64,000 bases of DNA from Halomonas rhizosphaerae (lineage in GTDB: Bacteria > Pseudomonadota > Gammaproteobacteria > Pseudomonadales > Halomonadaceae). How positions within the stretch are numbered: the stretch's first letter is position 1; every line of letters begins with the position of its first letter. Location of the stretch: the NCBI RefSeq assembly GCF_030010555.1, contig NZ_JASCQP010000007.1, forward strand, positions 1 through 64,000, in the 5' to 3' direction. The notes below the pieces were generated by a model. It saw nothing but the letters and a program-made list of their open reading frames with translations, ran no database searches and had not been told where the DNA came from. Position numbers and translations under genes: made by a program. Shown piece after piece: positions 1 to 64,000 of this stretch.

Positions 1-83
1 CCTATCTAAAAAAGCTCGATGCCTTGACCCGAGAGAAGTGGGCGACGACACGGGGCAAAAAGCCCAAGCCGTCCAAGGGTTAA
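1..83 (+). CDS. IS3-family transposase OrfA, C-terminal end (partial)
   Basis: The frame starting at base 3 is open from the window edge to a TAA at 81-83 and encodes a basic tail ending KKPKPSKG. In IS3 elements OrfA is the helix-turn-helix DNA-binding subunit and is fused to OrfB by a -1 ribosomal frameshift. The run AAAAAG at 57-62 is read AAA AAG in this frame. Slipping back one base there enters the OrfB frame, so it is the likely slippery site. Only about 27 codons are visible, so identity rests on context. Confidence 0.65.
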   Translation, partial: YLKKLDALTREKWATTRGKKPKPSKG

Positions 84-910
84 GGCATGAGCACCCACTG
101 GCGCTGCTGCTACGTGCGGCATCGCTACCGCGCAGCACGTTCTACTACCAGCTCAAGGCCCTGGGGGCTGGCGATCCGTATGCGTCTCTGAAGGCGCGTA
201 TCCAGGCGATCTATGATTACCACAAGGGACGCTATGGCTATCGCCGTATCACCGCTGTGCTGCGCCAGACAGGCGAGGCGGTCAACCACAAGACCGTCCA
301 GCGGTTGATGCAACAACTGGGCTTGAAGTCCCTCGTTCGCCCCAAGCGGTATCGGGCTTATCGAGGAGCCGAGGGCTACGCCGCCCCGAATACGCTACGG
401 CGTCGGTTTCAGGCCCAAGGACCGAATCAACGATGGGTGACCGACATCACCGAATTCAAGGTCGATGACCAGAAGCTCTACCTGTCACCGGTCATGGATC
501 TGTATAACGGCGAAATCATCGCCTTCCAGACCGGGCCACGACCGGTATTGGGCCTGGTGAAGCACATGTTGAGGAGCGCCTTCGACCGGCTGAGGCCGGG
601 TGATCGGCCTCTATTGCACTCGGATCAGGGATGGCATTACCGGCACCCCAACTATCGTCGCCTGGTGGTGGAGAAACGGATACTGCGCAGCATGTCACGG
701 AAAGGGAATTGTCTGGACAATGCCGCCATGGAGAGTTTTTTCGGCACCCTGAAAGCCGAGTACTTCCATCTGAACCGGTTCGACACCGTTGAGCAGTTGC
801 AGCAAGGCATTGCCGACTACATCCACTACTACAACCATCAACGGATCAAGCAGAGACTAAAAGGCCTGAGCCCCGTGCAATACAGGACTCAGGCCATGGC
901 CGCCGGTTAA
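38..910 (+). CDS. IS3-family transposase OrfB, DDE integrase domain
   Basis: This is the catalytic subunit that cuts and joins IS ends. It carries an N-terminal HTH_21-like region with the YGYRRI motif (about residues 65-70) and an rve integrase core. The catalytic triad is visible as the Asp in WVTDITEF, the Asp in LHSDQG and the Glu in NAAMESFFGTLK. The C-terminal stretch YIHYYNHQRIKQRLKGLSP is typical of the family. The GTG at 38 is only the first possible start in this frame. The natural product is probably an OrfAB fusion entered by -1 frameshifting near 57-62. The frame is intact, so the enzyme may be active. Confidence 0.9.
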   Translation: MGDDTGQKAQAVQGLRHEHPLALLLRAASLPRSTFYYQLKALGAGDPYASLKARIQAIYDYHKGRYGYRRITAVLRQTGEAVNHKTVQRLMQQLGLKSLVRPKRYRAYRGAEGYAAPNTLRRRFQAQGPNQRWVTDITEFKVDDQKLYLSPVMDLYNGEIIAFQTGPRPVLGLVKHMLRSAFDRLRPGDRPLLHSDQGWHYRHPNYRRLVVEKRILRSMSRKGNCLDNAAMESFFGTLKAEYFHLNRFDTVEQLQQGIADYIHYYNHQRIKQRLKGLSPVQYRTQAMAAG

Positions 911-985
911 GAGAACTAACCGTCCAACGATTGGGGGTCAGTTCACTTGGCCGGGCGCTGTCGTACAGAGGGCTCGCGGGCGGGC

Positions 986-1483
986 CTAGCCGATCCGCTC
1001 CAGCTGCCGCTCTAGCTTGCCCATGGCATTGAGCAGGTCGCGGTACTCGCCCGCACTGAGGGTCGCCACGAGCTCCGCCTCCCAGTCCTGGGCCTCCGGG
1101 ATCAGGCGCGAGAGCAGCTCTGCCCCCTCGCGGGTAAGGTGCAGGTCATGGACCCGCTGGTCCCTGGCCGAGGGCGTCCGGGTCACCAGGCCACGATCGA
1201 CCAGCGCCTGCACCGCCCGGGAGACGCGCGCCTTGTCCATGTTGGTATAGGTGCAGACCTTCTTGGCGGTCAGGTCATCGCAGTGGCTTAGCCAGGCCAG
1301 CACTCGCCACTGGGCCACGTTGAGGTCGTAGCGCTGTGCATACATGCGCTCCAGTTCGTCGCTGATGCGATCGGCCAGCCGGTTGAGCCGATAGGGTAGG
1401 AACTGGTTGAGGTCCAGCTCCGGCTTGGGAGGAAGGCCCACCCCGGCAGCCTCCCCCACAGGACTCGCCGGCTCTTGAGACAT
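986..1483 (-). CDS. MarR-family transcriptional regulator
   Basis: A dimeric winged-helix repressor is predicted. The core has the MarR layout: a recognition region around NMDKARVSRAVQALVDRG, then a wing with the basic RDQR motif. MarR proteins usually sense aromatic acids and bind 16-20 bp palindromes. The gene is the last of the leftward unit dctP-dctQ-dctM-marR and starts about 30 bp after dctM. I chose the ATG at 1483 because a GGAAGG ribosome site lies upstream. In-frame ATGs up to 1510 would add nine residues. By position it is the best candidate to bind the AGTTTC-N4-GAAACT sites at 4559 and 4686, which is inference. Confidence 0.85.
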   Translation of the reverse strand: MSQEPASPVGEAAGVGLPPKPELDLNQFLPYRLNRLADRISDELERMYAQRYDLNVAQWRVLAWLSHCDDLTAKKVCTYTNMDKARVSRAVQALVDRGLVTRTPSARDQRVHDLHLTREGAELLSRLIPEAQDWEAELVATLSAGEYRDLLNAMGKLERQLERIG

Positions 1484-1513
1484 CTTCGGTCGCCCTTCCA
1501 TCTCCATCATCCC

Positions 1514-2809
1514 CTAGTAAAGCAGTTGCGGCAGGAACAACACGATGCCCGGGAACACCAGCACCAGCAAGGCACGCAGCGTACCGGCCACCCAGAACGG
1601 CGTCACCCCGCGGAAGATCGTCCCCGTGGAGACGTCCGGCAGTACCGCCCTCAGGACGAAGACGTTCATCCCCACCGGCGGCGTGATCAGGCTGATCTCG
1701 ATCACGATCACCACCAGGATGCCAAACCACACCAGATCGTAGCCGAGCCCTGCCACCACCGGGAAGAACACCGGCACGGTGAGCAGCAGCATCGACATGC
1801 TCTCGAACACGCAGCCCAGCACCACATAGATGGCGATGATCACCAGGATCACCACGAAGGGCGCGACATCCAGGCCGTTGACCAGCGCCAGCAGGTCATT
1901 GGGCAGCCCCGCGCGGTTGATGAAGTTGGCAAAGATCAGGGCGGTGAGTACCACGGCGAACAGCATGGCCGTGGTGCGTACGGTATCCATCAGCACGTTC
2001 ATGAGCACCTGCAGGGTCAGCGCCCGCTTCAGCAGAGCGATCACGAAGGCCCCCATGGCCCCGATGCCGGCCGCCTCGGTGGGCGTGAACACGCCCAGAT
2101 AGATGCCGCCGATCACCAGCACGAACAGTGCCAGGGTGCTGCCGACATCCTTGAGGGCGGCAAAGCGCTCCGACCAAGGCACCGTCTCGCCGGCCGGGCC
2201 GGCATCAGGGTCGCGCCACAGCACCCATTTCACCGCCACCAGGTAGAACAGGATGCCGATCATCCCGGGAATGAATCCCGCGGCAAACAGCTCGCGGATG
2301 CTGGTCTCGGTGAGGATACCGTAGATCACCAGCATCACGCTGGGCGGAATCAGGATGCCCAGGGTGCCGCCGGCGGCGATGGAGGCCGCGGCCAGCGAGT
2401 CCTTGTAGCCGTACTTGCGCATCTGGGGCATGGCCACCCGACCCATGGTGGCACAGGTGGCCAGGCTCGAGCCGCAGATGGCACTGAAGCCACCGCAGGC
2501 GACGATGGTCGCCATCGCCTGGCCCCCCTTGCGGTGACCGAGAAAGCCATTGGAGGCGCGGAACAGGGCATCCGATAGGCCGGCATGGGATACGAGGTTA
2601 CCCATCAGGATGAACAGCGGGATCACCGACAGGCCATAATCCATCCCCGTATCCACGACGCGGCGCGCCGCCATGGCCTCGGCTGCCGTCCAGTTACCGG
2701 TGAGGTAGTAGAACCCGACGAAGCCGACGATGCCCATGGCGAAGGCCAGTGGCACCCGCAGGAACGCCAGCATCAGCAGCGCGGCAAACCCGTAGAGCGA
2801 CTCGATCAT
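1514..2809 (-). CDS. dctM: TRAP transporter large permease, DctM family
   Basis: This 431-residue inner-membrane protein is the sodium-coupled transport channel of a tripartite TRAP system. It is hydrophobic throughout, with many predicted membrane helices, and has DctM signatures such as GGTLGILIPPS and FTPTEAAGIGAMGAF. Its length is usual for the family. The start MIESLYGF overlaps the dctQ stop by four bases (ATGA), indicating translational coupling; the frame stays open upstream but runs through dctQ. With the adjacent DctP it should import an organic acid. The neighbouring homogentisate genes suggest an aromatic acid, but the substrate is not shown by sequence. Confidence 0.92.
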   Translation of the reverse strand: MIESLYGFAALLMLAFLRVPLAFAMGIVGFVGFYYLTGNWTAAEAMAARRVVDTGMDYGLSVIPLFILMGNLVSHAGLSDALFRASNGFLGHRKGGQAMATIVACGGFSAICGSSLATCATMGRVAMPQMRKYGYKDSLAAASIAAGGTLGILIPPSVMLVIYGILTETSIRELFAAGFIPGMIGILFYLVAVKWVLWRDPDAGPAGETVPWSERFAALKDVGSTLALFVLVIGGIYLGVFTPTEAAGIGAMGAFVIALLKRALTLQVLMNVLMDTVRTTAMLFAVVLTALIFANFINRAGLPNDLLALVNGLDVAPFVVILVIIAIYVVLGCVFESMSMLLLTVPVFFPVVAGLGYDLVWFGILVVIVIEISLITPPVGMNVFVLRAVLPDVSTGTIFRGVTPFWVAGTLRALLVLVFPGIVLFLPQLLY

Positions 2810-3345
2810 GGAGTACCTCCCGGGCTCAGCGGCCCCCCCCGCTCGAGGACGCCGATGCCCTCCAGCAGGTAGCCCCCAGCGCGCATCAGGGTGAGCAGCG
2901 CCGAGAGAGCCAGCATGATCGCCATGAGGTAGATCAGGTAACCCACGGGAATGCGCAGAAACTCGGTGACATCCCCCCAATCGAAGGCTCGTGCACCCAG
3001 TGCCCAGACACGCCCGGCCATGACCCAGAGGGCCAGGGTAACGATCAAGTTGACGATCACCTGTCGCCACCAGACCCAGCGCGCCGGAAAGATCGCATCG
3101 AGCAGGTCGACGCTGACGTGCTCCTCCCGCCAGCAGACCACTGGCAGTGACAGGAAGACCACTGCCGCCAGCATCAGCTGGGTCAGCTCCACGCTGCCGA
3201 GGATCGGGGAGTTGAAGATGAAGCGGCCGGTAACGTCGGCCGTGGTCAGCAGCATCATGGCAAAGAGGGTGGCTCCCGCCACCCCCTCCAGCCCGAGCTG
3301 CAGGCCCCGGCCGACGCGATGCCAGCGGGTCGGCATGCTAGTCAT
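2806..3345 (-). CDS. dctQ: TRAP transporter small permease, DctQ family
   Basis: A 179-residue four-helix membrane protein that pairs with DctM. The pattern is typical of DctQ: a first helix containing TLFAMMLLTTADVTGRF, the segment LGSVELTQLMLAAVVFLSLP, and the ELT and REEHVSVD motifs. I chose the ATG at 3345 because GGAG lies eight bases upstream. A GTG at 3354 is possible but sits too near that ribosome site. The gene overlaps dctM by four bases and follows dctP by about 20 bp, so the three are one transcript. Confidence 0.9.
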   Translation of the reverse strand: MTSMPTRWHRVGRGLQLGLEGVAGATLFAMMLLTTADVTGRFIFNSPILGSVELTQLMLAAVVFLSLPVVCWREEHVSVDLLDAIFPARWVWWRQVIVNLIVTLALWVMAGRVWALGARAFDWGDVTEFLRIPVGYLIYLMAIMLALSALLTLMRAGGYLLEGIGVLERGGPLSPGGTP

Positions 3346-3365
3346 GGTCAACACTCCAGACGGGC

Positions 3366-4415
3366 TTATTCCTGCACCACACGGGACTCGATGCTGTCGG
3401 CGTCGGCCGCTTCGGCAAGCCGGTCACGGAAGAACGCCAGCGCCTCCCTGGCGTCCAGGTCGCCGTTGCTGACCTTGTCCGCCCACTGGTCGATCAGGTC
3501 ATCGCTGACCTCCTGAAGCATGGCGATGTCCTCTTCGGAAGCCTCGGTGAAGGTGTTGCCGAGTTCCTTGGCAAATTCGACGCCACGCTGATCCGAGACA
3601 TCCATCATGTAGCCGAACAGGCGCGACAGCGACTCGCCCGATACGGCCTCGATGGCCTCGCGATCCTCGGCGGAGACTCGGTCCCAGACCATCGGGCTCA
3701 TGATGATGGCGAAGCTGCCACGATAGAAGCCGCCATCGACCTGCAGGGTGTTGGGCAGCACCTCTGCCACGCGGAAGCTGCGCAGACCTTCCAGGGTCAG
3801 CATGGCACCATCGATGACCCCCTGAGAGGCCGCCTCATAGACCCCGGTGGGCGGCAGAGCGACGCCGGTCACGCCCATGGCATCCGCCAGGTCGCTCATC
3901 ACTCCGCCACCCGTCCGCAGGCGCTTGCCTTCCAGCTCGTCGAAGGTCTCCACCTTGTCGGCGGTATAGATCTGCCCCGGGCCGTGTACCCCTACGGCCA
4001 TGACCTCCAGGCCGCGATGCTCGTTGCCCTGGGCAAGATGCGCCTCGAAGGTTTCCCAGTATGCGGAGGAGGCAACCTCGGAAGAGAAGTCCTCGAAGGT
4101 AGGGAATTCCGGCAGCTTGGTCAGCTCGAAACGGCCCGGCATGTGGCCATGGAAGATCCAGCTGGCGTCGGCGACGCCATCGGCCACCAGGGCCATCTGG
4201 GCCGCCGGCGGACCCAGGTCCTCGGTGACCTGAAGCGTCACGCGCCCCTCGGTGGCTTCCTCGATCCAGGCCTTCCAGGTCGGCCAGACGATGGTGTTGA
4301 TGCCGTGGTTCGGACCACCCCAGCTACTGACATTGATGGTGGTCTGGGCAAGAGCCGTGGAGCTCAGAATAGCTGCCGCCAGGGTCCCCAAGATCAGTCC
4401 GGTCGCTTTCTTCAT
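3366..4415 (-). CDS. dctP: TRAP transporter periplasmic solute-binding protein, DctP family
   Basis: This 349-residue secreted receptor captures a carboxylate in the periplasm for DctQM. The signal peptide is clear: MKKATG, then a hydrophobic stretch ending STALAQ. The mature part begins TTINVSSWGGPNHG and contains DctP hallmarks such as GKRLRTGGG and QGVIDGAMLTLEGL. The start is set by GGAGGAG just upstream; an in-frame ATG at 4436 adds seven residues before the signal peptide and is less likely. It is first in the leftward unit. A close paralogue is encoded alone at 15697-16752. A palindrome at 4559-4574 lies at the probable promoter. Confidence 0.92.
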   Translation of the reverse strand: MKKATGLILGTLAAAILSSTALAQTTINVSSWGGPNHGINTIVWPTWKAWIEEATEGRVTLQVTEDLGPPAAQMALVADGVADASWIFHGHMPGRFELTKLPEFPTFEDFSSEVASSAYWETFEAHLAQGNEHRGLEVMAVGVHGPGQIYTADKVETFDELEGKRLRTGGGVMSDLADAMGVTGVALPPTGVYEAASQGVIDGAMLTLEGLRSFRVAEVLPNTLQVDGGFYRGSFAIIMSPMVWDRVSAEDREAIEAVSGESLSRLFGYMMDVSDQRGVEFAKELGNTFTEASEEDIAMLQEVSDDLIDQWADKVSNGDLDAREALAFFRDRLAEAADADSIESRVVQE

Positions 4416-4558
4416 CTTGTACTCCTCCGTCGTCACGGGAAAGGCGGCCAGGTCACCGCCGGTTGTTGTAAGGATCTTCTTCTATCGGGCAGAGGCAGGA
4501 AACGCTGCCAGTTGCACGGGGAACGATGTTCCTCTGGGCGACACCTTGCCCGCTGCTT

Positions 4559-4574
4559 AGTCTCCTGTGCAACT
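4559..4574 (-). promoter_or_regulatory. Candidate operator O1 at the dctP promoter
   Basis: On the minus strand the site reads AGTTGCACAGGAGACT. This differs at two of 16 positions from the perfect palindrome at 4686 and shares its ACAG centre. It is followed directly by a weak -10-like TAAGCA and preceded by TAGGCA at about the -35 distance, the same layout as the rightward promoter. A role as an operator for dctPQM-marR is inferred. Confidence 0.5.
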
Positions 4575-4676
4575 AAAATGCCTAGAACTTAGGTCTAACA
4601 GCGGTGGTAGAGGCCGGCTTACGGGCCTATGCGCGCCTCTCCCAGGCCTTCACAGCAACAGAGAAGTATGTTCGAC

Positions 4677-4706
4677 TGGACATAAAGTTTCACAGGAAAC
4701 TATTAT
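4677..4706 (+). promoter_or_regulatory. Sigma-70-type promoter of the MBL-hydroxylase-hmgA operon
   Basis: TGGACA at 4677-4682 and TATTAT at 4701-4706 are separated by 18 bp, close to the sigma-70 consensus. The spacer is almost filled by the palindrome at 4686-4701, so a bound protein would block polymerase. The first downstream gene starts at 4786. Confidence 0.6.
4686..4701. promoter_or_regulatory. Candidate operator O2, palindrome AGTTTC-ACAG-GAAACT
   Basis: Perfect 6-bp arms flank a 4-bp centre inside the promoter spacer and touch the -10 hexamer. Related sites lie at 4559 and 15603. The location is typical of a repressor site. The cognate regulator is not identified; the MarR, IclR and LuxR proteins of this locus are candidates. 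Confidence 0.6.
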
Positions 4707-4785
4707 CGCTTCACTGCCGACCCCCCCGTCGGCATAGCCCGACGATGACCGGGGACCCCGGCGCCCTGACGACACTGGAGGAATC

Positions 4786-5754
4786 ATGAGCAAGAAGTTC
4801 GCGTCCCACGCCGATACCGAAGAGAAGCAGATCAGCTTCGACAAACTGGCCGAGGGCCTCTACGCCTATACCGCCGAAGGCGATCCCAACACCGGCATCG
4901 TCATCGGCGACGAGAGCGTGATGGTCATCGATACCCAGGCCACCCCGATCATGGCCCAGGACGTAATTCGCCGGATCCGCGAGATCACCGACAAGCCGAT
5001 CAAGCACGTGGTACTGACCCACTACCACGCCGTGCGCGTGCTGGGTGCTTCCGCCTACGAGGCCGAGAACATCATCGCCAGCCAGCACACCTTTGATCTG
5101 ATCGTGGAACGCGGCCAGCAGGACTATGAGTCCGAGGTCGGCCGCTTCCCGCGCCTGTTCAAGGGCGTCGACTCCGTGCCCGGCCTGACTTGGCCGAACA
5201 TCGTCTTCCAGGAGGAGCTGACGGTGTACATGGGCAAGCGCGAGGTGCGCATCATCCACCTGGGCCGCGGCCACACCAAGGGCGACACCATCGTCTGGCT
5301 CCCCGAGGAGAAGGTGATGTTCTCCGGCGACCTGGTCGAGTTCGGGGCTACCCCCTACACCGGCGACGCCTATCACGAATACTGGCCCGCCACCCTGGAC
5401 CGCCTGCAGGCCATGGCCCCCGAGAAGCTGGTGCCGGGACGCGGCGAGGCGCTGCAGACACCCGAGCAGTGCGAGGAGGCGATCCAGGGTACCCGCGATT
5501 TCCTCGCCGACATGTACGAGAGCGTCAAGGCGGGCAAGGCCGCCGGCAAGTCGCTGTCCGAGTGTTACGCCGAGACCTACGCCCTGCTCAAGCCGAAGTA
5601 CGGCCACTGGGTGATCTTCGACCACTGTGTGCCCTTCGACATCACGCGCTGCTATGACGAGGCGGGTGGCGAGTACCCGGATCCGCGCATCTGGACCGCC
5701 GAGCGTGACAACGACATGTGGCACTCGCTGCAGGACGTCGTCGAGAACCAGTAA
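4786..5754 (+). CDS. Metallo-beta-lactamase-fold protein lacking second-metal-site ligands
   Basis: A 322-residue MBL-fold protein, first gene of the homogentisate operon. The usual HxHxDH motif reads H79-Y-H81-A-V83-R84, so the Asp and third His are replaced. H163 (GRGHTKGD) and D182 (FSGDLV) are kept, but the last ligand, normally PGHG, is PGRG with R219. The first-site ligands therefore survive while Asp120, His121 and His263 equivalents of the second site are all lost. It is probably a hydrolase-like enzyme with one metal or none, or has another role in the pathway. There is no signal peptide, so it is cytoplasmic. The substrate is unknown. Confidence 0.85.
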   Translation: MSKKFASHADTEEKQISFDKLAEGLYAYTAEGDPNTGIVIGDESVMVIDTQATPIMAQDVIRRIREITDKPIKHVVLTHYHAVRVLGASAYEAENIIASQHTFDLIVERGQQDYESEVGRFPRLFKGVDSVPGLTWPNIVFQEELTVYMGKREVRIIHLGRGHTKGDTIVWLPEEKVMFSGDLVEFGATPYTGDAYHEYWPATLDRLQAMAPEKLVPGRGEALQTPEQCEEAIQGTRDFLADMYESVKAGKAAGKSLSECYAETYALLKPKYGHWVIFDHCVPFDITRCYDEAGGEYPDPRIWTAERDNDMWHSLQDVVENQ

Positions 5755-5824
5755 CCCCTAACTGCCGTCCGGATCACGACACGCTCGCCGGGGTCCTGGC
5801 CCGGCGAAGCCGTGGGAGCCACTC

Positions 5825-7549
5825 ATGCCCAAGACCTACAAGAATCCCGTCTATCCCTATCGACGCCCGTCCGAACTGGACCTCAGCGAGACACGCCACT
5901 GCCCGGTGGTGATCGTCGGGGCGGGCCCCTCGGGGCTGACCGCCGCCATCGACCTGGCCCTGCAGGGCATCGACAGCATCGTGCTCGACGACAACAACAC
6001 CGTGAGCGTCGGCTCGCGGGCGATCTGCTTCGCCAAGCGCACCCTGGAGATCATGGATCGGCTGGGCGCCGCCCAGCCCATGCTCGACAAGGGCGTGACC
6101 TGGCAGCATGGTCGCGTCTTCTTCCAGGATCGCGAGGTCTACGACTTCAACCTGCTGCCCGAGGAGGGCCACCGCGTGCCGGCCTTCATCAACCTGCAGC
6201 AGTACTACCTGGAAGAGTATCTGGTCGATCGCGCCCAGGCGCTGGACGCGCACATCGACCTGCGCTGGCTGAGCCGGGTCACCGCGGTGGACAGCCAGCC
6301 GGAGCATAGCGTGGTGACGATCGCCACCCGGGACGGTGACTACCGGCTCAGCTGCGACTACCTGCTGGTGGCCGACGGCGCCAACAGCAAGATCCGCGAC
6401 ATGCTGGGCCTGGAGTGCAAGGGCCAGATCTTCCAGGACCGCTTCCTGATCGCCGACGTGGTGATGAAGGCCGACTTCCCCACCGAGCGCTGGTTCTGGT
6501 TCGACCCGCCCTTCCACCCCGGCCAGTCGGTGCTGCTGCACAAGCAGCCGGACAACGTCTGGCGCATCGACTTCCAGCTCGGCTGGGACGCCGACCCGGA
6601 AGAGGAGAAGAAGGAGGAGAACATCCGCCCCCGCGTGCAGGCCATGCTCGGTGAGGAAGTGGAGTTCGAGCTGGAATGGGCCAGCGTCTATACCTTCCGC
6701 TGCCGCAAGATGGACAACTTCATCCACCAGCGGGTGTTCTTCATGGGCGATGCCGCCCACCAGGTCTCACCCTTCGGGGCCCGCGGCGCCAACGGGGGGG
6801 CCCAGGGCATCGACAACCTGGCCTGGAAGCTGGCCCGGGTGATCAAGGGCCAGGCCCCCGCGGCCCTGCTCGAGACCTACGACACCGAACGCCAGCACGG
6901 GGCAGAGGAGAATATCCTCAACTCCACCCGTGCCACCGATTTCATCACGCCCAAGAGCCGCGTCAGCCGGCTGTTCCGCGACACCACCCTGGAACTGGCG
7001 GAGCAGTATCCCTTTGCCCGCAGCCTGGTCAACAGCGGTCGGCTGTCGAAGCCCTGCCGCTACGAGGACTCGCCGCTCAATGGCCCCGATGCCGAGGGGA
7101 TGCCGGCCGAGCTGCGCCCCGGGAGCCCGGCCAAGGATGCCCCCATCCGCCTGGGCGATCAGCGTGCCTGGCTACTCAACCAGATCGGCAACCGCTTCGT
7201 GCTGCTGATCGATGGCCGCCTGGGGACGGCGACGGCCGAGGATCTGAAGCATCGCCTGGACGAGCTGCTGCAGGCGCGGCCCGACCTCGACCTGCTGGTG
7301 CTGGGGCCCGCCTCCCATGCCCTGGCGAGCCTGCCACGCATCACCCTGATCGAGGATGCCGAGGGCCTGGTGGCCGAGCGCTACGGCCTGACCCCCGGCG
7401 CCGGCTACCTGTTCCGCCCCGACCAGCACGTGACGGCCCGCTGGGGCGAGGTGTCGGTCGAGGCGGTCGGCACAGCACTGGACCGCGCCCTGGGCATCCA
7501 CCTTACCCCTCATTCCCGAATTCAGGGAGGTCGCCATGCCACGGCTTGA
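5825..7549 (+). CDS. mhaA: FAD-dependent aromatic hydroxylase, MhaA-like
   Basis: A 574-residue single-component-type flavoprotein monooxygenase (PheA/MhpA family). The FAD-binding GAGPSG lies at residues 32-37, the DG motif at D184-G185 and the GD motif at G308-D309 in FFMGDAAHQ. A thioredoxin-like C-terminal domain follows. It overlaps a small DUF2783 gene by 14 bp and sits just upstream of hmgA. I recall the Pseudomonas putida 3-hydroxyphenylacetate 6-hydroxylase, made of flavoprotein MhaA and small coupling protein MhaB, having this arrangement and producing homogentisate. Assignment to that reaction rests on context and size rather than alignment; a different phenolic substrate is possible. 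Confidence 0.8.
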   Translation: MPKTYKNPVYPYRRPSELDLSETRHCPVVIVGAGPSGLTAAIDLALQGIDSIVLDDNNTVSVGSRAICFAKRTLEIMDRLGAAQPMLDKGVTWQHGRVFFQDREVYDFNLLPEEGHRVPAFINLQQYYLEEYLVDRAQALDAHIDLRWLSRVTAVDSQPEHSVVTIATRDGDYRLSCDYLLVADGANSKIRDMLGLECKGQIFQDRFLIADVVMKADFPTERWFWFDPPFHPGQSVLLHKQPDNVWRIDFQLGWDADPEEEKKEENIRPRVQAMLGEEVEFELEWASVYTFRCRKMDNFIHQRVFFMGDAAHQVSPFGARGANGGAQGIDNLAWKLARVIKGQAPAALLETYDTERQHGAEENILNSTRATDFITPKSRVSRLFRDTTLELAEQYPFARSLVNSGRLSKPCRYEDSPLNGPDAEGMPAELRPGSPAKDAPIRLGDQRAWLLNQIGNRFVLLIDGRLGTATAEDLKHRLDELLQARPDLDLLVLGPASHALASLPRITLIEDAEGLVAERYGLTPGAGYLFRPDQHVTARWGEVSVEAVGTALDRALGIHLTPHSRIQGGRHATA

Positions 7550-7775
7550 ACTGACCCCGAACTTCACCGATCCGGACGCCTTCTACGCGGCGCTGACCGA
7601 GGTGCACCGCGAGCGCAGCGAGGAGGCGAGCGAACGCATCAACGCCCGGCTGATCCTGCTGCTGGCCAATCATGTCGGTGACCAGCGGGTACTCGAGGAG
7701 GCCCTGGCCATCGCCGGCCAGGCCGTGGAGCCGGCACCGGCTCAAGGCTCGTCCGCCCAACAAGAACAGCGCTGA
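7536..7775 (+). CDS. mhaB: DUF2783 small protein, probable hydroxylase coupling partner (MhaB-like)
   Basis: A 79-residue acidic, helical protein (start [10 protein letters not shown]) of the DUF2783 type, preceded by a strong AGGGAGGT ribosome site and overlapping the hydroxylase by 14 bp. No catalytic motif is visible. Overlap with a flavoprotein hydroxylase is the main clue that it is the coupling partner. The same pairing occurs independently at 12217-14111, which strengthens the link. The Gln/Ala/Pro-rich tail (from about residue 67) looks unstructured. Confidence 0.7.
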
Positions 7776-7789
7776 ACGAGGATAATTCC

Positions 7790-9100
7790 ATGACCACCGA
7801 TACGCTTCAGTACCAGAGCGGCTTTCGCAACCACTTCGCCACCGAGGCCCTGCCCGGTGCCCTTCCCGAGGGGCAGAACTCGCCCCAGCGTTGCGCCTAC
7901 GGCCTCTATGCGGAGCAGTACACCGGCTCGGCCTTCACCGCCCCGCGCCACCAGAACCTGCGCAGCTGGCTCTACCGCATCCGTCCCTCGGTGCTGCAGA
8001 GCGCCTACCAGCCGTTGCCCGACAGGCCCGTGGCCACCTCTCCGCTGGCCCGGCCTGCCGCCGACCCGAACCAGATGCGCTGGGACCCGGTACCGGTGCC
8101 CGGCGAGCCCACCGACTTCGTCGATGGCCTGCTGACCATCGCCGTCAACGGGGATGCCGGGGCCCAGAGCGGCGTTGGCGTACATGTCTACGCCTTCAAC
8201 CGCGACATGACCGGGCGCTTCTTCTACGATGCCGACGGCGAGCTGCTGATCGTGCCGCAGCTCGGCACCCTGCGCCTGCGCACCGAGATGGGCGAGCTCG
8301 ACGTCGCCAGCGGCGAGATCGCCGTGATCCCGCGCGGCATCAAGTTCCAGGTCCGCCTGGGTGACGGCGCCGATGCCGCCCGGGGGTATGTCTGCGAGAA
8401 CTACGGCAGCCCGCTGGAGCTCCCCGGCCTGGGACCCATCGGTGCCAACGGCCTGGCCAACCCGCGCGACTTCCTGAGCCCGGTGGCCGCCTACGAGGAC
8501 CTCGAGGGTGAGTTCTCGCTGGTCGCCAAGTTCTCGGGCCGCTTCTGGGAGACACGGCTCGGGCACTCGCCGCTCGACGTCGTGGCCTGGCACGGCAACG
8601 TTGCGCCATACAAGTACGACCTGGCCCACTTCAACACCATCAACACCGTGAGCTTCGACCACCCCGATCCGTCGATCTTCACCGTGCTGACCTCGGCCTC
8701 CGACACCCCCGGAATGGCCAACCTCGACTTCGTGATCTTCCCGCCGCGCTGGATGGTGGCCGAGAACACCTTCCGCCCGCCCTACTTCCATCGCAACCTG
8801 ATGAGCGAGTTCATGGGCCTGATCCACGGCGAGTACGATGCCAAGGCCGAGGGCTTCCTGCCGGGTGGCGCCAGCCTGCACAACTGCATGTCGCCCCATG
8901 GGCCGGATGCCGAGACCTTCGAGAAGGCCAGCGAAGCCGAGCTGACGCCGCAGTACCAGGGCGATACCCTGGCCTTCATGTTCGAGAGCCGTTACGTCTA
9001 CCATCCGACCGAGGCGGCGCTGGAGGCCGATTTCCGCCAGCGCGACTACGTGGACGTCTGGTCCACCCTGCGCTCGCACTTCGACCCGCGCCAACCCTGA
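7790..9100 (+). CDS. hmgA: Homogentisate 1,2-dioxygenase
   Basis: A 436-residue iron(II) enzyme that opens the ring of homogentisate to maleylacetoacetate, with a cupin-like fold. The N-terminus [19 protein letters not shown] is diagnostic. Iron ligands can be assigned as H334 (YFHRN), E340 (SEFMG) and H370 (MSPHG), and the catalytic His as H291 (FDHPDPS), each one residue off the human numbering. Length is normal. It follows mhaB by 14 bp and precedes the two remaining pathway genes, so the central pathway is complete in one operon. Confidence 0.98.
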
Positions 9101-9169
9101 ACCACCGACGCCACGAATCGACCGGCCGGGGCCGACTGCCCCGCCCCTGACGACAAGGACCGAGACAAG

Positions 9170-10189
9170 ATGAAGCTCGCCACCCTCAAGAACGGCCGCG
9201 ACGGCGAACTGGTCGTCGTCTCCCGCGACCTGACCCGCGCCGTTCGCGCCGCGGACATTGCGCCCACCCTGCAGCAGGCCACCGAGAACTGGGACGCCGT
9301 CAGCCCGACGCTCGAGTCCCGCTACGCCGAACTCAACGCGGGCAAGGCCGAAGGCGCCTTCGACCTCGACCAGAGCGCCCTGCACTCGCCGCTGCCGCGC
9401 ACCTACCACTGGGCCGACGGCTCCGCCTACCTCAACCACGTCCAGCTGGTGCGCCAGGCGCGCAACGCCGAGATGCCCGAGACCTTCTGGACCGACCCGC
9501 TGATGTACCAGGGCGGCGGCGACAAGTTCCTGGCACCTACCGAGGACATCGAGGCGATCAGCGAGGAGCACGGCATCGACTTCGAGGGCGAGATCGCCGT
9601 GATCACCGACGACGTGCCCATGGCGGTGACGCCCGAGCAGGCGGCAGCGCACATCAAGCTGGTGATGCTGGTCAATGACGTCAGCCTGCGCGGCCTGATC
9701 CCGGGCGAGCTGGCCAAGGGCTTCGGCTTCTTCCAGGCCAAGCCGGCCTCCGCCTTCTCGCCCATCGCGGTGACGCCGGACGAGCTGGGCGACGCCTGGC
9801 GGGACGGCCGCGTCCACCTGCCGCTGACCGTGCACCTCAACGGCGAGAAGTTCGGCGAGCCGCAAGCCGGGCCGGACATGATCTTCAACTTCCCGCAGCT
9901 GGTGGCCCATGCGGCCAGGACCCGCTACCTGGGCGCCGGCGCCATCGTCGGTTCCGGCACCGTCTCCAACCCGGACCCCGACGGCGGCCCCGGAAAGCCG
10001 GTGGCCGACGGCGGCGTGGGCTACAGCTGCCTGGCCGAGGTGCGCATGGTGGAGAAGATCCAGCACGGCGACAGCAAGACGCCGTTCATGCGCTTCGGCG
10101 ACCGGGTACGCATCGAGATGTTCGACCGGGAAGGCAAGAGCATCTTCGGCGCTATCGACCAGCAGGTCGTCAAGTACCAGCCCAGGTAA
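9170..10189 (+). CDS. hmgB: Fumarylacetoacetase (fumarylacetoacetate hydrolase family)
   Basis: This 339-residue hydrolase performs the last step, splitting fumarylacetoacetate into fumarate and acetoacetate. It shows the FAH-family acidic metal site (DFEGEIAVI, about residue 140), then NDVSLRGLIPGE and GSGTVSNPDP. It belongs to the short bacterial form rather than the longer animal-type enzyme. The start MKLATLKNG is preceded by an AAGGA ribosome site. It lies between hmgA and maiA in the same direction, the usual catabolic order. Confidence 0.93.
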   Translation: MKLATLKNGRDGELVVVSRDLTRAVRAADIAPTLQQATENWDAVSPTLESRYAELNAGKAEGAFDLDQSALHSPLPRTYHWADGSAYLNHVQLVRQARNAEMPETFWTDPLMYQGGGDKFLAPTEDIEAISEEHGIDFEGEIAVITDDVPMAVTPEQAAAHIKLVMLVNDVSLRGLIPGELAKGFGFFQAKPASAFSPIAVTPDELGDAWRDGRVHLPLTVHLNGEKFGEPQAGPDMIFNFPQLVAHAARTRYLGAGAIVGSGTVSNPDPDGGPGKPVADGGVGYSCLAEVRMVEKIQHGDSKTPFMRFGDRVRIEMFDREGKSIFGAIDQQVVKYQPR

Positions 10190-10199
10190 GGGAGGCTCC

Positions 10200-10844
10200 A
10201 TGACGACGCTGTACGGCTACTTCCGCTCGTCGGCCGCCTACCGGGTGCGCATCGCCCTGAACCTCAAGGGCCTGGCCTATGACCAGGTCCCGGTCAACCT
10301 GGTGAAGGGCGAGCAGCGCACTGAGGCGAACGTCGCGCGTCATCCCCAGGGCCTGGTACCGACGCTGGAGACCGATGACGGGGTCCAGCTGATCCAGTCG
10401 CTGGCGATCTGCGAGTTTCTGGACGAGGTGCACCCCGAACCGCCCCTGCTGCCGGCCGATGCCGAGGGGCGAGCTCGGGTGCGTGCACTGGCCCAGCTGG
10501 TGGCCTGCGAGATCCATCCCCTCAATAACTTGCGGGTGCTCAAATACCTGGTGGGCGAGCTCGGGGTGGGCGAGGAGGCCAAGCTGGCCTGGTACCGCCA
10601 CTGGATCGCCGAGGGGTTCGACGCCCTGGAGGGGATGCTCTCTCGCGAGGCCGGCACCGGTGACTTCTGCCATGGCGACACCCCGACCCTGGCCGATCTC
10701 TGCCTGGTGCCTCAGGTCTTCAACGCCGAGCGCTTCGCGTGCGACCTCTCGGCCTACCCGACGATCCAGCGCATCACCGCCAACTGTCGGGCGCTGCCTG
10801 CCTTCCGTCAGGCCGCACCGGAGGCGCAGCCGGACGCTCGCTGA
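10200..10844 (+). CDS. maiA: Maleylacetoacetate isomerase (zeta-class GST)
   Basis: A 214-residue glutathione transferase of the zeta class that isomerises maleylacetoacetate to fumarylacetoacetate using glutathione. The N-terminal SSAAYRVRIALNLK contains the SSxxxRVRIAL signature with the glutathione-activating Ser. HPLNNLRVL in the helical domain is also family-typical. The ATG at 10200 has GGGAGG upstream, 10 bp after the fumarylacetoacetase stop; the frame is open further upstream but overlaps that gene. A strong terminator follows at 10866. Confidence 0.95.
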   Translation: MTTLYGYFRSSAAYRVRIALNLKGLAYDQVPVNLVKGEQRTEANVARHPQGLVPTLETDDGVQLIQSLAICEFLDEVHPEPPLLPADAEGRARVRALAQLVACEIHPLNNLRVLKYLVGELGVGEEAKLAWYRHWIAEGFDALEGMLSREAGTGDFCHGDTPTLADLCLVPQVFNAERFACDLSAYPTIQRITANCRALPAFRQAAPEAQPDAR

Positions 10845-10865
10845 TATACTAAGCGGGCTAATGAT

Positions 10866-10909
10866 GCGGGCACGGCTCACGGCAAGATGCCGATGCCGTG
10901 CCCGCTTTT
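10866..10909 (+). terminator. Rho-independent terminator of the homogentisate operon
   Basis: GCGGGCACGGC at 10866-10876 pairs perfectly with GCCGTGCCCGC at 10895-10905 and is followed by TTTT. It lies 22 bp after maiA and ends the operon. It also argues against an upstream start at 10898 for the next gene. Confidence 0.85.
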
Positions 10910-10945
10910 CTGTACCGGGACAACAAGATCATCGAGGAGAACCGG

Positions 10946-12169
10946 GTGCTGAGGCTGACTTCTCCCGCCACCGTGGCGGTACTGGCGGCACTGACCGCGC
11001 TGGGTCCACTGGCCACCGACATGTACCTGCCCGCCATGCCAGCCATGGCCGAAGCGCTGAATACCGGTCCCGACCAGGTCCAGCTGACGCTGAGCCTCTA
11101 TATGGCAGGGTTTGCCCTCGCCCAGCTGTTCTGCGGACCGATCTCCGACCGCTTCGGGCGGCGCCCGGTGATGATCGCCGGCTTCGGCCTGTTCCTGCTG
11201 GCCAGTCTGCTGTGTGCCTTCGCGCCGAATGTCGAGTGGTTGCTGGCGGGGCGCTTCCTGCAGGCCTTCGGCGGTGCCGCCGGCCCGGTGCTAGGCCGCG
11301 CCGCGGTGCGCGATATCTACGGCCCGGTCGAGGCCGGACGCGTGCTCTCCTACATGGCCAGTACCATGGCGATGGCCCCGGCGCTCGCGCCGGTGGTGGG
11401 AGCAGGGCTGCTGCTGTTCTTCGGCTGGGCGTCGGTCTTCCTGCTGCTGGCCATCTATTCGGCGATCATGCTGCTGGTTCTCGCCCTGATGATGCCCGAA
11501 CCGCTGCCCGCCGACCGTCGCCAGTCGGTGGCCCCCCGAGTGATACTGGCCAACTATCGCATGCTGCTGACCCAGCGGGCCTTCATCGGCTACACCCTGA
11601 TCAACGCCAGCGGCTTCGCCGGCCTGTTCGCCTTTCTCTCGGGATCCTCCTTCGTGCTCATCGAATACATGGGCCTGTCGCCGTTCCAGTACGGCATCGG
11701 CTTCATGCTGATCGTCTTGGGCTTCTTCTCGGGCACCCTGTTCAGCGGCCGTTACAGCCACCGGCTGGGACGCGACCGACTATTGCTGCTGGCCACCCTG
11801 CTGTGCGCCCTGGCCGGCACCACCATGGCGGGACTGGCGATCGCCGGCCTTCATGAGCCTTGGGCGGTGATCGGGCCCCACATCCTGTTCCTGTTCGGCT
11901 TCGGGATCGTGATGCCGCAGAGCATGGCCGGCGCACTCGCACCCAACCCCCAGTGCGCCGGCTCGGCCTCGTCGCTGTTCGGCTTCCTGCAGATGACCAT
12001 CGCCGCCCTGGGCGGCGCCCTGGTCGGCCAGTTCCACGACGGCACCTCGCGCACCATGGCCATCGCCATTGCATTGGGGGGCCTTGTATCGCTCACCGCC
12101 TATCTTGGATTGATCAGGCAACGCAACGGGGCCTCAAGCATCTCTCAACCGAACTGCCGGCAAGGCTGA
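10946..12169 (+). CDS. Bcr/CflA-family MFS exporter
   Basis: A 407-residue twelve-helix major facilitator protein of the drug:H+ antiporter-1 Bcr/CflA group. The signature ALGPLATDMYLPAMP follows helix 1, and the MFS loop DRFGRRPVMI follows helix 2. I place the start at the GTG at 10946, which has GAGGAG upstream; the ATG at 10898 lies inside the terminator stem. It may export toxic aromatics or be unrelated to the pathway. It ends 47 bp before a convergent gene, with a GC hairpin at 12184-12199 in the gap. Confidence 0.85.
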   Translation: MLRLTSPATVAVLAALTALGPLATDMYLPAMPAMAEALNTGPDQVQLTLSLYMAGFALAQLFCGPISDRFGRRPVMIAGFGLFLLASLLCAFAPNVEWLLAGRFLQAFGGAAGPVLGRAAVRDIYGPVEAGRVLSYMASTMAMAPALAPVVGAGLLLFFGWASVFLLLAIYSAIMLLVLALMMPEPLPADRRQSVAPRVILANYRMLLTQRAFIGYTLINASGFAGLFAFLSGSSFVLIEYMGLSPFQYGIGFMLIVLGFFSGTLFSGRYSHRLGRDRLLLLATLLCALAGTTMAGLAIAGLHEPWAVIGPHILFLFGFGIVMPQSMAGALAPNPQCAGSASSLFGFLQMTIAALGGALVGQFHDGTSRTMAIAIALGGLVSLTAYLGLIRQRNGASSISQPNCRQG

Positions 12170-12183
12170 TCAGCAAAGAAGCT

Positions 12184-12199
12184 CGGCGCGAGAGCGCCG
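12184..12199. terminator. Short GC hairpin in a convergent gap
   Basis: CGGCGC-GAGA-GCGCCG forms a six-pair stem with a tetraloop between the MFS exporter (ends 12169) and the convergent DUF2783 gene (ends 12217). There is no T-run on either side, so termination is only possible, not shown. Confidence 0.3.
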
Positions 12200-12216
12200 G
12201 GCACCCTGGCCAGCCC

Positions 12217-12417
12217 TCATGAACTGATGCTGGCGCCCTCCCGGGCCTCGTCGATGGCGGCCATCACCCGCTCGACCTCGGGCACGCGGTGGGCCAGGGC
12301 CAGCGCCAGCTGGGCAAGAAAGTGGCTCTCCTGCGCCTCGGGCAGGGCGTCGAGGGTCTCGGCCAGGTGCTCGTAGACCCGCTCCAGGTCGGCAAAGGGC
12401 AGTGTCGCATCGGTCAT
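12217..12417 (-). CDS. DUF2783 small protein, second hydroxylase partner
   Basis: A 66-residue protein whose start overlaps the stop of the upstream flavoprotein hydroxylase by four bases (ATGA). Its helical, acidic sequence, with ESHFLAQLALALAHRV at its centre, aligns by eye with the DUF2783 protein at 7536 around [10 protein letters not shown]. No catalytic residues are evident. The repeated coupling to a hydroxylase gene suggests a structural or coupling subunit. It is the last gene of a two-gene leftward unit. Confidence 0.65.
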   Translation of the reverse strand: MTDATLPFADLERVYEHLAETLDALPEAQESHFLAQLALALAHRVPEVERVMAAIDEAREGASISS

Positions 12418-14111
12418 GATGTTTCTCCTTCCAGGGCCCGACCTTGGGCAAGGTTCAGGGCGGCCTCGAGGGCGGCGGGCTCGAAAGACTTCCAGCGGGC
12501 CGCCACGTGGCGGTCGGGGCGCGCCAGGTAGGCCGCGCCCGGCGCGGCACCATAGCCGGTGAAAAGGCTGCCGTCGGGGTCGACCAGGGCGTCCTCGGCG
12601 CCCGGCGACCGGGCCACGCGCAGCAGGGTGAGATCGATACCCTTGGCCTGAAGCGCCGCGAGTCTCTGCTGCAGGGGCGGCTCGACCTCGCCTGCCTCGC
12701 TGAAGTGCATCAGGGTGAAGCCCGTGCCGAGGTGGTCGAGCAGGAAGTCGTCATCCCCCAGACGGCGATTGATCAGGGGCGCGCCGGGAATCGGCCCGGC
12801 CTCGAAGGCGGCACCGTCGGCCAGGGTCAGCGGGCTGTCGGCATAGGTGTAGGGGGTGACCTGACGCGGGTTGGCGAAGCCACTGGCGTAATCATTATGG
12901 AACGCCAGGGCCAGGGCGGCATCGCGCATCAGCGCATGGCCCCGGGTCGGCGGGGTCATGAAGCGCGTGCTCTTGCCGGCGTTGGCGAAGACATCCAGGG
13001 TGGCGCCACGGCGCTCCGGGCTGTAGCTGTCGAGCAGCCCGTCTGTGCCCTGGCCCTTGAGCACGCAGGCCAGCTTCCAGCCGGCATTGGCGGCATCGGC
13101 CAGGCCGTTGTTGAGGCCCCGCACACCGAAGATCGGCACCAGGTGGGCACTGTCGCCGATGAACAGCACGCGCCCGTGGCGATAGTCGTCCAGCGCCAGG
13201 GTATGCGCCTTGTAGAGGCTCCACCACTCCAGCTCCCAGTCGCCGCTCTCCTGCATCACCTCGCGTACGATCAGCTCGACCTTCTCGCGGATCCGCTCCT
13301 CCAGAACCGCCTCTTCCGGGTCTTCCCCTGGCGCCAGCTGATAGTCGATGCGCCAGATGTCATCGGGCTGCTTGTGCACCAGGATGGTGGTATCGGGCAG
13401 CGCATGGGAGTGGAAGAAGGCGCGGCGCTCGGTGGGAAAGTCGGACCTGAGGCGCACGTCGGCGATCACGTAGCGCCCCTCATAGGCCTCGCCATGCAAC
13501 GAGAGGTCGAAGGCCTTACGCACCACGCTGCGCGCGCCGTCGGCGGCCAGCAGGTAGTCGCACTGCAGCCGGTAGTCACCTTCGGGGGTGGTCACCTGCA
13601 GGGTGACGCCGGCATCGGCCTGACTCACACCGGTCACGGCACTCTGCCAACGCATCTCGATCAGGTCACTGGCTTGAGCCTTGTCGATCAGGAACTGCTC
13701 GATGTACTGCTGCTGCAGATTGACCATCGGGTAGTAGCGCTCCTGGTCGGAGTGCGGCATCTGGAAGCGGTAGATCTCGCGGTCGCGGAAATAGGTGCGG
13801 CCCTGGGTCCAGCCCAGCCCCTTCTCCTCGAAGGGCGCAGCGATGCCGAGTTGCTGGAGGATCTCGAAGCTGTGGCGTGAGAGGCAGATCGCCCGCGAGC
13901 CGTCGTTGACGGTGTCCTTGTCGTCCAGCACCACCGAGGCGATGCCGTGGCGGGCCAGCTCCAGGGCAGCGGTCACCCCCACCGGCCCGGCACCGACGAT
14001 GGCCACGCGGTGACGAACCGCCTGGCCATCCAGCTCGGGAGGACGAACGAAGGGAAAATGCGGATAATCGAAGTAGAGCGAGTCGGTCTCGGCGCGTCCG
14101 GCGGGTCGCAT
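12414..14111 (-). CDS. FAD-dependent aromatic hydroxylase, second copy
   Basis: A 565-residue paralogue of the 5825 hydroxylase with the same layout: GAGPVGVTAALELARHG near residue 40, the DG motif in AADGARSVVRKAF, the GD motif in FIGDSAHLVPIFGVRGLNNG, and a C-terminal thioredoxin-like domain. It keeps the shared FAD-clamp SRAICL. The ATG at 14111 follows AGGAGG; a GTG six bases upstream lies in that ribosome site. Its partner DUF2783 gene overlaps it. It probably hydroxylates a related phenolic acid. Which substrate each copy takes cannot be read from sequence. Confidence 0.85.
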   Translation of the reverse strand: MRPAGRAETDSLYFDYPHFPFVRPPELDGQAVRHRVAIVGAGPVGVTAALELARHGIASVVLDDKDTVNDGSRAICLSRHSFEILQQLGIAAPFEEKGLGWTQGRTYFRDREIYRFQMPHSDQERYYPMVNLQQQYIEQFLIDKAQASDLIEMRWQSAVTGVSQADAGVTLQVTTPEGDYRLQCDYLLAADGARSVVRKAFDLSLHGEAYEGRYVIADVRLRSDFPTERRAFFHSHALPDTTILVHKQPDDIWRIDYQLAPGEDPEEAVLEERIREKVELIVREVMQESGDWELEWWSLYKAHTLALDDYRHGRVLFIGDSAHLVPIFGVRGLNNGLADAANAGWKLACVLKGQGTDGLLDSYSPERRGATLDVFANAGKSTRFMTPPTRGHALMRDAALALAFHNDYASGFANPRQVTPYTYADSPLTLADGAAFEAGPIPGAPLINRRLGDDDFLLDHLGTGFTLMHFSEAGEVEPPLQQRLAALQAKGIDLTLLRVARSPGAEDALVDPDGSLFTGYGAAPGAAYLARPDRHVAARWKSFEPAALEAALNLAQGRALEGETS

Positions 14112-14189
14112 GGGCACCTCCTGCCAGGAGTTCAGGTTGTGGTCTGACGTGCGGGCAGGTTATCCCGGTGCCGCGCCGCTCCCTGTCCC

Positions 14190-15026
14190 GTGAAAGCGGG
14201 GACAGACGACACACTCCCTACGACGATGGTAGCAACCCTGATGGCGACAGGATTCCCGAGGAAGGCCCCCCCGGACTGGCCGGGGCTGCTGGCCACCCTG
14301 GCCGAGTGCGTCACGCACCTGGGCACGGAATGCTTCGACGGCCAGCTGATCGCCCTGCTGCGTCAGGGGGTGGGCATCGAGCAGTGCATTCTCTTCGCCT
14401 ACTCGGGACGCGACACCATGGAGTCTCTGCTGGTGGACAACCCGCGCTACCCCAAGGTGGCCGGACGCCTGGCCGACCTCTACGCCGGCGGGCTGTTCCG
14501 CCAGGACCCCAACTATCCCCGGCTGCGACAGCTGCTCGAGGCAGGCAGGGAGCAGGCAGACGCCGAACTGATGCCTATGCCGACCGAGGCGATGTCGCCG
14601 GCCTACCGCAGCCACCTGTTCGCCTTTCCCGACCTGGCCGACAAGGTCTCGGTGGTGATTCCCGCCGGCGCAACCGTCTACTACCTGAACCTCTACCGTG
14701 ACCTCGGGCGCGGCCCCTTCGCTCCCCTGGACATGGCGCGGCTGGAGGCCCTGATCCCGCTGCTGGCCAGCCTGGTATGCCGCCATTATCGCCAGGCACA
14801 CCCGGCCGCCCTGCCCGCCAGTCACGAGGAAGCCGAGGCCCTCAAGCCGCTCTCCGCGCGGGAACGCCAGCTCTGCCTCTCGCTGCTGCGCGGCCACACC
14901 CTCAAGACCGCCGCCGCCGAGCTCGACATCGCCCTCTCCACCGCCGAGACCTACCGCAAGCGTGCGTACGCCAAGCTTGGCGTGCGCTCCAAGGCACGGC
15001 TGGTGGCGCTGTGCCGGAAAGGCTGA
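14190..15026 (+). CDS. LuxR-type HTH transcriptional regulator
   Basis: A 278-residue protein with an uncharacterised N-terminal sensor region and a C-terminal LuxR/GerE helix-turn-helix (about residues 215-275): LSARERQLCLSLLRG, then AAAELDIALSTAETYRKRAY and AKLGVRSKARL. There is no receiver-domain signature and no clear acyl-homoserine-lactone pocket motif. It is divergent from the second hydroxylase and likely controls it. The start is uncertain: GTG at 14190, ATG at 14226 or ATG at 14241. An imperfect inverted repeat (TGTCCCG/CGGGGACA) lies at about 14183-14206. Confidence 0.8.
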   Translation: MKAGTDDTLPTTMVATLMATGFPRKAPPDWPGLLATLAECVTHLGTECFDGQLIALLRQGVGIEQCILFAYSGRDTMESLLVDNPRYPKVAGRLADLYAGGLFRQDPNYPRLRQLLEAGREQADAELMPMPTEAMSPAYRSHLFAFPDLADKVSVVIPAGATVYYLNLYRDLGRGPFAPLDMARLEALIPLLASLVCRHYRQAHPAALPASHEEAEALKPLSARERQLCLSLLRGHTLKTAAAELDIALSTAETYRKRAYAKLGVRSKARLVALCRKG

Positions 15027-15088
15027 TTCCAGTCATAAGAAGCCCCGGCGCATGGCCAGGGCCCGACGACGCCTTTTGCCGAATGACC

Positions 15089-15520
15089 TCAGCCAGCGGC
15101 GAGGCTGTCGAACGCCCTGGCGTTGGGGCAGAAGCCGCGACACTCCTCGACCTCGGCACCGGCGCGCATGGCCTTCCAGCAATGGCCGACGACCGGGCAG
15201 CCATTGCAGGTCTTGCGCATCGCGTTGTATCCCGGCTCCGCCGCCACCTCGGCATCCTGCAGGCCGAAGCGCTGCATCATCACCGGCATCAGGGTCCTGG
15301 CCGGGACGAAGTCACTCGGCTGCCCCGCCGCCAGCTGTCGCGCCATCTCGCGTTCGAAGCCAGGCTCGAGGGGGCTCTCCAGGTCATTCAGAAGGGCATG
15401 ATAGGTAGGGCCCGCGTCGTGCTGGACGTCACGCACCAGCTGGGCCGTGGACGTGGCATAGCAGCGTTCGGTCAGGCGCTCCCACCAGGAGGCGGTGCGG
15501 GTGGTCTGTGCAGTGGCCAT
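15089..15520 (-). CDS. DUF6455-like cysteine-rich protein
   Basis: A 143-residue soluble protein whose C-terminal half carries five cysteines in the order C-x2-C-x5-C, then C-x3-C within CRGFCPNARAF. This spacing suggests a metal or Fe-S site and resembles the DUF6455 family as I know it; no enzymatic role is established. An operator-like palindrome lies at its promoter (15603-15618), matching those of the homogentisate operon, so it is probably co-regulated. It might be a redox helper for the P450 or hydroxylases, which is speculation. Confidence 0.65.
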   Translation of the reverse strand: MATAQTTRTASWWERLTERCYATSTAQLVRDVQHDAGPTYHALLNDLESPLEPGFEREMARQLAAGQPSDFVPARTLMPVMMQRFGLQDAEVAAEPGYNAMRKTCNGCPVVGHCWKAMRAGAEVEECRGFCPNARAFDSLAAG

Positions 15521-15602
15521 CGTAATGCTCCCGTCAGGTGATCGTGCTGTCGGTACCAGTATCGAGCTGGGGGAGCCGGGCTGCCTTGACGGGGATCAAG
15601 AT

Positions 15603-15618
15603 AGTTTCAATTGAAACA
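15603..15618 (-). promoter_or_regulatory. Candidate operator O3 at the DUF6455 promoter
   Basis: On the minus strand it reads TGTTTC-AATT-GAAACT, with perfect GTTTC/GAAAC arms and the same 4-bp spacing as the site at 4686. It is followed at once by the -10-like TATCTT, as the 4686 site is followed by TATTAT. The -35 is weak. This placement supports shared control of the two promoters. Confidence 0.5.
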
Positions 15619-15646
15619 GAATGACGGGTCCCGGTCCGAACGATGG

Positions 15647-15670
15647 CGAGCACGGCCGTGGCCGTGCTCG
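15647..15670. terminator. Hairpin downstream of the orphan dctP
   Basis: CGAGCACGGCC pairs with GGCCGTGCTCG across a 2-bp centre, giving an 11-bp inverted repeat 27 bp beyond the stop of the leftward dctP paralogue. No T-run follows, so it may be a weak or factor-assisted terminator, or a transcript-stabilising stem. Confidence 0.45.
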
Positions 15671-15696
15671 TGGGTCGGGCCGATGGCTGCCAGGGA

Positions 15697-16752
15697 TCAG
15701 GCGCCCGGGTCGATCACTTCATCGGCGGAGAGGCCTTCTTCCTCGCCGACGGCATCGAGCTGTTCGAGGAAGTAGCCGCGGGCGGCTTCGCCATCCACCC
15801 CCTGGGCGCCGGCCGTTTCGAACCAGGCACCCGGCAGTTCTGTGGCCATCTGCTGGAAGCGCTCGACCTCCTCGTCCGGCAGTTCGATGAAGGTGTTGCC
15901 CTGTTGCTCGGCGAATTCGATGCCGCGCACGTCCACGACATCCATCATGTAGCCGAACAGCCGGGAGAGGCGCTCACCCGAGACCTCCTCGATCGCTGCT
16001 CGGTCCTCGTCGGAGAGCGACGCCCAGGTATCCGGGTTGATGACCAGGGAGAAGCTGCCGCGATAGAAGCCGCCTGGCATCTGCACCGTGTAGGGCAACA
16101 CCTCGGCCAGGCGGAAGCTCTTGAGGCCCTCGAGGGTGAGCATGGCGCCGTCGATCACGCCCTGCGTCGCGGCCTCGTAGGTGCTGGCCGGCGGCAGGGC
16201 GACACCGGTCAGCTCCAGTGCGTTGGAGATGTCGGCCATGATCCCGCCGCCGATGCGCACGCGCTTGCCGTCCAGGTCATCGAGGCTGTCGATCGATTCA
16301 TCGAGGAACAGCGACCCGGGGCCGTGCACGCCCAGACCGATGACCTCGACGCCGCGGTGCTCGCCGGCCTGGGCCAGGTATTCATTGTGGGTGCGCCAGT
16401 AGGCTACCGAGGCCGCTTCGGAGGAGAAGTCCTCGAAGGTGGGCAGCTCGGGCAGCTTGGTCAGTTCGAAGCGCCCGGGCATCAGGCCATGGAAGAGCCA
16501 GGTGACGTCGGCCACGCCGTCCGCGATCAACTCCATCTGGGCGTCGGGCGGGCCCATGTCGTGGACCACGTTGACGGTGACCCGCCCCTCGGTCGCCTCC
16601 TCCACCCAGCTGGCCCAGGTCGGCCAGACGATGGTGTTGACGCCGTGGTTGGGGCCCGCCCAGGTGCTGACCTGCAGCTCGGTGGCCGCAGCGCTCTGGA
16701 AGGCGCCAAGGGAAAGGGCGGTGAGTGTCGTCAGTGTCGCCAGTTTCTTCAT
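15697..16752 (-). CDS. Orphan TRAP solute-binding protein, DctP family
   Basis: A 351-residue secreted receptor with a signal peptide (MKKLATLTTLTALSLGAF, ending at about AAA). It is a close paralogue of the 3366 DctP. Both share GPNHG, NTIVWPTW, EEATEGRV, MPGRFELTKLPE and MDVxDxRG. No permease genes accompany it, so it may feed a second ligand into the DctQM pair at 1514-3345. It lies 71 bp after the P450 gene in the same direction, with an 18-bp palindrome between them, and may be co-transcribed with it. The tail beyond about residue 310 differs from its paralogue. Confidence 0.88.
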   Translation of the reverse strand: MKKLATLTTLTALSLGAFQSAAATELQVSTWAGPNHGVNTIVWPTWASWVEEATEGRVTVNVVHDMGPPDAQMELIADGVADVTWLFHGLMPGRFELTKLPELPTFEDFSSEAASVAYWRTHNEYLAQAGEHRGVEVIGLGVHGPGSLFLDESIDSLDDLDGKRVRIGGGIMADISNALELTGVALPPASTYEAATQGVIDGAMLTLEGLKSFRLAEVLPYTVQMPGGFYRGSFSLVINPDTWASLSDEDRAAIEEVSGERLSRLFGYMMDVVDVRGIEFAEQQGNTFIELPDEEVERFQQMATELPGAWFETAGAQGVDGEAARGYFLEQLDAVGEEEGLSADEVIDPGA

Positions 16753-16805
16753 TGTCGGTTTCCTTGGTTGTTATTGATGTCAGGGTTGGCGTGCGCAACA
16801 GGCTG

Positions 16806-16823
16806 TCCTGATGATCATCAGGA
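16806..16823. promoter_or_regulatory. Perfect 18-bp palindrome between the P450 gene and dctP paralogue
   Basis: TCCTGATGATCATCAGGA is fully self-complementary and ends one base from the P450 stop codon, 54 bp upstream of the dctP start. There is no T-run, so it is unlikely to be a plain terminator. It could be an operator for the dctP paralogue or a processing hairpin. Confidence 0.4.
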
Positions 16824-19163
16824 TCATAGCGAGAGCACCAGACGCTTGCCCTTGGCGCGCGAACAGCAGGCCATCATCCGGTCGTTGGCATCGCGCTCGG
16901 CGCGGCTGAGCACCAGGTCGCGGTGATCGATGTCGCCCTCGGCCACCGCCACCTCGCAGGTACCACACAGGCCCTCACAGCAGTCGCTGGGCACATCCAC
17001 ACCGGCCGCCGTCAGTGCCTCGAGCAGGGTCTGGTCGTTGCTGACCCGTACCGTCAGGTCGGAGTCGGCGAGTCGTGCGTCGAAGGCATGTTCGTGCTCG
17101 GGATCGAGGATGCTGGAGCGGGCCGTGAAATGCTCGACATGCAGCGTGCCCTCGGGCCAGTCCACCGCCAGCGCCTCGAGCGCCTCCAGCATGCGCTCCG
17201 GGCCGCAGGCGTAGACCTGCTCGCCCTCGGATAGGCCGGCGAGCCCTCGCGGCAGGTCGAGGCGGCAGCCCTCGTCGCCGGCATGGAGGGTCAGCGCTGC
17301 CTCATGGTCACGTTCGACCCGGTCGAGAAAGGCCATGGTTCGCCGCCCGGCGCCGCAGTAGTGGAACGCATAGGGCTTGCCGAGCGCCTTGAGCCGATCG
17401 GCCATGGCCAGGATCGGCGTGATGCCGATACCGCCGGCAATCAGGGTATAGCGCGGCACGGCCTCGTCCAGAGGGAAGTGGTTCTTGGGACCGGCGATAT
17501 GCAGCACGTCACCCGGCTCGAGGGTGTCGTGGAAATGCACCGAGCCCCCTCGCCCCTCGGGCTCGCGCAGGATGGCGATGGACAGGCGGCTGCGGTCACC
17601 GCACGTCCCGCACAGCGAGTAGCAGCGGCGCCATTCGCCCGACACCAGCTCGATATGGGAACCGGGGGACCAGTCGGGCAGCTCACGCCCATGGGGATCG
17701 ACCAGGTCGACACGGATCACCGCCTCGGCCTCGCGCTCCACCTCGCTGACGACGACCCGGCGCAGGATGTCATCCTTGACCGGTGCCCCGATGCGGAAAT
17801 GCGTGGGGTTTTCCAGCACCGAGGGAGTGCGCCGTTCGGGATTCTGCGCGGGATCCCATTCCACCCATAGCGACGTGGCGCCACGAAACGAGATATTGGG
17901 CAGGTACTCGAACGCCTGGTCCTCGACCAGCTGCATATGCGGCAGACGACGGACGAATTCATCGAGGATGACCCGCATTTCCATCCGGGCGATGTTCTTG
18001 CCCATGCACTGGTGCGCACCATAGCCGAAGGTGAGGTGCTCGGCCGCGTTGTGGCGGTAGATGTCGAACGCCTCGGGATTCTCCCAGTGGCGACGATCCT
18101 GGTTGGCCGACGCCTGCACGATCAGCAGTCTGCCGCCCTTCGGAATCTTCTCCCCACCGACTTCGGTGTCGTCGGTGGCGATGCGACGCCAGGCCACGAC
18201 CGACCCGGCGACGCGCAGGCACTCCTCGATCGCGCTGGGAATCAGGGCAGGGTTCTCGCAGATGTCGTTCCAGGACTCGCGGTGCGACAGCAGGGTACGA
18301 AAGGCGTTGGTGGTGGCGAAAGCGGTGGTCTCATGGGCGGCCACCAGGATCGCCATCATCATCGAGCGCAGATAGCTCTCCGGGACGATGTCAGGATGCT
18401 CAGCGTGCATCCGGATCGAGTCATACATCCAGCCCTCGCCGGTCGGCTCGGCCAGCATGCGATCGAGGATCGCCTGTGCCGACTGCCAGAAGCGGCCGAC
18501 GTCCTCGGCAATCTGCAATTGCTGTGCCGGGGAGGGGCGGCCCCAGGTATTGAGCGTGTGGGCGACCGAGAAGCGGCGAAGCTCCTGGGCATCCTCCTCG
18601 GGCACCCCCAGGAAGCGCAGTGCCACGGTCATGGGAATCTCTCGGAACATCTCGGCCACCAGATCGACGTGCCCCTTGTCGATAAAGCGGTCCATGTAGT
18701 CGCGCACCAACTCGCGCACCCATGCCTCGTGCTTCTCGAGGTGCTCGGGCAGGAAGGCCTCCATCAGCAGTCGGCGGCGTTCCATGTGGTCCGGCTCGTC
18801 CTCGTTGACCATGGTGCGGCGCATCGCATAGCCGTGACTCTCGAGGATCTTCATCGCCTCGGGAGGCGCCGGGGTGAGCTTTTCCAGGGCGATCGAGGGC
18901 GAGAAGAGGAGGTTGTCGCGGAACACCGCCTTCACGTCCTCATAGCGGCTCACGACCCAATAACCGAGCCTCGGGCTGTAGAACACCGGCTGCTGCTCGC
19001 GCGCCCAGCGCAGCGCCTCGGCAGGGTCGAGCTGATAGGGCGCATCGAAAGGATCGAAGGCGGCGGCCTCGGGCGATACCGGGCAGCCGGTGGGCGATAC
19101 GGCGGCCTGGTGGAAGGGGCAGCCGGCCACGCCGGTTTCGGTCCGGTGGATTGCTGATGTCAT
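16824..19163 (-). CDS. Self-sufficient cytochrome P450 (CYP116B-type: P450, FMN reductase and 2Fe-2S domains)
   Basis: A 779-residue fusion that carries its own redox partners. The P450 domain has the oxygen-binding AHETT (276-280), ExxR (E314, R317) and heme-ligand loop FGYGAHQCMG with C386. A phthalate-dioxygenase-reductase-like part follows, with RCYS for flavin (513-516) and AGGIGITP (576-583). A plant-type ferredoxin ends it, with C728-x4-C733-x2-C736 and C766. Order and length match the CYP116B class. The ATG at 19163 has GGGAGG upstream; an ATG at 19205 lacks one. Context suggests hydroxylation, epoxidation or O-demethylation of an aromatic precursor feeding homogentisate, but the substrate is unknown. 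Confidence 0.9.
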   Translation of the reverse strand: MTSAIHRTETGVAGCPFHQAAVSPTGCPVSPEAAAFDPFDAPYQLDPAEALRWAREQQPVFYSPRLGYWVVSRYEDVKAVFRDNLLFSPSIALEKLTPAPPEAMKILESHGYAMRRTMVNEDEPDHMERRRLLMEAFLPEHLEKHEAWVRELVRDYMDRFIDKGHVDLVAEMFREIPMTVALRFLGVPEEDAQELRRFSVAHTLNTWGRPSPAQQLQIAEDVGRFWQSAQAILDRMLAEPTGEGWMYDSIRMHAEHPDIVPESYLRSMMMAILVAAHETTAFATTNAFRTLLSHRESWNDICENPALIPSAIEECLRVAGSVVAWRRIATDDTEVGGEKIPKGGRLLIVQASANQDRRHWENPEAFDIYRHNAAEHLTFGYGAHQCMGKNIARMEMRVILDEFVRRLPHMQLVEDQAFEYLPNISFRGATSLWVEWDPAQNPERRTPSVLENPTHFRIGAPVKDDILRRVVVSEVEREAEAVIRVDLVDPHGRELPDWSPGSHIELVSGEWRRCYSLCGTCGDRSRLSIAILREPEGRGGSVHFHDTLEPGDVLHIAGPKNHFPLDEAVPRYTLIAGGIGITPILAMADRLKALGKPYAFHYCGAGRRTMAFLDRVERDHEAALTLHAGDEGCRLDLPRGLAGLSEGEQVYACGPERMLEALEALAVDWPEGTLHVEHFTARSSILDPEHEHAFDARLADSDLTVRVSNDQTLLEALTAAGVDVPSDCCEGLCGTCEVAVAEGDIDHRDLVLSRAERDANDRMMACCSRAKGKRLVLSL

Positions 19164-19353
19164 GGGGCCTCCCGCGGGACTGTCGCCCGGCATCGTAGCG
19201 GTCATGAGTCGCGGATCTATTGTTACTTTTATCGCACAGGATGTATCGTTTATCGAACTTATGGCTGAACATAGGCAGTTCCGATGGGGACGTCAATCCC
19301 CGGGCGACTGCACTTTCTTGCCCCGCCACCCCCGACTCGAGGAATGTCGTTCG

Positions 19354-20031
19354 ATGGCCACCACCCTGCAAACCCTGGATCGCGGCCTGCGCGCGCTCGA
19401 AATCGTCGCCGAGCATGCCGAGGGCGTCACCATCGCCGAACTCGCCGAGCAACTGGCGGTGCACCGCGCCATCGCCTATCGCATCGTCACCACCCTCGAG
19501 GGGCATGGGCTGATCACGCGGACCCGTGAGGGCCCGGTGCGCCTGGGGGCGGGCATCTCGCTGCTGGCCTCGCGCTTCGAGCCCCAGCTGCGCGGCGTGG
19601 CACAGCCCCTGCTGCAAAGGCTGGCGAGGGCCACCCGGGCCACGGCCTTCATCTCGGTCGCCCAGGGCGATGAGTGCGTGGTGATCATGGAAGCCGAGCC
19701 CGAGGAGGGGCTGCTGCGGGTCGGTTACCGGGTGGGCAGCCGCCACCCGCTGACACGAGGGGCGGCCGGCATCGCCATCCTGGCCGCTCGTCCCCCGCAG
19801 CCAGACGATGACGAGGCCGTACGCCAGGCGCGAACCGAGGGCTTCAGCCTGACCCGCGGTCAGCTGCAGCGCGGGGCCGTCGGCGTGGCCAGTGCCATCG
19901 CCTCGCCGCAGGTCCGGCCCGGCGTGGAGGCCTGTGTCGGCGTAGTCGCCATGGATGATCTGGACACCGACACGGCCATCCGCGAGGTGATGGACCATGC
20001 CGGCCAGCTCGCCGACCTGATCGGCCAGTAG
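19354..20031 (+). CDS. IclR-family transcriptional regulator
   Basis: A 225-residue regulator with an N-terminal winged helix (LDRGLRALEIVAEHAEGVTI, then LAEQLAVHRAIAYRIVTTLE) and a C-terminal IclR effector domain (RGAAGIAILAA, then ACVGVVAMDD). IclR proteins commonly control aromatic-acid genes, and the hmg regulator of P. putida belongs to this family. It is divergent from the P450 gene across 190 bp and may regulate that gene, itself or the wider locus. The domain is slightly short for IclR (usually about 250). The ATG at 19354 follows GAGGA; the open frame upstream crosses the intergenic region. Confidence 0.85.
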   Translation: MATTLQTLDRGLRALEIVAEHAEGVTIAELAEQLAVHRAIAYRIVTTLEGHGLITRTREGPVRLGAGISLLASRFEPQLRGVAQPLLQRLARATRATAFISVAQGDECVVIMEAEPEEGLLRVGYRVGSRHPLTRGAAGIAILAARPPQPDDDEAVRQARTEGFSLTRGQLQRGAVGVASAIASPQVRPGVEACVGVVAMDDLDTDTAIREVMDHAGQLADLIGQ

Positions 20032-20111
20032 CTTGAGGCGGGCGGCCCGTGAAGCCATCCCCTCGGGGGGGTACACTAGCCCCGTCCCCCAGCCACCAGC
20101 CGAGGCCTGTG

Positions 20112-21140
20112 ATGAGTTCCCACCTGCTATCCATCGACTCCCTGTCCCGCGACGACATCGACCACCTGATGCGCGTCGCCGCGCGGATGGAGCCCATCGC
20201 AAGTCGGCGCAAGATCACCCGGGTACTGGAAGGGGCCGTGCTCGGCAACCTCTTCTTCGAGGCCAGCACCCGTACTCGGGTCAGCTTTCATGCCGCCTTC
20301 TGCCGGCTCGGCGGCAGCGTCTGCGACACCACCGGCTTCACCTTCTCGTCCATGGCCAAGGGCGAGTCGCTCTACGATACCAGCCGGGTGATGAGCGGCT
20401 ATTGCGACGCCATCGTCATGCGCCACCCGGACCAGGGCTCGGTGGCCGAATTCGCCGCCGCGACGAAGGTGCCGGTGATCAACGCCGGCGACGGCCCCGG
20501 CGAGCATCCCAGCCAGGCGCTGCTGGACTTTTACACCATCGACAAGGAGTTCGCCCTGCAGGGCAAGGCGCTCAGGGACGCCCACGTGCTGATGACCGGC
20601 GACCTGAAGTATGGCCGCACGGTGCACTCGTTGATCAAGCTGCTGTCTCGCTACGCCCCGATGCGCGTCACCCTGGTGGCGCCGCCCGGCCTCGAGATGC
20701 CGAGCCACCTGATCGAGCGGGTCAGCCGCCAGGGGCTCAGCGTGGAGGTTCGCGAGAGCCTGGCCGGCGACTTCTCCGACGTGGACGTGGTCTACACCAC
20801 CCGCATCCAGAAGGAGCGCTTCACCGCCGAGATGAGCGAGGGCTTCAACCTCTCCCGGGACTTCACCGTGGATCGCGCCTTCCTGGACAGCCGCTGCGGC
20901 CCCTCCACCATCGTCATGCACCCGCTGCCCCGCGACAGCCGCCCCGAGGCCAACGACCTGGACGTGGACCTCAACGGCGACCCGCGCCTGGCGATTTTCC
21001 GCCAGACCGACAACGGCATCCCGGTGCGCATGGCGATTTTCGCGACCCTGCTCGGGGTCGAGGCGCTCATCGACAGGGACCTGCGCGACGTGCCCTGGTT
21101 CGTGCCCGACCGCCTGGGCGTTGACGACGCCACCTTCTGA
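20112..21140 (+). CDS. pyrB: Aspartate carbamoyltransferase, catalytic subunit
   Basis: Joins carbamoyl phosphate and aspartate in the first committed pyrimidine step. The 342-residue protein has the carbamoyl-phosphate loop FFEASTRTRVSF, the SMAKGES loop, RHPDQGS, the GDLKYGRTVHSL segment also seen in E. coli PyrB, and HPLPR near the C-terminus. It is about 30 residues longer than most PyrB, the extra falling after HPLPR and at the C-terminus. No pyrI, pyrR or pyrC lies beside it, unlike in Pseudomonas, where pyrR-pyrB-pyrC adjoin ruvX. Confidence 0.93.
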   Translation: MSSHLLSIDSLSRDDIDHLMRVAARMEPIASRRKITRVLEGAVLGNLFFEASTRTRVSFHAAFCRLGGSVCDTTGFTFSSMAKGESLYDTSRVMSGYCDAIVMRHPDQGSVAEFAAATKVPVINAGDGPGEHPSQALLDFYTIDKEFALQGKALRDAHVLMTGDLKYGRTVHSLIKLLSRYAPMRVTLVAPPGLEMPSHLIERVSRQGLSVEVRESLAGDFSDVDVVYTTRIQKERFTAEMSEGFNLSRDFTVDRAFLDSRCGPSTIVMHPLPRDSRPEANDLDVDLNGDPRLAIFRQTDNGIPVRMAIFATLLGVEALIDRDLRDVPWFVPDRLGVDDATF

Positions 21141-21233
21141 GCGGCCTGCAGGTCGCAACCGATCGCCTATGCTGGTGGGGAACGACAATCCGCGTCGCCG
21201 CACATGGCGACCAGGCCTGGAGGCGCAACACCG

Positions 21234-21881
21234 ATGAACCTGAAGCGTGCGTACCTGTTGCTGTGTGGCTTCTACACCCTGTTGATCCTGATCGGCGTCA
21301 TCGCCCTGCTGATGGGGGGAGGGTCGCTGCTCGCCATGATCCAGCTGGGCGTGGGAGCGGTGGTGGTGATCGGACTGTGGGGCTACTTCCTGGACAGGGG
21401 CTTCATGAACCCGCGGATGTGGCGCCCCCTGGCGGGACTGCTGGCGCTGGGCATCGTCGTGCAGATGGTCGCGGTGTTCACGGCGGATCTCTCCAGCGCG
21501 GCGCTGACCTGGACCCTCACGACCGCCATCTTCTCGGTGCTGCCGATGATCTTCCTGTATCGCTACGGCGACCGTGACCAGCCCCTCTGGGCCTCGCCCG
21601 AGGAGCGCGAGGGGGGCAAGGTGCTGGGGGAGCTGCTCGAGGGGCAGCCAGAGCTGATGGTCGAGAAACAGGCCGAGGACAGCCAGGCGACCGTCAGGGT
21701 GCGCAAGGCCGGTGATGGCTACCTGGCGAGCGTCGAGCGAGAGCGGGAAGGAGAGGTGGAGGCCTTCGAGGAGCGCTTCCGCTGCCCGGCGACCCTGGCG
21801 TTCTTCATCGAGAAGTTCACCTGCATCTCGGTGGGCGACTTCGCCACGAAATACCGTGCCGGCGACACCCGTCCGGCCTGA
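21234..21881 (+). CDS. Membrane protein of unknown function
   Basis: A 215-residue protein I do not recognise. The first half has four probable membrane helices (about residues 7-28, 32-50, 63-83 and 88-108). The second half is soluble, charged and rich in Glu, with no known motif. GGAGG lies 10 bp before the ATG. It stands between pyrB and the convergent ruvX, whose stop directly abuts its own. Confidence 0.6.
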   Translation: MNLKRAYLLLCGFYTLLILIGVIALLMGGGSLLAMIQLGVGAVVVIGLWGYFLDRGFMNPRMWRPLAGLLALGIVVQMVAVFTADLSSAALTWTLTTAIFSVLPMIFLYRYGDRDQPLWASPEEREGGKVLGELLEGQPELMVEKQAEDSQATVRVRKAGDGYLASVEREREGEVEAFEERFRCPATLAFFIEKFTCISVGDFATKYRAGDTRPA

Positions 21882-22325
21882 TCAGCGCGGCGGCAGACCC
21901 TCGTGCCGGGCGAACCAGCCCTCCAGGATCAGCACCGCGGCGATGCCGTCGACGCCCTGTTCACGATAGTTGCCGCGGTGGCCGGCCTCCCGGGCGATCG
22001 ACTTGGCCTCGCGGGTGGAGCCGCGCTCGTCGACCATCTCGCAGGGGATGCCGTAGCGGCCATAGAGACGCTTGCCGAACTTGCGCGCGCGGGTACTCAT
22101 GACCGACTCGCTGCCGTCCATGTTGAGCGGCAGCCCCACCACGAAGAGGTCCGGGCGCCATTCGTCCACCAGCCGCGCCACCTGCGCCCAGTCGGGGATG
22201 CCGTCCCGGGCAGGCAAGGGCTCGAGCTCCCGGGCACTGGCGAGCAGCTCGTTGCCCACCGCCACGCCGATGCGCCGGGTGCCGAAGTCGAAGGCCAGGA
22301 TCAGTCGCGAACCGGCTTCGGCCAT
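21882..22325 (-). CDS. ruvX: RuvX/YqgF-type Holliday-junction resolvase, 16S pre-rRNA nuclease
   Basis: A 147-residue RNase-H-fold nuclease involved in 16S rRNA 5'-end maturation and proposed as a junction resolvase. The catalytic Asp is in AFDFGTRRIGVAVG; the second acidic motif is in VDERGSTREA and the third in DGIAAVLILEGW. Length is standard. It lies after yqgE, tonB and gshB in the same direction, the order known from Pseudomonas. Confidence 0.93.
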   Translation of the reverse strand: MAEAGSRLILAFDFGTRRIGVAVGNELLASARELEPLPARDGIPDWAQVARLVDEWRPDLFVVGLPLNMDGSESVMSTRARKFGKRLYGRYGIPCEMVDERGSTREAKSIAREAGHRGNYREQGVDGIAAVLILEGWFARHEGLPPR

Positions 22326-22359
22326 CAGTCCGGCTCCGTCATCACGCGCCGCCCCCTCA

Positions 22360-22932
22360 TCAGGAGTGGCCCGCCTCGCGGGTCATCAGGTTCAGGTCGA
22401 TGCCCAGGATGCCCGCGGCGGCGCCCAGGCGCTGCTCGGGCGGCACCGTGAAGAGGATGTCGGCGCGCCCCTCCACCGTGAGCCAGGCATTCTCCTTGAG
22501 CTCGGCCTCCAGCTGGCCCGACTCCCAGCCGGCACAGCCCAGGCAGACCAGGAACTGCTCGGGCCCCTTGCCGTCCGCCAGGGCCTGGAGGATATCCATG
22601 GAGGTGGTCAGGGCGATATCGTCGGCGACCTGGATGCTGGAATCCCAGGAATCGCTGGACCCGCGATGCAGGATGAAGCCGCGATCCTTGTGGGTCGGGC
22701 CGCCATAGTAGACCGGCGCATCGCGATGGGGGCTCTCGTCGCCGCCCAGCTCGAGCTGCTCGAAGAGGGCGTCCAGGGTCAGCTCCAGGGGCCGGTTGAC
22801 GATCACGCCCATGGTGCCGTTCTCGTCATGGTCGCAGAGGTAGCTGAGGCTGCCGGCGAAATTGGGGTCTTCCAGGTGCGGCATCGCCAGCAGGAAGTGG
22901 TTTTTCAAGCCGAAGTGTTGCACGGATTGCAT
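22360..22932 (-). CDS. yqgE: YqgE/AlgH-family protein
   Basis: A 190-residue protein of the UPF0301 (DUF179) family, one compact cytoplasmic domain of unclear biochemical role. Family landmarks are NHFLLAMPHLEDPNF at the N-terminus, GTMGVIVNRPLELTL, the YYGGPT motif and CLGCAGWESGQLE. AlgH is linked to alginate regulation in Pseudomonas, but that is not implied here. It sits between tonB and ruvX. Confidence 0.92.
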   Translation of the reverse strand: MQSVQHFGLKNHFLLAMPHLEDPNFAGSLSYLCDHDENGTMGVIVNRPLELTLDALFEQLELGGDESPHRDAPVYYGGPTHKDRGFILHRGSSDSWDSSIQVADDIALTTSMDILQALADGKGPEQFLVCLGCAGWESGQLEAELKENAWLTVEGRADILFTVPPEQRLGAAAGILGIDLNLMTREAGHS

Positions 22933-22949
22933 GAGACTCCCCGGCGGAC

Positions 22950-23870
22950 CTATTGCACGCCGTAATGATTGCCTTGGCCGAACCGCCAGACCCGGGTGAT
23001 GGACAGGCTGTCCAGGGTGCCCATGCCCCGGTCGAAGGGGCGATAGGGGGCGGCACCGTGCACCGTGTCCAGGGCTGCCTGGTCGAGTTCGGCATGTCCC
23101 GAGGATTGTACCACCTCTGCCTGGCGAACCTGACCGTCGCGGCCGATCACCACCCGGATGCGCAGCTGCCCCTCCAGGTGACGCGGCGCCGGGTGCACCC
23201 GGTTGCCGTAATCCTCGACCCGGCGGGTCCAGTCGTCGATATAGCGTGCCTCGGCGGCCTGCTGGGCGGCCTGGCGCCCCTCCCCCGGCTGCTCGCCGGC
23301 GAACTCCGACGAGAGGCCCTGCTCGCGGATGCTGGAGGTGGCCTGGGCGAGCAGGTCGCGCCCCGAGGCGGAGGGGGCCGAGGCGGTGGGTGGCGCCGAG
23401 GTCTCGGCCGACTGGGGGGCACTGTCGCGAGGCACGGGCGTCGCCTGGGCCTCGCGGGGGCGCTCGGCCGCCGGGGGCTCGGGCGCCTCGCTTTCGGGCT
23501 CGGGGCGGGCGGCACTCTCCGGCTCTGCCGGGGTGGCCGGGTCCACCTCGGGTTCGGCCGCCTGCAGCTCGGGCAACTCGTCCATGGGCGCGGCCCTGGC
23601 CTCCGCCGGAGCCTGCTCCTGGGGCGAGCCGGCGGCGCGCTGGTCGGCCTCGGCGATGGCCGAAGCCTCCACGGCCTCCGGCGACGGCCGGCTCACCAGC
23701 ACCACGTCGATGCTGGAGCGCTCGACGGGCGCCGGCGCGAATTGGCGACTGGCCACCACCCCGATGACCACCAGGTGCAGCAGCAGCGCCAGCGACCAGG
23801 CCAGCCAGTGCCGGTACGGCCGGGAGACCGGGGCATACTGGATGGGGTCGCTGAGGGGGCTGCTCGTCAT
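22950..23870 (-). CDS. tonB: TonB-family energy transducer
   Basis: A 306-residue inner-membrane anchored protein that passes proton-motive energy to outer-membrane receptors. One N-terminal membrane helix (about residues 22-43) is followed by a long Pro/Ala/Glu-rich periplasmic spacer (about 70-170) and a C-terminal TonB domain (GQVRQAEVVQSSGHAELDQA, then VWRFGQGN). No exbBD genes are visible nearby. The gene starts 19 bp after gshB ends and belongs to the gshB-tonB-yqgE-ruvX group. Confidence 0.88.
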   Translation of the reverse strand: MTSSPLSDPIQYAPVSRPYRHWLAWSLALLLHLVVIGVVASRQFAPAPVERSSIDVVLVSRPSPEAVEASAIAEADQRAAGSPQEQAPAEARAAPMDELPELQAAEPEVDPATPAEPESAARPEPESEAPEPPAAERPREAQATPVPRDSAPQSAETSAPPTASAPSASGRDLLAQATSSIREQGLSSEFAGEQPGEGRQAAQQAAEARYIDDWTRRVEDYGNRVHPAPRHLEGQLRIRVVIGRDGQVRQAEVVQSSGHAELDQAALDTVHGAAPYRPFDRGMGTLDSLSITRVWRFGQGNHYGVQ

Positions 23871-23889
23871 GGGCCGTAGGCCTCCCGGA

Positions 23890-24855
23890 TCAGCGCCGCT
23901 CGCCGAGACGGCGCTGGATGGCGTCCATCAGCTGGGCGGCGATATCGGTACCGCGCTGGTCGTCGATCTCGCGCACGCAGGTGGGGCTCGTGACGTTGAT
24001 CTCGGTAATGTAGTCGCCGATCACGTCGAGGCCGACGAACATCAACCCCTTTTCGCGGATCGTCGGCTGGACCTGCTCGATCAGCCAGTGGTCGCGGGCG
24101 GTGAGCTCGCGACTGGTCCCCGTGCCGCCGGCGGCCAGATTGCCGCGGGTCTCGCCGGCCATGGGCACGCGGGCCAGGCCGTAGGGGATCGGCTCGCCGT
24201 CCACCAGCAGGATGCGGGTATCGCCCTCGCTGATCTCGGGGATGTAGCGCTGGGCCATGACCTGGCGCCTGCCGCGCTCGCTCAGCATCTCGATGATGGC
24301 GCCCAGGTTGCGGCCCTCGGGGCGGACATGAAAGATCCCGGTGCCGCCCATGCCGTCCAGCGGCTTGAAGATCACGTCGCCGTGCTCGGCGTGGAAGTCG
24401 CGCAGCACGGCCTCGTTGCAGGAGACCAGGGTCGGGGTGCAGCACTGGGGGAACTGCTGGGCGAAGAGCTTCTCGTTGCACTCCAGCAGCGCCTGGGTGG
24501 GGTTGACCACCAGCACGCCCTCGCGCTCGGCGAAGCCCAGCAGGTAGACGGCGTTGAGGAAGTAGCCATCGACGGGCGGGTCCTTGCGCATCAGGATCAC
24601 GTCGAGTTCGGCCAGGGGCCCCACCTCCGGCTCGCCCAGGTCGAACCAGTGCCCGGGGTCGCGGTGCACCTCCAGCGCGCGCATCCGGCCGAAGGCACGT
24701 CCCTCGCGCAGGAAGAGGTCCTCCTGCTCCAGGTAGTGCAGCGACCAGCCGCGGTCCCTGGCGGCCCACAGCATGGCCAGGCTGGTGTCCTTCTTGTAGG
24801 TGAGGTCGGCGATGGGATCCATCACCACGCCGATCTTCAGCGCGCGTTCGTTCAT
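23890..24855 (-). CDS. gshB: Glutathione synthetase
   Basis: A 321-residue ATP-grasp enzyme that adds glycine to gamma-glutamylcysteine. It starts MNERALKIGVVMDPI and has the family segments KDTSLAMLWAA, MRKDPPVDGYF, FKPLDGMGGTGIF (ATP loop) and EINVTSPTCVREI. The upstream open frame lacks homology, so I start at the ATG at 24855. Glutathione is also the cofactor of the maleylacetoacetate isomerase in this window. Confidence 0.96.
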   Translation of the reverse strand: MNERALKIGVVMDPIADLTYKKDTSLAMLWAARDRGWSLHYLEQEDLFLREGRAFGRMRALEVHRDPGHWFDLGEPEVGPLAELDVILMRKDPPVDGYFLNAVYLLGFAEREGVLVVNPTQALLECNEKLFAQQFPQCCTPTLVSCNEAVLRDFHAEHGDVIFKPLDGMGGTGIFHVRPEGRNLGAIIEMLSERGRRQVMAQRYIPEISEGDTRILLVDGEPIPYGLARVPMAGETRGNLAAGGTGTSRELTARDHWLIEQVQPTIREKGLMFVGLDVIGDYITEINVTSPTCVREIDDQRGTDIAAQLMDAIQRRLGERR

Positions 24856-24944
24856 GGGGTCGGGATTCCGGTCCGGGGAGTGGGTCCGGTCAGTATGCCG
24901 CAGGGCCGGCAGGCGCACCAAGTTGCCAGGCCTGCACTAACCGG

Positions 24945-25658
24945 TTACTCCCCGCCCGGCACCAGGCGGATCCCGCCAGGCTCCAGGGTGATCTGCTGGT
25001 GCTTGTAGAGCCGGCCGATGGCCTGCTTGAAGGCGCTCTTGCTCACCCCCAGCCGCGCCTTGATCTCCGCCGGGTCGCTCTTGTCGCCCAGCGGCAGGTA
25101 GCCGCCGCTCTCGCGCAGGGCCTTGAGCACCTGCTCGCCCACCACGTCGAGCCGCGCTTCGCCCGGCGGCAGCAGCGAGAGGTCCAGCCGACCGTCGTCA
25201 CGCAGGCGCTTCACGTAGCCGGTGAGACGCTGGCCGCGGCGCAGCGGGCGGTTGATGTCGTCACGGTAGAGCAGGCCCCAGAAGCGGTGGTTCACCACGG
25301 CCTTGACCCCCAGGTCGGTCGCCTCGGCGATCACCAGTGACACCGCATCACCTGCTTGCAGGCCCACGGCCTCGTCGGCGATGAAGCGCTCGAGCTTCTG
25401 GGAGGCCACCGGCCGGCCCTGCTGGTCTTCGTAGATCATCACCAGCACCCGCTTGCCCACGCTGGGACGGAAGCGCTGCTCGCCATAGGGCAGCAGCAGG
25501 TCGCGGGGGTGGCCCCAGTCGAGGAAGGCCCCGGTGTCGTTGACGGTAACCACCTCGAGGTAGGCCACCTCTCCGACGGCCGCCCTGGGGGCACAATAGT
25601 TGCGCGTGCCGGCGGAGCGAGGCGAGGTGGATGGGCGGCGGTCTCGGGAGTCGGGCAT
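24945..25658 (-). CDS. S1-domain RNA-binding protein, CvfB/YitL-like
   Basis: A 237-residue protein with tandem S1-like OB folds (GEVAYLEVVTVNDTGAFLDWG at about residues 28-48, GDAVSLVIAEATDLGVKAVV and GQRLTGYVKRLRDDGRLDLSL), then a C-terminal winged helix (KARLGVSKSAFKQAIGRLYK). This order matches CvfB-type regulators, whose targets are not well defined outside firmicutes. The ATG at 25658 has GGAG upstream; the longer open frame lies over rsmE and is not coding. It follows rsmE in the same direction. Confidence 0.85.
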   Translation of the reverse strand: MPDSRDRRPSTSPRSAGTRNYCAPRAAVGEVAYLEVVTVNDTGAFLDWGHPRDLLLPYGEQRFRPSVGKRVLVMIYEDQQGRPVASQKLERFIADEAVGLQAGDAVSLVIAEATDLGVKAVVNHRFWGLLYRDDINRPLRRGQRLTGYVKRLRDDGRLDLSLLPPGEARLDVVGEQVLKALRESGGYLPLGDKSDPAEIKARLGVSKSAFKQAIGRLYKHQQITLEPGGIRLVPGGE

Positions 25659-25708
25659 GGGGGAGCTCCGGTGAGGAGAGGCACAAGGCGCCGGGGATGC
25701 GTTGGCGC

Positions 25709-26455
25709 TCACAGGTCGCCGAAGCGGGATTGCAGCAGCGACAGCGCCACCACCGGCGTGGTCTCGGTGCGCAGGATGCGCGGGCCGAGGGAGAGGGGGA
25801 CGAAGCCGCCGGCCAGGGCCGCCTCGACCTCGGCCTCGGACAGTCCACCCTCCGGGCCGATCAGCAGGGCGGCGCTGGCAGGCGCTTCCCGTTGTTCCAG
25901 GGCCCCGGTGGTGCCGGGATGCAGCACCAGGCGCAGCGCTTCGTCGCGGCCGGCCAGCCAGTCGGCCAGGCCGGCGGGGGGGTGCACGGGCGGCAGGGTC
26001 GCGCGACCGCACTGCTCGCAGGCGCTGGCCGCCACGGCCTGCCAGTGGGCGAGCTTCTTCGCCTCGCGCTCGCCCCGGAGGCGCACGTCGCCATGCTCGG
26101 TGTAGAGCGGGGTGATCGCGGCGACGCCGAGCTCCACCGCCTTCTGGATGGCGTAGTCCATGCGATCGCCCTTGGAGATCGCCTGCCCCAGGTGCACCGC
26201 GAGCGGCGACTCGCCGGTGCCCGGGGCCACGGCCTCGATGCGCACCACCACCCGCTTGCGGGAGGCCTCGACGATCACCGCCCTGGCCTCCCGGCCGGCG
26301 CCGTCGAAGAGCCGCAGAGGCGCGCCCTCGGTAAGGCGCAGCACTCGTGCCACGTGGCGGGCCGGTCCCTCGGGCAGAACCACGTCGCCGCCGACCACAA
26401 GGTCGGCGGCAACGTGGATGCGCGGGGCCTTCACTCGCGGGGCATTCACTGACAC
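25709..26455 (-). CDS. rsmE: 16S rRNA (uracil-1498-N3) methyltransferase
   Basis: A 248-residue SPOUT-class methyltransferase modifying 16S rRNA U1498. It has an N-terminal PUA-like RNA-binding part (HVARVLRLTEGAPLRLFDGAG) and the C-terminal knot with IGPEGGLSEAEV and LGPRILRTETTP, which bind S-adenosylmethionine. Length matches E. coli RsmE. It starts 13 bp after secB in the same direction. Confidence 0.96.
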   Translation of the reverse strand: MSVNAPRVKAPRIHVAADLVVGGDVVLPEGPARHVARVLRLTEGAPLRLFDGAGREARAVIVEASRKRVVVRIEAVAPGTGESPLAVHLGQAISKGDRMDYAIQKAVELGVAAITPLYTEHGDVRLRGEREAKKLAHWQAVAASACEQCGRATLPPVHPPAGLADWLAGRDEALRLVLHPGTTGALEQREAPASAALLIGPEGGLSEAEVEAALAGGFVPLSLGPRILRTETTPVVALSLLQSRFGDL

Positions 26456-26468
26456 GGGCCGGTCACGC

Positions 26469-26993
26469 TTACTGGGTCGCCTGCTCGCCCGACGGCTGGG
26501 CCTGTTCGGCCTGACGCTTCTTCTTCTGGGCGTAGATCGCCTCGAAGTTGACCGGCGCCAGCATCAGCGGCGGGAAGCCGCCCCGATTGACCAGATTGTC
26601 GATGCACTCCCGGGCATAGGGGAAGAGCATGTTGGGACAGAAGGCGCCCAGGGTGTGGTCGAGCTGCTGCCCCTCGATGCCGCTGATACGGAACAGGCCG
26701 GCCTGCTCGATCTCGGCCAGGAAGGAGGTGGTGCCTTCCTCGCTGTGGGTGACCTGGGCGGTGACCTTGATGACCACCTCGTACAGGCCTTCCCCGACCT
26801 GGCGGCTGGTGGTGTTCAGGTCCAGACCGACCTTGGGCTTGAACGGCTGCTGGAAGACCGTCGGCGAGTTGGGGGCCTCGAAGGAGATGTCCTTGACGTA
26901 GATGCGCTGCAGGGCGAACTGCAGTTGGGGCTTGTCCTGCTGGCCGGCCGCCTGGCCATTGGGGCCGGCGTTCTGGTTGTTCTCTTCCGCCAT
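26469..26993 (-). CDS. secB: Protein-export chaperone SecB
   Basis: A 174-residue tetrameric chaperone that keeps preproteins unfolded and delivers them to SecA. Landmarks are FALQRIYVKDISFEAPNSP, HTLGAFCPNMLFPYARE and GGFPPLMLAPVNFEAIYAQ. The N-terminal tail is Asn/Gln-rich and the C-terminal tail is Gln-rich, both presumably flexible. The ATG at 26993 is set by homology; upstream codons in frame are non-coding. Confidence 0.97.
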   Translation of the reverse strand: MAEENNQNAGPNGQAAGQQDKPQLQFALQRIYVKDISFEAPNSPTVFQQPFKPKVGLDLNTTSRQVGEGLYEVVIKVTAQVTHSEEGTTSFLAEIEQAGLFRISGIEGQQLDHTLGAFCPNMLFPYARECIDNLVNRGGFPPLMLAPVNFEAIYAQKKKRQAEQAQPSGEQATQ

Positions 26994-27052
26994 GGGAAAG
27001 GTCCTTTGATTCGGTGAATGCGTGTCGATGATGCGTCGCGGCCTGATGGGCG

Positions 27053-27475
27053 CTATTTCTTGACGACCGGCAGGCCATCGGCCTGCCACTGGGCCATGCC
27101 GCCCTTGAGCTTGAGCACCCGCTCGAAGCCTGCCTTGGTCAGCTTGGCCTGGGCGACGCCGGCGCTCTGGCCATGCTTGCAGGCCACGATGATCGGCTTG
27201 CCCTTGAACTTCTCGAGTTCACGCATGCGCTCATCGAGCTTGCTCTGGGGGATGTTGCGCGCGCCGGCGATGTGGCCCGCCTTGAACTCGCCGGCCTCGC
27301 GAAGGTCGAGCACCACGGCGTCCTCGCGATTGACCAGCTGGGTCGCCTCGCCGGAGGTCACGCCACCGCTGCTGCTGTTGCGGACCTCGTAGGCGATCCA
27401 GGCGGTCAACACCAGCAGGAAGGCCCCCACCAGCAGAGGGTGATTCTGCACGAATTCGAACAGCTGATCGATCAT
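27053..27475 (-). CDS. Membrane-anchored rhodanese-like protein, YibN-type
   Basis: A 140-residue protein with one N-terminal membrane helix (about residues 12-30) and a rhodanese domain with active-site loop CKHGQSAG (Cys about 103). A role in sulfur-carrier chemistry or membrane protein biogenesis is possible. In many gammaproteobacteria yibN-grxC-secB are neighbours; here the glutaredoxin gene is missing and secB follows directly. The ATG at 27475 is chosen because the open frame upstream is non-homologous. Confidence 0.85.
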   Translation of the reverse strand: MIDQLFEFVQNHPLLVGAFLLVLTAWIAYEVRNSSSGGVTSGEATQLVNREDAVVLDLREAGEFKAGHIAGARNIPQSKLDERMRELEKFKGKPIIVACKHGQSAGVAQAKLTKAGFERVLKLKGGMAQWQADGLPVVKK

Positions 27476-27686
27476 GGGTTCGGCTAACTCTTGTCTCGGA
27501 TGCACGGTGAACGGGGCCGGCTCGTCGCGGCGGCGCCCAGTATACACAAAGCCACGGCAGGCCGGGGGCCGCTCAAATGACGTCTGGCGGTGCCCTGCGA
27601 TATGATGCCGCAAGCAGATGCAAGTCGCGACCCCGGTGACCGCCCGCGCGCCTGCCGGGGCTGACAAGGACAAAGAGGCCCTCCCC

Positions 27687-29261
27687 ATGACCGAACCCCG
27701 CACCCCTACCCCGCGTCCGGTGGCGCTGATCATCCTCGACGGCTATGGCTACAACGAGGAAGCCAGGGACAACGCCGTGCTCGCCGCCCGCACCCCGGTG
27801 ATGGATCGCCTGTGGCAGGAGCAGCCGCACACCCTGATCCATACCGACGGCCGCCACGTTGGCCTGCCGGATGGCCAGATGGGCAACTCCGAGGTCGGCC
27901 ACATGAACCTGGGCGCCGGGCGCATCGTCTACCAGGACTTCACGCGCATCACCAAGGCCGTCGAGGACGGCGACCTGGACACCATCGAGGTGCTGACGGC
28001 GCCGATCGATGCCGCCGTGGCTGAGGGCAAGGCGGTGCACCTGCTGGGCCTGCTCTCGCCAGGCGGCGTGCACAGCCACGAGGACCACTTCCTGGCGATG
28101 GCCGAGCTGGCCGCCCGCCGCGGCGCGCGGCGGATCTACGTCCACGCCTTCCTCGACGGCCGCGACATGCCGCCCAAGAGCGCCATGGCGTCGCTGGAAC
28201 GCACCAACGCGCGCCTCGCCGAGCTGGTGGGCCCCGAGAACGGCTTCGTGGCCTCGATCATCGGCCGCTACTACGCCATGGACCGGGACAACCGCTGGGA
28301 TCGCGTGGAGAAGGCCTACCGCCTGATCACCGAGGGCGAGGGCGAGTTCGAGGCGATCGGGGCCGAGGAGGGGCTGCGCCGGGCCTACGAGCGCGACGAG
28401 ACCGACGAGTTCGTCACCGCCACCAGCATCCGCCCGAGCGGCGCGCCGGTGGCCCTGGCCGAGGGCGATGCCGCCATCTTCATGAACTTCCGTGCCGACC
28501 GCGCCCGGGAGCTGACCCGCGCCTTCGTCGAGGCGGGCTTCAGCGGCTTCGAGCGCCGCGTGCGACCCAGGCTCGCCGCCGACGGCCTGGTGATGCTGAC
28601 CCAGTATGCTGCCGATATCCCTGCGCCGGCGGCCTTTCCGCCGGCGGAACTCGTCAACACCCTGGGCGAGGTGATGGAGAAGCGCGACCTCACCCAACTG
28701 CGCATCGCCGAGACCGAGAAGTATGCCCACGTCACCTTCTTCTTCTCCGGCGGCCGCGAGGAGGAGTACCGGGGCGAGACCCGGGTGCTGATACCCTCCC
28801 CCCAGGAGGTGAAGACCTACGACGAGAAGCCCGAGATGAGCGCCGCGGAAGTCACCGACCGGCTGGTGGAGGCGATCGATGCCGGCACGTTCGACCTGAT
28901 CGTCTGCAACTACGCCAACGGTGACATGGTCGGTCACACCGGCGACTTCGACGCCGCCGTCCGGGCCATCGAGGCGGTGGACGCCTGCGTCGGCCGGGTG
29001 GTGGAGGCGATCCGGCGCGCCTGCGGCGCCTGCCTGGTCACCGCCGACCACGGCAACGCCGAGCAGATGGTCCACCCCGAGACCGGAGCGCCCCAAACCG
29101 CCCACACCACCTTCGAGGTGCCGCTGATCTATGTCGGCGAGCGTCCGGTGCGGCTCGCGGACGACGGCAGCCTGTGCGACATCGCCCCGACCCTGCTGAC
29201 GATGATGGACCAGCCGATCCCCGAGGAGATGACCGGCCGGGTGCTGATCGAGCGCGACTGA
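27687..29261 (+). CDS. gpmI: 2,3-bisphosphoglycerate-independent phosphoglycerate mutase
   Basis: A 524-residue manganese-dependent enzyme that interconverts 3- and 2-phosphoglycerate. The metal-binding [11 protein letters not shown] lies near the N-terminus, and the catalytic Ser in [15 protein letters not shown]. The second metal cluster includes [13 protein letters not shown] and [10 protein letters not shown]. Length is normal. The ATG at 27687 is chosen by homology. It heads gpmI-envC-ctpA, a common gammaproteobacterial run. Confidence 0.97.
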
Positions 29262-29282
29262 GCCGGGCGGGGAGGCCAGGGG

Positions 29283-30440
29283 ATGGCGAGAGGCGTCACA
29301 ACGCTCGGCGCATGGCTGCCGGGACTGGCGATGGTGCTGGGCCTGGCGTCGCCGCTTGCCGCCCAGCCCTCCGAACGTGAGGCACAGGCGCGCCTCGATG
29401 CCCTTGGCGAGGAGCTCAGGGAGGCCTCCGCGCAGCTCTCCACCACCCGGGAGGCCCGGGACGAGGCCAGCGAGGCCCTGCGCGAGGTGGAGACCGCCCT
29501 CGCCGAGACCCACCGCCACCTCGATGACCTGCAGGCCGAGCGACGCGCGCTCGGCGACGAGATCGCCTCCCTCGAGGCGCGACGCGAGCAGCTGGCCGCC
29601 GAGCGCGCCCAGCAAGTCGAGGCCCTGTCGGCCCAGCTCGATGCCCTCTATCGCCTCGGCCGCACCCCCCAGCTCAAGCTGCTGCTCAACCAGGACGACC
29701 CGGCGCGACTCGACCGCCTTCAGCACTATCTCAACCGCCTGGCCCGGGCACGCAACGAGCGCCTCGACGAGCTGGAAAGGCTCGATGCCGAACTGGCAGA
29801 CAATCGCCGGGCACTGGATGAGCGTGGCGAGCGCCTCGAGGCCGTCGCCACGGAGCTTGCCGCACGCAGCGCCACCCTGGCCGAGCAGATGTCGGAACGT
29901 GCTGCCCTGGTGGCCAGGCTAGACGAGCGCTTCGCCAGCGAACAGGCACGCCTGGCGACGCTCGCCCAGGACCGGGCCCATGCCGAGCGCACCCTGCGCG
30001 AGGTGCAGGAGCAGCTGGCGCGCCTGGAGCGGCCACCGCCCTCCACGGCCATCGAACAGACCCGGGGCGAGCTGCCATGGCCGGTGCAGGGCAGCATCGC
30101 CTCGGCCTTTCATGAGGGGGAGGGCGTCCACCTCAACGGCCTGTTGATCCAGGCTGCCGCGGGCACCCCGGTCAAAGCCGTGCATGCGGGGCGAGTGGTG
30201 TTCGCCGACTGGATGCGCGGCTTCGGCAACCTGCTGATCGTCGATCACGGCGACCAGGTAATGACCCTGCATGCCCACCTGCAGCACTTCGAGGTACCGG
30301 TGGGGGCAGCCGTCACCCGTGGCGACTCCCTGGGCGCGGTGGGCGACAGCGGCGGTCAACAGCGGCCGGGGCTCTACTTCGAGGTACGCCGCAACGGCGA
30401 CCCCATCGACCCGCGGCGCTGGATCGCCCGCCAGCCGTGA
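29283..30440 (+). CDS. envC: Murein hydrolase activator EnvC
   Basis: A 385-residue periplasmic protein that activates septal amidases during division. It has an N-terminal signal peptide (ends at about AAQ, residue 28), a long coiled coil (about 30-240) and a LytM/M23 domain. The LytM domain is catalytically dead, as in E. coli EnvC: the zinc ligands of active M23 are replaced in HLNGLLIQA, and LYFEVR has Tyr where active enzymes have His. The ATG is 21 bp after the gpmI stop. Confidence 0.93.
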   Translation: MARGVTTLGAWLPGLAMVLGLASPLAAQPSEREAQARLDALGEELREASAQLSTTREARDEASEALREVETALAETHRHLDDLQAERRALGDEIASLEARREQLAAERAQQVEALSAQLDALYRLGRTPQLKLLLNQDDPARLDRLQHYLNRLARARNERLDELERLDAELADNRRALDERGERLEAVATELAARSATLAEQMSERAALVARLDERFASEQARLATLAQDRAHAERTLREVQEQLARLERPPPSTAIEQTRGELPWPVQGSIASAFHEGEGVHLNGLLIQAAAGTPVKAVHAGRVVFADWMRGFGNLLIVDHGDQVMTLHAHLQHFEVPVGAAVTRGDSLGAVGDSGGQQRPGLYFEVRRNGDPIDPRRWIARQP

Positions 30441-30512
30441 GCCCCGGCTATTCCATAGACGCCCGGCCACGGGCTATGCTGGGCTGCCACCTCCGGAACC
30501 GCGAGAATCTGC

Positions 30513-31817
30513 ATGTCCCTACGTCCCGCCGCTCTGCCCACCGTGACGCGCCGCCTGGTGTCGGCACTGCTGTCGGCCGCCCTGCTGGCGCTCGCTCCCC
30601 TGCCTGCCACCGCACAGGGCCAGAGCCCGGAGGATGACCTGCCGGTCGCCGAGATCCAGGCCTTCGCCGAGGTGTTCGAGCGCATCAAGCGCGCCTACGT
30701 CGAGGAGGTCGAGGATGCCGACCTGCTGCGCAACGCCATGCGCGGCATGCTCAGCGAGCTCGATCCCCACTCCGCCTACCTGGACAGCGAGGAGTTCGAG
30801 AGCCTGCGCGAGTCCACCCAGGGAGAGTTCGGCGGCGTGGGCATCGAGGTGGGCCTGGAGGATGGCCAGCTGACGGTGATCACCCCCATCGACGACACGC
30901 CGGCCTCACGAGCCGGCCTGCAGTCCCGGGACAAGATCCTGCGCATCGACGATACGCCCACCGACCGGCTCTCGCTGCAGGAGGCGGTCAACCTGATGCG
31001 CGGCGACCCCGGCACCGAGATCCGGCTGACCATCCTGCGCCAGGGCGAGAGCGCCCCCCAGGAGGTCACCCTGACCCGCGAGGTCATCCGCACCGAGAGC
31101 GTCAAGAGCGAGCTTCTTGAGGAGGGCTACGGCTACCTGCGGGTCAGCCAGTTCCAGACCCGCACCGGCGAGCAGGTCGGCAGCACCATCCGTCGCCTGG
31201 AACGCGACGGGCCGCTCAAGGGCCTGGTGCTCGACCTGCGCAACAACCCCGGCGGGGTGCTGCAGGCCGCGGTGGACGTGGCCGACGCCTTCCTCGACGA
31301 GGGACTGATCGTCTACACCGAGGGGCGCCTGCCGGACAGCGAGATGCGCTTCTCGGCCGGTCGCGAGACGGCGGCGGCCGACGTGCCGCTGGTGGTGCTG
31401 ATCAATGGCGGCAGCGCCTCGGCGGCGGAGATCGTCGCCGGCGCCCTGCAGGACCAGCGCCGCGGCGTGGTGATGGGTACCGAGAGCTTCGGCAAGGGCT
31501 CGGTGCAACAGATCATGCCGCTGGGCAACGGCGAGGGGCTTAAGCTGACCACGGCGCTCTACTTCACCCCCGACGGCCGCTCGATCCAGGCCCAGGGCAT
31601 CGAGCCCGACGTGGAGGTGATCCGTGGCCGCCTGGAGGTGGCCGAGGGCAGTGGCCTGAACGTGCGCGAATCGGACCTGGAGGGCCACCTGCGCTCCCAG
31701 GACGAGCAGCGCACCCGCAGCGAGATGAGCGAGCGCTTGCGCGAGGACTACCAGCTCGGCGAGGCCCTCAACCTGCTCAAGGCCCTCGACGTGCTCAGCC
31801 AGCGTCGCGGCGGCTGA
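30513..31817 (+). CDS. ctpA: Carboxyl-terminal processing protease, S41 family
   Basis: A 434-residue periplasmic serine protease with a signal peptide, an N-terminal helical region (MLSELDPHSAYLD), a PDZ domain (about residues 95-175, FGGVGIEVGLEDG) and the S41 core. The catalytic Ser is in NGGSASAAEIVAGALQD and the Lys in GTESFGKGSVQ. It lies 73 bp after envC in the same direction. Its last 23 bp overlap the convergent ubiI-like gene. Confidence 0.94.
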   Translation: MSLRPAALPTVTRRLVSALLSAALLALAPLPATAQGQSPEDDLPVAEIQAFAEVFERIKRAYVEEVEDADLLRNAMRGMLSELDPHSAYLDSEEFESLRESTQGEFGGVGIEVGLEDGQLTVITPIDDTPASRAGLQSRDKILRIDDTPTDRLSLQEAVNLMRGDPGTEIRLTILRQGESAPQEVTLTREVIRTESVKSELLEEGYGYLRVSQFQTRTGEQVGSTIRRLERDGPLKGLVLDLRNNPGGVLQAAVDVADAFLDEGLIVYTEGRLPDSEMRFSAGRETAAADVPLVVLINGGSASAAEIVAGALQDQRRGVVMGTESFGKGSVQQIMPLGNGEGLKLTTALYFTPDGRSIQAQGIEPDVEVIRGRLEVAEGSGLNVRESDLEGHLRSQDEQRTRSEMSERLREDYQLGEALNLLKALDVLSQRRGG

Positions 31818-33066
31818 GGGCGCGACAGGCGCGAGGCAGGCGCCCGCGATGCCCCGTCGCCTGCTGCATCAGCAGCCGCTTGAGCGGCCCGAACCGGTCG
31901 ACGCCGGAGAGCCCCAGGTTACGCGCCAGGGTGAGCGCCGGGTGGCGCGCCCCGAACAGCAGCCGGAAGCCGTCCATCAGCGCCAGCATGGCGGCATTGT
32001 CGCCACGCCGGCGCCGGGCGTAGCGCCCCAGCAGCACGGCATCGCCTGGTGACAGCCCCCGTCGCCGGCCCGTGACCAGTTCCTCGGCGAGCACCGCCGC
32101 ATCCATCAGCCCCAGGTTCACCCCCTGGCCTGCCAGCGGATGGATGCTGTGCGCCGCATCCCCCACCAGGGCGAAGCCCGGCAGCACGTAGCGCTCGGCA
32201 TGTCGCTGGGTGAGCGGCACCGCCAGCGACCGGTCGGTCACCGTCACCTCGCCCAACCGGTGCTCGATGGCGACCGCCATCTCGACGCCCAGCGCCTCCC
32301 GGGACAGGGCCAGCAGACGCTCGGCCTCCTGCGGGCTGGTGGACCAGACGATGGAGCAGTGATGGTCGCCGCCCTCTATGTGCAGCGGCAGGAAGGCCAG
32401 TGGCCCCGTCGGGAGAAAGACCTGGCGCGCCACGCCGCCATGGGCGAGGCGCGTACGCACCGTGGTGACCACCGCCACCTGGCCGGTGTCGCGGGAGCAG
32501 ACGCCGATGCCGGCCATCGCCCGCAGCGGTGACCGGGCCCCGTCGGCGGCCACCACCAGGGAGGCCGTCAGCCGGCGGCCATCCTCCAGCAGCACCGTCC
32601 GCCCGGCGTCGTCAGCCTCGAGACCGGCCACGCGAGCGCCGAAGCGCGCCTGGACGCTCGGCAACTCGGCCAGGCACGCCTCGAGCGCCGCCAGGGTGAC
32701 GTCGTTCTCGACGATATGCCCCAGCACCGGCACCCCGGCCTGGGACGCGGAGAAGTTCACCTCGCCGCTGCCCTCGCCGTCCCAGACCTGCATGAAGCGA
32801 TAGGGACTCACCCGGCGCGAGGCCATCCACGCCCAGGCACCCAGTCCCCTCAGCAGCTGTTGCGATACCGGCGTCAGGGCACTGACCCGCATGGAGGGCG
32901 GCCCCTTGCCCACGGCGTCGCGGTCGAGCGGCGCCTCGCGGGCATCCAGCAACGCCACCTCAAGCCCGGCCCGGCCCAGCAGGCAGGCCAGGGCCGTGCC
33001 CACCATGCCGCCGCCGACGATGATTACCTCGAACGGCGCCGAGGCGCGTCCCTGTCCTGTGCTCAT
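31795..33066 (-). CDS. ubiI: FAD-dependent ubiquinone-biosynthesis hydroxylase (UbiI/VisC family)
   Basis: A 423-residue flavoprotein that hydroxylates the ring of a ubiquinone precursor. The N-terminal VIIVGGGMVGTALACLLGRAG binds FAD, the DG motif is AADGARSPLR, and the GD motif is LVGDAAHSIHPLAGQGVNLG, characteristic of UbiH/UbiI/UbiF enzymes. It lies behind ubiH and pepP in the order known for many gammaproteobacteria. I cannot separate UbiI from UbiF without alignment. Confidence 0.88.
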   Translation of the reverse strand: MSTGQGRASAPFEVIIVGGGMVGTALACLLGRAGLEVALLDAREAPLDRDAVGKGPPSMRVSALTPVSQQLLRGLGAWAWMASRRVSPYRFMQVWDGEGSGEVNFSASQAGVPVLGHIVENDVTLAALEACLAELPSVQARFGARVAGLEADDAGRTVLLEDGRRLTASLVVAADGARSPLRAMAGIGVCSRDTGQVAVVTTVRTRLAHGGVARQVFLPTGPLAFLPLHIEGGDHHCSIVWSTSPQEAERLLALSREALGVEMAVAIEHRLGEVTVTDRSLAVPLTQRHAERYVLPGFALVGDAAHSIHPLAGQGVNLGLMDAAVLAEELVTGRRRGLSPGDAVLLGRYARRRRGDNAAMLALMDGFRLLFGARHPALTLARNLGLSGVDRFGPLKRLLMQQATGHRGRLPRACRALSRRDAG

Positions 33067-33178
33067 GAACTCTGCTCCTCGTGACGGCCCCGATGACCAT
33101 GCTGCCTGTTCAGCGTGTCGATACCCAACCTTCGCGCTCCTGCCATCCAGCCCTTGTCGTTTCCTGTCGCAACAGCCT

Positions 33179-34390
33179 CTAGCGTTCCAGCCCCATGGCC
33201 CGGCGGGCCAGGCCGCGGCGCAGTGGCCCCAGCAGGTTCAGCCCCACGAGACCTGCGCCGCGGGCATGGGAGAGCAGGGGAATATCGAGCCCGAACAGGC
33301 GAATCAGGCCGTCGCTGAAGCGGATGACGTTGTCACGGTCGGCGTCTCGACGCACCTCGAAGTCCCGCAGGACCGCCGCGCTCCCCGGGCCATCGCCCCG
33401 CTCGATGCCGGCCTCGATGGCAGCCACCAGATCCATGACCCCACGCAGCGCCAGGTTGAAGCCCTGGCCGGCCACCGGGTGCAGGGCATGGGCCGCATTG
33501 CCCAGCACCGCCAGTCCGGGGCGAGTGGTCTCGCGAGCGGTGATCAGCGACAGCGGGTAGGCATGACGGCGGCCGACCCGTCGGAAATGCCCGACCCGGT
33601 CACCGAAGGCCCGTTGCAGCTCGGCCAGGAAATCCCCGTCGGACAGGGCCAGGCGGCGCCCCTCCTCGCCGCGCTCGTGGGTCCAGACCAGCTCCATGGC
33701 CTGGCCCTGGAGGGGCAGCAGGGCGATGGGTCCCGCCGGCGTGAACCGCTCATAGGCGACGCCCCTGTGGGGGCGGCTGACCTCGACGCTGGCGATCAGT
33801 GCCACCTGGTCATAGGGCCGCTCGCGGCTCTCGATCCCCAGCCGTTCCTTGAGCCCCGAGCGTCCGCCGTCGGCGAGGACCGTCAGCCCGGCTTCCAGCT
33901 CGCTGCCATCCGACAGCTGCAGCCGATATCCCTCGGCGACGGGGTGGATCGCCTCGACCCTGGCCGGACAGTGCCAGGCCAGTGGCAGCTCGCTCAGCCG
34001 GCCATGCAGCACTCGCCCCATCCAGGCATTGGGGATCACCTGACCCAGCGCCTCGACCCCAAGCTCAGCGGCGCGCAGCCGCGTCACGCCCAGGCGGCCC
34101 CGTTCACTGACGTGAATGGTGCGGATCGGGGCGGCCATCTCGGCCATGCTGTCCCAGACCCCCAGGTTAGCGAAATGCCGGGCGGAGCCACCGGCGATGG
34201 CGCTCGCCCGGGCATCGAAGCTGGGCTGCCAGGGTTCGGCCTGCGGCGGCGGCAGCGGTGCCGCCTCGATCACCGCCACCCGGAGCCCCGCCCGCTCGAC
34301 CAGCGCAGCCAGGGCACAGCCCAGGCTGGCCCCCACGAGTCCGCCGCCGATGATGGCGATATCCACCCGCAGCTGCGCGGTCGAGCTCAT
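33179..34390 (-). CDS. ubiH: 2-octaprenyl-6-methoxyphenyl hydroxylase
   Basis: A 403-residue flavin monooxygenase of ubiquinone biosynthesis. It has the FAD-binding IAIIGGGLVGASLGCAL and the late motif LGNAAHALHPVAGQGFNLALRG. The usual GD is GN here, which E. coli UbiH also shows. I start at ATG 34390 with AAGGG upstream; a GTG nine bases before is possible. It follows pepP by 65 bp. Confidence 0.9.
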   Translation of the reverse strand: MSSTAQLRVDIAIIGGGLVGASLGCALAALVERAGLRVAVIEAAPLPPPQAEPWQPSFDARASAIAGGSARHFANLGVWDSMAEMAAPIRTIHVSERGRLGVTRLRAAELGVEALGQVIPNAWMGRVLHGRLSELPLAWHCPARVEAIHPVAEGYRLQLSDGSELEAGLTVLADGGRSGLKERLGIESRERPYDQVALIASVEVSRPHRGVAYERFTPAGPIALLPLQGQAMELVWTHERGEEGRRLALSDGDFLAELQRAFGDRVGHFRRVGRRHAYPLSLITARETTRPGLAVLGNAAHALHPVAGQGFNLALRGVMDLVAAIEAGIERGDGPGSAAVLRDFEVRRDADRDNVIRFSDGLIRLFGLDIPLLSHARGAGLVGLNLLGPLRRGLARRAMGLER

Positions 34391-34455
34391 GGCAGGCACC
34401 CTTTTATCCCATAACGTACATTACATAAAGGCATTGCCAACGGCTCCTTGACCGG

Positions 34456-35793
34456 TCAATTACTGTCCATCAGGGCTTCGATTTCCGCTACCCGCTTGGG
34501 CACGTCCACGGTCAGTACCTCGCGGCCGTCGGACGTCACCGCCACGTCATCCTCGATGCGGATGCCGATGCCGCGGAAGGCCTCGGGCAGATCGTCATCG
34601 GCAGGCACGTAGAGGCCGGGCTCCACGGTGAGCACCATGCCGGGCAGCAGGGCGCGGGGCTGCCCCTCGTGGCGATAGGCCCCCACGTCATGCACGTCGA
34701 GCCCCAGCCAGTGGGAGGTCGAGTGCAGGTAGAAGCGCTTGTAGCTGCCATCGTCGATGCGCGCCTGGACGTCGCCCTCCAGCAGCCCGAGCTCGATGAG
34801 ACCGGCGGTGAGGTCGTGCACCACGCCCTCGTGGATCGTCGCCAGGGTGATGCCGGGGCGGACCGCGGCGACGGCGCGCTCCTGGGCGGCCAGCACCACC
34901 TCGTAGAGGGCCCGCTGGGCCTCGGAGAAGCGGCCGTTGACCGGGAAGGTGCGGGTGATGTCGCCGGCATAGAGATCGAACTCGGCGCCGGCATCGATCA
35001 GCACCAAGGCGCCATCCTCCAGGGGGGCATGGTTCTCGATGTAGTGCAGCACACAGGCATTGATGCCGCCACCGACGATGCTGGCGTAGGCCGGGCCGCT
35101 GCCGCCCTGCCAGCGGAACTCGTGCTCGAGCTCGGCCTGCAGCTGTCGCTCCATGAGCCCCGGGCGAGCCGTGCGCATGGCCCGCACATGGGCCCGGGCG
35201 GAGATCGCCCCGGCGTGGCGCATCAGGGCCAGCTCCGCCTCGCTCTTGCACAGGCGCTGCTCGTGGATCAGTTCGCTGACGTCGGCGAAGGCCGATGGCG
35301 CCACCGCCCCGCGACGCGAGCGGCCGGCCAGCTCACCACGCACCTCCTCGGCGAGCGCCAGGGCCTCGGCATCGCCCAGCGGCAGGTAGAGCGTGTGACG
35401 ACCGTCGAGCAGCTCGGCCAGCCGCGCCTCGCGCTCGGCATTCTCGAAGGCCTGGTCGATGCCATGCTTGCGCACGGTACCCTCCGCGCCCAGGCGGATG
35501 CCGGTCCAGGCTTCCAGCGTCGGGTCGCGGTCCTGGCAGAACAGCACGCTCTCGCCGGCCTCGCGGCCCGGCAGCAGCAGCAGCAGGGCCTCCGGTTCGG
35601 GGAAGCCGGTCAGGTAGTGGAAGTCACTGTCCTGGCGGAAGGGGAACTCGCTGTCCCGCGAGCGGGTGACCAGTGCCGCTCCCGGCAGCAGGACGGCGCT
35701 GTCGGCGGGCAGCCTATCCATCAGGGCCCGGCGGCGGGCACGGTACTCGTCATTGGTGATCGGGGCGGGACGGGGCAGGATCTCGGGGTGCAT
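34456..35793 (-). CDS. pepP: Xaa-Pro aminopeptidase
   Basis: A 445-residue M24 metallopeptidase that removes N-terminal residues preceding proline. It has an N-terminal creatinase-like domain (EYRARRRALMDRL) and a pita-bread catalytic domain. Metal ligands are placed by DAGAEFDLYAGDITRTF (two Asp), HSTSHWLGLDVHD (His), VEPGLY (Glu) and IGIRIEDDVAVT (Glu). The ATG at 35793 follows AGGAG. It sits between the UPF0149 gene and ubiH. Confidence 0.95.
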   Translation of the reverse strand: MHPEILPRPAPITNDEYRARRRALMDRLPADSAVLLPGAALVTRSRDSEFPFRQDSDFHYLTGFPEPEALLLLLPGREAGESVLFCQDRDPTLEAWTGIRLGAEGTVRKHGIDQAFENAEREARLAELLDGRHTLYLPLGDAEALALAEEVRGELAGRSRRGAVAPSAFADVSELIHEQRLCKSEAELALMRHAGAISARAHVRAMRTARPGLMERQLQAELEHEFRWQGGSGPAYASIVGGGINACVLHYIENHAPLEDGALVLIDAGAEFDLYAGDITRTFPVNGRFSEAQRALYEVVLAAQERAVAAVRPGITLATIHEGVVHDLTAGLIELGLLEGDVQARIDDGSYKRFYLHSTSHWLGLDVHDVGAYRHEGQPRALLPGMVLTVEPGLYVPADDDLPEAFRGIGIRIEDDVAVTSDGREVLTVDVPKRVAEIEALMDSN

Positions 35794-35824
35794 CACGGCT
35801 CCTGGGTGGGTTCTCTGGCCGCTC

Positions 35825-36403
35825 TCAGTGGCGGGTGGGCTCGTCGACCTGCTCGACCTGGGGCTTGCCGGGATGCCGCTCGGTGTAGAGCAGCATGGCG
35901 GCCATGCGTGCGTGCTCGGTGAGGGCGAAGAGGTCGTTCTCGTTCTCCGGACTGTCCTCGATATCGGTCTCGATGCCCGTCAGGCCCTCGAGATCCTGGA
36001 GGGCCTCGCGCAGGGCCGGCGACCAGGCACGGCGGGGCTCCTCGCCGGCATCGGCCACCACCTCGAGGAAGCCGAGGGTCCACTCCTGCAGGCCCAGGGC
36101 ACGCTCGGCCAGGGAGAAGAGCTCATCCGGCAGCAGGGGCTCGAAGTTGAGCTCGGCGGCGGAGAGGGCCTCGAGGGTCTGGCGGCGCCAGCCCAGCAGC
36201 CGCTCGGCACTCGGCTCGTCGCGGGGCTGGTCGACCCCGAGACTCAGGCAGACCTCTTCCAGCCACGCCTCGGGGGTGAGGTCGTGCAGCGCAAGCTCGG
36301 CACAGAGGCGCCCGTCGAGGAAGGCCGGCGACTGCATGCTGCCGTGCAGCAGGAAGGTGTCGGCAATGGTCGAGAAGTCCTGGCGTTCGTTGATCAGTGA
36401 CAT
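35825..36403 (-). CDS. ygfB: UPF0149/YgfB-family protein
   Basis: A 192-residue acidic helical protein. YgfB homologues lie beside pepP and ubiH in enterobacteria and pseudomonads, as here. Features include LHGSMQSPAFLDGRLCAE and WTLGFLEVVADAG. The biochemical role is poorly defined. The ATG at 36403 (MSLINERQDF) is chosen by homology. It is divergent from zapA across about 325 bp. Confidence 0.88.
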   Translation of the reverse strand: MSLINERQDFSTIADTFLLHGSMQSPAFLDGRLCAELALHDLTPEAWLEEVCLSLGVDQPRDEPSAERLLGWRRQTLEALSAAELNFEPLLPDELFSLAERALGLQEWTLGFLEVVADAGEEPRRAWSPALREALQDLEGLTGIETDIEDSPENENDLFALTEHARMAAMLLYTERHPGKPQVEQVDEPTRH

Positions 36404-36729
36404 GGCAAGATCCGCTGGTGGGGCCGCCGGGCGCGTTGACCGCCCGCAAACGGCTCTCTTATAGTGACTGGCATTCATCCTCTTGGCGCCTGTCGGATTT
36501 GACCGATCGTCGTGAGAGCGTCGGACTTCGAGACAGATTTATCGATCTGAAGTAGCGAATAGCCCGCTATGTAATGAATCAGATCGAATGAAATTGGCCG
36601 CAAGACCGGCCCTCGTCGTAGGTCAGTGTTAAGTGCGACAGGCTCCTGGCCTCGATGTTAACGCATCGGCTCCCTGTGACGCGCACCCGGCGTGCGATCC
36701 CCTTCCTCTGCCCCTTTCCGGAGCCTGCC
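36404..36729. promoter_or_regulatory. Divergent gap between ygfB and zapA
   Basis: A 326-bp region without a convincing gene. A -10-like TATAAG facing ygfB lies near 36458-36463. Otherwise I see only AT-richer sequence around 36540-36600 and no repeat or RNA fold worth naming. Confidence 0.4.
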
Positions 36730-37029
36730 ATGACCGAGCCTAAACGGCCCACCACCGAGATCACCCTCCTGGAGCGCAGCTATGCCATCGCCTGCGCGCC
36801 GGAGGAGCAGGACAAGCTCGAGCGGGCCGCCCGCTACCTCGACCGCGCCATGCAGGGCATCCACTCACGTGGCCGGGTGATCGACCGCGAGAAGATCGCC
36901 ATCATGGCGGCCCTCAACATCGCCCATGAGCTGCTCGAGGCCCTGGATGACCAGCGGGCCGGCGAGGAGAGCCTCAACGAGCTCAACGCCCGCCTCGAGA
37001 AAGCGCTGGACGCCATGCCCGCGCGTTGA
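36730..37029 (+). CDS. zapA: Cell division protein ZapA
   Basis: A 99-residue FtsZ-associated protein that bundles protofilaments at mid-cell. It has the ZapA N-terminal domain (ITLLERSYAIACAPEEQDKL) followed by a coiled coil (from about residue 40, LNIAHELLEALDDQ). It lies just before the 6S RNA gene and fau, the arrangement seen across gammaproteobacteria. Confidence 0.93.
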   Translation: MTEPKRPTTEITLLERSYAIACAPEEQDKLERAARYLDRAMQGIHSRGRVIDREKIAIMAALNIAHELLEALDDQRAGEESLNELNARLEKALDAMPAR

Positions 37030-37080
37030 GCCGACGCAATCATCCCTTTGGCCCTGCCAGTGCCTCTGGTAGGATGAAGG

Positions 37081-37264
37081 GGTTCCCTGGGGTGTTTGCC
37101 AGTCGTTATCGTCCCTCGAGCCTATGCGCAGTACCCAGGGGGCCAAATGCTAGCCGGACCCGTGTGCATGTCCGTGCGTCGGAAAGCCTGACGGTTCGGC
37201 TGCGGCCACCCACCTTGAACCACTGGGTTCAAGGGCCAGAACGACAGCGGCACTCTGGGGAACC
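37081..37264 (+). ncRNA. ssrS: 6S RNA
   Basis: About 184 nt between zapA and fau, the conserved location of ssrS. The closing stem pairs GGTTCCC at 37081 with GGGGAACC at the 3' end. The hallmark blocks are present: GGTGTTTGCCAGTC, then GTCCCTCGAGCC, and near the end CACCTTGAACC with GGTTCAAGGG. 6S RNA folds to mimic an open promoter and sequesters sigma-70 RNA polymerase in stationary phase. Exact ends are estimated from the stem. Confidence 0.92.
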
Positions 37265-37274
37265 CTCATCCGAC

Positions 37275-37907
37275 ATGACCCACATGCAGGATACCGCCGC
37301 CACCCCCCTGACCGACGACGCCCGTCGCCGGCTGAGACGCGAATTGCGCCTGCGCCGACGCGAACTGAGCGCCGACGCTCGCCGTGACGCCGCAGAACGC
37401 CTCTGCCGACACCTCCGGAAGCTGCCCGAGATCCAGCGCGCCCGTCGCCTGGCCCTCTATCTGCCCAATGACGGCGAGATCGATCCCACCCCACTGATTC
37501 CCTGGCTCGAGCGCCGCGGCACACGCGTCCACCTGCCGGTCCTCAAGCCGCTCTCCCGCAACCAGCTGTGGTTCGTGCACTACCATTCGGGGACGCCCAT
37601 GGTGGCCAACCGCTTCGGCATCCCGGAACCCGAGGCCCGCCACGGGGCGCATCGTGCGCGGCGCACCCCGGCCTGGGCCCTCGATGTGATCCTGCTGCCG
37701 CTGGTGGGCTTCGACGACCGAGGTCAGCGCATGGGCATGGGCGGCGGCTTCTACGACCGCAGCCTGGCCTTCACCCGCCGCCCGGGGCCGCGCCCTCGCC
37801 TGATCGGCCTGGCCCACGACTGCCAGCGTGTCGAGCGCCTCCCCGCCGCCCCCTGGGACGTGCCGCTGGACGCCATCGTCAGCGATGCCCGGGTAATACG
37901 CCCCTGA
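37275..37907 (+). CDS. fau: 5-formyltetrahydrofolate cyclo-ligase
   Basis: A 210-residue ATP-dependent enzyme that returns 5-formyl-THF to the folate pool. The N-terminal RRELRLRRRELSADARRDAA and the C-terminal GMGGGFYDRSLAF nucleotide/substrate loop are family signatures. The ATG at 37275 is near the end of 6S RNA; an ATG at 37284 is also possible. Location after ssrS is conserved. Confidence 0.93.
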   Translation: MTHMQDTAATPLTDDARRRLRRELRLRRRELSADARRDAAERLCRHLRKLPEIQRARRLALYLPNDGEIDPTPLIPWLERRGTRVHLPVLKPLSRNQLWFVHYHSGTPMVANRFGIPEPEARHGAHRARRTPAWALDVILLPLVGFDDRGQRMGMGGGFYDRSLAFTRRPGPRPRLIGLAHDCQRVERLPAAPWDVPLDAIVSDARVIRP

Positions 37908-37926
37908 GGGATTCTGCCGCACGAAC

Positions 37927-37962
37927 GACGAAGGCCGATGCAGATATGCATCGGCCTTCGTC
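37927..37962. terminator. Strong hairpin after fau
   Basis: GACGAAGGCCGATGCA pairs perfectly with TGCATCGGCCTTCGTC around a GATA loop, a 16-bp stem. It lies 20 bp after fau and about 40 bp before the 3' end of the leftward small gene at 38005, so it could terminate both. T-runs are lacking. Confidence 0.65.
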
Positions 37963-38004
37963 ATCGGGCGATTCCGGCGCTCTCCACTCCGTTTGCGGGG
38001 GGAT

Positions 38005-38100
38005 TCAGCCGCCCGCCAGCGCCTGGGCATAGCCGGTCGCCACGACCCCGATGCCGAAGACCAGCACCAGTGCCATGACCAGATCGGGCTTGCGCTTCAT
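38005..38100 (-). CDS. 31-residue single-helix membrane peptide
   Basis: A tiny reading frame starting MKRKPDLVMALVLVFG and ending AQALAGG. Three basic residues precede one hydrophobic helix (about residues 8-26), which implies insertion with the N-terminus inside. An ACGGAG ribosome site lies eight bases before the ATG, and a good promoter (38184-38213) lies upstream, so I think it is real. I do not recognise the family. The tail could also be read as a cleaved signal peptide, but almost nothing would remain. Confidence 0.65.
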   Translation of the reverse strand: MKRKPDLVMALVLVFGIGVVATGYAQALAGG

Positions 38101-38183
38101 TGTCGACTCCGTGGGAGACAGGACCGCGAGGGTCGTTGTGGATGTTGTTGTGGGGTGACCGCGAGGCATGCGGCAACGACGTG

Positions 38184-38213
38184 ACTATAGGGCCTGATGC
38201 CTCAGTATGACAA
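38184..38213 (-). promoter_or_regulatory. Sigma-70 promoter with overlapping inverted repeat, for the 31-aa gene
   Basis: On the minus strand TTGTCA (38208-38213) and TATAGT (38184-38189) are 18 bp apart. An inverted repeat AGTATG-N8-CATACT at 38204-38223 covers the -35 box and may be a repressor site. The transcript would carry a leader of about 75 nt before the start codon. Confidence 0.6.
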
Positions 38214-38265
38214 CCAGCATACTTAGGGTGTTACATTTTTAAACACTCGGGAGATCCAGGCTGCA

Positions 38266-38285
38266 GAGTGAGTCAGCGCTCACTC
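38266..38285. terminator. Inverted repeat downstream of ilvA
   Basis: GAGTGAG-N6-CTCACTC lies 23 bp past the ilvA stop. It is short and lacks a T-run, so a terminator role is tentative. Confidence 0.35.
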
Positions 38286-38308
38286 GGCGTGTCGAGGATG
38301 GCCCGGCC

Positions 38309-39823
38309 TCAGGCCATGAAGAGCCGATAGGCCGGGTTGTCGCTCTCCTTCCAGTAGCGATAGCCGATATCATCGAAGTACTCCTCGACGTGGGTGCGAT
38401 CTCCATTGGGGACCTGCATGCCCACCAGCACCCGGCCATAGGCGGCCCCGTGGTTGCGGTAGTGGAACAGCGAGATGTTCCAGTCGTGGGGCAGGTGGGT
38501 GAGGAAGTTCATCAGCGCCCCGGGCCGTTCCGGGAACTCGAAGCGGTAGACCTCCTCGTCGAAGCGCTCCTTCGGCCGGCCGCCCCCCAGGTGGCGGATA
38601 TGCAGCTTGGCCAGCTCGTTGTCGGTGAGGTCCTCCACGGGATAGCCGGCCCCACGGAGCTTGTCGATCACCGCCTGGCGGTCCTCGCCACCGGGCTTCA
38701 CCTGGACGCCGACGAAGATGTGGGCCTTCTCCGGGTCCGCATAGCGGTAGTTGAACTCGGTGACCATCCGCTTGCCGATGGTGCGACAGAACTTCTTGAA
38801 ACTGCCGGGCCTCTCGGGGATGGTCACGGCGAGGATCGCCTCGCGCTGCTCGCCCAGTTCGGTACGCTCGGCGATGTGCTGCAGGCGGTCGAAGTTGGTG
38901 TTGGCCCCGGAGTTGATGCAGACGAGGGTCTGGTGCTCGGCACCGGTCTGCTGGATGTACTTCTTGAGGCCCGCCAGCGAGAGCGCCCCGGAGGTCTCGG
39001 AGACCGCCCGGGTATCCTCGAAGATGTCCTTCACCGCGGCACACATCTCGTCGGTGTTGACGGTGATGACGTCGTCGATCAGGTCGCGCAGGATCGAGAA
39101 GGGCACCTCGCCGACCTGCGCCACGGCCACGCCCTCGGCGAAGACCCCGACCTGGTCCAGCACCACGCGCTCCCCGGCGGCCAGCGCCGCCTTGAGGCAG
39201 GCGCTGTCCTCGGACTCCACCCCGATCACCTTGATCTCGGGCCGCAGGTACTTGATGTAGGCGGCCATGCCGGCGATCAGGCCGCCACCCCCTACCGGCA
39301 CGAAGATGGCGTCGATCGGCCCGCCATGCTGGCGCAGGATCTCCACGGCGATGGTCCCCTGGCCGGCGATGACATCGATGTCGTCGAAGGGCGGGATGTA
39401 GGTGTAGCCGTGCTCGGCGATCAGCTCCTGGGCATGGGCCGCCGCCTCGGCGAAGGCATCCCCCTTGAGCACCACCTTGGCGCCCCGCGCCCGCACCGCC
39501 TGGACCTTGATCTCCGGCGTGATGCGGGGCATCACGATCACCGCCTTGACGCCCATCAGCTTGGCCGCCATCGCCAGCCCCTGGGCATGGTTGCCCGCCG
39601 AGGCGGCAATCACGCCCTGGGCCTTCTGCGCCTCGCTGAGCTGGGCCATCTTGTTGTAGGCGCCGCGGATCTTGAAGGAGTAGACCGGCTGCAGGTCCTC
39701 GCGCTTGATCAGGATCTGGTTGTTGAAACGGCGGGAGAGGAAGGGGGCCGGGGAGATCGGCGTTTCCCGGGCGGCTTCATAGACCCGGGCCTGGAGAATC
39801 TTCTTGACGGTAGCTTCGAGCAT
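38309..39823 (-). CDS. ilvA: Threonine ammonia-lyase, biosynthetic
   Basis: A 504-residue PLP enzyme that deaminates threonine to 2-oxobutanoate for isoleucine synthesis. The PLP lysine is K51 in SFKIRGAYNKM, and the phosphate loop is VPVGGGGLIAG. Two C-terminal ACT-like regulatory domains (about 330-400 and 425-495) mark the biosynthetic, isoleucine-inhibited form rather than the short catabolic TdcB. It is divergent from rpiA across about 155 bp. Confidence 0.96.
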   Translation of the reverse strand: MLEATVKKILQARVYEAARETPISPAPFLSRRFNNQILIKREDLQPVYSFKIRGAYNKMAQLSEAQKAQGVIAASAGNHAQGLAMAAKLMGVKAVIVMPRITPEIKVQAVRARGAKVVLKGDAFAEAAAHAQELIAEHGYTYIPPFDDIDVIAGQGTIAVEILRQHGGPIDAIFVPVGGGGLIAGMAAYIKYLRPEIKVIGVESEDSACLKAALAAGERVVLDQVGVFAEGVAVAQVGEVPFSILRDLIDDVITVNTDEMCAAVKDIFEDTRAVSETSGALSLAGLKKYIQQTGAEHQTLVCINSGANTNFDRLQHIAERTELGEQREAILAVTIPERPGSFKKFCRTIGKRMVTEFNYRYADPEKAHIFVGVQVKPGGEDRQAVIDKLRGAGYPVEDLTDNELAKLHIRHLGGGRPKERFDEEVYRFEFPERPGALMNFLTHLPHDWNISLFHYRNHGAAYGRVLVGMQVPNGDRTHVEEYFDDIGYRYWKESDNPAYRLFMA

Positions 39824-39978
39824 CCTGATATCCCAGAGGCGTGACGCGGGCGGCAGATCTTGCTGCGCTGCAGAGAACCCCTATTGGTAGCATTGCGGCG
39901 GCCATGGCGTCCAGCACCCGCCACCGGCATCGCCTATAATGGCGCGGCATTCGCCATCCACCCGACAGCGAGCACGAC

Positions 39979-40653
39979 ATGACCCAGGACGAACTCAAGG
40001 ACGCCGTGGCCGCCGCGGCCATCGACGAGATCCGCCCCCGCCTCGAGCGCGACACCATCCTCGGCATCGGTACCGGCTCCACCGCGAACCGCTTCATCGA
40101 CCGGCTGGCGGCCCTGCGCCATGACTTCCGCGGTGCCGTGGCCAGCTCCGAGGCCAGCGCCGAGCGCCTGCGTGGCCACGGTATCGAGGTCTTCGAGCTC
40201 AACGAGGCCGGCACCGTGCCCTTCTACATCGATGGCGCCGACGAAGTGAACGCTCACCTTCACATGATCAAGGGGGGCGGTGCGGCCTTGACACGAGAGA
40301 AGATCGTCGCCGCCTGTGCCGAACGCTTCGTCTGCATCGCCGACGCCTCCAAGAGGGTCGAGCGGCTGGGGAACTTTCCGCTGCCGGTGGAGGTGATCCC
40401 CATGGCTCGCTCCTACGTGGCCCGGGAACTGGTCAGGCTGGGGGCGGATCCGGTCTATCGCCAGGGGGTGGTCACCGACAACGGCAACCAGATCATCGAC
40501 TGCTTCGAGTTCATGATCGACGACCCGGTGGCCATGGAGGCACGGCTCAATGCCATCGTCGGCGTGGTCACCAACGGCCTTTTCGCGGCGCGCGGTGCCG
40601 ATGTGCTGCTGCTGGGGACCGAGAAGGGCGTGGAGCGCCTGCTTCCCGCCTGA
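39979..40653 (+). CDS. rpiA: Ribose-5-phosphate isomerase A
   Basis: A 224-residue pentose-phosphate enzyme. The phosphate loop [13 protein letters not shown] (from residue 29) and active-site residues D85, D88, K98 and E107 ([22 protein letters not shown]) match E. coli RpiA numbering plus four. Its order opposite ilvA is common in gammaproteobacteria. Its codons for EVNAH contain one of the SlmA-like motifs (40242-40257). Confidence 0.97.
40242..40257. promoter_or_regulatory. SlmA-like site 1 (CGAA-GTGAACGCTCAC)
   Basis: A copy of CGAAGTGA-N4-TCAC within rpiA. The GTGA-N4-TCAC core resembles the E. coli SlmA consensus GTGAGTACTCAC. Four further copies lie within 5 kb. Confidence 0.45.
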
Positions 40654-40663
40654 CTCCTCATTC

Positions 40664-40679
40664 CGAAGTGAACGCTCAC
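40664..40679. promoter_or_regulatory. SlmA-like site 2 (CGAA-GTGAACGCTCAC)
   Basis: Same 16-bp sequence as site 1 but in the tail-to-tail gap of rpiA and waaA, overlapping the waaA stop codon and out of the reading phase of the other copies. That points to selection on DNA rather than on protein. Confidence 0.5.
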
Positions 40680-41980
40680 TCCGCCTGCATGAGCCCTTCC
40701 AGGCCCGCCAGGGTGCGCGCGAGGGCGCCCCGGTTGGCCGCGACCACGGCGCGGCCGGCCTCGGCGAGGCGGTGCCGCTCCTCCCGGTCGTCGAACAGGC
40801 GCAGCAGTTCCGCGGTGAGCGTCTCGGCGTCATCGACCTCCACCAGGGCCCCGGCGCCGCGCATTACCTCGGCCACGTCCTCGAAGTTGGCCAGCGCCGG
40901 CCCGGAAAGGACCGGCGTGCCCAGGGCGGCCGGCTCCAGCAGATTGTGCCCGCCGATAGGCACCAGGCTGCCACCGACGAAGGCCAGGTCGACCGCGCCA
41001 TAGAACGTCAGCAACTCCCCCATGGAGTCACCCAGGTAGACCGCCGTGTCGTCCTGGGGCCACTCGTCGCGCGAGCGGCGCGCCAGCGTCAGGCCCTCCT
41101 GGCGGCACAGCGCGGCCACGGCGTCGAAGCGGCGGGGATGGCGGGGCACCAGGACCAGCAACGCATCGGGAAGCCGCTCGCGCAGGCGGGCATGGGCGGC
41201 CAGCACCTGCTCGTCCTCGCCGGGATGGGTGGAGCCGGCCACCCAGACCGGCCGGCTGCCGAGCCGGGTACGCAAGCGATCACTCACCTCCCGGGCCTCG
41301 CCGCCGGTGCCGATATCGAACTTCAGAGAGCCCACCACCGTGGTGCGTGCCGGCGCCATGCCCAGATCGGCGTAGCGCCGGGCATCGGCCTCGGACTTGG
41401 CCGCCAGCCAGGCCACATGGCTCAGGGCCTCCGCCATCAGGGGGCGCAGGCGGCAATAACCCCGCCAGGCGCGGGGCGAGAGGCGGCCGTTGACCACCGC
41501 CACCGGCACGCCCGACCGGTCGCAGGCAGCCAGCAGGTTGGGCCAGAGCTCGGTCTCGAAGAAGATGGCGAGTTCGGGGCGCAAGCGGGCGACGAAGCGG
41601 CGGGCCGCGCCGGGGAAATCCAGCGGCACGAAGTGATGGTTCACTTCGGCGACAGCTCCCGAATCCTGGCGGCTTCCTGCCAGCGCCAGCACCCGTTCCG
41701 CCCCGGTCGCGGTCATGGTGGTGATGACCAGGCGGTGACCGGGCCAGCGCTGCCGCAGCGCCTCGATCAAGGGTCGGGCGGCCTGCACCTCACCCACCGA
41801 GGCGCAGTGCAGCCAGAGGGTACGTTCCCCCTGGCCGACGGACGGGATAAGGCCCAGCCGCTCGCTGCGCGGCCGCCCGGGCAGCTGCTCGCGCCAGACG
41901 CGTCGCCAGATCAGCGGCGCGAGCAGATAGAGGACCGCCGCATAGCCCCGACGGATCCAGGGGCGAGACACCGACATCAT
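40676..41980 (-). CDS. waaA: 3-deoxy-D-manno-octulosonic acid (Kdo) transferase
   Basis: A 434-residue GT30 enzyme that adds Kdo to the lipid A precursor at the inner membrane. It has an N-terminal hydrophobic anchor (about residues 11-28), the motif [18 protein letters not shown], the acceptor-site ETELWPNLL, and donor-site [21 protein letters not shown]. Its start overlaps the hldE stop by four bases, indicating coupling. A single waaA is compatible with one or two Kdo being transferred. Confidence 0.96.
41629..41648. promoter_or_regulatory. SlmA-like site 3, perfect palindrome
   Basis: CGAAGTGA-TGGT-TCACTTCG, eight-base arms fully complementary, inside waaA. It is the most symmetric of the five copies. 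Confidence 0.5.
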
Positions 41981-43407
41981 GTCTCGCGGTCGAGGATGGT
42001 GGAGATCATCGCCGTGGTGGAGACGCCATCCTCGAAGCCCAGCACCCTGACCTCGCCGCCCGCCTCGCGGACGGCCGCGCCGCCGGCGATCTCCTCGGGA
42101 CGATAGTCACCGCCCTTGACCAGCACGTCGGGCAGCACCGCCTCGATCAGCCGCTGAGGGGTGTCCTCGCCGAAGGGCACCACCCAGTCGACGGCGCCCA
42201 GGCCGGCCAGCACCTGCATGCGCCGCGCCAGGGGATTGATGGGACGCTTGGGGCCCTTGAGGCGGCTGATGGAGGCATCGTCGTTGACCGCGACCACCAG
42301 CCGGTCGCCGAGGCGGCGGGCCTGCTCCAGGTAGGCGACGTGGCCGGCATGCAGGATGTCGAAGCAGCCATTGGTCATCACCACCCGCTCGCCGCGGGCC
42401 TGGGCGGCACGCACCGCCTCGATCAGCGCCGGCTCCTCGATCACCCCGAACTCGGCCAGCTTGTCGCCGTGCAGGGCGGTATAGAGCTCGGCAATGGAGA
42501 GGGTCGCGGTGCCGGGCTTGGCCACCACCAGGCCGGCGGCCAGGTTGGCCAGGGTCATCGCCTCGGCGAAGCCGTGCCCGGCCGCCAGCGCCAGGCCGAG
42601 CACGCCGATCACGGTATCGCCCGCCCCGGTGACATCGAAGACCTCGCGGGCCCGGGTAGGCAGGTTCAGCGGCTCGTGTCCCTCGCGAATCAGTGTCATC
42701 CCCTTCTCGCTGCGGGTGATCAGCAGCGCCTCCAGCTCCAGCTCAGCGCGCAGCGCTTCGCCCCTGGCGGCGAGCTCGGCGTCGTCCCGGCAGTGGCCGA
42801 CCACGGTCTCGAACTCGCCCAGATTGGGAGTGATCACGCTGGCCCCGCGGTAGCGGCTGAAGTCGCTGCCCTTGGGGTCCACCAGCACCCGCTTGCCGGC
42901 GGCCTTGACCAGCCGGATCAGTGCCTCGACCTGGTTCAGGGTTCCCTTGCCGTAGTCGGAGAGAATCACCAGGTCGCAGTCGGGCAGGGCCGCCTCGACC
43001 CGTGCCAGCAACCCGGTGGTGTCGACGTCGCCGAGGCCCTCCTCGAAGTCCAGGCGGATCAGCTGCTGGTTGCGGCTCATCACCCTCAGCTTGGTGATGG
43101 TGGGGATACCCGGGCTGCGGTCGAAGTGAGTGCTCACTCCAGCATCCTCCAGCCGGGTGGCCAGCCGGTCGGCATTGTCGTCGTCGCCCACCAGGCCGGC
43201 CAGGGCGGCATGGGCGCCTAGGGACGCGATGTTGAGGGCCACGTTGGCGGCCCCCCCGGGGCGGTCCTCGGACTCGTCGACCCGCACCACCGGTACCGGC
43301 GCCTCCGGGGAGATGCGCGAGGTGCCGCCATGCCAGTAGCGATCGAGCATGACATCGCCCACCACCAGCAGGCGGGAGCGCTCCAGGGCGGTCAGGTCAA
43401 GCTTCAT
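41977..43407 (-). CDS. hldE: Bifunctional heptose-7-phosphate kinase / heptose-1-phosphate adenylyltransferase
   Basis: A 476-residue fusion that makes ADP-heptose for the LPS core. The N-terminal PfkB-type kinase (to about residue 320) has [15 protein letters not shown] and [13 protein letters not shown]. The C-terminal cytidylyltransferase-like domain has [16 protein letters not shown] and [11 protein letters not shown]. It overlaps both neighbours, waaA by four bases and the upstream glycosyltransferase by 11, so the three form one operon. Confidence 0.97.
43122..43137. promoter_or_regulatory. SlmA-like site 4 (CGAA-GTGAGTGCTCAC)
   Basis: The core GTGAGTGCTCAC differs from the E. coli SlmA consensus GTGAGTACTCAC by one base, the closest match among the five copies. 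It lies inside hldE. Confidence 0.55.
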
Positions 43408-44494
43408 CGGGGAACTCCGTGTCCTTTGGGGTCTCGGGGGAGGCCAGCACTGCCTCGAGGCGGTCGATCACGTCCTCGGCACGAATCAACGACATGGCAT
43501 CGGGGTGACGGACCCGCTGGCCCCAGGAGAGTTCCGCTGGCTCCTTGTGCAGGAAGGCGCGAGCGGCGTCCGCATAGCGGTCGACCACGAAGTCGCGCCA
43601 CAGGTAGGGGCCGGCCCGGTCGGGGTTGGTGGTGGCGTAGAGCCCGACCACCGGGGCGCCCAGAGCATTGGCCATGTGCACCGGGCCCGAGTCCGGGGCG
43701 ATCACCGCCCGGCTCTTCCGGATCAGTGCCAGCAGGCCCTTGAGCGAGGTCTCGCCGATGACGTCGATCACCACCCCACCGGGACAGAGGGCCTGGATGC
43801 GCTCGCCGAGCTGGCGCTCCTGGGTGCTGCCACCGCCGGTGAGCACCGTCTTCAGGCCATGCTGGCGCCAGGCATGCTCGATCACCGCCGCGTATCCCTC
43901 GGCGGACCAGTTGCGGAAGTTGCGCAGGCGCGGGTTGGCGCACGGGCTGATCAGCAGGTAGGGCGACTCTCCGATAATCTGCCGCGCCTCCTCGAAGGCC
44001 GTCCCTGGCACCGGCAGGTCCCAGGCCAGCGAGAGGTCCTCGACGCCCAGCAGGCGCGCGAAGTCGAGGTACGACTCCAGCACATGGGCCCGGGGATGGG
44101 GCGCCAGGTGGCGCTGGGTGAACCAGTGCTGGGCATCCTTGGCCCGGGCCTTGTCGTAGCCCACCCGCACGTCGGCCTTGAGCCCCAGGGAGAGCACACT
44201 GGCCCGCAGCGCCTGCTGCATGTGCAGCAGCAGGTCGAAGCGGGTATCGGCCAGTTCGCGCCAGAGGGCGCGCATGCCGGCAAGTCCCGTCGCCTTGTCA
44301 TAGACGACGAACTCGACCCCGGAGAGGCCCGCCAGTAGACTGTGCTCGCCCTTGCCGATGATCCAGGTGAGCCTCGCCTCGGGCCACTGGCGCTGCAGGG
44401 CACGCACCGTCGGCACCAGGTTACAGACATCGCCCAGGGCGGAGAGCCGCAGTACGCAGATATGCTGGGGTCGGGCGGGCAGAGGATGCTTCAT
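43397..44494 (-). CDS. LPS heptosyltransferase, glycosyltransferase family 9 (WaaC/OpsX-like)
   Basis: A 365-residue GT-B enzyme predicted to add heptose to Kdo. The N-terminal [18 protein letters not shown] and C-terminal [16 protein letters not shown] with [12 protein letters not shown] are GT9 landmarks. waaF (49350) is the other heptosyltransferase, so this is probably the HepI enzyme, by elimination. The ATG at 44494 is required by the conserved N-terminus and overlaps the start of the divergent Kdo kinase gene by two bases. No good ribosome site precedes it; an ATG at 44530 would add 12 residues. Confidence 0.85.
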
Positions 44495-45239
44495 GCGGTT
44501 GGCAACGTATCGAGCGGGAAAGATTTTCATTCTATATGATGCGGACAGTTTATGTGACGCCGGCCGGGCGCCACAAACGGTGCCGCCCATTCCCCCATGC
44601 GCCTTCGATCCCGCCTACTGGCGAGACGCCGGTCGGGTCATCGGCGAGGCCCCCGGTCGCGGTGCCAGCCTCTTCCTGGATGCCAGCCCCTTCGAGGAAA
44701 GCGCCCAGTGGGTGCTAAGACCCTATCGCCGCGGCGGCCTCATCGCCCGGCTCAGCGACAACTACTACCTGTGGACCGGCCTGGAGCGGACCCGCGCCTT
44801 TCGCGAGTGTCGCCTGACCGCCGGCCTGCATGCGCGCGGCCTGCCCGTCCCTCGCCCGGTCGCCGCTCGGGTGACCCGCCACGGGCTCACCTACCGGGCG
44901 GCGCTGATCACCGTGCGCATTCCAGGCGCCCGTGCCCTGGCCGAGTTGCTGGTCTCCGGCGAGGCCGACGACGATCTGCTGCAACGCGTCGGCGCCACCA
45001 TCCGCCGCTTCCATGATGCCGGCCTGGATCACGTGGACCTCAACGCTCGCAACCTGCTCGTCGACCCGCAGGGAAAGGTGTGGCTGATCGACCTCGACCG
45101 TTGCCGGCTGCGCCCCACGGGCACCTGGCAGACCGACAACCTGGCGCGTCTCGAACGCTCGCTGGCGAAGTTCGGCGCTTCCAAGGCCATGGCGGCCATC
45201 CGTGGGGGCTATGACGCTCCCGTGCCGGCGTCGGCATAA
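44493..45239 (+). CDS. kdkA: 3-deoxy-D-manno-octulosonic acid kinase (KdkA/WaaP-like)
   Basis: A 248-residue kinase-fold protein that phosphorylates Kdo or heptose of the inner core. The catalytic loop is DHVDLNARNLLVD and the metal motif WLIDLDRCRLR. The N-terminal IFILYDADS segment matches the family, so translation must begin upstream of it. ATG 44493 with AGAGGA fits and overlaps the divergent heptosyltransferase start. The last 30 bp overlap the glycosyltransferase remnant on the other strand. Confidence 0.88.
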   Translation: MRLATYRAGKIFILYDADSLCDAGRAPQTVPPIPPCAFDPAYWRDAGRVIGEAPGRGASLFLDASPFEESAQWVLRPYRRGGLIARLSDNYYLWTGLERTRAFRECRLTAGLHARGLPVPRPVAARVTRHGLTYRAALITVRIPGARALAELLVSGEADDDLLQRVGATIRRFHDAGLDHVDLNARNLLVDPQGKVWLIDLDRCRLRPTGTWQTDNLARLERSLAKFGASKAMAAIRGGYDAPVPASA

Positions 45240-45550
45240 GCCTCCACCAGCCCCTGCACATGGACGCTCAGGGCGAAGTGAGCATTCACCTTCTTGGCGA
45301 GCCGCCGGACCCAGGCATTTCCTCAGCGTGGCGTCGCCCGCCAGTTCTCCCAGGGCGTCACGCCAGGCCAGGGGATCATCGGGCGGCGAAGCGGCCAGTC
45401 TCGCCATGGATGGCAAGACTGGCGGCAACCCGTGAACCCGCCAGCGCCAGGCCGTGGGGCCTCCTCCCCCCCCTGTCGCCTAAGCTCGGGTATAATCCGC
45501 GACGAATACATTTCCAGTCCGCCCCAGCCGTTCGAGAGACAGATATGCAT
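45209..45550 (-). pseudogene. Wrecked GT4-family glycosyltransferase
   Basis: On the minus strand a start MHICLSNGWGGLEMYSSRII, typical of the first strand of GT4 enzymes, runs from 45550. It soon breaks down after a G-run. C-terminal pieces appear in three frames: LAIHGETGRFAA, then PDDPLAWRDALGELAGDATLR, then VNAHFALSVHVQGLVEAY ending at a TAG (45209). Normal members are about 350 residues; here only the two ends remain, with a large central deletion plus frameshifts. It is the relic of an LPS-core glycosyltransferase flanked by live core genes. Confidence 0.75.
45274..45289. promoter_or_regulatory. SlmA-like site 5 (CGAA-GTGAGCATTCAC)
   Basis: Fifth copy of CGAAGTGA-N4-TCAC, inside the decayed glycosyltransferase. 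It persists although the gene around it is broken. Confidence 0.45.
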
Positions 45551-45603
45551 GACCTTTCGTGACAAGGAGATCTCCTTTGCGGTGACGGGGCTCGGGAGCC
45601 CGG

Positions 45604-46707
45604 ATGATGACACCTGGTCCTGCCGGCGGTGACGGTAACCGCCCTCGCCTGCTGGTGGTTCGCAACGACAAGCTCGGGGATTTCATGCTCGCCTGGCCGG
45701 CACTTGCCTGCCTCAAGGCCCTCGGCGCGGCGCCCCATGTCAGCGTGCTGGTTCCCGCCTACACCGCGCCGCTGGCCAGGCAGTGCCCCTGGATCGACGA
45801 GGTGCTGATCGACCCGGGTGGCGCAGGCGGCCGAGCGGGGCGCCGGGCGCTGCTCCAGCGCCTGCGCGAGGCGCGCTTCGATGCCCTTCTGACGCTCTTC
45901 TCCACCCCGCGCATCGGCTGGCTGGGCTGGCGAGCCGGCATTCCCCTGCGCCTGGCCCCGGCCACCAAGTGGGCCCAGCTATTCTACAACCGACGCATCG
46001 TGCAGCGCAGGTCCCGCTCCGAGAAGCCGGAGTACCTCTACAACATGGAGCTGGCCGAGGCCCTGCTGGGGGAGCTCGGTCTCGCGCTGCCGGCACGCCC
46101 CGAGCCGCCCTACTGGCCGCTTCCCGAGGGGACCCGCGAGGCGCAGCGGGAGCGCATTGCCGATGAGCTGGGCCTTGACAGCTCGCGCCCCTGGCTCTTC
46201 CTGCATCCCGGCAGCGGCGGATCGGCCGTGAACCTCTCCCTCGAGCGCTATGCCACCCTGGTGCTGGGCGTGGAGGCGCGGCTGGCCGAGGCGAGTCGTC
46301 CCGCCCCGGCCTGGGTGCTGACCGCCGGCCCCGGCGAGGAGGCCGCGGCCGACCGACTCCGCAGGCGACTCCTCGGCGAAGGCGTGACGGCAGGCCTGCT
46401 GCCGCCCCGCCGTGGTCTCGATGACTTCGCCCTCAGCCTGTCGGCTACCGACCTGTTCATCGCCGGCTCCACCGGTCCCCTGCACATCGCCGGCTGCCTG
46501 GATCGCCCCACCGCGGGCTTTTATCCGTCCCGCCGCTCTGCCACCCCACTGCGCTGGCAGACCTGCAATGCCGAGGCCCACCGACTGGCCTTCTGCCCGC
46601 CCCCCGGAGCCGGCGAGCGCGACATGGACAGCATCGACCTGGAGGCCGCAGCGAGCCGGATCGCCGACCACCTTCGCCACTTCCCGACCCGCGAGACGAC
46701 CCCATGA
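45604..46707 (+). CDS. Glycosyltransferase family 9 protein (heptosyltransferase-like)
   Basis: A 367-residue GT-B enzyme likely to add a sugar (heptose) to the LPS core. The N-terminal LLVVRNDKLGDFMLAWPAL and C-terminal FIAGSTGPLHIAGCLDRPT are GT9 landmarks. The C-terminal GPLH replaces the more usual GPMH. GGAG lies five bases before the ATG at 45604. A -10-like TATAAT at 45491-45496 lies upstream, without a clear -35. The stop overlaps the start of the next gene (ATGA), so the two are coupled. Confidence 0.85.
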   Translation: MMTPGPAGGDGNRPRLLVVRNDKLGDFMLAWPALACLKALGAAPHVSVLVPAYTAPLARQCPWIDEVLIDPGGAGGRAGRRALLQRLREARFDALLTLFSTPRIGWLGWRAGIPLRLAPATKWAQLFYNRRIVQRRSRSEKPEYLYNMELAEALLGELGLALPARPEPPYWPLPEGTREAQRERIADELGLDSSRPWLFLHPGSGGSAVNLSLERYATLVLGVEARLAEASRPAPAWVLTAGPGEEAAADRLRRRLLGEGVTAGLLPPRRGLDDFALSLSATDLFIAGSTGPLHIAGCLDRPTAGFYPSRRSATPLRWQTCNAEAHRLAFCPPPGAGERDMDSIDLEAAASRIADHLRHFPTRETTP

Positions 46708-47474
46708 TGCCGATCACCGGAATCATCATCACCCTCGATGAGGCGGAGAACATCTCCGACTGCATCGCCTCGCTGCGCCCCGTCTGTGACGAGATCATCG
46801 TCGTGGATTCGGGCAGCCGGGACAACACCGTGGCGATCGCCGAGCGCGAGGGGGCCTCTGTCATCTATCAGCCCTACCTCGGTGACGGCCCCCAGAAGGC
46901 CTTCGCCGTGCCCCGGGCGCGCAACGACTGGATCCTAGCCCTGGATGCCGACGAACGACTCGAGGAGGATGCCGTGGCCGCCATCCGGTCACTGCCACTG
47001 GAGGATCCCGACAAGGCGTATCGCTTCAACCGCCGCAATTTTGCCGGCCAACACTGGATCAAGGCAGCCGGCTTCTATCCGGACCCGGTGACGCGACTCT
47101 ACAACCGCACTACTTCGGGTTACCTGCCAAAGAAGGCCCACTCCTCCGTTCAGGCACCGCAGGTCCTCGATACGAAGGGCCATATCCGGCATTTCACCTA
47201 CCGGGACCTCTCCCACTGGGTCATCCGCATCGATCAGCTCTCGAGCCGGGATGCCTGGGCAATGAAGCAGCGGGGGAAGAAGCCTTCCCGCTGCCGCCCA
47301 ACCTGGCATGCACTGAGTGCCCTGTTGAGGAAACTGATCCTCAAGGGAGGCCTGTTCCAGGGCGCCGACGGGATGACGGTGGCCGTGACCACCGCGTTTC
47401 ATGCCTACATGAAGTATGCCAAGCTCAACGAGCTCTATGAGAAGGAGCGTTCCGATCATTCGGGGCAGGCCTGA
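46704..47474 (+). CDS. Glycosyltransferase family 2, WaaE/KdtX-like LPS core enzyme
   Basis: A 256-residue GT-A enzyme. Donor-site motifs are IITLDEAENISDCI, VVDSGSRDNTVAIA and ALDADERL (the DxD-like metal site). The rest (VTRLYNR, HFTYRDLSHWV, GGLFQGADG) resembles LPS beta-1,4-glucosyltransferases of the WaaE type. It overlaps the preceding GT9 gene by four bases. The acceptor is probably heptose I, by analogy only. Confidence 0.85.
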   Translation: MMPITGIIITLDEAENISDCIASLRPVCDEIIVVDSGSRDNTVAIAEREGASVIYQPYLGDGPQKAFAVPRARNDWILALDADERLEEDAVAAIRSLPLEDPDKAYRFNRRNFAGQHWIKAAGFYPDPVTRLYNRTTSGYLPKKAHSSVQAPQVLDTKGHIRHFTYRDLSHWVIRIDQLSSRDAWAMKQRGKKPSRCRPTWHALSALLRKLILKGGLFQGADGMTVAVTTAFHAYMKYAKLNELYEKERSDHSGQA

Positions 47475-47529
47475 TCTCCTGGATGCTGCGCTACTACCGG
47501 CCTGGTCGCGAAGCGCCGAACTCACGGTG

Positions 47530-47561
47530 CCGTTCCACCAGTCGGTGGAACGGGGGGGGGG
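47530..47561. repeat. Hairpin followed by a ten-G tract
   Basis: CCGTTCCACC-AGTC-GGTGGAACGG (47530-47553) runs into a homopolymer of ten G (47552-47561) in the gap between the GT2 gene and the OpgB-like gene. G-tracts of this length can change length by slippage. Confidence 0.6.
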
Positions 47562-47664
47562 ATGTGGCAGGCTGGGTAGCCACCGCGACGGTAGGACGCC
47601 TCTCCAGGACTCATTGGTACTTTCGCTTCCTGTCCCTTGGTAAGCTGTAGGGGAATTCTCCTCA

Positions 47665-49353
47665 GTGTTTCCCACCATGCCCAGCCGTTTCCTGCCGCCC
47701 CCGCTTCGCCAGCCCCGCTGGTGGGCCCTGATCGTCATCGGGTTGTGGCTGGGGTTTGCCGTGGCCGCGCTGCCCCGCATTCCGCTCTGGAGCATGGTCC
47801 CGATCACCGTGGGGTGGCTGCTGGTGGCCCGCTGGTGGCGCTGGGGCGCGCCATCACACCCTCGCCCCGTGCGCAGGATCTGGCCCTGGTCGCTGTTCCC
47901 GATCGCCCTGTGGGGGCTCTACGTCTACCTGGCCAACAGTTTCGGCATGGTCGATCTCGGGGCGGTATTCTTTCACCTCCAGGCCGGCATGGAAGAGCAT
48001 GGCGGCGGTGATCGCATCGGCGCTGCCCTGCTCTATACCCTCAGCATGCTGCTGTTGCTGGCCTCCTTCACCTGGCTGGTGCGGGTCGACCATCGCTGGC
48101 GACTGGCGGAGCGCCTGCTGGCCCTGGCCCTGCTGGTAGGCAACCCCATGCTCTATGGCATCGGCCAACGCGGCGCCGCCATCGTCACCGAGGATGGCGC
48201 CTGGCTGGAGCGCCAGTACGTCGAGCCGGTCATCCTCGAGGCACCTCGCGACCCGCCCAACCTGCTGCTGCTCTACCTGGAGAGCATCGAGCGCACCTAC
48301 GCCGACCGGGAACGCTTCGGGGATGCCTATGCCCACCTGGAGACCCTGGGGGAGAAGGCCGTGGTCTTCGAGGGGGTCCGCCAGGTCGACAACACCGGCT
48401 GGACCATGGCCGGCATGATTGCCAGCCAGTGCGGCACGCCACTGATGCCGGCCGGCCTGCTGCATGACAGCCAGTTCGAGCCCCTCGGCAAGGTAGTGCC
48501 GGGCGTCGACTGCCTGGGCGACCTGCTCGCCGCCCATGGCTATAAGCTGTCCTACATGGGCGGGGCCAGCACCCGCTTCGCCGGCAAGGGGGTCTTCTAC
48601 CGGGACCACGGCTTCGACAGGATACTGGGACGGGAAGAGCTGGAGCCACGGCTCGAGGAGCCCGACTACGTGAACAGCTGGGGCCTGTATGACGATACGC
48701 TCTATGACCTCACCGTCGAGGAGATCCGCCGGCTGGAACGGCAGGACGCCCCCTGGGGACTGGTCAACCTGAGCATCACCGGCCATGCCCCCAATGGCTA
48801 TCCGGCTCGCGACTGCCGGGAGCGTCAGGGCGAGTTCGACGGCGTGGACATCCTCTATTCGGTGGAATGCTCGGCCTGGCTGGCGCGCCGGCTGGTCGAG
48901 CGACTCGAGGATGAAGGCCTGCTGGAGAACACCCTGGTGGTGGTCGCCAGTGACCACCTGACCATGCGCGTCTCTGCCTGGGAGCAGCTGGTCGCCGGCA
49001 AGCGAGACAATACCTTCATGCTGCTGGGGGATCAGCTCGAGCCGCGCCGGCTCAAGGTCGAGGCATCGACCATGGATGTCCTGCCCACGGTGCTCGAGGC
49101 CATGGGGTTCGTCATCGACTGGCATCGTGCGGGACTGGGCGTGTCGCTGCTCTCCGGTGAACCGACCCTGATCGAGGAGCACGGGCTGGACACCCTCAAT
49201 ACCCATCTGCGCGAGGAGACGGCCCTCCAGGAGCGCCTGTGGGAAGGCCTGGCGCCGCCGCAAGCCCCGCCACCCCCTCCCGAACCGGTCGTCGAGCAGG
49301 TCGTCGAGACCCCCGAGGACCAGACACCAGAGGCACCCGAGGAACTGCCCTAG
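47665..49353 (+). CDS. Phosphoglycerol transferase-like sulfatase-fold membrane protein (OpgB-like)
   Basis: A 562-residue protein with about four to five N-terminal membrane helices (to about residue 160) and a periplasmic alkaline-phosphatase/sulfatase-fold domain. LLLYLESIERTY resembles the OpgB/MdoB metal motif, NTGWTMAGMIASQCG holds the likely nucleophilic Thr, and VVASDHLTM the late metal site. OpgB decorates periplasmic glucans with phosphoglycerol; an LPS or glucan target fits here. The C-terminus is a Pro/Glu-rich tail. The GTG at 47665 is favoured by AGGGGA upstream; the ATG at 47677 is too far from it. Confidence 0.8.
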   Translation: MFPTMPSRFLPPPLRQPRWWALIVIGLWLGFAVAALPRIPLWSMVPITVGWLLVARWWRWGAPSHPRPVRRIWPWSLFPIALWGLYVYLANSFGMVDLGAVFFHLQAGMEEHGGGDRIGAALLYTLSMLLLLASFTWLVRVDHRWRLAERLLALALLVGNPMLYGIGQRGAAIVTEDGAWLERQYVEPVILEAPRDPPNLLLLYLESIERTYADRERFGDAYAHLETLGEKAVVFEGVRQVDNTGWTMAGMIASQCGTPLMPAGLLHDSQFEPLGKVVPGVDCLGDLLAAHGYKLSYMGGASTRFAGKGVFYRDHGFDRILGREELEPRLEEPDYVNSWGLYDDTLYDLTVEEIRRLERQDAPWGLVNLSITGHAPNGYPARDCRERQGEFDGVDILYSVECSAWLARRLVERLEDEGLLENTLVVVASDHLTMRVSAWEQLVAGKRDNTFMLLGDQLEPRRLKVEASTMDVLPTVLEAMGFVIDWHRAGLGVSLLSGEPTLIEEHGLDTLNTHLREETALQERLWEGLAPPQAPPPPPEPVVEQVVETPEDQTPEAPEELP

Positions 49354-50390
49354 CCGGCGGTCGCCAGCATCGCCTGCAGGACCCGTTCGGGCTTGAGCTG
49401 CTTCAGGCAGTTGGTGTGCCCCAGCGGGCAGGTGCGCCGGAAGCAGGGCGAGCAGTCGAGGGCGAGGTAGTGCACCTCGGCATTCTCGGTCAACGGCGGC
49501 GTATAGGCAGGCGATGACGAACCATAGATGGCCTGCACCCGGGTCCCTACCGCGGCCGCCACATGCATCAGCCCGGAGTCGTTGGTCACGACCTGCTGGC
49601 AGTCACCGAGCAGGTCGACGGCATCCGCCAGCCGCGTCCTTCCACAGAGGTTGTGGGTGTGGGGCAGCGCATCGGCGATCACCTCGCCGGCATCCACGTC
49701 CTTGGGGCCTCCCAGCACGCGCACCTCGAATCCCTCCACCACCAGTGATCTCGCCAGTTCCCGAAAATACGCGAGCGGCCACTGCTTGGCGGGACCATAT
49801 TCTGCCCCCGGCATCATGCCGATGGCAGGGCGCGACGAGAGTCCCAGGTCGACGCGGCGCTCCACCAGGTTCTCGGTGTCCAGGCGCAGCCGGGGCCGGG
49901 GAATGGGGAAGTCGCCCCGAGCCGCTTCCTCCACCGGCAGGCCCAGGGCCACGAAGCGCTTCACGGTCTGGTCCAGCACCGCCTTGTCGAGCCGCCGGCG
50001 GTCATTGAGCAGCCAGAGGCGCTGTTCGCCGGTAAAGCCGGTACGCAGGGGGATACGCGCCAGGAAGGGCACCAGCGCCGACTTCCAGGAGCGTGGCAGG
50101 ACGATGGCATGGTCGAAGCGTCCTTGCAGGGAACGGGCAAGCCGCCGCCGTGTGGCCAGGCCGAACTGCCCATGCCCTACCTCGAGGCTGGCCACCTCGT
50201 CGACCTCGTCCATCCGCTCGAGGATCGGCCGTGACCAGGCAGGGGCCACCACGGTGATCCGGCTGCCCGGCTGCCTCGCCTTCAGGGTCTTGAAGAGGCT
50301 CTGCGCCATAACCATGTCGCCGACCCAGGAAGGCCCCACCACCAGGATGCGTGGCTTCCATGAGGCCGGTATCTGCCGGGCCTCAGCCAT
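49350..50390 (-). CDS. waaF: ADP-heptose:LPS heptosyltransferase II
   Basis: A 346-residue GT9 enzyme adding the second heptose. The landmarks match WaaF closely: [54 protein letters not shown] and [14 protein letters not shown] with [12 protein letters not shown]. It overlaps hldD by eight bases at its start and the convergent OpgB-like gene by four at its end. Confidence 0.95.
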
Positions 50391-51339
50391 TCAGCCACTC
50401 CAGGTAGTCGCGTACCCCCTGGGCCACGGTACGGAACTCGCGATCGTAGCCGGCCTCGCGCAGGCGGCTGATGTCGGCGCGCGTATAGCTCTGGTAGCGG
50501 CCCTTCAGCTCCTCGGGAAAATCGATGTACTCGATCCTGCCGCGGCCATAGTAGTCGACCACGGTCTCGCCGATGGCCTTGAAGGGCTCGGCGCGGCCGG
50601 TGCCCAGATTGAAGATGCCGGAGGCCTCGGGGTGATCTAGGAACCAGAGGTTGACGTCCACCACGTCGCCCACATAGATGAAGTCGCGGCTCTGCATGCC
50701 GGCCTCATAGCCATCCCAGGCACCGAAGAGCTTCACGTTCTGGCCGGCGCTGATCTGGGTATGGTGATGGTAGGCGACGCTGGCCATCTTGCCCTTGTGC
50801 TGTTCCCGGGGCCCGTAGACGTTGAAGTAGCGGAAACCCACCACCTGGCTGGTGAAGTCGTCGTGGCGAGCACGCACGTACTGGTCGAACAGCAGCTTGG
50901 AGTAGCCGTAGACGTTGAGCGGCTTCTCGTGCTCGGGGGCCTCGAAGAACACCTCGCTGCCCCCGTAGGTGGCCGCCGAGGAGGCGTAGAGGAAAGGGAT
51001 GCCCTCGCGCTGGCAGAAGTGAAGCAGCACCTTGGAGTACTCGAAGTTGTTCTCGAGCATGAAGCGTCCGTCCCACTCGGTGGTGTCCGAGCAGGCGCCC
51101 TCGTGGAAGATGGCCTCGATGGGCGGCAGGTGTGACGCCTCGCCATTCATCGCCGCCGTCACCCGGGCGAGGAAGTCCTCCTTGTCCAGGTAGTCGCCGA
51201 GGGTGCAGTCGGCCAGGTTCACGAACTTGGTACCGTCGCTGAGGTCGTCGACCACCAGCACATCGTCACGGCCGCGGGCATTGAGTGCCTTGACCAGATT
51301 CGAGCCGATGAAGCCGGCCCCGCCTGTCACTACGATCAT
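50383..51339 (-). CDS. hldD: ADP-L-glycero-D-manno-heptose 6-epimerase
   Basis: A 318-residue SDR epimerase that completes ADP-L,D-heptose. The NADP-binding [20 protein letters not shown] starts the protein, with [13 protein letters not shown] following. The catalytic motif is YGYSKLLFD with Ser/Tyr/Lys (YASSAATYG upstream). The true start is the ATG at 51339; the open frame beyond is not homologous. It is divergent from glyQ. Confidence 0.97.
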
Positions 51340-51433
51340 GGGAATCCTCTCGTCTCCGGGCCTGCGCCTATAACCGATCTTCCGGTGATTGTATACTTGA
51401 CGGCTCGTGAATTCATGGCCAACGGTGCTTCCA

Positions 51434-52381
51434 ATGACACAGTCGACGCCAGACGTGACAACCTTCCAGGGCCTGATCCTCGCCCTGCAGCAGTACTGGG
51501 CCGACCAGGGCTGCGTGATCCTCCAGCCCCTGGACATGGAGGTGGGCGCCGGCACCTTCCACACCGCCACCTTCCTGCGCTCCATCGGCCCCGAGACCTG
51601 GAACGCGGCCTACGTGCAGCCTTCCCGACGCCCCACCGATGGCCGCTACGGCGAGAACCCCAACCGCCTGCAGCACTACTACCAGTTCCAGGTGGTGATG
51701 AAACCCTCCCCCGCCGACCTGCAGGAGCGCTACCTGGGGTCCCTGAAGCACCTGGGGCTCGACCCGCTGGTCCATGACATCCGCTTCGTCGAGGACAACT
51801 GGGAGTCGCCCACCCTCGGCGCCTGGGGCCTGGGCTGGGAGGTCTGGCTCAACGGCATGGAGGTGACCCAGTTCACCTACTTCCAGCAGGCCGGGGGCCT
51901 GGAGTGCTACCCGGTCACCGGCGAGCTCACCTACGGCCTGGAGCGGATCGCCATGTACCTGCAGGATGTCGACAGCGTCTACGACCTGGTCTGGACGGTG
52001 GCACCGGATGGCAGCCGCGTCACCTATGGCGACGTCTACCTGCAGAACGAACGCGAGCAGTCGGCCTACAACTTCGAGCACGCCGACGTTGAATTCCTCT
52101 TTGCCTCCTTCGACCACCAGGAGCGCGAGTGCACCAAGCTGCTGGCGGCCGGCCTGCCACTGCCCGCCTACGAACAGGTGCTCAAGGCATCGCACACCTT
52201 CAACCTGCTGGATGCCCGCCACGCCATCTCGGTGACCGAACGCCAGCGCTACATCCTGCGCGTGCGCACCATGGCCCGCGACGTGGCCCAGGCCTACTTT
52301 GACTCGCGCAAGGCCGCCGGCTTCCCGCTGGCCCCCGAAGCCCTGCGCCGCGAACTGCTTGCCGAACAGGGAGACGCTTGA
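51434..52381 (+). CDS. glyQ: Glycyl-tRNA synthetase alpha subunit
   Basis: A 315-residue class II catalytic subunit of the alpha2beta2 enzyme. It has [33 protein letters not shown], the motif-2-like [19 protein letters not shown], and [11 protein letters not shown] (motif 3). The ATG at 51434 is chosen by homology. Its TGA overlaps the glyS ATG by one base, so the subunits are coupled. Confidence 0.98.
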
Positions 52382-54447
52382 TGGCTGCCAATACCCTACT
52401 GGTCGAACTGGGCGTCGAGGAGCTGCCACCGGGCGCCATCGATGACCTCTCCGACGCCCTTGCCGAGGGCCTCCGCCGGGGTCTCGTCGAGGCCGACATC
52501 GACTTCGGCGAGGTCCTCGCCCATGGCGGCCCGCGACGCCTGGCCGTCCAAGTGCGCGAGCTGGCCGACAAGCAGCCCGACCGCGAGGTCGAGCGTCGTG
52601 GTCCCGCCCTGGCCGCCGCCTTCAAGGAAGGCCAACCGACACGCGCCGCCGAGGGCTTCGCGCGCTCCTGCGGCGTCGGCGTGGATGACCTGATCCACCT
52701 GGAGACCGACAAGGGCACCTGGCTGGGGTATCGCGAGCAGCAGCAGGGCGAGGCCACCACGGCCCTGCTCCCCGCCATCGTCGAACAGGCCATCGGCGCC
52801 CTGCCGGTGCCCAAGAACATGCGCTGGGGCGCCTCGCGGGTGGAGTTCTCCCGTCCCGTCCACTGGCTTGTCATGCTCTATGGCAACGAGGTCGTCGAGG
52901 CAAGCGCCCTGGGCCTGCAGGCAGGACGCGCCACCCGCGGCCACCGTTTCCATGCGCCGGCACCCATCGAGCTGGCCCACGCCGACGACTACCTCGGCGC
53001 CCTGGAACAGGCCTGGGTGCTGGCCGACCGCGACAAGCGACGCGAGCGCATCCGCGAGCAGGTGCTGGCCGAGGCCGAGGTCCAGGACGCCACGGCGGTG
53101 ATCGACGAGGAACTGCTCGTCGAGGTGAGCGGCCTGGTGGAGTGGCCCGTGGCCCTGACCGGCAGCTTCGATGCGCGCTTCCTCGAGGTGCCCGCCGAGT
53201 GCCTGATCTCGTCCATGAAGGCCAACCAGAAGTACTTCCACCTACTCGACCAGGAGGGCCACCTCAAGCCGCTGTTCATCACTATCGCCAACATCGACAG
53301 CCACGAACCGGAGCAGGTGATCCAAGGCAACGAGAAGGTGATCCGCCCCCGCCTGGCCGATGCCGCCTTCTTCTACGACACCGACCGCCGGCGAACGCTG
53401 GCCGACCGGGCCCCAGAACTGGCCGGCGTGGTGTTCCAGAAGAAGCTCGGCAGCCTGGCCGACAAGGCCCATCGCAGCGCCGCCGTGGCGGCCTTCATCG
53501 CCGGCCGCATAGACGGTGACGTGGCCCAGGCACGTCGCGCCGCGGAGCTCGGCAAGTGCGACCTGGTCACCGAGATGGTCCTCGAGTTCCCGGAACTCCA
53601 GGGCATCATGGGCCGCTACTATGCCGTGAACGACGGCGAGGCTGCCGAGGTGGCCCAGGCCCTCGAGGAGCAGTACCTGCCCCGCTTCGCCAGCGATGCG
53701 ATCCCCCAGACCCGCACCGGCCTGGCACTGGCACTGGCCGATCGCCTCGACACCCTGACCGGCATCTTCGGTATCGGCCAGCGCCCCAGCGGCACCAAGG
53801 ATCCCTTCGCCCTGCGCCGCGCCGCCATCGGCGTGATCAACATCCTGGTCAAGGGCAAGCTTGCCCTCGACCTGAGGGAGTTGCTGGAACTGGCCGCGGC
53901 GCAGCACCAGGAGCTACCTTACGCCGAAGGGCTGGTGGATGAGGTGCTCACCTACATGCTCGACCGCTTCCGCGCCTGGGCACGCGACGAGGGCATCGAT
54001 ACCGAGGTCTACCTCGCCGTGCGGGCCCGCCCGGTGACCCAGCCCCTCGACTTCGCGCGCCGCCTGCGCGCCGTCCAGGGCTTCTCTCGCCGCGAGGAAG
54101 CCGCGGCCCTGGCCGCCGCCAACAAGCGCGTCTCCAACATCCTCAGCAAGCAACAGCACGATGGCACCACCGAGGTAGAAGCCGGTCTCCTCCAGGAAGC
54201 CGCCGAGAAGGCGCTCTACGAGGCCCTGGCATCGAGCCGCCGGGCGGTAATGCCGCTCTTCGCCGAGGCTCGCTACAGCGAGGCACTGGACGTCCTGGCC
54301 GGCCTGCGCGCACCGGTTGACACCTTCTTCGACCAGGTCATGGTCATGGCCGAGGATCCGGCCGTGCGCCGCAACCGCCTGGCCCTGCTCGCCGGCCTTC
54401 AGGCCCTCTTCCTGGAGGTGGCGGATATCGCCCTGCTCCAGCAGTAA
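52381..54447 (+). CDS. glyS: Glycyl-tRNA synthetase beta subunit
   Basis: A 688-residue subunit that binds tRNA and is needed for activity with GlyQ. It has the N-terminal LLVELGVEELPPGAI, the central FLEVPAECLISSMKANQKYF and HD-like segment (DLVTEMVLEFPELQGIMGRYYA), and a C-terminal anticodon-binding DALR-like domain (ANKRVSNIL). Length is standard. A rho-independent terminator follows at 54469. Confidence 0.98.
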   Translation: MAANTLLVELGVEELPPGAIDDLSDALAEGLRRGLVEADIDFGEVLAHGGPRRLAVQVRELADKQPDREVERRGPALAAAFKEGQPTRAAEGFARSCGVGVDDLIHLETDKGTWLGYREQQQGEATTALLPAIVEQAIGALPVPKNMRWGASRVEFSRPVHWLVMLYGNEVVEASALGLQAGRATRGHRFHAPAPIELAHADDYLGALEQAWVLADRDKRRERIREQVLAEAEVQDATAVIDEELLVEVSGLVEWPVALTGSFDARFLEVPAECLISSMKANQKYFHLLDQEGHLKPLFITIANIDSHEPEQVIQGNEKVIRPRLADAAFFYDTDRRRTLADRAPELAGVVFQKKLGSLADKAHRSAAVAAFIAGRIDGDVAQARRAAELGKCDLVTEMVLEFPELQGIMGRYYAVNDGEAAEVAQALEEQYLPRFASDAIPQTRTGLALALADRLDTLTGIFGIGQRPSGTKDPFALRRAAIGVINILVKGKLALDLRELLELAAAQHQELPYAEGLVDEVLTYMLDRFRAWARDEGIDTEVYLAVRARPVTQPLDFARRLRAVQGFSRREEAAALAAANKRVSNILSKQQHDGTTEVEAGLLQEAAEKALYEALASSRRAVMPLFAEARYSEALDVLAGLRAPVDTFFDQVMVMAEDPAVRRNRLALLAGLQALFLEVADIALLQQ

Positions 54448-54468
54448 CGCGAGTTTGAGGTGACAGCG

Positions 54469-54496
54469 AGGCCGGCGAGCAATCGCCGGCCTTTTT
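54469..54496 (+). terminator. Rho-independent terminator of glyQS
   Basis: AGGCCGGCGA pairs with TCGCCGGCCT around a GCAA loop and is followed by TTTT (54493-54496), 22 bp after the glyS stop. Confidence 0.88.
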
Positions 54497-54512
54497 CATG
54501 CCTGATATTTGC

Positions 54513-54528
54513 TGTTCCACGTGAAACA
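54513..54528. other. parS-like site 1
   Basis: TGTTCCACGTGAAACA differs by one base from the consensus parS TGTTTCACGTGAAACA bound by ParB. It lies in the glyS-gmhB gap. Confidence 0.85.
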
Positions 54529-54570
54529 CCCCAACGAGACCAGCAGGAGCAGATGGACGAGAGCTCGATC

Positions 54571-54640
54571 TTGGCGGCTTGGCGGCTTGGCGGCTTGGCG
54601 GCTTGGCGGCTTGGCGGCTTGGCGGCTTGGCGGCTTGGCA
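54571..54640 (+). repeat. Tandem repeat, 8-bp unit TTGGCGGC
   Basis: Eight uninterrupted perfect copies (54571-54634) followed by a partial TTGGCA lie between two parS-like sites. The unit is not a multiple of three, and every frame reads as an eight-residue repeat. I take it as non-coding; the gmhB start lies downstream at 54701. Copy number is likely to vary between strains. Confidence 0.9.
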
Positions 54641-54645
54641 TCAGA

Positions 54646-54661
54646 TGTTCCACGTGAAACA
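54646..54661. other. parS-like site 2
   Basis: TGTTCCACGTGAAACA, identical to site 1, begins five bases after the tandem repeat and lies 40 bp before gmhB. Confidence 0.85.
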
Positions 54662-54700
54662 CTTCCGCTCAAAGACTACCCACCTCAGGAGATTGCCACC

Positions 54701-55291
54701 ATGCCCGCAGCCGAACGGCTCGTGATCCTCGACCGCGATGGTGTCATCAACCAGGACTCCGACGAGTACGTGAAGTCTCTGGAAGAATGGATCCCCTTCC
54801 CCACCGCCATCGAGGCCATCGCCAGGCTCACCCGTGACGGCTGGACGGTGGCCGTTGCCACCAACCAGTCCGGCATAGCCCGCGGCTACTACGGCGTGGA
54901 GATGCTGGAGGCCATACACGTTCGACTCCGCGAACTGGTGCAAGAGGCCGGCGGGGAGATTGCCCATATCGCCCACTGTCCCCACGGCCCGGGTGATGGC
55001 TGTGCATGTCGCAAGCCATCGCCCGGGCTGCTTGAAGAGATTCGGGAGGCTTTGGCGCTGGACAGCCTTGAAGGCAGCTGGATGGTCGGTGACAGCCTCC
55101 GCGACCTTCAGGCCGGTGAGCCGATGGGGTGCCGGCCGGTACTGGTGCGAACCGGCAAGGGACGCCGGACGGAGGAAAAGGGAGAAGGCCTCGAAGGCGC
55201 AATGATCTTCGATGACCTGGCCGCCTTCGTGGAGTGGCTGCTGGCCCGGGAGGGAGGCGCCAACGACGCGCAAGCCAGTCCATTCCGATAG
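54701..55291 (+). CDS. gmhB: D-glycero-beta-D-manno-heptose 1,7-bisphosphate 7-phosphatase
   Basis: A 196-residue HAD phosphatase in the ADP-heptose pathway, acting between the two activities of HldE. The nucleophile motif is VILDRDGVIN, then VATNQSGIARG, a zinc loop (HCPHGPGDGCACRKP) and VGDSLRDLQAG. AGGAG lies upstream of ATG 54701. An open frame extends left through the tandem repeat, but homology starts here. Its place between glyS and gyrB is shared with pseudomonads. Confidence 0.95.
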   Translation: MPAAERLVILDRDGVINQDSDEYVKSLEEWIPFPTAIEAIARLTRDGWTVAVATNQSGIARGYYGVEMLEAIHVRLRELVQEAGGEIAHIAHCPHGPGDGCACRKPSPGLLEEIREALALDSLEGSWMVGDSLRDLQAGEPMGCRPVLVRTGKGRRTEEKGEGLEGAMIFDDLAAFVEWLLAREGGANDAQASPFR

Positions 55292-55305
55292 AGAGCGCTG
55301 AACGC

Positions 55306-55336
55306 GACAAGGCCGGCCTCGATGGCCGGCCTTGTC
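55306..55336. terminator. Bidirectional hairpin between gmhB and gyrB
   Basis: GACAAGGCCGGCC pairs with GGCCGGCCTTGTC around a five-base loop, a 13-bp stem between two convergent genes. T-runs are absent, but stability and location suggest termination in both directions. Confidence 0.7.
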
Positions 55337-55363
55337 ATTCTGCTGTCACTTCAGGCAGTGCGA

Positions 55364-55379
55364 TGTTTCACGTGGAACA
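55364..55379. other. parS-like site 3
   Basis: TGTTTCACGTGGAACA, one base from the parS consensus, lies 14 bp beyond the gyrB stop. Confidence 0.85.
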
Positions 55380-55393
55380 TGCCGTCTCGGCCA

Positions 55394-57817
<2,424 letters not shown>

Positions 57818-57825
57818 CTACTCCG

Positions 57826-58941
57826 TCATGAAGTCTGTCTGTCCATTGGCAGCAGCTGTCCCTGCCCCGATTCGGAATGTTTCACGTGGAACATCGCCAC
57901 CTGGGTATCCGGCTGCCAGAGGCCCATCAGGGCATCGGGATCGACGCTGGTGATGAACACCTGGCAGCGCATGCGCTCCAGCCAGCCGCAGAACACCCGG
58001 CGATGCTCGCTGTCCAGCTCGGCAGGGAGGTCGTCGATCAGGTAGATGCAGGTGCGGCCGGTGGCCTGCTCGAGCAGGCGCCCCTGGGCCAGTTTCAGGG
58101 CACTCACCACCAGCTTCTGCTGTCCGCGGGAGAGCACTTCGACCGCCGGGCGCTTGCCGAGGCGGATACCCAGCTCTGCCCGCTGCGGACCCTGCTGGGT
58201 AAAGCCCATCTGTCGGTCGGTGTCTCGGGCGTGGCGAAGAATGTCCGCCAGCTCACGCTTGCGGTCCCAGCCGCGCGCATAGCGCAGCGTCAGCCCGGGC
58301 AGCGTGATCAGCTCGGCCAGCGTGTCCTCGAACACCGGCAGGAACCTCTCGATCCATTCGCGACGCATGTTGTCCAGCCGGTCGCCCCAGTGCACCAGTT
58401 CCTGTTCCCAGGCATCCAGGGAAGCATCTGTCATTCTACCATGCCTGAGAAGGGCATTCCGATGTTTCAGCGCGCGGCGAAAGCGCCGCCAGACATCGAG
58501 AAAGCTATGTTTCACGTGAAACACGCCCCAGTCGAGAAACTCGCGCCGCCCGACCGGCGGCCCCTCCAGGAGACGAAAGGCGTCAGGGTTGATCAGCTGC
58601 AGCGGCAGGGTCTCCACCAGACGCGAGACGCGTTCCAGACGCTCACCCGCCAGGCGCATCTCCAGCTCGCCGCCCTCGCGGAGACGGCGTATGCCGATGG
58701 TCATCGCCGGATCGCCGGACAGGCGGCCGTGCAACGTCACGGCGTCGGCATCGTGAGCGATGGCATGACGCAGCTGACGGGCGCGGAAGGAGCGCCCCAT
58801 GCCGAGGACATGAATCCCCTCCAGCAGGCTGGTCTTGCCGCTGCCGTTGGCCCCGGTGAAGAGGTTGATACGGGGACCCGGGCTCAGGTCCACGGCCTGC
58901 AGGTTGCGCAGGCCGTGGAAGGCAAGGCGTTCGAGTGGCAT
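57826..58941 (-). CDS. recF: DNA replication and repair protein RecF
   Basis: A 371-residue SMC-like ATPase that loads RecA at gaps. Walker A is GANGSGKTSLLEG, the ABC signature LSRGQQKLVVSALKLAQG, and Walker B CIYLIDDLPAELD. Two parS-like sequences (57878 and 58508) lie within the gene and are encoded as MFHVKH and VFHVKH, showing how protein coding accommodates them. It starts 55 bp after dnaN. Confidence 0.97.
   Translation of the reverse strand: MPLERLAFHGLRNLQAVDLSPGPRINLFTGANGSGKTSLLEGIHVLGMGRSFRARQLRHAIAHDADAVTLHGRLSGDPAMTIGIRRLREGGELEMRLAGERLERVSRLVETLPLQLINPDAFRLLEGPPVGRREFLDWGVFHVKHSFLDVWRRFRRALKHRNALLRHGRMTDASLDAWEQELVHWGDRLDNMRREWIERFLPVFEDTLAELITLPGLTLRYARGWDRKRELADILRHARDTDRQMGFTQQGPQRAELGIRLGKRPAVEVLSRGQQKLVVSALKLAQGRLLEQATGRTCIYLIDDLPAELDSEHRRVFCGWLERMRCQVFITSVDPDALMGLWQPDTQVAMFHVKHSESGQGQLLPMDRQTS
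57878..57893. other. parS-like site 4
   Basis: TGTTTCACGTGGAACA within the 3' part of recF, identical to site 3. Confidence 0.85.
58508..58523. other. parS site 5, perfect consensus
   Basis: TGTTTCACGTGAAACA, the exact palindromic parS consensus, inside recF. Confidence 0.92.
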
Positions 58942-58996
58942 CAGGCAGGGTCGACCGCGGCGGTGGCACCCGGCACGGGCGCCATCTGCCGGCGCC

Positions 58997-60100
58997 TCAG
59001 AGGCGCATCGGCATGACGACGTACATGGCGTCGCCGCCGCCGGGCTCTTCCATCAGCGCACTGCTGTTGGGGTCGGCCAGGGTCATCTGCACCCGGTCCT
59101 CGTCCAGCACGCTGAGCACGTCGACGAGATAGCCGACGTTGAAGCCGATCTCCATGGCCGGACCGCTGTACTCGATGGCGACGTTCTCCTCGGCCTCTTC
59201 CTGCTCGGGGTTGTTGGCCATCACCCGCAGGTTGCCCTCCTCGAGATTCAGCCGCACGCCACGGTACTTCTCGTTGGAAAGGATGGCCGTGCGTGACAGC
59301 ACCTGGCGCAGCTCGGCACGGTCGGCGATGAAGACCTTGTCACCCCCGCGTGGCACGACCCGCTCGTAGTCGGGGAACTTGCCGTCGACCAGCTTGGACG
59401 TGAAGGTGAAGTCACCGGTATGGGCCCGTACATGACTGGCGCCAAGGGTCAGACTGACCGGTTCCTCGCCGTCATCGAGCAGGCGCACCAGTTCCAGGAC
59501 CCCCTTGCGCGGCACGATCAGCTTCTGGGAAGGCTCCACCTGGATCTCGGCCGGACGCGAGCAGACGGCCAGACGATGGCCATCGGTAGCCACGGTGCGC
59601 ACCAGGTTGTTGCCCAGCTCGAGCAGCATGCCGTTGAGGTAATAGCGGACGTCCTGCTGGGCCATCGCGAAGGAGGTCGCATCGATCAGGTGCTTCAGGG
59701 TACCCCGCGGCAGGCTGAGCTCCACGTTACCCGGGTCATCCTCGATGTTGGGAAACTCGGCCACCGGCAGGGTCGAGAGGGTGAAGCGCGAGCGACCACT
59801 GCGCAGCACCGCCCTTCCCTCCTCGAGGGAAAGCTGTATCTCGGACTGGTCCGGCAGTGACTTGCAGATGTCCATGAGCTTGCGGGCCGGCACGGTAGCC
59901 GAGCCGGGCTCTTCCACCAGGCTGGCGGCCGTGCGGCCGATCAGCTCGACCTCGAGATCGGTACCGGTGAGGGACACCTGGTCCTGGTCGACCTGAATCA
60001 GCACGTTGGAGAGTACCGGCAGTGTCTGGCGTCGCTCCACGACGCCGGCAACCAGCGTCAGCGGGCGCAGCAGCGCTTCTCGGGAGATGGAAAATTTCAT
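58997..60100 (-). CDS. dnaN: DNA polymerase III beta subunit (sliding clamp)
   Basis: A 367-residue clamp that encircles DNA and tethers polymerase. It has three similar domains, the N-terminal MKFSISREALLRPL, and a C-terminal VMPMRL ending typical of DnaN. It lies 61 bp after dnaA in the same operon. Confidence 0.99.
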   Translation of the reverse strand: MKFSISREALLRPLTLVAGVVERRQTLPVLSNVLIQVDQDQVSLTGTDLEVELIGRTAASLVEEPGSATVPARKLMDICKSLPDQSEIQLSLEEGRAVLRSGRSRFTLSTLPVAEFPNIEDDPGNVELSLPRGTLKHLIDATSFAMAQQDVRYYLNGMLLELGNNLVRTVATDGHRLAVCSRPAEIQVEPSQKLIVPRKGVLELVRLLDDGEEPVSLTLGASHVRAHTGDFTFTSKLVDGKFPDYERVVPRGGDKVFIADRAELRQVLSRTAILSNEKYRGVRLNLEEGNLRVMANNPEQEEAEENVAIEYSGPAMEIGFNVGYLVDVLSVLDEDRVQMTLADPNSSALMEEPGGGDAMYVVMPMRL

Positions 60101-60161
60101 GTCGGCTCCACTACTTGTCCTGGAGGGGTTGAGGCCGGCGACCCGACCGCTGGTGTTCCGT

Positions 60162-61625
60162 TCAGCTGGTCAACAGCCGCAGCAGATTCTTGTAGTCCTC
60201 GCGGATGTCCGCGCTCTCCTCCTGCAACGCCTTCACCTTGCGGCAGGCATGCAGCACGGTGGTGTGATCTCGGCCACCGAAGGCATCTCCGATCTCCGGC
60301 AGGCTATGATTGGTCAGCTCCTTGGCCAGGGCCATGGCAACCTGCCGGGGCCGGGCCACCGAGCGGGAACGACGCTTGGAGAGCAGGTCGGCAAGCTTGA
60401 TCTTGTAGTACTCGGCCACGGTGCGCTGGATGTTGTCCACACCGACCTGCTTGTCCTGAAGCGCCAGCAGGTCCTTGAGGGATTCGCGGATGAAGTCCTG
60501 AGTGATCGTCTTGCCCATGAAGTGGGAGTCGGCGATCACCTTTTTCAGGGCACCCTCCAGCTCGCGCACGTTGGAGCGGATCTTCTGGGCGATGAAGAAG
60601 GCGGCGTCGTGGGGCAGGTCGACCTTGGCCTGATCGGCCTTCTTCATCAGGATCGCCACACGGGTCTCCAGCTCCGGCGGTTCGATGGCCACCGTCAGGC
60701 CCCAGCCGAAACGCGACTTCAGGCGCTCCTCTACCCCACTGATTTCCTTGGGGTATCGATCAGAGGTCAGGATCATCTGCTGGCCGCCCTCGAGCAGCGC
60801 ATTGAAGGTATGGAAGAACTCCTCCTGGGAGCGCTCCTTGCCGGCGAAGAACTGGATATCGTCGATCAGCAGGGCATCGACGCTGCGATAGAAGCGCTTG
60901 AAGTCGTTGATGGCATTGAGCTGCAGCGCCTTGACCATGTCGGCCACGAAGCGCTCGGAATGCAGGTAGACCACCCGGGCATTCTCGCGTCGCGTTGCCA
61001 GGGCATTGCCCACGGCATGCATCAGGTGGGTCTTGCCGAGGCCGACCCCGCCATAGAGGAAAAGCGGATTGTAGGCGCCGCCGGGATTCTCGGACACCTG
61101 GCGAGAGGCGGCCCTGGCAAGCTGGTTTGACTTGCCCTCGACGAAGGTCTCGAAGGTGAAGTTGGGGTTAAGACCACTGCTGTGCTTGAGGCTCCCCTCC
61201 ACCTGCACCTGACGCTCGCCGCCACGCCGCTGGCCTGCACCTTCCTCGCGCAACTGATCGATCTCGCGCTCGTCCCCCACATCCCCCCGCGGCGGCACCT
61301 GGACCGCCGGCGCGGCAGGGGCACGCGCCGCCGAGACGGGATGGCCCAGCTCACGGGGCTGAGGGGACGGCGTCGCGCGACGACTGCCGACGGTCAGTAC
61401 CAACTTCGGCGGCTTGGCGGGCGAGAGCTCACGCATCAGTTCACTGATCCGCTTGGCATACTTGTCGCTGACCCAGTCACGCACGAAGCGATTCGGCGCC
61501 AGAAGGCGCAACTGGTTGGATTCCCCTTCCTCCGCCTGCAGCGGGCGGATCCAGGTATTGAACTGCTGGGAATTCAGTTCATCCTGCAGGGTATCCAGAC
61601 ATTGTTGCCAGAGAGCCAGTGACAC
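60162..61625 (-). CDS. dnaA: Chromosomal replication initiator DnaA
   Basis: A 487-residue AAA+ initiator. Domain I starts [21 protein letters not shown], and a variable linker (about 90-155) follows. Walker A is [13 protein letters not shown], Walker [14 protein letters not shown], and the DNA-binding signature [15 protein letters not shown] lies at the end. The start is a GTG at 61625. A -10 TACAAT (61659-61664) with a DnaA box over the -35 region (61681-61689) suggests autoregulation. Confidence 0.99.
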
Positions 61626-61658
61626 GCGACCTCACCATTGCATTGAAAACGACCGCCT

Positions 61659-61688
61659 ATTGTATCGTTCAGGCGACGGGTTATCCAC
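61659..61688 (-). promoter_or_regulatory. dnaA promoter overlapped by a DnaA box
   Basis: On the minus strand TACAAT (61659-61664) lies 18 bp after GTGGAT (61683-61688). The perfect DnaA box at 61681-61689 covers the -35, consistent with DnaA repressing its own gene. Confidence 0.5.
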
Positions 61689-62007
61689 ATGCCCGATGCC
61701 GTGACACGGTCTGTGGAAAACCCCTCCGTGAGCCGCAGGGAGGCCATGCGGGGCAGAACCAGAGGCCCGCGGATGCCGCCCGCTCCGTCGACTGCCGGGG
61801 CAAGTCATCCCCGCAGCATCCCCACCTTGTCCACAGCAAAACCGTGACAACAACACATTGATATTAAAGATTTATAATGGCTTGCTCACAATACATATCC
61901 CCAATAGTGATAACAGGCACGGATCACTGACGGTGATGGCCTGGTGCCTCATCGAGGAGGAAGAAGGGTGCCAGGCCCCGCCGGCAGCATCGGGACGCAC
62001 GGAAGAA

Positions 62008-62036
62008 TTGCACCGCGAGGCTGAAATCACTACAAT
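62008..62036 (+). promoter_or_regulatory. rpmH-rnpA promoter
   Basis: TTGCAC (62008-62013) and TACAAT (62031-62036) with a 17-bp spacer, close to the sigma-70 consensus, 97 bp before rpmH. Confidence 0.7.
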
Positions 62037-62133
62037 TTCCGGTCTTGAACCGAATACCCCCGGGTCCGCCAGCGGCATCCGGATGTCTCCGAATGATCGA
62101 TTCGTTCCGAAAACCACGTGGGAATAACCAGTT

Positions 62134-62268
62134 ATGAAACGTACTTTTCAACCCAGCGTCCTCAAGCGCAAGCGCGTGCATGGCTTCCGCGCGCGCATGG
62201 CCACCAAGAATGGTCGTGCCGTTCTGGCCCGTCGCCGTGCCAAGGGCCGCAAGCGCCTGAGCGCCTGA
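62134..62268 (+). CDS. rpmH: 50S ribosomal protein L34
   Basis: A 44-residue, very basic ribosomal protein. It begins [20 protein letters not shown] and ends [10 protein letters not shown], almost the universal L34 sequence. It precedes rnpA by 13 bp, the conserved pairing next to the origin. Confidence 0.98.
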
Positions 62269-62281
62269 CCGCGGCCCTCGC

Positions 62282-62698
62282 GTGTCCAGTCAGGGCTATC
62301 CCCGGCAGTTGCGACTGCTGACCGCCGGGGATTATCGACGTGTCTTCGAAACGGCTGCATTCAAGGTCCACGGCAAGGGGCTGATGGCCCTCGCCTCGCC
62401 CAATGAGCGAGGTCATCCGCGTCTCGGCCTGATCTTCAGCAAGAAGAACGTCCGCAGAGCCGTCGACCGAAACCGCCTCAAGCGCATCGTGCGTGAATCC
62501 ATCCGGCTTCAGCAGTATCGCCTGCCCTCGGTGGATATCGTGGTGCTGGCAAGACGAGGAGTCCATGAACTGGACAATGCCACCGTGCATCGTCAGCTCC
62601 ACGGGATGTGGCGTCGCCTGGAGCGAGAGGCGCGCAGGTCGTCCTACGGGACGGACTTGCTCAGCCCGGAAAGCGGTGACGCGGGCCGCGAACGATGA
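62282..62698 (+). CDS. rnpA: Ribonuclease P protein component
   Basis: A 138-residue protein that helps the RNase P RNA process tRNA 5' ends. It has LTAGDYRRVFETA and the basic signature KKNVRRAVDRNRLKRIVRES. It starts at a GTG 13 bp after rpmH. A hairpin (ACCGGCA/TGCCGGT, 62698-62719) overlaps its stop. Confidence 0.96.
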   Translation: MSSQGYPRQLRLLTAGDYRRVFETAAFKVHGKGLMALASPNERGHPRLGLIFSKKNVRRAVDRNRLKRIVRESIRLQQYRLPSVDIVVLARRGVHELDNATVHRQLHGMWRRLEREARRSSYGTDLLSPESGDAGRER

Positions 62699-62902
62699 CC
62701 GGCACCCCTGCGTGCCGGTCCGTCCCGGCGCCGGCATGGGCATGACCACTGCCATCCTCGTTGCGCCCCTCCATGCTGACGCCTCGGATGCAGCCAGCCT
62801 GCACGCGTTGTCCAGCCTGCCTCCGGCAGGCTTTCGTGTATCTCGGGTGGGCGACCTGCGTTGCACCATCGGAATGTTCACTACCCATCGGGCAGACCCC
62901 TC
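62699..62902. other. rnpA-yidC gap without a recognisable yidD
   Basis: About 204 bp where yidD usually lies. All three rightward frames were read. None shows the YidD motifs (the RFYPTCSxY stretch and CHPWxxGG). A hairpin (AGCCTGCC-TCC-GGCAGGCT, 62814-62832) followed by TTC lies within it. A short open frame (MGMTTAILVAP, 62736 to about 62912) runs across yidC's start and has no known match. Confidence 0.55.
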
Positions 62903-64000
62903 ATGGACGTAAAACGACTTCTCCTCGTGATTCCCCTGGCGGTACTCGCCTACCTGCTGATCGTCCAGTGGAATCAGGACTACGGACAGGTGACCCCTGA
63001 GCCGCAAGCTCCCGCCATCACAAGCAGTGCCCAGGAAGGGGCTCGCCAGGACCAGGCGTCATCGGGCAGCGATGACCTCTCGGTCCCCGCGACCGCCGGC
63101 CCGGCGGACGACATGACCGGCGAGATCCCCGGCGAGGCCGCCTCTACCTCGGGCAGCCGTGACCTGGTGGCCGTCGTCACCGACGTGCTCGATGTCCGCA
63201 TCGACCCCCAGGGCGGGGACATCGTCTATGCGGCGCTGCCCCAGCACCGCTTCAGCCTCGACTCCGACCGACCCTATGTGCTGCTCTCCGACAGCGAGGG
63301 TCGCAGCTATGTGGCACGCTCAGGGCTTCAGCTCGAGGGCCACGAGGGACGCATCACCTTCACCCCCGAGTCGACCGAATACCGGCTGGGCGGGAACGAC
63401 GAGCGACTCGAGGTCGACCTGGCTGCCGAGGTGAATGGCGTGGAGGTGATCAAGCGCTTCACCTTCGAGCGTGACAGCTACGCGGTGGACGTGGACTACT
63501 TCCTGGCCAACAACACCGAGGAGCCGGTCACGGCCCGCTTCATCGGCCAGCTGGCCCGCGACAACAGCAGCGACCCCTCCAGCGGTCCGGCCCTGGGCAT
63601 GCAGTCCTTCCTCGGCGCCGCCTACTCGACCCCGGAGGATCGCTACCTGAAGGTCGACTTCGAGGAGATCCAGGAAGGCGCTTTCAACAACCGCGACGTC
63701 GAGGGGGGCTGGGTCGCCATCATCCAGCACTACTTCACCTCGGCCTGGGCCCCTGCCCAGAACCAGCAGAACCTCTTCTACGCCACCACCGACTCCCGCG
63801 GCCGCAACGTGGCCGCCTTCGCCGGCCCCACCAGCAGTGTGGCCGCCAACAGCGAGGCAGCGCTGGGGGCAACCCTCTACATGGGGCCCAAGGTGCAGGA
63901 GCGACTGGAGGCCGTGGCCCCCCACCTGGAGCTGACGGTGGACTTCGGCTGGCTGTGGTTCATCGCCAACCCGCTGTTCTGGTTGCTGGACCAGATCCAC
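62903..64000 (+). CDS. yidC: Membrane protein insertase YidC, N-terminal part (runs off the window)
   Basis: 366 codons are visible, open to the window end. It starts MDVKRLLLVIPLAVLAYLLI, the first membrane helix, followed by a low-complexity linker (about residues 30-85) and the large periplasmic beta-supersandwich domain of gammaproteobacterial YidC (ITFTPESTEYRLGG, GPKVQERLEAVAPHLELTVD). The visible end, WLWFIANPLFWLLDQIH, begins the second helix. The conserved five-helix insertase core lies beyond. Confidence 0.95.
   Translation, partial: MDVKRLLLVIPLAVLAYLLIVQWNQDYGQVTPEPQAPAITSSAQEGARQDQASSGSDDLSVPATAGPADDMTGEIPGEAASTSGSRDLVAVVTDVLDVRIDPQGGDIVYAALPQHRFSLDSDRPYVLLSDSEGRSYVARSGLQLEGHEGRITFTPESTEYRLGGNDERLEVDLAAEVNGVEVIKRFTFERDSYAVDVDYFLANNTEEPVTARFIGQLARDNSSDPSSGPALGMQSFLGAAYSTPEDRYLKVDFEEIQEGAFNNRDVEGGWVAIIQHYFTSAWAPAQNQQNLFYATTDSRGRNVAAFAGPTSSVAANSEAALGATLYMGPKVQERLEAVAPHLELTVDFGWLWFIANPLFWLLDQIH

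Follow-up and report, generated by a model that had tools for sequence, protein, structure and literature searches.

A CYP116B cytochrome P450 operon with an orphan TRAP receptor and a probable role in 2-hydroxyphenylacetate catabolism in Halomonas rhizosphaerae

The window analyzed in this work, a stretch of 64,000 nucleotides from Halomonas rhizosphaerae, carries a self-sufficient CYP116B P450 gene preceded by a divergent IclR-family regulator gene and followed by the gene of a DctP-family TRAP receptor, in the same locus as a complete set of hmg genes. From this organization and from published work on related enzymes, we infer that the operon quite likely serves uptake and oxidation of 2-hydroxyphenylacetate (2-HPA) in the manner of ohpRTA of Cupriavidus, with a P450 that would give homogentisate directly. 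Our analysis also revealed that the receptor belongs by sequence to another type than that of Cupriavidus and that the P450 gene was apparently exchanged for one of another lineage.

The P450, its regulator and its probable reaction

The P450 gene (16824..19163, - strand) encodes a product of 779 amino acids with heme, reductase and 2Fe-2S parts. The longest open reading frame extends over 16824-19205 (793 amino acids), but the ATG at 19163 is very probably the true start, because the codons located 5′ of this methionine hold stops in the two nearest relatives and because GGGAGG is found four bases ahead of it; the boundary given in an earlier note on this DNA is therefore preferred to the end of the longest frame. 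The possibility that the P450 genes of near relatives G072 and G055 are pseudogenes was rejected, since the in-frame stops reported for them sit upstream of the true start methionine. Among Pfam models, p450 and Fer2 exceed their cut-offs and NAD_binding_1 falls just below, and none of the 25 best listed NCBIfam models exceeds its own. The solved full-length self-sufficient P450s 6kbh and 6laa are matched by phmmer with 1026 and 899 bits, respectively, and both align in full across residues 23/24-793 (numbering of the 793-residue frame). An ExxR motif and a characteristic 2Fe-2S cysteine pattern are marks of the CYP116B type, and the translation carries both (ECLR and CCEGLCGTC...CC). It also carries the heme-cysteine motif FGYGAHQCMG, in agreement with the motif given in PMC8449657. 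The Pfam and phmmer results and the alignment as one chain thus bear out the P450-reductase-ferredoxin fusion of CYP116B type recognized in the earlier note.

The statement in that note that natural substrates of CYP116B enzymes are mostly unknown is outdated: a native role in the conversion of 2-HPA to homogentisate is already known, as 5-hydroxylation of 2-HPA has been published (PMC8449657, PMC11889516, PMC12126322). Genetic and biochemical evidence shows that OhpA, a CYP116B enzyme of Cupriavidus, is a 2-HPA 5-hydroxylase that forms homogentisate directly: (i) the ohpA mutant loses growth on 2-HPA and keeps growth on 3- and 4-HPA, (ii) Pseudomonas putida KT2440 provided with ohpA gains growth on 2-HPA, (iii) NADH oxidation by OhpA reaches 952 U/g with 2-HPA compared to 44 with 3-HPA and 31 with 4-HPA, and (iv) the presence of ohpA tallied with growth on 2-HPA among the strains tested (PMC8449657). 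Formation of homogentisate from 2-HPA is also supported for CYP116B234 and CYP116B305 (PMC11889516, PMC12126322). The P450 of the window is 58% identical to the OhpA-like enzyme of C. metallidurans CH34, which served as reference for a comparison, mapped by alignment, of the eleven pocket positions named in PMC11889516 and PMC12126322 (out of 18 in the full list). Nine of these eleven are identical. They include the five positions that distinguish CYP116B234 and, according to its paper, also OhpA (A106, T220, W221, S335 and V336), to which V133, A289, W339 and F440 are added. The two others, M132 (L in CH34) and I286 (G in CH34), correspond to positions that are variable in the family and may influence specificity (PMC12126322). 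In the proposed mechanism, the cytoplasmic enzyme would introduce a hydroxyl group at C5 of 2-HPA by means of NAD(P)H, FMN, 2Fe-2S and heme, yielding homogentisate in a single step. Another CYP116B enzyme from this genus, P450-Hal1 (CYP116B62) of Halomonas sp. NCIMB 172, is described, in papers that cite it, for expression and substrate scope.

The divergent IclR-family gene (19354..20031, + strand; Pfam and NCBIfam matches, from the chosen start methionine) is considered as an analogue of ohpR. Orthology was rejected since similarity to OhpR of CH34 is weak (28% over 144 amino acids, E 0.003). A candidate operator lies between the two genes (19223..19259, no strand assigned), made of TTACTTTTATCGCACA then TATCGTTTATCGAAC; most of it is conserved across 38 aligned loci, and GTTCGATAAACG, at 19247-19258 (- strand), has its sole match in the window there. 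The operator of PcaR was used for comparison (PMC12455658). The regulator would switch the operon, probably through this conserved element.

Three other substrates deserve to be weighed against 2-HPA. The proposal of the earlier note is that the substrate is phenylacetate or a methoxylated aryl acid, the hydroxylated product of which goes to flavoprotein hydroxylases before homogentisate is reached. CYP116B promiscuity (PMC8449657), the presence of two FAD hydroxylase genes in the locus and the failure to find PaaA in the own genome of the strain, a check that the note itself had proposed, are all in its favor. However, PaaA is present in 23 of the 46 P450-bearing genomes of the family, so that the P450 cannot be a general stand-in for the Paa route, and a replacement role was rejected on this coexistence. 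Moreover, the affinity of CYP116B305 is about 100-fold lower for phenylacetate than for 2-HPA (KD of 39 µM and 0.4 µM, respectively; PMC12126322), and in strain JMP134 phenylacetate does not induce ohpA and supports growth independently of hmgA (PMC8449657). Finally, the expected product of 2-HPA C5 hydroxylation is already homogentisate; therefore, the P450 would feed no flavoprotein hydroxylase, which becomes superfluous after this step. We thus regard this proposal as very improbable, and hydroxylation of phenylacetate or methoxylated acids as unsupported. What stands of the note is a CoA-independent arylacetate route into homogentisate, which is most likely present, with 2-HPA and not phenylacetate as the arylacetate.

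Somewhat less improbable, while still unlikely, is that the natural substrate would be a different aryl acid with an ortho-hydroxyl group, for example 3-(2-hydroxyphenyl)propionate (melilotate), entry into homogentisate being secondary. CYP116B305 has the same KD (0.4 µM) for this compound as for 2-HPA, but coupling with it reaches only 15%, or 26% at 45 °C, compared to 82% at 45 °C with 2-HPA (PMC12126322), and the homogentisate-consuming hmgA is found in all 46 P450-bearing genomes. Oxidation of alkanes or xenobiotics, a role formerly suggested for CYP116B5 and CYP116B1, hardly deserves credence. A title cited in PMC8449657 reports that CYP116B5 permits growth on alkanes; however, an Acinetobacter strain whose enzyme is 98% identical grows on 2-HPA, alkanes are used by neither Cupriavidus strain (data not displayed in PMC8449657, the source of both statements), and the receptor of the operon is of aromatic-acid type. 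2-HPA is hence retained as the probable substrate.

The orphan receptor and its putative permease

The DctP gene (15697..16752, - strand) begins 71 bp after the stop codon of the P450 gene. Its product matches PF03480 (E 2.8e-22), and its AlphaFold2 model (pLDDT 86.8) superposes best on 4p56 (Z 40.5), whose ligand is presumably mandelate. The 15 best structural matches have Z scores of 34.9-40.5, before a fall to 29.9 at rank 16; the titles of ten of them mention cinnamate, coumarate, caffeate, ferulate, 4-hydroxyphenylacetate or "aromatic acid ligands", and those of the five others show no ligand. The phmmer matches and the tree place the protein in the same group, and fold and sequence group are shared with TarP aromatic-acid receptors (7nra, 7nr2, 7nsw, 7nqg and others). 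This receptor is thus, as judged from sequence and model, a TarP-like DctP rather than a protein of the Bug type found in Cupriavidus, and it is predicted to bind aromatic acids. Unlike it, Rhodopseudomonas TarP is part of a complete transporter, TarPQM, according to the available parts of PMC5812351 and PMC3610893. Our search found no literature joining hydroxyphenylacetate, a TRAP transporter and homogentisate.

The term "orphan" used in the earlier note is apt for the operon, since neither DctQ nor DctM adjoins the gene, but the note did not mention a complete DctPQM with a paralogous receptor at 1514-4436. This TRAP system of the hmg locus includes DctM (1514..2800, - strand; PF06808), DctQ (2806..3354, - strand; PF04290) and a DctP (3366..4436, - strand; Pfam match) that is 56% identical to the orphan receptor. 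In a receptor tree of 80 rows (four matches were skipped for length), the orphan receptors form one clade, known solely from P450-bearing genomes, near the DctPs of homogentisate and phenylacetate TRAPs. The branch uniting the hmg- and paa-type rows has a support of 85/95, below the starred level, and the label "hmgTRAP" also takes in five rows that fall within the paa-type clade. Orthologues with at least 75% identity occur in 40 genomes, all of which bear the P450. That the orphan would be a leftover of the P450-DctPQM operons of Alphaproteobacteria was rejected, as the receptors of the latter are only 28-31% identical and lie on a far branch of the tree.

The receptor would capture 2-HPA in the periplasm for delivery to a TRAP permease. 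Its most likely partner is the conserved DctQM of the hmg locus, located about 12 kb away. The hmg-type DctM is present in 35 of the 40 genomes with an orphan receptor compared to 35 of 235 others; among the five in which it was not found, a contig end accounts for G072. Two DctP genes precede a single DctQM in genome G003, and no DctQM was found adjoining the paa-linked DctP of genome G099. However, the genome of the strain encodes 25 full-length DctM proteins, so that the choice of partner is a guess, and these proteins offer other possibilities. It is conceivable, although we consider it doubtful, that the orphan DctP serves one of these other permeases or is itself a sensor in the periplasm, a sensory role being mentioned for a TTT receptor in the available part of PMC4996985. 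The tree, in which its nearest relatives are the DctPs of hmg and paa TRAPs, and the frequency of the hmg-type DctM given above argue against it, and the scan of neighboring genes showed no sensor kinase. Use of the hmg-locus DctQM is therefore the reading that we prefer.

The homogentisate locus and the comparison with known systems

The complete homogentisate pathway reported near the P450 was confirmed by profile matches within the window: HmgA, homogentisate 1,2-dioxygenase (7790..9100, + strand; TIGR01015, 667 bits, above cut-off), HmgB, fumarylacetoacetase (FAH; 9170..10189, + strand; Pfam), and HmgC, maleylacetoacetate isomerase of GST fold (10200..10844, + strand; profile search). Homogentisate would be converted to fumarate and acetoacetate by HmgA, HmgC and HmgB. 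Upstream of hmgA are found a FAD hydroxylase gene (5825..7549, + strand; NF006002, 812 bits) and a gene encoding a small DUF2783 protein (7536..7775, + strand; PF10932, E=4.4e-26), a domain family to which MhaB presumably belongs. From their place, this pair looks like MhaAB, that is, a 3-HPA 6-hydroxylase and its coupling protein, and may provide a parallel entry for 3-HPA. It resembles, by place and description, the FAD hydroxylase of similar length and the small partner located upstream of hmgA in Burkholderia xenovorans LB400; unlike the LB400 locus, as described in the available part of PMC3053370, the window has attached TRAP genes and a metallo-beta-lactamase-fold gene (4786..5754, + strand; Pfam and profile searches) beside the MhaA-like gene. 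A MarR-family regulator gene (986..1510, - strand; Pfam), assigned to the TRAP/homogentisate module, adjoins the TRAP genes in most of the hmg loci examined. A second FAD hydroxylase of the same subfamily (12414..14117, - strand; NF006002, 616 bits) is 42% identical to the first. A LuxR gene (14190-15026) and a DUF6455-like gene below the Pfam cut-off (15089-15520) were also observed.

Compared with ohpRTA of Cupriavidus pinatubonensis JMP134 (PMC8449657) and the related CH34 locus (L157), the Halomonas operon shares a CYP116B gene, a neighboring divergent IclR gene, one adjacent solute receptor gene and a homogentisate pathway in the genome. It differs by its receptor (a TRAP DctP encoded downstream of the P450 instead of the Bug/TTT protein OhpT encoded upstream), by its distantly related IclR protein, by a P450 with the divergence and the two pocket differences given above, and by the presence of complete hmgABC in the same locus. 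The Bug protein of CH34 has no match in the window at E 1e-8.

The family set consists of 275 genomes (species representatives), 46 with the P450 and 229 without. All 46 carry hmgA compared to 74 of the 229; these and the other co-occurrence counts given here are inflated by shared ancestry. On one contig, hmgA lies at most 25 kb from the P450 in 24 of the 46 genomes; it lies on another contig or more than 200 kb away in 17. For gene order, 37 of the 46 P450-bearing genomes were taken, the window being one more and eight being left out, and 35 loci were counted after removal of L041 and L048 for short flanks. The divergent IclR and the downstream DctP are found in all 35. Outside the family, the best 80 of 145 matches minus ten duplicates (L077-L086) left 70, 51 of them with enough flank. 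Flanks of about 9 kb include hmg genes in only four of the 35 family loci and in six of these 51, so that close linkage of the P450 to hmg genes is not a general rule. TRAP genes occur upstream of the P450 in only one of the 51 loci drawn from the best 80 of 145 (L155, which also has a DctP downstream). Among CYP116B operons, those of Cupriavidus carry a Bug gene and those of several Alphaproteobacteria and of Marinobacter carry DctPQM, whereas a single Rhodococcus record shows an MFS gene and Halomonas has the orphan DctP. The acquisition of such varied carriers therefore hints at a carboxylate substrate, although no SBP gene was recognized near the P450 in 25 of the 51 outside loci (from the best 80 of 145).

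The P450 mosaic and its significance

Sliding identity, a breakpoint scan and a P450 tree with AU test delimit a tract (16760..18984, - strand) in which a type A P450 sits in a type B context, apparently through recombination. One edge is at the P450-DctP junction and the other, in the breakpoint scan, between 18984 and 19044. Compared with the nearest relative, the flanks show about 90% identity, but the P450 only 63%. To account for this pattern, we propose, with about even confidence for and against, that the regulator and the receptor form a fixed, substrate-defining cassette in which the P450 is an exchangeable cartridge. The non-sister types A and B would share the IclR-P450-DctP frame, and in the lineage of the window A would have overwritten B through recombination bounded by the P450-DctP junction on one side and by about codons 40-60 on the other. 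In the same proposal, several arylacetate receptors (the 2-HPA orphan, the hmg-linked and the paa-linked ones) would all work with a single TRAP permease that evolves slowly.

The more surprising part of this finding is the receptor. If it is true that one TRAP permease serves several receptors, this would be a modular receptor system like that proposed for Bug/TTT orphans and would provide a simple way of testing TRAP modularity in an organism that is easy to work with. Overall, this work moves the P450 from an enzyme of unknown substrate to a specific and testable reaction with published precedent, and likely extends 2-HPA catabolism to many halophiles.

Identity and predicted substrate of the P450

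The earlier note described a P450-reductase-ferredoxin fusion lying directly upstream of a TRAP receptor gene within a locus that carries a complete homogentisate pathway, and these three points hold. The minus-strand CYP116B gene (16824-19163) encodes a P450, a reductase and a 2Fe-2S ferredoxin in one fused chain, the dctP gene (15697-16752, minus strand) begins 71 bp downstream of it, and HmgA, HmgB and HmgC are encoded at 7790-10844. The ATG at 19163 was retained as the P450 start since the codons upstream of this Met contain stops in the related Halomonadaceae genomes G072 and G055. A divergent IclR gene starts at 19354, upstream of the P450. In the genome of the window (4.07 Mb, 46 contigs, 99.99% complete; the window is the start of a 199-kb contig), this is the only such P450 found, the six other matches corresponding to its reductase or ferredoxin part. 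Next to the P450 operon, many relatives also have the genes for the LuxR-type regulator (14190-15026, plus strand) and the DUF6455-like cysteine-rich protein (15089-15520, minus strand) found in the window.

The premise that natural substrates of CYP116B enzymes are mostly unknown is dated, because activity on 2-hydroxyphenylacetate (2-HPA) has been published for three members: OhpA of Cupriavidus pinatubonensis JMP134, which converts 2-HPA to homogentisate and is required for growth on 2-HPA (PMC8449657), and CYP116B234 and CYP116B305, reported to share this activity (PMC11889516, PMC12126322). In JMP134, the OhpA gene is described in one operon with ohpT (Bug-type receptor), adjoining ohpR (IclR) (PMC8449657). 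The window enzyme belongs to an enzyme group whose reaction has been described, and 2-HPA is its predicted substrate, in view of the residues checked in its pocket and of its co-occurrence with hmgA (see below). Among solved structures, the window enzyme is closest to the full-length chains 6kbh and 6laa; 6laa has the residues reported for CYP116B46 (P320, V321, F206 and A205). The eleven pocket positions named in PMC11889516 and PMC12126322, mapped through the 6laa alignment (793-aa numbering), are A106, M132, V133, T220, W221, I286, A289, S335, V336, W339 and F440 in the window. The five positions given for CYP116B234 (Ala84, Thr198, Trp199, Ser313 and Val314) are all the same in the window, and the pocket of OhpA is said to equal that of CYP116B234 (PMC11889516). 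The enzyme of C. metallidurans CH34, reported to be 80% identical to OhpA (PMC8449657), shares nine of the eleven positions with the window, having L and G instead of M132 and I286. These two positions are termed variable, and CYP116B305, which is active on 2-HPA, carries L and I there (PMC12126322).

Homogentisate genes and neighbourhoods of the P450

The locus looks like a hub where different hydroxylases funnel hydroxyphenylacetate isomers into homogentisate. FAD hydroxylase 1 (5825-7549, plus strand; 812 bits to NF006002) is MhaA-like, and its gene end is overlapped by one encoding a 79-aa DUF2783 protein (7536-7775, plus strand), probably an MhaB-type coupling protein, located before hmgABC. 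This order corresponds to the mhaAB-hmgABC layout described in LB400 (PMC3053370), and FAD hydroxylase 1 probably converts 3-hydroxyphenylacetate to homogentisate. FAD hydroxylase 2 (12414-14117, minus strand) is 42% identical to hydroxylase 1, and the 66-aa ORF overlapping its stop (12217-12417, minus strand) is perhaps a second coupling protein. A metallo-beta-lactamase-fold gene (4786-5754, plus strand) immediately precedes the MhaA-like gene, an arrangement found in 16 of the 17 compared hmg loci that contain the latter (all except L208). An IS3-family transposase gene (38-910, plus strand) opens the contig, next to the MarR/TRAP genes.

Among 275 Halomonadaceae genomes, 46 carry the P450; hmgA is present in all 46 (G069 has a fragment of it where a contig ends) versus 74 of the 229 others (Fisher p 7e-20, a value inflated by relatedness). 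Both genes are on the same contig within 25 kb in 24 of these 46 genomes and within 70 kb in 29; they are more than 200 kb apart in four and on different contigs in 13. The earlier note, which envisaged a CoA-independent arylacetate route, proposed checking the rest of the genome for the paa pathway: no PaaA was found in the genome of the window, but it occurs in 23 of the 46 genomes carrying the P450 (35 of the 229 others). Since the genome of the window also encodes a 4-hydroxyphenylpyruvate dioxygenase (score above cut-off), homogentisate is likely to come from tyrosine as well.

The divergent IclR gene and a dctP directly downstream of the P450 were found in all 35 family loci with enough flank; 32 have no DctM after DctP, and the three that do belong to one genus (g14). 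Of 70 named loci from outside the family (taken from the best 80 of 145), 51 had enough flank. Among these 51, an IclR gene lies less than 5 kb from the P450 in 41, DctP and DctM are downstream in 14, a Bug receptor is present in 12, no solute-binding protein was recognised in 25, and hmg genes are nearby in six. In two Marinobacter loci (L143 and L147), hmgCBA, IclR, P450 and DctPQM are consecutive. The CH34 locus contains IclR, a Bug-type receptor and the P450 (ORF names taken from the JMP134 description and our own reading of the sequence). CYP116B genes near hmgA have been reported in some Actinobacteria, one alphaproteobacterium and two gammaproteobacteria (PMC8449657). Immediately upstream of CYP116B, one gammaproteobacterial and two Kordiimonadaceae MAG contigs (L117, L119 and L129) encode an HmgB homologue.

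A 37-bp element between the P450 and IclR genes, mostly conserved across 38 aligned loci, is a candidate operator that a regulator may bind. It includes GTTCGATAAACG (minus strand, 19247-19258), the sole match in the window to GTTCGATAAWCG with at most one mismatch (0.13 expected); the PcaR operator is given as GTTCGATAATCGCAC (PMC12455658).

The orphan receptor and its probable permease

In the alignment, the orphan DctP shares 56% identity with the receptor of the complete TRAP system encoded in the same locus (1514-4436, minus strand) and 28-31% with the DctPs linked to the P450 in Alphaproteobacteria and Marinobacter. A tree of 80 receptors unites the 33 P450-linked orphans in one clade (99/100). 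The adjoining group (85/95, not starred) contains DctPs linked to hmg and to paa, and the 18 receptors of the P450-DctPQM kind are on a long separate branch. Orthologues (at least 75% identity) occur in 40 genomes, all carrying the P450. The AlphaFold2 model (pLDDT 86.8) has 15 structural matches at Z 34.9-40.5, those from rank 16 on being at 29.9 or less. Ten of the 15 titles mention cinnamate, coumarate, caffeate, ferulate, 4-hydroxyphenylacetate or "aromatic acid ligands"; no ligand appears in the other five (4p56, 5im2, 4nap, 4n6d and an open TarP). An aromatic acid may be the ligand, a common fold being no proof of it.

The orphan DctP probably uses the neighbouring permease. The DctM of the hmg locus shows 91-97% conservation across those genomes of genera g1, g3 and g23 that have it, whereas the neighbouring receptors differ widely; a match of 69-71% was obtained in nine further genomes. 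Of the 40 genomes with the orphan receptor, 35 carry this DctM, versus 35 of the 235 others. It was not found in the remaining five (G039, G072, G082, G103 and G222); the hmg-linked DctP of G072 starts at base 132 of its contig, and DctM would therefore fall off the contig. Nor was it found in the four g14 genomes carrying this P450; in the three of them whose loci were compared, the P450 is followed downstream by a separate DctP and DctM. Elsewhere in the family, G003 has a tandem DctP pair ahead of a single DctQM (L198:8534-11786), and G099 has a paa-adjacent DctP with no DctQM found beside it (L190:5799) and a full TRAP at its hmg genes. Orphan receptors of Bug/TTT systems have been proposed to share few permeases (PMC5812351, PMC4996985); a limited look at the literature on orphan TRAP receptors found no such case for a DctP, which does not prove its absence.

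A P450 body of another type

The window and G072 are about 87% identical in DNA across about 16 kb, with 89-95% protein identity for IclR, DctP, the DUF6455-like protein, LuxR and FAD hydroxylase 2, but the P450 proteins are just 63% identical. The opposite pattern is found with Vreelandella and some Halomonas loci (P450 80-88%, flanks lower). A scan of 886 informative sites delimited a foreign tract (16760-18984), whose P450 body comes from another CYP116B type than that of syntenic relatives. Donor-like sites outnumber recipient-like ones inside the tract (496 versus 71) and are fewer on its left (50 versus 150) and right (42 versus 77). In the P450 tree, type A (17 sequences and the window) and type B (17 sequences) form two distinct starred groups without a sister relationship, and placing the window within type B was rejected (p-AU 1.4e-6, quick tree). 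In the receptor tree, the window DctP clusters with G072, then G055. A transfer of type A into type B is the parsimonious direction, although not proven. The swap probably preserved the reaction, because the checked pocket positions are the same in both types except for M/L at 132; G072 is an exception, with M336 and L440. This operon is novel in the type of its receptor, which probably works with a neighbouring permease, and in its exchanged P450.
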